From assembly GCA_025999935.1 (NCBI GenBank), contig BNXY01000042.1:1-22060 (forward strand): a DNA stretch of 22,060 bases, written 5' to 3'. Positions 1-22,060 of the stretch are shown one piece after another. The notes under the pieces were generated by a model. That model was not told the DNA's origin and ran no database searches. It saw only the letters and a list, made by a program, of their open reading frames with translations. The translations under genes were made by a program, and so were the position numbers. How positions within the stretch are numbered: the stretch's first letter is position 1; each line of letters opens with the position of its first letter. Origin of the DNA: Bacteroidia bacterium (lineage in GTDB: Bacteria; Bacteroidota; Bacteroidia; Bacteroidales; Azobacteroidaceae).

Positions 1-99
1 AAACAGCTCATCACAGGGATCGTCGGAACTCAGCTCTCGGTTTTCGCAGGAACAGAGCAGGAGCAACAGGCTGATGTATGTGCCGATAACGCGGTTCAT
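1..99 (-). CDS. Partial lipoprotein, probable fimbrial/surface operon member
   Basis: Only the first 33 codons lie in the window; the gene continues past base 1. The ATG is at 99-97 and the peptide starts MNRVIGTYISLLLLLCSCEN, a classic lipoprotein signal: a basic residue near the N-terminus, a leucine-rich core and a Cys-containing lipobox (LLCSC). It is followed by an acidic stretch (SSDDPCDE) of the kind expected for surface export in Bacteroidota. It begins only four bases after the stop of the DUF3575 gene, so the two are almost certainly co-transcribed. In Bacteroidales, DUF3575 proteins often precede FimB/Mfa2-like or DUF3868 fimbrial components. Assigning this fragment to that class is an inference from context; the visible sequence only proves a lipoprotein. 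Confidence 0.7.
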   Translation of the reverse strand, partial: MNRVIGTYISLLLLLCSCENRELSSDDPCDELF

Positions 100-103
100 T
101 TAC

Positions 104-1510
104 TTATTTTTTTATCAGATAAACAATTGATACTGCGGCCTGTGTAGGGCCGATATACCTGCGCTGCTTGGTACTCCGCTTGGGGTAGCAGTCGGCGCAC
201 GAACTGTGGTTGTACTCATTGTATTCCCCGCCTAAGTAGCCGACTCCAAGATTGAAATTCAGATTCCACCGGCGGGAGAGTGGCAGGGAATAACCGCCGG
301 TAAAGCCCAGCGAATAGCTGAGGTTGCTGAGAAACCCCAAGGGTTCCCCCCCTTTGGGAAACAGGCGGACATCGTAAGTGCCCACAGCTCCGTAAACACC
401 GGTGAAAAATCCGGTCAGGGCCTGCGGTCGCTCGCCCCACCAGTAGCGGTTTTCCAGCCAGAGCATCTGGATGCGGTAGCTCCAATAGTTGGGTGAGCGG
501 GTATCCATCCACGTCCACGCGCCCTGCAGCAACAGGGACTGCCGGTTGAAGGCAAGCTCCAGCGAAAGGTTGGGAAGCAAAGCGGCGTCGTACAGCAAAT
601 TGGAACTAACGGCAAACACCCGGGACGCCGCCCTGTTTACAGGAAAAGTCTGAACGAGGGTATCGCGCAAAACTACCGTGTCGCGCAAAACCACCGTATT
701 GTTTACAGTAACCGTATTATTGACGGTAACCGCATCTTTATTTTCCTTAACGTCTTTAAAGTCCTTAAAGTCCTTAACGTCTTTAACGTCCTTATTTTTA
801 AGAAAATACCCCAGCGGACTGCCTTCCCCAGCCGGAATATAACTGCCGTCGTCCATCAAAAAGCGAACGCTCACATATTGCAGCCTGCTGAAAATATTTG
901 CTTTGAGATATTTTTGCGTTGCAGGCGGCAAATTGCGCAGTTCCTGCAGCAGCAGATTTTCATTCCGCGTCCTGCCCAGCAGAAAAAGAATTTTTCCCTT
1001 GTCCGGCACACGGTCGTCTTCCGAGACCATGTATTGAAAACCTTCCCAGTCGATGCCCGCCGCTTTTTCGTCGATGCAGCTGCGGTCAAAACCGGGATGC
1101 TTCCACATGATATACACTTCCATTGCTTTGGCGCGGGCAATCGACAGGCTCCGGTTGTGCTCTGCCGTGCCGGCGGGCGAAGCGGCGCCGACAACTAATA
1201 CGCTGTCGATGTGATTATAGACTTCCGGCATGTTCAGCAGAAAATCCAGCGCGTCGAAGACAGAGCGGTTGGTTTTAAAATCGCGCTTCAACTGTACGCT
1301 GTCGGTCTGGAAGAAAAAGACTTTGGAGCCGAATACCAAAGCTGTATCCTGCGCTTTGGCAGTAAACGGGAGGAATACTAAGCAAGTAAAAAGCATTGTC
1401 GGGACAGGCTTGAACAAGCCCCCTTTAAAGTACTTTCCTTGTGAACAGGTATCTTTAAATATCTGTTTCACCGCAGTTAAAAATACTGTGCAGTAATTTT
1501 CTAAATTCAT
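104..1510 (-). CDS. DUF3575 outer-membrane protein with OmpA-like N-terminal domain
   Basis: The predicted secreted or outer-membrane protein is about 468 residues from the ATG at 1510. An upstream GTG at 1549 is unlikely because it overlaps a -7 box (TATATTTG, 1556-1549). The signal core is LFTCLVFLPFTAKAQ, preceded by an unusually long n-region; a later ATG at 1396 is possible but would leave no basic residue before the core. The next domain has an OmpA-like stretch (VLVVGAASPAG, then NRSLSIARAKA). A linker contains three low-complexity tandem tracts (KDV/KDF, TVNN, VVLRDT). The C-terminal ~170 residues match DUF3575: NLLYDAALLPNLSLE, then aromatic-rich beta strands such as YWSYRIQMLWLENRYWW, compatible with a small beta-barrel. 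The 4-base gap to the downstream lipoprotein suggests a fimbria-type operon. Base composition is richer in GC than in the neighbours. Confidence 0.8.
   Translation of the reverse strand: MNLENYCTVFLTAVKQIFKDTCSQGKYFKGGLFKPVPTMLFTCLVFLPFTAKAQDTALVFGSKVFFFQTDSVQLKRDFKTNRSVFDALDFLLNMPEVYNHIDSVLVVGAASPAGTAEHNRSLSIARAKAMEVYIMWKHPGFDRSCIDEKAAGIDWEGFQYMVSEDDRVPDKGKILFLLGRTRNENLLLQELRNLPPATQKYLKANIFSRLQYVSVRFLMDDGSYIPAGEGSPLGYFLKNKDVKDVKDFKDFKDVKENKDAVTVNNTVTVNNTVVLRDTVVLRDTLVQTFPVNRAASRVFAVSSNLLYDAALLPNLSLELAFNRQSLLLQGAWTWMDTRSPNYWSYRIQMLWLENRYWWGERPQALTGFFTGVYGAVGTYDVRLFPKGGEPLGFLSNLSYSLGFTGGYSLPLSRRWNLNFNLGVGYLGGEYNEYNHSSCADCYPKRSTKQRRYIGPTQAAVSIVYLIKK
655..797 (-). repeat. Three consecutive in-frame tandem tracts in the DUF3575 linker
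   Basis: Reading the minus strand, a 9-bp unit encoding KDV or KDF is repeated about six times (about 797-738). It is followed by an imperfect 18-bp unit encoding TVNN (about 731-692) and an 18-bp unit encoding VVLRDT (about 700-655). All unit lengths are multiples of three, so gain or loss of units changes linker length without a frameshift. The tracts separate the OmpA-like domain from the barrel domain. Confidence 0.8.
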
Positions 1511-1548
1511 AATCGTGTGTGTAAAAATGAACATTGTCAAATTCGGCA

Positions 1549-1581
1549 CAAATATATGTATTATTTTTCATAAAAAAACAA
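1549..1581 (-). promoter_or_regulatory. Candidate Bacteroidota promoter of the DUF3575 operon
   Basis: On the minus strand, TATATTTG (1556-1549) matches the -7 consensus TAnnTTTG exactly. A TTG at 1581-1579 could be the -33 element, but the 22-bp spacer is slightly longer than the usual 19-21. The -7 box covers the GTG at 1549, which supports translation starting downstream at 1510. Confidence 0.45.
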
Positions 1582-1605
1582 ATTCAAATATTATTTTTCA
1601 TAAAA
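1560..1605. repeat. 16-bp direct repeat upstream of the DUF3575 gene
   Basis: ATTATTTTTCATAAAA occurs at 1560-1575 and again, identically, at 1590-1605, a period of 30 bp. One copy overlaps the spacer of the candidate promoter, so the pair could be a tandem regulator site. It may also be simple AT-rich duplication. The rest of the 1,550-1,761 intergenic stretch shows nothing else recognisable. Confidence 0.55.
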
Positions 1606-1761
1606 TAGCAAAATTAATTTGATTTATAGCAGAAATTGTTGTGATTCGTTGTTGGTTTTTGCATTTTCAGAAACGAGCGTTTTTGACAACAAGACACCTC
1701 ACCTCTTCTTCTTTGAGAATATAACGCCTCAAAAAAAGATTTAACCTAAAATTGTTCTATT

Positions 1762-3588
1762 TCATTTGGGGAATAATTCTTTTCTTTGGGGAATTTTTAT
1801 TTCCAAATCCTCCGCCAGCGGAATATTATTATACCGCACCCGCTTCATGTTTTCCAAGAAGAGAATCATATCTTCTTCGATGCTTATCAGGTTTTTGTAG
1901 AATGTTTTGGCTTTTTTAGTCGCCTTAAAATCGATGATAAACTGTTGGAGAGGAATCAGCATTTGGGCGATAAACTGTTTGTGGAAATAGATAATGGCTT
2001 TTTGGCAGCGGTCTTTCAGCAGAGAAATGTCGTCGGTGGTTTCTTGTTGGATGATTTGCCGCAGTTGGTTTTGGAATTTGAGGGTCGTATCTTCAAGCAA
2101 TCTGACTTTCACTTTAAATTCGGATAATAAGACTTTGGCGGGATCGTATTCTTTGGTTGTTTTTTCTTCCAGCAATTTTTCAAATTCGCGCAACAATTGG
2201 TATATAGGTTTCCATTCAAAATACAAGAGCAAACGTTCCGCCCAGAATTTCTTTTTCCCCTGACTGAACAAATGCCGGAGTTCTTCTTCCGCTTTTTCGT
2301 TTTGACTGAACCGGACGGCATAGTCGTCGGTCAGGATGCAACTTGGATGAATTTTGGAAAAAAGTATGATTCCATCGAGAGAAGTGCACCGGCTCAAGGC
2401 CACGTAAGTCTGTCCGGCGGCGAAAGAGGCGCCGGTGTCGATAATCGCTTTGTCGAAAGTCAATCCCTGGCTTTTGTGAATCGTAATCGCCCAGGCCAAG
2501 CGGAGCGGATATTGGCTGAACGCGCCTAATACTTCTTCTTCAATTGTTCCGGATTCTTTGTTGAGCGAGTAACGCATGTTTTCCCAAGTTTCTTTCGGAA
2601 CAATAATTTCTTCGTTTGACTCCGGAATATAGACATAAATCTGGTCGGCGATAATTCGACTGATATTAGCGATTTTACCATTAAAATAACGTCCTTCCGG
2701 GTCGTTTCGGAGAAACATAATCTGCGCTCCCACTTTCAAGTGCAATTCCATATCGGTCGGCAAAGAAAAATCCGGAAATTCGCCCTTAACGCTTCCGCTA
2801 AAAATTCGTTCTTCGGACGATAAGGCGGCTAATTTCCGGTTATTGATATTGTCCGCCCGGTAATTGTGGGTAGTCAGGATGATGTAATTGTCGCCTTCGT
2901 CCGGAACAAAATCAGGATTGTAATGTTTGTTCAGTTCTTTGTAGTCTTCGGGTGTGGCGGCATTGTTCCGGACACGATTCAACAGGCTCACGAAAACTTG
3001 GTCGCCTTGCCGATAGACTTTTTTCAATTCCAAGTAAACCGGCCGGGTTTGTTCAATGACCTTGGCATGAAAGAAGAAAGTACTCGTGTAGTGCATTTTC
3101 AATAAATTCCATTCGTCTTCTTTGGCAACGGGCGGCAATTGAAACATATCGCCGATGTACAAAACCTGTATGCCGCCGAAGGGCCGGGAATTGTGGCGAA
3201 TTCTTCGCAAAGTTTCGTCGATGCAATCCAGCACATCGGCGCGCAACATACTGACTTCGTCGATAATCAGCAATTCCAATTGCTTCAACAGGTCGATTTT
3301 CTGTTTGGAGAACCGGAAAAAATTCTTTTTCAAGGCATTGGAATATCCCGGAATAAAAGGTTCAAAAGGCAACTGAAAAAGAGAATGTAGCGTTACGCCT
3401 CCCGCATTGATAGCCGCTACTCCGGTCGGAGCCGCCACAATCGCGTTTTTGTGCGTGTGTTCCTTGATGTGTTTCAGGAACGTTGTTTTACCTGTTCCGG
3501 CTTTTCCCGTTAGAAAAATATGTTCTGAGGTTTGGTTAATAAAGTCAGTGGCTAACTGAAAAATAGGATTGTTTTTGTCGGGCTTCAT
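1762..3588 (-). CDS. PIF1/RecD-like superfamily 1B DNA helicase
   Basis: The 608-residue protein runs from the ATG at 3588. The GTG at 3615 is rejected because it overlaps the -7 box TATCTTTG at 3624-3617. Visible SF1 helicase motifs in order: Walker A GKAGTGKT (residues 28-35); PTGVAAINAGGVTLHS (motif Ia region); Walker B LLIIDEVSML; motif III GDMFQLPPV; and near residue 380 AITIHKSQGLTFD with QTYVALSRC (motifs V and VI). This order is typical of PIF1-like and RecD2-like helicases that unwind DNA 5' to 3' and help replication or repair. The last ~190 residues are charged and helical, with no motif I recognise; some Bacteroidales relatives are longer and may end in an HRDC-like domain. It is divergently transcribed from the tricorn-like gene and shares a ~115-bp intergenic region with it. 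Confidence 0.9.
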   Translation of the reverse strand: MKPDKNNPIFQLATDFINQTSEHIFLTGKAGTGKTTFLKHIKEHTHKNAIVAAPTGVAAINAGGVTLHSLFQLPFEPFIPGYSNALKKNFFRFSKQKIDLLKQLELLIIDEVSMLRADVLDCIDETLRRIRHNSRPFGGIQVLYIGDMFQLPPVAKEDEWNLLKMHYTSTFFFHAKVIEQTRPVYLELKKVYRQGDQVFVSLLNRVRNNAATPEDYKELNKHYNPDFVPDEGDNYIILTTHNYRADNINNRKLAALSSEERIFSGSVKGEFPDFSLPTDMELHLKVGAQIMFLRNDPEGRYFNGKIANISRIIADQIYVYIPESNEEIIVPKETWENMRYSLNKESGTIEEEVLGAFSQYPLRLAWAITIHKSQGLTFDKAIIDTGASFAAGQTYVALSRCTSLDGIILFSKIHPSCILTDDYAVRFSQNEKAEEELRHLFSQGKKKFWAERLLLYFEWKPIYQLLREFEKLLEEKTTKEYDPAKVLLSEFKVKVRLLEDTTLKFQNQLRQIIQQETTDDISLLKDRCQKAIIYFHKQFIAQMLIPLQQFIIDFKATKKAKTFYKNLISIEEDMILFLENMKRVRYNNIPLAEDLEIKIPQRKELFPK

Positions 3589-3616
3589 CGTTTTTTTATT
3601 TAATAAAACATGCACA

Positions 3617-3624
3617 CAAAGATA
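3617..3624 (-). promoter_or_regulatory. -7 box for the helicase gene
   Basis: TATCTTTG on the minus strand is a perfect TAnnTTTG match, about 28 bases upstream of the chosen ATG at 3588. No TTG lies at the ideal -33 distance, so strength is uncertain. The box sets the translational start downstream of 3615. Confidence 0.55.
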
Positions 3625-3643
3625 TAAAAAATAAATTATTTTG

Positions 3644-3674
3644 TTGATATATTCAAAAATATGACGTAATTTTA
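3644..3674 (+). promoter_or_regulatory. Candidate promoter of the tricorn-protease operon
   Basis: TTG at 3644-3646 and TAATTTTA at 3667-3674 are separated by 20 bp. This fits the Bacteroidota -33/-7 arrangement except for the last base of the -7 box. It lies 31 bases before the ATG at 3706 and overlaps the upstream region of the divergent helicase gene. Confidence 0.45.
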
Positions 3675-3705
3675 CCGATTAATTTGATTATAAATGTTTA
3701 TATCG

Positions 3706-6700
3706 ATGAAAAAACAATTAATCCTTTTCGTTTTCGCTTTAGCGGCTTTTTTTACCGCTTCAGCCCAGCAGGAAGCCCGTTTGTTGCGCTTCCCGACCAT
3801 ACACGACAATCAATTGGTATTTACCTACGCCGGAGATTTATACACGGTGGAATCCAAAGGCGGAGTCGCCCGCAAGATCACCAATGGCGCCGGTTACGAA
3901 ATGTTTGCCAAATTCTCTCCCGATGGCAAGCAAATTGCTTTTACGGGACAATACGACGGCAATACCGAAGTTTATACGATTCCTGCCGCAGGCGGCGAAC
4001 CGGTGCGTCTGACTTATACCGCTACTTTGGGACGGGACGATATTTCCGACCGGATGGGACCTAACAATATTACCCTCTCTTGGAAAGATAACGAAAAAAT
4101 TGTTTACCGTTCGCGCAAGGAATCCTTCAACGATTTCAAAGGTAAGTTGTATCTTGCTTCCATCAAAGGCGGATTGTCGGAAGAACTTCCTTTGCCCGTG
4201 GGCGGATTCTGTTCTTATTCGCCCGACAAATCGCAATTGGCTTACAACCGGGTATTCCGCGAATTTCGTACTTGGAAATACTACAAAGGCGGGATGGCAG
4301 ACGAAATATGGATATACGATTTCAAAACCAAGAAAACAGAAAAAATTACAGACAACCCGAATCAAGATATTTTTCCAATGTGGATTGGCAAGGAAATTTA
4401 TTACATTTCCGACCGCGACCGGATTATGAATCTTTTCAGTTACAATACGGAAACGAAACAAACCAAGAAAGTAACCGATTTCAATGAATACGACATCAAA
4501 TTTCCGAGTTTGGGCAACCAATCCATCGTTTTTGAAAACGGCGGATACATCTATAATTTCGATATCGCTACCCAAAAAGCAAGCAAAATAACGATTTATC
4601 TGAACGAAGATTTTATCGGCGGACGCAGTCAATTGGTTGATGCTTCCAAGAGAACCGGCGGCGTAGCTATTTCTCCGGACGGCAATCGTTTGGTACTGAA
4701 CGCCCGTGGCGATGTTTACACTGTTCCGGTTAAATCAGGCATTACCCGCAACCTGACCGAAACTTCCGGCATTCACGAACGGAATCCGCAATGGTCGCCC
4801 GACGGAAAATGGATTGCCTACATCGCTGATGCTACCGGTGAAGATGAAATTTACATTCGCAGTCAGGACGGTTTGCAAAAACCGATTCAAATAACGACAA
4901 ACAGCGACACCTATAAATATGGTTTCGATTGGTCGCCCGACAGCAAAAAAATCCTTTGGAGCGACAAAATGCAACGGTTGCGTTATGTGGATGTCGATTC
5001 CAAAAAAATCACAGACGTGGAACAAACGCTTGATGGCGAAATCCGCAGCTTCAATTGGTCGCCCGACAGCCGTTGGATAACCTATACTTTACCGCGTTTC
5101 AATACAACGAATGTGGTTGTTATTTACAATTTGGAAAACAAGGGAAAACACATTGTTACGGACGAATGGTTCGATTCCGGCAACGCTTCTTTCAGTACCG
5201 ATGGAAAATATCTTTTATTCTCCTCCGCACGTAATTTTACCCCGACTTACAGCAGCACCGAATGGAATCATGTTTACAACAACATGGATAAATTGTATAT
5301 AGCGACTTTGAAAAAATCCACCCCTTCGCCTTTTGCCTACGTGAACGACGAGGTCGCCATCAAGGAAGATGCTGCCGACAAAAAACCGGATGAAAAGAAA
5401 CCAGAAGAAAAGAAAGATGCAAAAACAGCAAACATCGAAATCGACTTCGACGGAATACAAGGACGTTCTTTGGAAATCAATATCCCCGCAGGTCGGGTCA
5501 GCGGCGCTATCTGCATCGGCGACAATATTTATTACAACCGTGGAATGAATCTTTATCTGTATGATTTGAAGAAAAATAAAGAAACGGACTTGGGTGCGGT
5601 TTCGGTAGCAGGTATCACTCCGGATGCGAAAAAATTATTGGTTCGCGCCGGTAGAGGAGGCTTTGCCGTTATCGACCTTCCCAAAGGAAAAGTCAACGTA
5701 GAAGAAACCGTTAATCTTTCCGATGTAAAAACAATTGTTGATTTTCACGCCGAATGGAATCAGATTTTCAATGAATGTTGGCGGCAAATGCGCGACTTTT
5801 TCTATGACCCCGGTATGCACGGTGTGGATTGGAAAAAGATTCGCGAAAAATACCGGCCTTTGGTTCAATATGTCAACAATCGAAACGATTTGAATTACAT
5901 TATCGGAGAAATGATTGCCGAACTGAGTTGCGGTCACGCCTATATTGCCGGCGGCGATAAACAGGAACCGGCGCGGGTATCCACCGGTTTATTGGGCGCC
6001 AAACTGAGCCGTGATGCTTCGGGATATTACAAGATTGAGAAAATTTTTCCCGGACGAAATTGGTCGGAAAAACTCCGTTCTCCGTTGACGGAAGTTGGAG
6101 TCAATGCCAATGCGGGAGATTTTATTACCCATATCAATGGTAAATCAACCAAGGATTTAAACGATATTTATGCTGCGCTTTACGATAAAGCCGACAAACA
6201 AGTTGAATTGACTTTGAACGCCAAACCGGATGTTTCCGGTGGACGGAAAGTCATCGTCAAACCGATTGCGGACGAATCGTCTTTGTACTATTTTGAATGG
6301 GTGCAAGGCAATATTGACAAAGTAGATAAAGCGACCAACGGAAAAGTCGGCTACCTTCACATTCCGGATATGAGCGCGGAAGGCTTGAGCGAATTTGTGA
6401 AATATTATTATCCGCAATTGAATAAAAAAGCCTTGATTATCGACGATCGCGGCAATGGCGGCGGCAATGTATCGCCGATGATTATTGAGCGTTTGCGCCG
6501 AGAATTGTCTATGATGCAGGCTCCGCGCAATGCACAACCGCAGTCTAAACCCGATGGATTGATGATAGGTCCGAAAATTCTGTTGTTGGACAAATATTCC
6601 GCCTCCGACGGCGACTTGTTCCCTTATCAATTCAAATTTTTCAAATTAGGAAAAACCGTTGGCGTACGCTCTTGGGGCGGCGTTGTCGGTATCCGGGGCG

Positions 6701-6942
6701 CGCTGCCGCTGATTGACGGCGGAACGCTGAACCGTCCCGAATTTGCGCATTACGATGCGGAAGGCAAACAATTTGTGATTGAAGGTTACGGCGTTGACCC
6801 CGATTATGTGGTGGATAACGACCCTGCAAAAGAATACGCAGGCATCGACGAACAATTGAATAAAGCCATCGAATTGATTTTGGAAGATTTGAAAACAAAT
6901 CAGGGCAACTATCCGGCGCGTCCGGCTTATCCGGTAAAATAA
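3706..6942 (+). CDS. Tricorn-like S41 peptidase, secreted
   Basis: The 1,078-residue protein matches the family in length. An in-frame ATG at 3694 exists, but the one at 3706 directly begins a clean signal peptide (MKKQLILFVFALAAFFTASAQ), so a periplasmic location is expected. The N-terminal ~670 residues form two propeller-like regions with repeated FSPDGKQIAF / WSPDGKWIAY / WSPDSKKILW blades, broken by a Lys/Glu/Asp-rich linker (KKPDEKKPEEKK). A helical core domain and a PDZ-like segment (GVNANAGDFITHING) follow, then the peptidase half. Putative catalytic residues by analogy with Thermoplasma tricorn are H744 in GHAYIAGG, S967-D968 in YSASDGDLF and E1026 in EGYGVDPD; the oxyanion loop DDRGNGGGN is intact. 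The role is probably trimming of peptides in the periplasm. It heads a three-gene run with only 7-base gaps to the next gene. Confidence 0.93.
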   Translation: MKKQLILFVFALAAFFTASAQQEARLLRFPTIHDNQLVFTYAGDLYTVESKGGVARKITNGAGYEMFAKFSPDGKQIAFTGQYDGNTEVYTIPAAGGEPVRLTYTATLGRDDISDRMGPNNITLSWKDNEKIVYRSRKESFNDFKGKLYLASIKGGLSEELPLPVGGFCSYSPDKSQLAYNRVFREFRTWKYYKGGMADEIWIYDFKTKKTEKITDNPNQDIFPMWIGKEIYYISDRDRIMNLFSYNTETKQTKKVTDFNEYDIKFPSLGNQSIVFENGGYIYNFDIATQKASKITIYLNEDFIGGRSQLVDASKRTGGVAISPDGNRLVLNARGDVYTVPVKSGITRNLTETSGIHERNPQWSPDGKWIAYIADATGEDEIYIRSQDGLQKPIQITTNSDTYKYGFDWSPDSKKILWSDKMQRLRYVDVDSKKITDVEQTLDGEIRSFNWSPDSRWITYTLPRFNTTNVVVIYNLENKGKHIVTDEWFDSGNASFSTDGKYLLFSSARNFTPTYSSTEWNHVYNNMDKLYIATLKKSTPSPFAYVNDEVAIKEDAADKKPDEKKPEEKKDAKTANIEIDFDGIQGRSLEINIPAGRVSGAICIGDNIYYNRGMNLYLYDLKKNKETDLGAVSVAGITPDAKKLLVRAGRGGFAVIDLPKGKVNVEETVNLSDVKTIVDFHAEWNQIFNECWRQMRDFFYDPGMHGVDWKKIREKYRPLVQYVNNRNDLNYIIGEMIAELSCGHAYIAGGDKQEPARVSTGLLGAKLSRDASGYYKIEKIFPGRNWSEKLRSPLTEVGVNANAGDFITHINGKSTKDLNDIYAALYDKADKQVELTLNAKPDVSGGRKVIVKPIADESSLYYFEWVQGNIDKVDKATNGKVGYLHIPDMSAEGLSEFVKYYYPQLNKKALIIDDRGNGGGNVSPMIIERLRRELSMMQAPRNAQPQSKPDGLMIGPKILLLDKYSASDGDLFPYQFKFFKLGKTVGVRSWGGVVGIRGALPLIDGGTLNRPEFAHYDAEGKQFVIEGYGVDPDYVVDNDPAKEYAGIDEQLNKAIELILEDLKTNQGNYPARPAYPVK

Positions 6943-6949
6943 AAATAAA

Positions 6950-8494
6950 ATGGACAAAAAAGCAATACGAAAATTCGATATATTGGCCATAATCATATTG
7001 ATACTAATGTGTTACGCTATTACTCCGATATATTTCCCAAACGACACATTTTACAGCATCAAAGTTGGTCTGCAAATTCTGCAAAACGGAATCGACATGA
7101 AAGACCATTTTGCATGGCACGAAGACTTGCCTTACACTTACCCGCATTGGGCTTACGATGCGTTTATCGGGCTTTTATACAATTGGGGAGGTTTTTCGGC
7201 TATTTGCATTTCGACAATTGTATTGGCCTGCATATTGGGAGTAAGCATTTATTTTGTCAATATTGCATTGACAAAGAATAGATTAACTTCTTTGGTCACA
7301 GCAATTATGATTATTTTTTTGCTGGGAGAAAATTTTATTACGACAAGAGCGCAGTTAGTAAGTTATATCCTGTTTATGGCGGAACTGTACTGCATTGAAC
7401 AATTTCTTGAATCCAAACGCATCCGGTTTGCCGTAGGCTTGATTATCATAGCCGCGATTCTTGCTAATATTCATATTGCGGTATGGCCGTTTTTCTTTGT
7501 CCTGTTTTTGCCGTACATCGGCGAATTTGGGATAGCGGTAATTCGCGATTTGCCTCTGTTGAGCCGGATTTCTTTTCTTTTCACGAATATGTACAAAGTT
7601 GAGATCGGGAAAAACAGGAATACGTCCTATCTTATTCTAATTTTCGTAATTTGTTTATTTACGGGGTTTTTAACTCCAATTGGATTTTCTCCTTATACCT
7701 ATTTGTACAAATCAATAGCCGGTCCGAGTTTGGGATTAATCAACGAACATCAGCCCCTTGTTGTCATACAGTCGTTAAAGGCAATGTTCGTTATTCTTCT
7801 GTTTTTAATGTTTCTGACATTTACAAACAATAAAATTCGATTGAAAGATTTGTTTATGGTTGGAGGGTTGATTTTATTGGCTCTTTGGGGGCAAAGACAT
7901 ATTTCGTTGTTGTATATTATTGGCATGACAATTATCAATCAGTTAATATGTAATTATTTAAATAAAGATTTATCCGAAATTTCTGAAATTGTACAAAAAT
8001 TCTTTATTACCCTGAAAGGAAAAATAATTGCCATATCCACAATGCTGTTGGCTGCCGTGCTGCTAACCATCCCCAAACTTCATCAGGATTTTTTCAGCGA
8101 AATAATCTTTCCGGAAGGAACATGCGATTTCATCGTGGAGAATATGGATGTTAACAACATGAAATTGTTTAATGGATATGACTACGGCAGTTATTTGTTG
8201 TTTAGAGAAATTCCTGTTTTCATAGACTCTCGTGCAGATTTATATACAAAAAAATTCAATGGGAAAAAGGATATTTTTCCGGATTATTCCGACATAATGC
8301 GAATAAAAACGCATTATGAAACAAAGTTTGCCGAGTATGGGATTACCCATGTTATTTTACATAAAACGACTTCGTTGAATGTGATACTGGAGCAGGACGA
8401 ACGCTATAAGGAACTTTATTCCGATGAGTTTTTCGTCTTGTATGAACGAATAAGCAATAGCGATAATAAAAACATAGAAAATAATCTAAAATAA
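6950..8494 (+). CDS. Polytopic membrane protein, GT-C glycosyltransferase-like
   Basis: This 514-residue protein has about ten to twelve hydrophobic segments (for example ILAIIILILMCYAITPIYF near the start) and a soluble C-terminal tail. The first loop contains KDHFAWHEDLPYTYPHWAYD. The tail contains FNGYDYGSYLLFREIPVFID followed by SRADLY and ends in VLYER. Together these resemble a widespread family of uncharacterised membrane proteins with GT-C-type topology, in which the first loop and a C-terminal P-x-F-I-D-x-R-x-D-x-Y segment are conserved. The acceptor and donor are unknown; an undecaprenyl-linked sugar donor is only a guess from fold class. It starts 7 bases after the tricorn-like gene and ends 6 bases before the DUF362 gene, so co-transcription is likely. 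Codon usage is more AT-rich than in both neighbours. Confidence 0.6.
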   Translation: MDKKAIRKFDILAIIILILMCYAITPIYFPNDTFYSIKVGLQILQNGIDMKDHFAWHEDLPYTYPHWAYDAFIGLLYNWGGFSAICISTIVLACILGVSIYFVNIALTKNRLTSLVTAIMIIFLLGENFITTRAQLVSYILFMAELYCIEQFLESKRIRFAVGLIIIAAILANIHIAVWPFFFVLFLPYIGEFGIAVIRDLPLLSRISFLFTNMYKVEIGKNRNTSYLILIFVICLFTGFLTPIGFSPYTYLYKSIAGPSLGLINEHQPLVVIQSLKAMFVILLFLMFLTFTNNKIRLKDLFMVGGLILLALWGQRHISLLYIIGMTIINQLICNYLNKDLSEISEIVQKFFITLKGKIIAISTMLLAAVLLTIPKLHQDFFSEIIFPEGTCDFIVENMDVNNMKLFNGYDYGSYLLFREIPVFIDSRADLYTKKFNGKKDIFPDYSDIMRIKTHYETKFAEYGITHVILHKTTSLNVILEQDERYKELYSDEFFVLYERISNSDNKNIENNLK

Positions 8495-8500
8495 CACATT

Positions 8501-9610
8501 ATGTCAAAAGTTTATTTTACAGATATGCGCACCAAGCCCGGGCGCAATCTCTTAGACAAATTAGAAACCCTTATCAAGAAGGCCGGAATCGAACAAATCG
8601 ATTTCAAGGACAAATTCACGGCGATAAAAATCCATTTCGGCGAACCGGGAAATTTGGCCTATATCCGCGCCAATTATGCAGCAAAATTAGCGAAATTTCT
8701 GCTTGCCAAACAGGCTAAACCTTTTCTAACCGATTCCAATACTTTGTACCAAGGGCGCAGGTCGAATGCCATCGACCACATCGAAAGCGCTTTTGAAAAT
8801 GGATTCAATCCGGTGGCCGTTCCCTGTCCGGTAATTATTGCAGATGGTTTGAAAGCCATTGATTATAAGGAAATTCCGATTGATTTAAAATATTGCAAAA
8901 CAGCAAAAATCGGGGCGGCTATTGCCGAAGCCGATGTCATCATTTCCATGAATCATTTCAAAGGACACGAGCAAGCCGGATTCGGGGGCGTACTGAAAAA
9001 TTTGGGAATGGGTTCGGCGTCCCGGCCGGGGAAATTGGAATTACATTCTTCTTCCAAACCCATCATTGAAACTGCGGAATGTACTTCCTGCGGTCAATGT
9101 GTGAAAAATTGCGCTTCGGATGCCATTCATTTGAATGCCGATAAAAAAGCGGAAATCGACTACGAAAAATGTGTGGGCTGCGGCCAATGCGTAGCTGTCT
9201 GTCAATTTGAAGCCGCTCAGCCGGTTTGGGATAATTCGGCGGACATCATGAATTACAAGATTGCCGAATATACGGTTGCCGTTTTGAAAGACAAACCGAA
9301 TTTTCACATCAATTTCATCATGGATGTTTCCCCGAATTGCGATTGCTGGAATTGCAACGACACAGCTATCGTTCCCAATATCGGCATCGCCGCTTCATTC
9401 GACCCGGTCGCTCTGGACAAGGCTTGCGCCGATATGGTTACCCAAGCGGCAGCCAACCTCAATACGGTGCTGAATGTACATAAACACGGAGAATTGCAGG
9501 ATGTAGATAAATTTAAAATGATTCATCCGAATACCGATTGGAAAGCCGGATTGAAATATGCGGAAGAAATCGGATTGGGGACTGTGGATTATGAATTAGT
9601 GAAGGTATAA
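8501..9610 (+). CDS. DUF362 protein with two 4Fe-4S ferredoxin motifs
   Basis: The 369-residue protein has no signal peptide. The N-terminal ~180 residues match DUF362: KIHFGEPGN near residue 45, then DVIISMNHFKGHEQAGFGG and VLKNLGMG. Two ferredoxin-type motifs follow, C194-x2-C197-x2-C200-x3-C204 and C224-x2-C227-x2-C230-x3-C234, each able to ligate a 4Fe-4S cluster. A third cysteine group (C280, C282, C285 in NCDCWNC) is typical of the longer members. The family is thought to be redox-active, but no substrate is established. It is the last gene of a tight three-gene run; the leuS promoter follows. Confidence 0.88.
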   Translation: MSKVYFTDMRTKPGRNLLDKLETLIKKAGIEQIDFKDKFTAIKIHFGEPGNLAYIRANYAAKLAKFLLAKQAKPFLTDSNTLYQGRRSNAIDHIESAFENGFNPVAVPCPVIIADGLKAIDYKEIPIDLKYCKTAKIGAAIAEADVIISMNHFKGHEQAGFGGVLKNLGMGSASRPGKLELHSSSKPIIETAECTSCGQCVKNCASDAIHLNADKKAEIDYEKCVGCGQCVAVCQFEAAQPVWDNSADIMNYKIAEYTVAVLKDKPNFHINFIMDVSPNCDCWNCNDTAIVPNIGIAASFDPVALDKACADMVTQAAANLNTVLNVHKHGELQDVDKFKMIHPNTDWKAGLKYAEEIGLGTVDYELVKV

Positions 9611-9654
9611 GCGATTACCGTTTCTCGAACTGCTTTATTTTGAAAATTATTGCT

Positions 9655-9662
9655 TAACTTTG
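9655..9662 (+). promoter_or_regulatory. -7 box upstream of leuS
   Basis: TAACTTTG is a perfect TAnnTTTG match 35 bases before the leuS ATG. The nearest upstream TTG (9640-9642) is only 12 bases away, so the -33 element is unclear. Confidence 0.5.
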
Positions 9663-10143
9663 TACCTTAATTTTGAATTTTAACAAAGAAATAAGCAATG
9701 GAATACAATTTTAGCGAAATCGAGAAAAAGTGGCAGGAATATTGGAAGGAAAACAAAACTTACCAAGTAACAACAGACAAGAGTAAACCGAAATTTTATG
9801 TGCTGGATATGTTTCCGTATCCATCGGGAGCCGGTTTGCATGTCGGACACCCGCTTGGATACATCGCTTCCGACATTTATTCGCGCTATAAACGCCTGAA
9901 AGGATTCAATGTGCTACATCCCATGGGCTACGATGCTTACGGACTTCCGGCGGAACAATACGCCATTCAAACGGGTCAGCATCCGGCGATTACGACGGAA
10001 CAAAACATCAGCCGTTACCGGGAGCAATTGGACAAAATCGGTTTCAGTTACGATTGGAACCGCGAAATCAGAACTTGCGAACCGGAATATTACAAATGGA
10101 CACAATGGGCATTTGTTCAGATGTTTAACTCTTATTATAAGAG

Positions 10144-10171
10144 ACAAGAGCCAAGAACCAAGAGTCAAGAC
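10144..10171 (+). repeat. 4 x 7-bp tandem repeat inside leuS
   Basis: Four consecutive 7-bp units ACAAGAG, CCAAGAA, CCAAGAG, TCAAGAC (consensus NCAAGAN). They encode approximately [10 protein letters not shown] between NSYYK and CARPISEL. Other Bacteroidota LeuRS, as I recall them, have only a short link at this point. Confidence 0.75.
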
Positions 10172-10594
10172 AATGGTTGCGCACGCCCGATTTCGGAATT
10201 AATTGAACATTTTGAAAAATATGGCTCGGCAAATTTGAATGTTGCTCAAACAGAAGAATTGCATTTTTCGGCAGAAGAATGGAAAGCCAAAACAGAAAAG
10301 GAGCAACAGGAAATATTGATGAATTATCGCATCGCCTATCTGGCTGATACGATGGTCAATTGGTGTCCGGCTTTGGGAACGGTTCTGGCGAATGACGAAG
10401 TGAGTGAAGGTCTGTCCGTTCGCGGAGGTCATCCGGTGGAACAACGCAAAATGCGCCAATGGAGCCTGCGCGTTTCGGCTTACGCTCAACGGTTGCTCGA
10501 TGGTTTGGATAAAATTGATTGGACGGAATCTCTGAAAGAAACACAGAAGAATTGGATAGGGCGGAGTGAAGGAGCGGAATTGAATTTTAACGTC

Positions 10595-10622
10595 GTAGGG
10601 GCGTTGCGCGCGACGCCCTTAC
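10595..10622. repeat. 28-bp palindromic element inside the leuS editing domain
   Basis: GTAGGGGCGT and ACGCCCTTAC form 10-bp arms (one G/T wobble) around TGCGCGCG, which is itself nearly self-complementary. It is translated in frame as part of [11 protein letters not shown] just before [10 protein letters not shown]. It looks like a REP-type palindrome inserted into a gene without breaking the frame. Confidence 0.75.
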
Positions 10623-11341
10623 AATTCACGGTGTTCACAACCCGTGCCGATACAATTTATGGCGTTACCTTCATGGTATTAGCACCGGAAAGTGAATTGG
10701 TTAGCCAACTAACCACACCCGCACAAAAGGCAGAAGTATTGAACTATTTGGAAGCAACAAAAAAACGCACCGAGCGCGAACGAATCGCCGACCGGAAAGT
10801 AACCGGCGTATTCTCCGGCTCGTATGCCGTCAATCCGGTAAACGGAGAAAGTATTCCCATCTGGATTTCCGATTATGTATTAGCCGGTTACGGAACAGGA
10901 GCCATCATGGCAGTTCCCGCTCACGACAGCCGCGACTATGCTTTTGCCAAACATTTCAATTTGCCGATTATCCCATTGATTGAAGGCGCAGACGTATCGG
11001 AAGAAAGTTTCGATGCCAAAGAAGGAATCATGATAAACTCCGGATTTTTAAATGGATTGACCGTCAAAGAAGCCATTGCAGCAGCCAAAAAATACATTGC
11101 AGAAAACAACCTGGGCAAAGTAAAAGTAAATTTCCGCCTGCGCGACGCCATTTTCAGCCGTCAACGCTACTGGGGCGAACCTTTTCCGATTTATTACAAA
11201 GACGGAATGCCTTACACCGTGAACGAAAAAGATTTGCCGATTGAACTGCCGGAGGTGGATAAGTTTTTGCCTACGGAAACGGGGGAGCCGCCGCTGGGGA
11301 GGGCGAAAGATTGGGTGTATAAATCATTATAAATTAAAACA

Positions 11342-11935
11342 ATGATTTATAGTATTTTGATTTTGATGAGTATTATTTTGTTCTATGTCCTGTTTCTGGG
11401 CAGGACGATTATGTTATATCGCCAGAAAATAAAAGTTTGGACTATTGGAACGAGTACAAAAAACGTATTGGAAACCGTATTGGAAAATATACTGCCGCCT
11501 TTTCTCTTGATATGGGGTGTTTTAATTATTCTGTCGGCAACCAATGTACATATAAATAACATTGTGTCAAACAGTATGTTCAGCATTGACTGGATAAAGG
11601 CGACAGGTATAATTTTATGTTACAGCAGTTTGTTAATATTCCTATGGGCTTTGATTTCTTTCGGGAAAAGTTGGCGTATCGGCATTGACGAGAAAAACAG
11701 CAACGATTTGATAACGACAGGCGCATTCCGTTATTCGCGCAATCCAATATTCTTGTTTATGGATATGTATTTTACCGGTATTATGCTGGTATATCCAACT
11801 ATAATAATCATTTTGCTGACTATTTGCTCAATAATAGGGATACATTTTCAAATATTGCGGGAAGAGAAATTTCTTTCCAAAAAATTTGACAGCATATATC
11901 TGGATTATAAACGACAAACAAGACGATATTTTTAA
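11342..11935 (+). CDS. ICMT/PEMT-like membrane methyltransferase
   Basis: The 197-residue integral membrane protein has about five hydrophobic segments. The C-terminal region carries the family signature: TTGAFRYSRNPIFLFMDMY (cofactor-binding arginine and RNP), then EEKFLSKKF, Y-x-x-Y (YLDY) and a final Arg-rich RQTRRYF. This matches the isoprenylcysteine carboxyl methyltransferase / phospholipid methyltransferase-like superfamily, which uses S-adenosylmethionine on membrane substrates; the bacterial substrate is unknown. Full length for the family. It is the first gene after the leuS breakpoint, only 9 bases past that stop, with no obvious promoter of its own. Confidence 0.8.
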   Translation: MIYSILILMSIILFYVLFLGRTIMLYRQKIKVWTIGTSTKNVLETVLENILPPFLLIWGVLIILSATNVHINNIVSNSMFSIDWIKATGIILCYSSLLIFLWALISFGKSWRIGIDEKNSNDLITTGAFRYSRNPIFLFMDMYFTGIMLVYPTIIIILLTICSIIGIHFQILREEKFLSKKFDSIYLDYKRQTRRYF

Positions 11936-11941
11936 AATAAT

Positions 11942-12112
11942 GGAAACGAAGCCATAGTTTTTGATACCCCGACAGACAACGAAGCGTCCAAAGAACTGAT
12001 AAACCGGATAACCTCAACGATGAATTTGAAAATAACAGTTGTTATTCCCAGACGCGGTAAATTAGGTGAAACAGAGTTGCTTGATTATACAATAGATTTG
12101 TTTGAGCAATAA
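11942..12112 (+). pseudogene. Orphan C-terminal gene fragment
   Basis: A 56-codon open frame ends in TAA at 12110-12112 and has no start codon at its beginning (first internal ATG at codon 27). It is in the same frame as the ICMT-like gene but follows that gene's TAA. The peptide runs GNEAIVFDTPTDNEASKE ... VVIPRRGKLGETELLDY ... FEQ. It looks like the end of a real protein with alternating hydrophobic strands, but I do not recognise the family. It is probably debris from a deletion. Confidence 0.45.
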
Positions 12113-12133
12113 TATTTTGAAAAACAAATATTT

Positions 12134-12150
12134 AACCGCTCAAAAAGAGA
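12134..12150 (+). repeat. Family B hairpin leader, degenerate copy before rhuM copy 1
   Basis: AACCGCTCAAAAAGAGA retains the AACCGC start and a 3-bp CTC/GAG stem, followed by an A-rich stretch; the loop is not GNRA. It lies 22 bases before the ATG at 12173. Confidence 0.45.
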
Positions 12151-12172
12151 AGAAAAATTAGGAGAAAATTTT

Positions 12173-12761
12173 ATGACAACAGAAATCAAAAAACAGAAAG
12201 AATTTGTGATTTATCAAACCAATGATGGTTCACCGAAAATTGAAGTACGACTTGAAAACGAGACAATTTGGCTTACCAATCTTCAACTTGCGGAATTGTT
12301 TCAAACAACAAAATCCAATGTGAGCGAACATATTAAGCATATTTTTGAAGAGGGCGAATTGAGTGAAAATTCAGTTGTTCGGAATTTCCGAACAACTGCC
12401 ACCGACGGTAAAAATTACGACACAAAACACTACAACCTTGATATGATTATTTCGTTGGGCTATCGTGTCAATTCGCGCGTGGCAACCCATTTTCGCATTT
12501 GGGCGACACAACGCCTGAAAGAATACATTGTAAAAGGTTTTACGATGGACGACGAGCGACTCAAAGGCAATGGCGGCGGAAATCATTGCCGAGCGAGCCA
12601 ATGCAGGCGAGCCGTTTATGGGACTTTTGAGCTTTTCGCATGGCGGCGTGAGCAAAAAAGATATTTCCGTTGCAAAAAATTATTTGACCGAGGAAATCAC
12701 GCCCGTTGAACAGGCTTATCTGGAAGAACTTAAAAAGATGGGAAAAAGTATAAAATCGTGA
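12173..12761 (+). pseudogene. rhuM-family gene, copy 1, internally deleted and frameshifted
   Basis: The N-terminal ~131 codons match the RhuM virulence-protein family: EFVIYQTNDGSPKIEVRLEN, TIWLTNLQLAELF, VSEHIKHIFEEGEL, YNLDMIISLGYRV, HFRIWATQRLKEY, MDDERLKGNGGG. At about 12,570 the match jumps by a +1 frame into the family's distal part (AAEIIAERANAGEPFMGL, then KDISVAKNYLTEE). It then jumps again, in frame, to the terminal TPVEQAYLEELKKM. Intact members are roughly 330 residues; about half is missing. The first frame stops after 178 codons with a nonsense tail. A role in DNA binding or host interaction is suggested for the family but not established here. Confidence 0.85.
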
Positions 12762-12766
12762 TATTT

Positions 12767-12783
12767 AATCGCTTTGAAAAAGG
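12767..12783 (+). repeat. Family B hairpin, very degenerate copy
   Basis: AATCGCTTTGAAAAAGG: stem CTTT/AAGG (one G-T pair) closing a GAAA loop, followed by A-rich sequence. Most bases differ from other copies, yet pairing and a GNRA-type loop are kept. No gene follows directly except ATGAAATAA. Confidence 0.35.
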
Positions 12784-12822
12784 TAAAAAATTAAAGAATA
12801 TGAAATAATCAAAAGAAATGTA

Positions 12823-12830
12823 TAATTTTG
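12823..12830 (+). promoter_or_regulatory. -7 box for the peptidase E gene
   Basis: TAATTTTG matches TAnnTTTG exactly. Transcription would start near 12,836, placing the family B hairpin (12843-12858) at the very 5' end of the mRNA. No clear TTG -33 is seen. Confidence 0.5.
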
Positions 12831-12842
12831 TCATTTAGTATC

Positions 12843-12858
12843 AACCGCTCACAAGGGC
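12843..12858 (+). repeat. Family B hairpin leader before peptidase E
   Basis: AACCGCTCACAAGGGC: stem GCTC/GGGC with a U-G pair, loop ACAA, then an A-rich spacer. Fifteen bases separate the hairpin from the ATG at 12874. Confidence 0.6.
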
Positions 12859-12873
12859 AAAAAGTTAGAATTT

Positions 12874-13503
12874 ATGAGTAAAAAACTGTTTTTATCATCG
12901 TATTTTTCGGGCGTAAAAAACTTGTTGCCCGACTTTACAAACAACGAATGTTCGGGTAAAAAAGTCGTTTTCATTCCAACGGCAAGCGTTCCCGAAAAGG
13001 TAACATTTTTTGTCGGTGCAGATAAAAAAGCATTGGCAAAACTTGGGCTAATCATCGACGAATTGGAAGTTTCAACTGCCCCTTACGAGGAAATCGCAAG
13101 CAAAATTTCCAATGCCGATTATCTTTTTGTAGAAGGCGGAAATACGTTTTTCCTTTTGCAGGAACTGAAACGCACAGGCGCGGACAAACTCATCGTGGAA
13201 CATATCAATAAGGGAAAACTGTATATCGGCGCGTCTGCGGGGTCAATGATTATTTCAAAAGACATTGAATATGTGAAATTTATGGATAATCCGAAAGCCG
13301 CGCCCGATTTGAACGGCGACTTTTCTGCGCTGTCAGTTCTTGATTTCTACATTGTTCCGCACTGTACGAATTTTCCGTTTAAGAAAGCGGCTGAAAAAAT
13401 GGTTGCAGCATATTCGGAAACGCTTGATTTAAGATCGATTAGCAACAATCAGGTAATTGTTGTCGATGGCGATAAGATGGAAACGCTAACGGTAGAAAAA
13501 TAA
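12874..13503 (+). CDS. Peptidase E-like (S51) dipeptidase
   Basis: The 209-residue cytoplasmic protein is normal length for the S51 family. It has KKLFLSSYFSG at the start and VVFIPTAS near residue 31. YLFVEGGNTFFLLQELK precedes the nucleophile elbow GASAGSM with S121, and VPHCTNFPF carries H163; these correspond to Ser120 and His157 of Salmonella PepE. The family removes N-terminal aspartate from dipeptides; related cyanophycinase-like enzymes also exist. The gene has its own -7 box at 12823 and a family B hairpin leader, so it looks like a self-contained transcription unit. Its TAA directly abuts a family A repeat. Confidence 0.88.
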   Translation: MSKKLFLSSYFSGVKNLLPDFTNNECSGKKVVFIPTASVPEKVTFFVGADKKALAKLGLIIDELEVSTAPYEEIASKISNADYLFVEGGNTFFLLQELKRTGADKLIVEHINKGKLYIGASAGSMIISKDIEYVKFMDNPKAAPDLNGDFSALSVLDFYIVPHCTNFPFKKAAEKMVAAYSETLDLRSISNNQVIVVDGDKMETLTVEK

Positions 13504-13527
13504 ATCCGCGTTATCTGTGTGCAAAAA
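13504..13527 (+). repeat. Family A repeat, two-unit copy
   Basis: ATCCGCGTT then ATCTGTGTGC followed by AAAAA. Units are 9-10 bp. It begins immediately after the stop of the peptidase E gene. Confidence 0.75.
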
Positions 13528-13533
13528 TTCAAA

Positions 13534-13589
13534 CTTCAAGCAAAGAAGTCAAACAAGTTAAAAAATACAGAGATGAGTAAACAGAAAAT
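13534..13589 (+). repeat. Family C repeat, copy 1 (rhuM 5' end)
   Basis: Segment containing GTCAAAC, TTAAAAAATACAGAGATGAG and AAACAG. Here it comprises the leader and first codons of rhuM copy 2 (ATG at 13574). Related copies at 16,336 and 17,986 are not followed by rhuM coding sequence. Confidence 0.7.
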
Positions 13590-14156
13590 CAATAAACAGG
13601 ACGAAATTGTAATCTATCAAACAGCCGATAATACGCCTCAAATAGAGGTGCATTTGAGCGATGAAACGGTTTGGCTTTCGCAGCAGCGAATTGCGGACTT
13701 GTTCCAAACTTCGCGTACCAATGTAGTGGAACATATCGACCACATTTACACAGAGGGCGAATTGGACAAAGAGGCAACCTGTCGGAATTTCCGACAAGTT
13801 CGCACTGAAGGAACCGTCCGCATTTGTCCGATGCCGTTGTTGCGAAAAATTATTTGTTCGAAAAAGAACTTCGGGCATTAAATCAGATTGTTTCGGGTTA
13901 TCTTGATTTTGCCGAACGGCAAGCTGAACGCGAAAATCCGATGACAATGAAAGATTGGGCAACGCACCTTGATAATATTCTGACTTCCACAGGCGAAAAG
14001 CTGCTGAAAAATGCAGGCAAAATTTCGCACGAACAGGCAATGGAAAAAGCCAAAGCCGAATACCGGAAATATCAGCAAAAAACGCTTTCAGATGTGGAAA
14101 CAGCGTATTTGGAAACAATAAAAATGATTGAAAAATCGGTAAAAGAGAAAGAATAA
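13574..14156 (+). pseudogene. rhuM-family gene, copy 2, internally deleted and frameshifted
   Basis: The first ~80 codons match RhuM N-termini: MSKQKINKQDEIVIYQT, IEVHLSDETVWLSQQRIADL, VVEHIDHIYTEGEL, CRNFRQVRTEG. At about 13,815 the homology jumps by a +1 frame into the C-terminal third: SDAVVAKNYLFEKELRALN, then GYLDFAERQAERENPMTMKD, LDNILTSTGEKLLKNAGKIS, YRKYQQKTLSDVETAYLETI. The intervening ~130-150 codons are missing. Read from 13574, the frame ends at 13881 with an unrelated tail; the second frame has an ATG at 13824 but no leader of its own. An alternative upstream ATG (13519) would add family A/C-derived residues and is less likely. Confidence 0.85.
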
Positions 14157-14165
14157 TGAGAAAAT

Positions 14166-14191
14166 ATTTGCGTTATCTGCGTGCAAAAAAA
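14166..14191 (+). repeat. Family A repeat, two-unit copy
   Basis: ATTTGCGTT then ATCTGCGTGC followed by A-rich sequence, 9 bases after the end of rhuM copy 2 and immediately before a family B hairpin. Confidence 0.75.
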
Positions 14192-14201
14192 TAAAATAAT
14201 T

Positions 14202-14217
14202 AACCGCCCGAAAGGGC
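14202..14217 (+). repeat. Family B hairpin leader before the DUF169 gene
   Basis: AACCGCCCGAAAGGGC: perfect 4-bp stem GCCC/GGGC with a GAAA tetraloop, then seven A. Sixteen bases separate it from the ATG at 14234. Confidence 0.75.
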
Positions 14218-14233
14218 AAAAAAAGTAAATAAT

Positions 14234-14938
14234 ATGGAAATAGAAACATTTATAAACAACTACAAGGAAGCGTTTGGTGAAGCTGTTGAGCTGCCGATTG
14301 TGTTTTGGTATTCCGATACGGCAATTGCAAACACAGAGAAAATCGGCGGCTGTTTTTTCAAAGGAATGAAAACAGTCAGAGAGGGCAATGCTCTTGGTTT
14401 AAGCGTGGATAATATCGGTTGCGGCGGCGGTAAATTTTACACAGGATTTACCGATATGCCCGAACACGTACCGAATTTTGTTTCGCTGAAAGAAAAATAC
14501 AAGAAAACCCCCGAAATGATGCTGGATTTTGCGCAAAAATTGGGTGTTTCCCGCACCGAAAAGAAATATCTTAATTTTGTACGTATCGACAAAATCAAGA
14601 ATTTGGACGATGTTGAGGGAATTATATTTTTTGCCAATCCAGATATAATTTCGGGCTTAACTGCGTGGGCATATTTTGATAATAATGCTGATGATGCGGT
14701 TGCTGCGATATTTGGCTCGGGCTGCTCTGCAATGGTTACAAATGCGGTAATAGAAAATGAGCGAAACGGGCGGCGGACATTCTTGGGCTTGTTCGACATC
14801 TCTGTTCGCGTGCATTTTGAGCCGAACATTTTGGGTTTTATGATACCGATGTGCCGTTTCAAAGAAATGTATCATACTATACGCGATTGTTGCCTGTTTG
14901 ATGCGCACGCTTGGGAAAAAATCAAAGGAAGAATTTAA
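14234..14938 (+). CDS. DUF169 family protein
   Basis: The 234-residue soluble protein has no signal peptide. It matches DUF169 across its length: PIVFWYSD near residue 21, KGMKTVREGNALGLSVDNIG then CGGGKFYTGF, VEGIIFFANPDIISGL, and a C-terminal GSGCSAMVTNAV with NILGFMIPM. The conserved Cys/Gly groups suggest a bound cofactor or metal, but the family's function is unknown. It is a single-gene unit with a family B hairpin leader upstream and a family A repeat immediately after the stop, the clearest example of the cassette-like layout in this region. Confidence 0.87.
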   Translation: MEIETFINNYKEAFGEAVELPIVFWYSDTAIANTEKIGGCFFKGMKTVREGNALGLSVDNIGCGGGKFYTGFTDMPEHVPNFVSLKEKYKKTPEMMLDFAQKLGVSRTEKKYLNFVRIDKIKNLDDVEGIIFFANPDIISGLTAWAYFDNNADDAVAAIFGSGCSAMVTNAVIENERNGRRTFLGLFDISVRVHFEPNILGFMIPMCRFKEMYHTIRDCCLFDAHAWEKIKGRI

Positions 14939-14939
14939 A

Positions 14940-14967
14940 AAATCCGCGTTATCTGTGTGCTGAAAAA
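14940..14967 (+). repeat. Family A repeat, two-unit copy
   Basis: AATCCGCGTT then ATCTGTGTGC and TGAAAAA, starting one or two bases after the DUF169 stop codon. Confidence 0.75.
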
Positions 14968-14974
14968 GTTTAAA

Positions 14975-15061
14975 AAAACGGAGCGTACCGTTTGGCAAAA
15001 AGGAACGTACCTTTTGAGGAAAAGGTATATACCTTTTACCAAAACGATGCTTGCCTTTTTG
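14975..15061. repeat. Four tandem palindromic units of 21-23 bp
   Basis: Units start at 14975, 14997, 15020 and 15041, each beginning AAAA and each with an internal palindrome: ACGGAGCGTACCGT, AAGGAACGTACCTT, AAGGTATATACCTT and a degenerate fourth. Between units 1 and 2 the second base of the arm and its partner change together (C-G to A-T). Unit 3 forms an 18-bp perfect palindrome, AAAAGGTATATACCTTTT. It lies between the DUF169 and YkvA genes. Confidence 0.75.
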
Positions 15062-15140
15062 AAAAAATAATGGAAAAACATAAAACCATTGACATAATAA
15101 AATAAAACCGCTAATATATAATCATAAAAGGATAATTGTT

Positions 15141-15545
15141 ATGGGAAATAAAACAATTGTAAAATTCAAAGAAAAGGCACGGGAATTGAAATATAATTTA
15201 TCGGCATTATACCTTGTATATAAAAGAAAGGACGTATCAATTTATGCCAAGGCGGTTATAATAATAACTGTTGGATACGCCTTGTCCCCAATTGATTTAA
15301 TACCGGATTTTATACCTGTTATCGGCTATTTGGATGATATTATAATTGTGCCGTTACTTATATATTTAGCATTAAAATTAATACCCAAAGAAATAATGGA
15401 TGAATGCAGGGAAGAAGCAAAAGATATGTGGAAAGATGGAAAACCAAAGAAATGGTATTATGCAATACCTGTAATTATTATATGGTTATTGATAATATTT
15501 ATAATCATAAAGAATATATTTTGTTACTACTCAGCTTCTCTCTAA
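15141..15545 (+). CDS. YkvA/DUF1232 membrane protein with a MITE-derived C-terminus
   Basis: A 134-residue protein. The DUF1232 core is complete: DVSIYAKAVIIITVGYALSP, then IDLIPDFIPVIGYLDD, a signature of small YkvA-like membrane-associated proteins of unknown function. A second hydrophobic segment (WYYAIPVIIIWLLIIFIIIK) lies near the C-terminus. The last seven codons (YYSASL and stop) fall inside the left terminal inverted repeat of the element at 15525-15865, so the original C-terminus was probably altered by that insertion. The ATG at 15141 follows an A-rich leader with AAAGGA at 15127-15132. Confidence 0.85.
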   Translation: MGNKTIVKFKEKARELKYNLSALYLVYKRKDVSIYAKAVIIITVGYALSPIDLIPDFIPVIGYLDDIIIVPLLIYLALKLIPKEIMDECREEAKDMWKDGKPKKWYYAIPVIIIWLLIIFIIIKNIFCYYSASL

Positions 15546-15865
15546 ATAATAATTTACGTTGCTCGTCATCCGAGCTTGACCCCCTAACCCGAAGGGTTGA
15601 ATGTGAAACAACGTTCGGCGGAGCCAATAACCCCCAGTGAAGCGTAGCGACTGGGGGTGGTAATGGACACACACACTCCCTCAACCCCGAAGTGGGTTGA
15701 ATTTATTCATTCATTAACGAGCATGTTCAACCCCTGTTCGGGGTTGAAGAGAGAGAGTCGCATCTTCTACCCCCAGTCGCTTCGCTTCACTGGGGGTTAG
15801 TCACATTAAAGACCTTCGGTCTTCCCATTGCGTTAAATTATTATTTAGAGAGGAGCTGAGTAGTA
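15525..15865. mobile_element. 341-bp MITE-like element with ~31-bp terminal inverted repeats
   Basis: The left end (15525 on) and the reverse complement of the right end (15865 back) both read TACTACTCAGCTYCTCTCTA and continue AATAATAATTTA, with one mismatch in about 31 bp. If the outer TA is a duplicated target, the element is 15527-15863, as expected for IS630/mariner-type transposition; no longer target duplication is visible. The interior has no coding potential but is full of nested inverted repeats: a 30-bp arm at 15629 matched by 15769-15798 with one mismatch, and smaller hairpins at about 15584, 15680, 15726 and 15811. No transposase for it is in the window. Confidence 0.85.
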
Positions 15866-15957
15866 CCTATATTTTTTAAGACTAACTGAAATAACCAATA
15901 AAAACATTATTTTACAAAAACATATTTTATAAATTTTAAATTAAAGGAGATAAAAAA

Positions 15958-16337
15958 ATGCCCATAGAAATTGCAACAAACAATAAAAACGAAATTATTT
16001 TATATCAGCCCGATAACGCTATTCAGTTGGAGGTATTGGTAGAGAATGAAACCGTGTGGCTTTCGCTAAACCAGATGACAGCACTTTTCAACAGAGATAA
16101 ATCGGTTATATCCAGACATATAAAAAATATATTTGATGAAGGAGAATTGGCTAAAATTTCAGTTGTTGCAAATTTTGCGACAACTGCTGCAGACGGCAAA
16201 ACATACATGACCGTTTTCTATTAATAGACAACGATTTATATCATATAGGCGCGTCATTGAAAGATTTGGGCAAAAAACTGTTTGCCTTTTCTATAATGGA
16301 AATGTCGGCGACTGAATTATTGAGAAATATTATTTAA
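15958..16337 (+). pseudogene. rhuM-family gene, copy 3, N- and C-termini joined
   Basis: The first ~82 codons match RhuM-like N-termini of the Asp-Lys-Ser type: NEIILYQPDNAIQLEVLVEN, TVWLSLNQMTALFNRDKSVI, SRHIKNIFDEGELAKISVV, ATTAADGKTY. At about 16,206 a +2 jump enters a different terminal sequence, HDRFLLIDNDLYHIGASLKD then LGKKLFAFSIMEM, ending at TAA 16335-16337. I recognise that tail as the end of RhuM/ORF6N-like proteins with a phospholipase-D-like C-terminal part; HDRF carries the HxK/HxD-like position. The whole middle is missing. Translated from the ATG, the frame stops at 16224 after 88 residues. AAAGGAG at 15944 is a good Shine-Dalgarno, unusual for this region. Confidence 0.8.
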
Positions 16338-16383
16338 AGATGTCAAACAAATTAAAAAATACAGAGAAGAGTAAACGGAAAAT
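16336..16383 (+). repeat. Family C repeat, copy 2 (rhuM 5' relic)
   Basis: AAAGATGTCAAACAAATT, then AAAAAATACAGAGAAGAG and AAACGGAAAA. It resembles the start region of rhuM copy 2 but ends after 16 codons in TAA. It overlaps the last bases of rhuM copy 3. Confidence 0.65.
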
Positions 16384-16473
16384 AGAATAAATTGATTGTG
16401 CGATAGAAAGTATTGATTTTATTTATTGAAAAATTATTAGTAATTTCACCACATTAATTTTAACATTTTCAAA

Positions 16474-16956
16474 ATGAAAAAAATATCAGCATTATCATTA
16501 TTCATTGTATTTATAAATTTTACAGCAATGGCAAAAGAAATTAAATCGGAAATAGTTATCAATGTACCGCCTGAAAAGGTTTGGGCTGTGTTGACGGATT
16601 TTGGAAAATATCCTGAATGGAATCCGTTTATTACTTCTCTGAAAGGCGAAGTAGAAGTCGGAAACAAAATAGAAATTCGGATTGAGCCGCCCGAAGGTAC
16701 AGGCATGACGTTCAAACCCAAAGTGTTGGAAAAAACAGAAAACAAAAAAATTCGTTGGTTGGGCAGTCTGCTTTTCAAAGGGTTATTCGATGGCGAACAC
16801 TGTTTTGAACTGATTGACAACGGCGACGGCACAACGACTTTCGTTCAAAGCGAAAAATTTCGGGGAATTTTGGTTTGGGCGTTTGGAACGAAAAAAACCA
16901 AAAATGGTTTTGAAGCAATGAATTTGAAACTGAAAGAATTAGCAGAATCTGCGTAA
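16474..16956 (+). CDS. SRPBCC/START-like domain protein with putative signal peptide
   Basis: A 160-residue protein. Residues 1-20 (MKKISALSLFIVFINFTAMA) look like a signal peptide, which is uncommon for this usually cytoplasmic fold. The remainder matches the SRPBCC helix-grip fold: IVINVPPEKVWAVLTDFGKY, PEWNPFI, then WLGSLLFKGLFDGEHCFEL, DNGDGTTTFVQSEKFRG and a C-terminal helix. Ligand and function are unknown; members bind small hydrophobic molecules. The final codons (ESA and TAA) lie inside a family A repeat that continues to 16984, so the repeat has become the 3' end of the coding sequence. Confidence 0.82.
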   Translation: MKKISALSLFIVFINFTAMAKEIKSEIVINVPPEKVWAVLTDFGKYPEWNPFITSLKGEVEVGNKIEIRIEPPEGTGMTFKPKVLEKTENKKIRWLGSLLFKGLFDGEHCFELIDNGDGTTTFVQSEKFRGILVWAFGTKKTKNGFEAMNLKLKELAESA

Positions 16957-16984
16957 ATCCCTTAAATCTGCGTTATCTGCGTAC
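16946..16984 (+). repeat. Family A repeat, four-unit copy that supplies a stop codon
   Basis: Units AATCTGCGT, AAATCCCTT, AAATCTGCGTT and ATCTGCGTAC. The stop TAA (16954-16956) of the SRPBCC gene lies at the junction of units 1 and 2. Confidence 0.8.
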
Positions 16985-17001
16985 TGAAAAACAAAAAAAT
17001 C

Positions 17002-17029
17002 ATTCGTGAAAATTCGTGTAATTAGTGGC
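17002..17029 (+). repeat. Family D repeat, tandem ATTCGTG-type units
   Basis: Three units of 9-10 bp: ATTCGTGAA, AATTCGTGT, AATTAGTGGC, followed by an A-run and then the ATG of the DUF1016 remnant. It has the same architecture as family A but a different unit sequence. Confidence 0.65.
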
Positions 17030-17038
17030 AAAAAAAAT

Positions 17039-17521
17039 ATGAATCTACAAAAAATACAAATTGATTTTATTACCGAAATCAAGCAGAAAATTCGGCAGGC
17101 GCAGTACGAGGCGATGAAAGCCGTAAATGTGCAGTTAATCAATCTTTATTGGGAAATTGGAAAATCCATTGCCGAAAAACAGGCGGAAAATTGGGGCAAA
17201 TCAATCGTTTCCACGCTGTCGAAAGAATTGCAGGCAGAGTTTCCGGGCGCAAGCGGTTTCTCGGAAGGAAATCTTTGGTTGATGGCTCAATTTTATACTG
17301 AATACCAAGCGGTTGCAAATCTCGTACCATTGGTACGAGAAATTAGTTGGTCAAAACACGTTTCTATTTTAAAGAAATGCAAGGACAATCTCGAACGCGA
17401 GTTTTACATTCGTTCTACGCGGAAATTCGGCTGGACAAAAAATAAAGGAATATATGAAAATCAAAAAAACAAAACTCCCCGAAAATTCGCTTGTCAAAAA
17501 ATATATGCCTGCCGATTATAG
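17039..17521 (+). pseudogene. DUF1016/YhcG-like nuclease gene, 3' half lost
   Basis: The first ~135 codons match the DUF1016 N-terminal domain: ITEIKQKIRQAQYEAMKAVN, LINLYWEIGKSIAEKQ, ELQAEFPGASGFSEGNLWLM, REISWSKHVSILKKCKD and REFYIRSTRKFGWTKN. Intact YhcG-type proteins are about 340 residues and end in a PD-(D/E)XK nuclease domain, which is absent. Homology stops at about 17,443. The frame then runs on into the leader and start of the DUF2867 gene (ATG 17454) and terminates at 17521 with a nonsense tail. The cut joins directly to AAAGGA, the putative ribosome-binding site of the next gene. Confidence 0.82.
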
Positions 17522-17942
17522 CGAGGCATACGAAATGATTGTTGGCAAGAATAATCAATTAACGCCTGACAATCTGCTCATTGCGTTTTGGACAGATTTT
17601 CCTGTGTGGGTGCGTTGGCTGTTTAATTTACGCGATATTTTGGTAAAACCTTTTGGACTGAAGGGCGCAGATGAAAATTATAATTCTTTTCAGCAGAAAT
17701 TTACGAAAATGGTGCGTACAGGCGGAAATTACAAACAAATGAATATTCCTGCTAAAAGCGAAAACGAAACAATTTTGCAACTTGCGGACAAACATTTAAC
17801 TGCCGAATTGTCGTGCCATATAGAAAATAGCATTGATAATAAATTGAAAATCAGCATTATTACGCTTGTTCATTATCACAATGTTTTGGGCAAAATATAT
17901 TTTGCGGTTATCAAGCCCTTTCACAAGATTATTAAACGATAA
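17454..17942 (+). CDS. DUF2867 family protein
   Basis: A 162-residue protein, complete for the family. Visible conserved blocks are MPADYSEAYEM, LLIAFWTDFPVWVRWLFNLR, DILVKPFGLKG, DKHLTAELSCHI and the C-terminal LVHYHNVLGKIYFAVIKPFH. Members are small proteins of unknown function, sometimes linked to SRPBCC-like folds; the amphipathic, Trp-rich region suggests hydrophobic ligand or membrane contact. The start codon lies inside the overrun of the truncated DUF1016 gene, with AAAGGA 5 bases upstream. No promoter of its own is visible, so the upstream deletion may have changed how it is expressed. Confidence 0.82.
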   Translation: MKIKKTKLPENSLVKKYMPADYSEAYEMIVGKNNQLTPDNLLIAFWTDFPVWVRWLFNLRDILVKPFGLKGADENYNSFQQKFTKMVRTGGNYKQMNIPAKSENETILQLADKHLTAELSCHIENSIDNKLKISIITLVHYHNVLGKIYFAVIKPFHKIIKR

Positions 17943-17985
17943 TGAAAAGAAGCGTAAAAAGCAATGTAAAATCATAAAAATCAAC

Positions 17986-18041
17986 CTTCAAACAAAGATG
18001 TCAAACCCAATTAAAAAATACAGAGATGAGCAAACAGAAAA
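17986..18041 (+). repeat. Family C repeat, copy 3 (rhuM 5' relic)
   Basis: CTTCAAACAAAGATGTCAAA, then TTAAAAAATACAGAGATGAG and CAAACAGAAAA, joined nearly directly to a family B hairpin at 18050. The related stretch at 13534 leads into rhuM copy 2, so this looks like a leftover rhuM beginning. A 40-codon ORF (ATG 17998 to TAG 18120) spans it; I do not regard it as a real gene. Confidence 0.65.
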
Positions 18042-18049
18042 CAAATATC

Positions 18050-18065
18050 AACCACTTGAGAGGGG
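18050..18065 (+). repeat. Family B hairpin, degenerate copy
   Basis: AACCACTTGAGAGGGG: stem CTT/GGG with two U-G pairs and a GAGA (GNRA) loop, then AAAAAGGG. It is not close to a start codon of a recognised gene. Confidence 0.4.
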
Positions 18066-18080
18066 AAAAAGGGTAAAACA

Positions 18081-18184
18081 CGAAATCAATTTCGATAAAG
18101 ACATGTATTTGACTGAATAGAATTCGCTAAAATTATTAAATTGGCGAAATGGATTTCGACAAAGAAACAAATTTGACGAATTAT
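18081..18184 (+). repeat. Imperfect direct duplication upstream of the ATPase gene
   Basis: CGAAATCAATTTCGATAAAG (18081 on) and CGAAATGGATTTCGACAAAG (18144 on) are related over about 39 bp and start 63 bp apart. Translated, they read EINFDKDMYLTE and EMDFDKETNLTN. Between them TTCGC and GCGAA form a small inverted repeat. Confidence 0.55.
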
Positions 18185-18200
18185 ATTTCGGAAAAAATTG

Positions 18201-18208
18201 TATCTTTG
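18201..18208 (+). promoter_or_regulatory. -7 box of the AAA_14 ATPase gene
   Basis: TATCTTTG is a perfect TAnnTTTG followed by CACAAAA, a common Bacteroidota promoter context. Transcription would begin near 18,214, ruling out the upstream ATG at 18149 and fixing the start at 18227. The nearest TTG (18173-18175) is 25 bp upstream, longer than ideal. Confidence 0.6.
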
Positions 18209-18226
18209 CACAAAAATTTAATAGTT

Positions 18227-19501
18227 ATGGAAGATATAATTAACATTCAAAACCCGCATTGGAAAGGCAAATTTTATCAGAATTTGCATAAACGCGCAAC
18301 CATAGACAAATTGATAAACAACTTACAAGTTCGTCATATTCAAATACTTACAGGCATAAGACGAAGCGGAAAATCGTCTTTGTTTCGTATGCTGATAAAC
18401 GAACTTATGAAACAGGGAATACCGCCAAAATCAATTCTGTTTTTGAATATGGATGAGCCGCACTATTACGAAATCTGGGAAAATTCCGCACTGTTTTATA
18501 AAATTATTAATCTGGCGGAAAAAATGACAGGCGAAAAGGTGCAGTATCTTTTTTTAGACGAGGTGCAGGTTGTATATCGTTGGGAAAACTTTGTAAAAAG
18601 CACTTACGACAGCGAAATTTTCAAGAAAATTTTTGTTACAGGCTCAAATTCTTCGTTTTTGAACAATGAATATTCTACTTTGCTGTCGGGCAGATATTTA
18701 GCCAACAAGGTTTTTCCGTATTCGTTGAAAGAATTGTTTGAAAATAACGGCATAACCGATTATTTGACGCTTATTTCGGAACGAGCCGCTGTGTTGAGAA
18801 TGATTGACGATTGCTTGGAATGGGGCTGTTTCCCTGAAATTAAAGCATTGAAAAACAACGAAATAAAGTCAAATTTACTGAACAGTTATTTCGATTCAAT
18901 CATAATGAAAGATTGTGTCAGCCGCTACCAAATTGCTGATATTGCAGCGTTTAAGAAACTGCTTTTGTATTCGATTTCAAATGTCGGCGCGGTTTGTTCG
19001 TACAAAAGTTTGGGCGCGGCGGCGGGAACGAACGAAAATACGGCAAAAAAATATATTAACATTCTTGATGACAGTCATATCATTCAAGATGTGTCGAATT
19101 TTGCCTTTTCGTTAAAAGAAAATGTGCGGCAAAGTCATAAAATTTATGCGGCTGACACAGGTTTGGTAAATGCCGTTTCCTATCGTTTTTGGGACAATAA
19201 GGCGAAACTTTTTGAAAATTTTGTATTTAACGAACTGCAAAAACAGCAGCACGAAGAAATTACCTTTGCCAATGCAGGCGGCGAATGTGATTTTGTGATT
19301 AAAAACAGTTTTGATTACGAGGCGGTTCAGGTTTGCTATGAACTTACGCCTGAAAATCACAACAGAGAAATAAAAGGTTTTGAGAAAATCGAAAAAGAGG
19401 TAAAATTAAACCGCAAAACGATTATCACCTACAATCAGGAACAAACGCTTGGCGACATTGAAGTTGTGCCTGTTTGGAAATACTTTTTTAATAATAACTA
19501 A
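18227..19501 (+). CDS. AAA_14/DUF4143 ATP-binding protein
   Basis: The 424-residue protein starts at the ATG just after the -7 box. Walker A is GIRRSGKS (residues 43-50); Walker B is YLFLDEVQ with D111-E112; the sensor-like VTGSNSSFL and the LLSGR motif follow at about 135-150. A winged-helix-like stretch (AVCSYKSLGAAAGTNENTAK) precedes the C-terminal DUF4143 domain. That domain has nuclease-fold features LFENFVFNELQ, GGECDFVI and EAVQVCYEL (PD-(D/E)XK-like core). The family is common in Bacteroidota and archaea; its role is unclear, although regulatory or defence functions have been proposed for relatives. It is complete, with its own promoter, and is followed by a family B hairpin 8 bases after the stop. 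Confidence 0.9.
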   Translation: MEDIINIQNPHWKGKFYQNLHKRATIDKLINNLQVRHIQILTGIRRSGKSSLFRMLINELMKQGIPPKSILFLNMDEPHYYEIWENSALFYKIINLAEKMTGEKVQYLFLDEVQVVYRWENFVKSTYDSEIFKKIFVTGSNSSFLNNEYSTLLSGRYLANKVFPYSLKELFENNGITDYLTLISERAAVLRMIDDCLEWGCFPEIKALKNNEIKSNLLNSYFDSIIMKDCVSRYQIADIAAFKKLLLYSISNVGAVCSYKSLGAAAGTNENTAKKYINILDDSHIIQDVSNFAFSLKENVRQSHKIYAADTGLVNAVSYRFWDNKAKLFENFVFNELQKQQHEEITFANAGGECDFVIKNSFDYEAVQVCYELTPENHNREIKGFEKIEKEVKLNRKTIITYNQEQTLGDIEVVPVWKYFFNNN

Positions 19502-19509
19502 TAATTATC

Positions 19510-19525
19510 ACCCGCCCGAAAGGGC
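19510..19525 (+). repeat. Family B hairpin leader before the CPBP gene
   Basis: ACCCGCCCGAAAGGGC: GCCC/GGGC stem and GAAA loop, then eight A. Seventeen bases separate it from the ATG at 19543. Confidence 0.75.
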
Positions 19526-19542
19526 AAAAAAAATCAGAAAAT

Positions 19543-20265
19543 ATGTTTTTAAAAACAGGAATATTTATAGTTATAACATTGATAATTACTGTATTATTGG
19601 CAGTTGTGCAACAAAAAATCAATCTCGATTTTGAAAAAATAACATTGCCACAACTTGCGCCTGCACTTGCTTTTCTTGCGGTTTCGCTGATTTTTGCAAA
19701 TATTGCGTTTTCGGTAAATGTTGATTTTAACAAAAGCATTGCATTAAAAACGCTCATTGCATTTATTTTGCCGTTTTTGCTGTTTGGAATAGCGTTTTTG
19801 GCAGGAAAACTGACAGGTTTAAATGTAAAAATAACGGAAAATCTACAATCAATTTTACCAATTATGCTCATTGGCATTATAATAGGCGCGTTTGGCGAGG
19901 AAATCGGTTGGCGAAGTTTTTTGCAGCCGTTTTTAGAAAAGAAAAATTCTGTGTTAATCGCTTCTGTTTTAGTTGGCTGTATTTGGGGTTTGTGGCATAT
20001 CGGGCATTATAAAAACGGCTTGCTTTTTATGGTTGGCTTTCTGCTTTTTACCATATCTGCCTCAATTATTATCGTGTGGCTGCTGCGCGGAACGCAATAT
20101 AATTTGATTATCGCAGCGGTTTTTCATATTGCTGTAAATTTAGGTTTTGTCCTGTTTTTCAAAAACTCTCTGACAGACGCTAAACTAATAATTATCAACG
20201 GAATAATATGGTTAATTCCTGCAATAATTATTGTTTCACTAAATGGAAAATATTTTTTTAAATAA
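19543..20265 (+). CDS. CPBP-family intramembrane metalloprotease
   Basis: The 240-residue membrane protein has about seven or eight hydrophobic segments. Family motifs are intact: E119-E120 in GEEIGWRSFLQ, H152 in WGLWHIGH, and H195-x3-N199 in FHIAVN; these form the glutamate/histidine active site of the CAAX-protease and bacteriocin-processing (Abi) superfamily. Bacterial members can serve in peptide processing or immunity; the substrate here is unknown. A family B hairpin leader precedes it and another follows 7 bases after its stop, before the next gene. Strongly AT-rich codon use. Confidence 0.9.
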   Translation: MFLKTGIFIVITLIITVLLAVVQQKINLDFEKITLPQLAPALAFLAVSLIFANIAFSVNVDFNKSIALKTLIAFILPFLLFGIAFLAGKLTGLNVKITENLQSILPIMLIGIIIGAFGEEIGWRSFLQPFLEKKNSVLIASVLVGCIWGLWHIGHYKNGLLFMVGFLLFTISASIIIVWLLRGTQYNLIIAAVFHIAVNLGFVLFFKNSLTDAKLIIINGIIWLIPAIIIVSLNGKYFFK

Positions 20266-20272
20266 AATAATC

Positions 20273-20288
20273 AACCGCCCGCAAGGGC
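20273..20288 (+). repeat. Family B hairpin leader before the DUF6463-like gene
   Basis: AACCGCCCGCAAGGGC: GCCC/GGGC stem with a GCAA loop, another GNRA tetraloop. The loop differs from other copies while the class is kept. Fifteen bases separate it from the ATG at 20304. Confidence 0.75.
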
Positions 20289-20303
20289 ATAAAAAATAGA
20301 AAA

Positions 20304-20690
20304 ATGAATATAAAAACATGGTGGAAATACAGCGGAATTTTGTTGATTATAACGGCAATTCTGCACACACTCATAGCATTGGTTACGATATGGAAAAACG
20401 GCATTTTTGCGGAAATTGTTCGCAATGGCGTTTTTAATTCTATTGGCACCGACTTCAAACTTGGGATGGCATTTTGGTTTTTTGTTTGCGGTATTGCCCT
20501 TTGGATTCTTGGACAAGTTTTGCATTATTATATCAAACGCGAACAACAGCCTGCACCAAAGTTTTTGGGTTGGTTTTTGTTACTATTCAGTATTATCGGG
20601 TTGTGTTTTGTTCCATTATCAGGCTTTTGGCTATTTATTCCGCAGGGCTTGATAATTTTAGTTGGACAAAAATCTGCGAAAATCCGTTAA
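20304..20690 (+). CDS. Small four-helix membrane protein, DUF6463-like
   Basis: A 128-residue protein with four hydrophobic segments: YSGILLIITAILHTLIALVT near the start, MAFWFFVCGIALWILGQVLH, LGWFLLLFSIIGLCFVPLSG and FWLFIPQGLIILVG. The pattern, including the H in the first helix, the W-F pair and the PSGFWLFIP-type last helix, resembles DUF6463; function unknown. The final six residues (KSAKIR) and TAA are encoded by a family A repeat beginning at 20671, so the natural C-terminus may have been replaced. A family B hairpin sits directly upstream, giving a complete B-gene-A unit. Confidence 0.68.
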   Translation: MNIKTWWKYSGILLIITAILHTLIALVTIWKNGIFAEIVRNGVFNSIGTDFKLGMAFWFFVCGIALWILGQVLHYYIKREQQPAPKFLGWFLLLFSIIGLCFVPLSGFWLFIPQGLIILVGQKSAKIR

Positions 20691-20713
20691 ATCTGCGTTA
20701 TCAGCATGCAAAA
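20671..20713 (+). repeat. Family A repeat, four-unit copy that supplies a stop codon
   Basis: Units AATCTGCGA, AAATCCGTT, AAATCTGCGTT and ATCAGCATGC. TAA at 20688-20690 ends the DUF6463-like gene within units 2-3; the repeat encodes the terminal SAKIR. Confidence 0.8.
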
Positions 20714-20731
20714 TAAAAATAGCAAAAAATT

Positions 20732-21319
20732 ATGTCAGCCCCCCAATCCATAGAACACCACCCACTCACGCCCTTCCTCCCAAAGGACGCAAAATTGCTA
20801 ATGCTGGGCAGTTTTCCGCCGCAGAAAAAGCGTTGGTCGATGGAATTTTACTACCCGAATCTCAACAACGATATGTGGCGTGTGATGGGTTTGATATTTT
20901 TCGACGATAAAAATTATTTTGTAGATACCGCGCACAAGACTTTTCGCAAAGAGCTAATTATCAACTTTTTGACCGAAAAAGGAATTGCCTTGTTCGATAC
21001 CGCAACCGTGGTACGCCGCTTGAAAGACAATGCCGCCGACCAGTTTCTCGAAATTGTAGAAGCAACCGATATTCGTAAATTATTACAGCAACTGCCCGAT
21101 TGCAAAGCCCTTGCCGTTACGGGGCAAAAAGCGATGGACACGTTGCGCACACAATTGCAAGTAGAAGAACCGGCTGTGGGTAAAAGCACGGAATTTGTGT
21201 TCGGCAATCGCCCGATGCAGTTGTTTCGTATGCCTTCCACCTCTCGTGCCTATCCGTTGAAGTTGGAAAGCAAAGCAGCGATGTATGAAAAAATGTTGCA
21301 AGAAATTGGAATTAAATAA
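20732..21319 (+). CDS. Uracil-DNA-glycosylase-superfamily protein
   Basis: A 195-residue soluble protein. LLMLGSFPPQKKRWSMEFYY (G26-S27-x-P29) followed by PNLNNDMWRVMG resembles motif 1 of UDG-superfamily enzymes of the hypoxanthine-DNA-glycosylase / Mug-like type. LFDTATVVRRLKDNAAD and ALAVTGQKA are central strands, and RMPSTSRAYPLK near residue 168 fits motif 2 (the P-S-T-S-x-A leucine-loop region). The role is probably removal of a deaminated base from DNA; substrate preference cannot be read from the sequence. Codon usage is less AT-rich than in its neighbours, suggesting an independent origin. It is followed by rhuM copy 4. Confidence 0.82.
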   Translation: MSAPQSIEHHPLTPFLPKDAKLLMLGSFPPQKKRWSMEFYYPNLNNDMWRVMGLIFFDDKNYFVDTAHKTFRKELIINFLTEKGIALFDTATVVRRLKDNAADQFLEIVEATDIRKLLQQLPDCKALAVTGQKAMDTLRTQLQVEEPAVGKSTEFVFGNRPMQLFRMPSTSRAYPLKLESKAAMYEKMLQEIGIK

Positions 21320-21387
21320 ATTGAAAAAATCGTAACTTTGCCGGTAAAAAATGAGCATAATTATATAAAATAAACACAAATAAAAAT

Positions 21388-21909
21388 ATGTCAAATCAAC
21401 CGAATATCAAATCTTCCGCTGCCGAATACCTTACTTTCGTGGCTTCTAAGGGCGAAAATTATCAGAATATCGAAATTCGATACGAAAATGAAAACATTTG
21501 GCTCACGCAAAAAATGTTGGCTGCGCTTTATGATGTGGAGGTGCATACAATTAACTATCATATCAAAAAAATTTTTGAAGACAGGGAATTGAGTGAAGAT
21601 TCAGTTATTCGAAAATTTCGAATAACTGCCGCAGATAATAAGGAATACAACACGAATCATTATGATTTACAAATGATTATCGCTATCTGTTTCAAGGTAA
21701 ACAGCGGGCGGGCGGTGCAATTAGACCAGATTTTGCTTGCCAACAAATATGAACTTTTGCAAAATGCAGGCAGAATTTCGATGGAAATTGCCCGCCAACA
21801 CGCCGAAACGGAGTTTGAAAAATATCGAATAGAGCAAGACCAACTTTATGAAAGCGATTTTGACCGTTTTTTGCTGTTGGAAGAAAGTGTAAAACGGATT
21901 GAAAATTAA
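21388..21909 (+). pseudogene. rhuM-family gene, copy 4, in-frame internal deletion (mini-RhuM)
   Basis: The open frame of 173 residues compares with roughly 330 in intact relatives. Residues 1-110 match the RhuM N-terminus: EIRYENENIWLTQKMLAALY, HTINYHIKKIFEDRELSEDS, FRITAADNKEYNTNHYDLQM, GRAVQ. The sequence then continues, in frame, with the family's C-terminal segment LDQILLANKYELLQNAGRIS, RQHAETEFEKYRIEQDQLYE and SDFDRFLLLEESVKRIE. About 150 central residues are absent. Unlike the other three copies the deletion keeps the frame, so a shortened protein could be made. Listed as a pseudogene because the central domain is gone; it might be a functional variant. Confidence 0.8.
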
Positions 21910-22010
21910 TGATAAACCGCTTGGGGGCTGTTAGAATTATTGTTGGCAGGCGTAATCTGTTCAAAATTATACGAAATCAAAAAGTAAATAAATCCGCGCA
22001 AATCCGTTAA
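21909..22010 (+). other. 33-codon ORF ending in a family A repeat
   Basis: ATG at 21909 overlaps the rhuM copy 4 stop; the peptide starts MINRLGAVRIIVGRRNLF and ends SAQIR at a TAA supplied by the family A repeat at 21991. I do not recognise it. It may be a gene-end relic (compare the KSAKIR end of the DUF6463-like protein) rather than a true gene. Confidence 0.2.
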
Positions 22011-22030
22011 ATCTGCGTTATCTGCGTGCA
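21991..22030 (+). repeat. Family A repeat, four-unit copy
   Basis: Units AATCCGCGC, AAATCCGTT, AAATCTGCGTT and ATCTGCGTGC followed by AAAGAAATA. This is the cleanest four-unit copy in the window. Confidence 0.8.
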
Positions 22031-22060
22031 AAGAAATAAAAACATTAATTTAACAAAAAC

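Follow-up and report, generated by a model that had tools for sequence, protein, structure and literature searches.

Integron cassettes are single genes with a 3′ repeat that stand in one orientation and in shuffled order, together with an integrase, and mobile insertion cassettes are said to consist of short repeat elements that frame and move unrelated genes. MITE-mediated mobilisation by TIMEs, in which short non-autonomous repeats frame and move unrelated genes, is described in PMC4133298. In Bacteroidales, PMC12247911 describes recombinase-associated acquired interbacterial defence (rAID) arrays, which have co-oriented genes of about 100-300 codons, a GC content of <41%, orphan immunity genes, conserved intergenic motifs and a predicted tyrosine recombinase upstream; the same text calls rAID biogenesis an area of active research.

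Here we analyse an array in a window (the whole stretch of DNA analysed, 22,060 nt) from an organism that is probably a gut symbiont. A repeat, A, stands on the 3′ side of its genes and a hairpin, B, on the 5′ side. Compared with rAID arrays as presented in that paper, the window array belongs to the same bacterial order and likewise has co-oriented, mostly short genes, low GC and its own intergenic motifs (A, B and the leaders C and D), but no tyrosine recombinase was seen with it and different genes have different leaders. No immunity family was detected among the scanned window proteins, leaving the orphan immunity genes of rAID unmatched. GC is 36.6% in the array versus 43.5% upstream and exceeds 41% in two array genes, DUF169 (41.4%) and a glycosylase-like gene (45.6%); among the 15 array genes on the + strand, the AAA_14 product (450 aa) is longer than about 100-300 codons. 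As in integrons, the units are single genes with a 3′ repeat, in one orientation and shuffled order; unlike integrons, they carry leaders and have no single joining point, and an integron was rejected since no integrase was found on the genome's own array contigs or in 20 of 21 loci tested and no attC-like fold of A was present in four stretches tested. Short repeats frame unrelated genes here too, as in mobile insertion cassettes and in TIMEs, but in the window they are direct-oriented half-elements with many units in a row, for which recombination rather than transposition would account. No comparable cassette arrays or repeat-flanked genes, and no mention of variants of the A core sequence, were found in the open-access papers searched.

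The array and the leuS half upstream

The array begins 9 bp past leuS, and the earlier note had overlooked that this upstream leuS is the N-terminal half only, with its own stop; the C-terminal half lies on another contig of the same genome (G000:C14, from 19231). The gene is split at one same place in eight relatives, and both halves are under purifying selection. A split LeuRS is known from Aquifex, and our search of the open-access literature for split leucyl-tRNA synthetase returned only tRNA reviews and unrelated papers. The ORF list and Pfam scans gave ten intact genes, all on the + strand, within 11,333..22,060, and five broken or shortened ones (four RhuM copies and one YhcG/DUF1016 N-terminal fragment), in agreement with the co-oriented small genes, intact and broken, described earlier. 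The features are listed below (G000 is the genome of the window; most compared genomes are draft MAGs; A and B were located by profile search where indicated).

9698..11332, +, leuS N-terminal half, 544 aa, TIGR00396 positions 1-471
11342..11935, +, PEMT-like methyltransferase, first array gene, 9 bp past the leuS-N stop
12173..12761, +, RhuM copy 1, broken
12839..12863, +, B hairpin leader of pepE, TAnnTTTG motif shortly 5′ (profile)
12874..13503, +, pepE-like gene (Peptidase_S51), unit common to G004, G005, G039 and MS499-82
13501..13527, +, A, short form, 27 nt, 3′ of pepE (profile)
13540..13589, +, leader D with the beginning of RhuM copy 2
13571..14156, +, RhuM copy 2, broken; compared with G004 an internal part has been deleted, and a 13-nt overlap (13806-13818) stands where it is missing
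14164..14190, +, A, short form (profile)
14199..14222, +, B leader of DUF169 (profile)
14234..14938, +, DUF169 gene, unit common to G004 and MS499-82
14940..14966, +, A, short form, 3′ of DUF169; the G004 counterpart is A-DUF3781-A
15141..15545, +, DUF1232/YkvA (Pfam)
15513..15877, no strand, MITE-like inverted-repeat element, missing here in G004, with own-genome copies on C12 and C69
15892..15960, +, leader C 5′ of RhuM copy 3
15958..16336, +, RhuM copy 3, broken
16474..16956, +, SRPBCC gene, unit common to G004, G005 (part), G006, G039 and MS499-82 (part)
16946..16990, +, A, full, 45 nt, running over the SRPBCC stop
17041..17453, +, YhcG/DUF1016 N-terminal fragment; an intact 335-aa gene stands here in G004
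17454..17942, +, DUF2867 gene (Pfam)
18046..18070, +, B, weakest copy, 5′ of AAA_14 (profile)
18149..19501, +, AAA_14/DUF4143 ATPase, also matching PADLOC candidate PDC-S01
19506..19531, +, B leader of CPBP (profile)
19543..20265, +, CPBP (Rce1-like) gene
20270..20294, +, B leader of DUF6463 (profile)
20304..20690, +, DUF6463 gene, unit common to G004, G005, G006, G039 and G043
20671..20713, +, A, full, running over the DUF6463 stop
20732..21319, +, deoxyinosine-glycosylase-like gene, scoring under the curated thresholds of both Pfam and NCBIfam
21388..21909, +, RhuM copy 4, shortened
21991..22034, +, A, full, with no further feature between it and the contig end

Homologues of the glycosylase-like gene adjoin leuS halves in G006, G002 and G043. 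A second array of the same genome, on contig C24, has Imm11-like paralogues behind leader C.

Profiles for A and B, seeded from the window copies and run over 49 stretches, found six copies of A in the window, all on the + strand (E 5.2e-6 or better), and five of B (E 7.7e-4 or better), with neither in positions 1-11,332. Complete B-gene-A units are exactly the three that had been named (DUF169, DUF6463 and pepE); CPBP and the AAA gene have B only, SRPBCC has A only, and others have leader C or D, the latter with two copies beyond that at 13540-13589. Across the window's genome the A core had 20 matches, of which the window holds six, and a reversed control had 0, while B as a bare pattern gave a weak signal (15 matches versus 8 for the control). 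B looks like a 5′ leader, a TAnnTTTG motif being present within 60 bp 5′ of 4 of its 16 copies, compared with 5% at random positions.

Units in other species and their junctions

The pepE, SRPBCC and DUF6463 units recur across species at 92-97% identity in other gene orders, whereas leuS of the same species, where measured, differs by 21-25%; the unit comparisons with G039 and MS499-82 stand without this control. Identity of leuS-N to the window is 79% in G006, 78% in G043 and 75% in G005, and synonymous divergence of leuS between G000 and G006 is ~1. Some units thus match between species far better than leuS does. At six loci, SRPBCC with its A is followed by five different genes: YhcG (G000 and G004), B-DUF6463 (G006), B-nitroreductase (G039), a polyketide-cyclase-like gene (G005) and DUF169 (MS499-82), and the surrounding homology stops about the end of A. 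Likewise, DUF6463 with its A is followed by six different sequences at seven loci. The cyclase-like gene, with the same leader, stands after the A of SRPBCC in G005 and after that of DUF6463 in G039, where B-nitroreductase-flavodoxin-YjbR-DUF6463-A is interposed between the A of SRPBCC and the cyclase-like gene. The order DUF169-A-DUF3781-A-YkvA in G004 corresponds to DUF169-A-YkvA in the window. Both cases, which may be gains or losses, fall between A copies. Leaders have also been swapped close to the start codon, with C in place of B on DUF6463 in G043 and other leaders on SRPBCC in G004 and on DUF169 in MS499-82.

Ends of homology blocks coincided with gene edges in 30 of 44 cases versus 3.8 expected, a count reached in 0 of 20,000 random placements, although the 23 blocks behind these ends are non-independent because some share one junction by descent. 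The remaining 14 ends were off gene edges; they include the RhuM deletions and incomplete copies of SRPBCC and DUF6463. A number of junctions fall within A or where it ends, but overall there is no one fixed point, with A, B, C, D and poly-A all represented; no crossover point inside A could be fixed from the compared loci, and several window neighbours have no A between them. Taken together, the shared units in new orders, the edge-biased block ends, the homology stopping at A and the gain or loss between A copies support gene shuffling.

The locus is probably a repeat-anchored gene-exchange array, in which crossing-over between copies of A (and B) on transferred DNA swaps single-gene units. 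Each travelling unit would be a single accessory gene together with its 5′ leader (B, C or D) and, on the 3′ side, A, and DNA bearing such units would pass between related Bacteroidales. Crossing-over, mostly between A copies but at times in B, C, D or adjoining poly-A, would then insert, delete or swap units, such that the gene after a given A varies by species. We infer that this would be ordinary homologous or short-homology recombination, and the same applies to the transfer route of the unit DNA and the usefulness of the carried genes.

The A element, nuclease genes and recombinases

A is one half of a palindromic element that is dispersed in these genomes, and the array copies are single halves. 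Two examples of the full element outside the array, with terminal inverted repeats, fold at -40 and -42 kcal/mol. Two single A copies gave -3.1 and -0.6 kcal/mol, against -2.9 and -2.2 for their shuffles; A and B together gave -7.3 kcal/mol in the window versus -2.3 (sd 1.5) for shuffles, as two separate short stems, and -4.9 versus -3.5 kcal/mol in G006. In G039:C298 two A halves flank a gene for a GxxExxY protein (TIGR04256, PF13366; PD-(D/E)XK nuclease), and G000:C38 holds what was judged by eye to be a deleted derivative of an A-flanked GxxExxY gene. In G043, a GxxExxY gene lies between A-like pairs on the same contig as a DUF6463+A unit, ~3 kb away. In the genus, tblastn located 14 GxxExxY genes, leaving out three fragments and four weak matches, and inverted-repeat flanks were found at 11 of the 13 with enough flank. 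The window array has the A halves and no GxxExxY gene. In the open-access papers searched, the name GxxExxY turned up in two.

The exact A 19-mer occurs in 6 of 38 genomes of the genus, the window's own included; among the matches listed, the other five are those with pepE, SRPBCC or DUF6463 units at >=90%. Beyond the genus, exact A is present in 3 of 295 genomes sampled from the phylum. We rejected evenly spread lineage UTRs on these counts. A wider scan for A, however, returned at least 117 stretches, from numerous further Bacteroidota and from some Planctomycetaceae, and A-like flanks were found by profile in G049 and G052. Given these occurrences in other taxa and outside arrays, the presence of A is not by itself a predictor of an array.

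No tyrosine recombinase was found on the genome's own array contigs (C2, C24, C38 and C42), although both the window array and that of C24 are truncated by contig ends. A search with 14 recombinase proteins against 21 array, leuS and related loci was negative in 20. The one exception, beside leuS-N in G004, shares no matching sequence with the window array and lacks A, B, C and D, and its two XerD-like proteins score far under integron integrase cut-offs. The 20 recombinase loci of the window's genome lacked A and B within the examined stretches. A known phage or plasmid was also rejected: a megablast search with the array, which detects DNA of roughly >=85% identity, had no hits among 50,697 phage and 72,556 plasmid records.

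Competing explanations and significance

A dedicated site-specific system like that of an integron or a rAID array, with the units moved by a recombinase or GxxExxY nuclease for which A (perhaps together with B) would be the recognition site, is possible but rather unlikely. The resemblance of the co-oriented, mostly short, low-GC genes and conserved intergenic motifs to rAID arrays as described in PMC12247911 points towards it, as do the inverted-repeat flanks of GxxExxY genes, which in G039:C298 are A itself, and the proximity of such a gene to a DUF6463 unit in G043. Against this stand the negative recombinase searches, the absence of A and B at the genome's own recombinase loci, single A copies that fold no better than shuffles, and junctions of mixed composition. 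It is improbable that A and B are ordinary UTR or terminator elements of the lineage, the genes having been moved by unrelated transfer with repeats merely where breakpoints were tolerated. The motif 5′ of B and the presence of A beside ordinary genes fit this explanation, and the edge test alone does not discriminate against it because selection for intact genes predicts intergenic breakpoints. It does not, however, predict homology that runs through A and ends about its end in five contexts, or gains or losses between two A copies. Within the genus, the exact 19-mer is, among the matches listed, confined to genomes with units, which also speaks against this explanation. An artefact of assembly or binning, with repeats joining unrelated contigs, is hard to credit at all: the genomes are draft MAGs with hundreds of contigs and the window contig ends just past an A, but A is only 45 nt long, SRPBCC-A-YhcG is agreed by G000 and G004, and the order NlpE-pepE-SRPBCC is common to G039, G005 and MS499-82.

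Both alternatives raised in the earlier note, a gene-capture or shuffling system and repeats common to the lineage, are therefore partly true: A stands as palindromic pairs between ordinary genes elsewhere in these genomes and B is leader-like, which goes halfway to the placement beside core genes that was held to speak against cassettes, and yet unit exchange at these repeats is also real. Of the first alternative, shuffling whose junctions fall within A and B or at their borders is supported by the comparison across species, and dedicated machinery was not found in the loci tested. A bolder proposal, which we regard as doubtful, is an undescribed gene-capture system of Bacteroidota in which GxxExxY nucleases and A ends would make single genes portable in trans; arrays would grow at breakable places, including inside the essential leuS, which several species would then express as two proteins.

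Gene cassettes are normally attributed to an integrase, and here single genes are exchanged at a locus where none has been found so far. On the repeat-anchored exchange that we favour, short repeats seem, from the sequence comparisons, to make it possible for bacteria to swap single genes, the exchanged genes carrying their own leaders and ends, and these ends deriving from a nuclease-linked repeat. A split leuS with both halves under purifying selection is unusual for an essential enzyme. The locus offers a testable route by which arrays such as rAID may arise in Bacteroidota.

Array and repeat structure

Contig C42, represented in full by its 22,060 bases, belongs to a 3.16-Mb draft genome (G000; 318 contigs, 80.8% complete). 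Gene calling and Pfam scans bore out the earlier note's proposal of a one-strand gene array, with 15/15 genes on the + strand, ten of them intact and five broken or shortened. The array contains six copies of a 3'-side repeat (A) and five of a 5'-side hairpin leader (B), neither of which was found by profile search in the first 11,332 bases of the window. The units B-pepE-A, B-DUF169-A and B-DUF6463-A are present as that note described them, and two additional recurrent leaders, C and D, occur in the array.

9698-11332: N-terminal half of leuS, before the array
11333-22060, + strand: gene array, to the contig end
12173-21909: RhuM, four copies, each broken or shortened
15513-15877: MITE-like inverted-repeat element, after YkvA

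In at least one RhuM copy the deletion has a 13-nt overlap at its ends. The MITE-like element has further copies on contigs C12 and C69 of the same genome and is missing at the same place in the related genome G004. A second array, on contig C24 of the same genome (stretch L030), is made up of Imm11-like immunity paralogues, one of which was scanned, and resembles a rAID array; leader C precedes several of these genes.

Leader B consists of a short stem and an A-rich tail preceding the start codon, and TAnnTTTG, the promoter element of Bacteroidetes, lies upstream of 4 of 16 copies. Outside arrays, repeat A occurs in inverted pairs spanning about 86 nt; two such pairs fold as long hairpins (-40 and -42 kcal/mol). 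Over 80 loci taken from the genome contig scan, 90 of 161 A matches have an inverted partner within 120 bp and 71 lack one. A-type repeats are also frequent, among the matches listed, in two Planctomycetaceae MAGs (Kf353_bin151 and Gsp477_bin102), whose sample codes, Kf353 and Gsp477, recur among the Bacteroidota MAGs listed.

On contig C298 of G039 a GxxExxY gene lies between two A halves. Inverted repeats exceeding the 95% point set by mispaired controls surround 11/13 GxxExxY genes with enough flank; the repeats around such genes (stretches L199-L212) belong to several different families. A GxxExxY nuclease gene between inverted repeats is possibly an undescribed mobile element.

The split leuS gene

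The C-terminal half of leuS, with its own start, lies on contig C14 (from 19231). Since the two halves are on different contigs in G000, and C14 carries other genes upstream of the C-half, the array can be placed only beside the N-half. leuS is split at one place into two intact frames in nine genus genomes, our own included, and is intact in others. Both halves were found in G001 (N-half cut by the contig end), G004, G006, G008, G010, G016, G018 and G020. They share a contig in three genomes: 2.5 kb apart in G006, with four open frames between them, 0.4 kb apart in G016, on either side of a YhcG-like remnant, and 1.7 kb apart in G001, on either side of a DUF3843 gene. In stretch L121 (G043:C12) the frame of the N-half continues into another sequence, giving a fusion of 743 aa.

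The dN/dS of the halves (0.04-0.12 in six pairs of halves, synonymous sites being near saturation in most) indicates purifying selection on both in the pairs compared. In the leuS tree, split and intact species were intermingled with low backbone support. G021 (L052), whose leuS is intact and has a longer linker, sits within a split group that is itself well supported; this suggests a re-fusion, with the linker as a possible scar. Identity between G000 and G004 is 91% for the N-halves but 82% for the C-halves. The two halves may therefore differ in history, or a contig may have been mis-binned.

Units common to several species

The array was compared with 38 genus genomes by blastn, and more closely over 24 stretches. 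Among the matches listed, the pepE, SRPBCC and DUF6463 units are 92-97% identical in G005, G006, G039 and G043, and 94-99% in the nearer G004; pepE, SRPBCC and DUF169 are at 96% in a further related genome, MS499-82 (BNTU01000029.1). The core control, the leuS N-half, has identities to G000 of 91% (G004), 79% (G006), 78% (G043) and 75% (G005); the sets examined contained no leuS from G039 or MS499-82. In ten stretches picked for holding homology blocks (≥150 bp, ≥90%), 30 of 44 block ends fell at gene edges vs 3.8 expected, and 14 fell away from them (23 partly non-independent blocks, 46 ends, two contig-end ones dropped).

Junctions and the movement of units

Downstream of SRPBCC, all six aligned loci have A, but the gene that follows it is one of five different ones; downstream of DUF6463, seven loci have six different following sequences, and the copies in G006 and on G004 contig C3 are cut within A. 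The 5' side of DUF6463 varies as well: G000, G004, G005 and G006 have B or a B-like stem there, G043 has C, and G039 has neither B nor C. The earlier note proposed a comparison for unit gain or loss with junctions inside A or B. Across species, a single block between two A copies distinguishes G039 from G005 on the 3' side of these genes, and DUF3781-A distinguishes G004 from G000. Counter to this pattern, internal deletions break RhuM genes, YhcG is cut mid-gene at the start of DUF2867, and the 14 block ends mentioned above lie away from gene edges.

A dedicated enzyme moving the units is our second choice. The earlier note looked to a recombinase gene bearing the array ends, but A and B were missing from 20 own-genome stretches holding tyrosine recombinases, and all those found lie on contigs other than C2, C24, C38 and C42. 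With 14 tyrosine recombinase proteins as queries, a search that dissimilar recombinases would escape, 20 of the 21 loci queried (arrays, leuS and related ones) gave no match. The exception, L077 in G004, has two XerD-like genes on the opposite strand adjoining the leuS N-half; this locus lacks A, B, C and D alike, and does not match the window array. Judged from the sequence comparisons, we favour crossing-over between A copies by known enzymes, which would account for the gains, losses and neighbour swaps: as A copies cross over, units would be gained, lost or given new neighbours.
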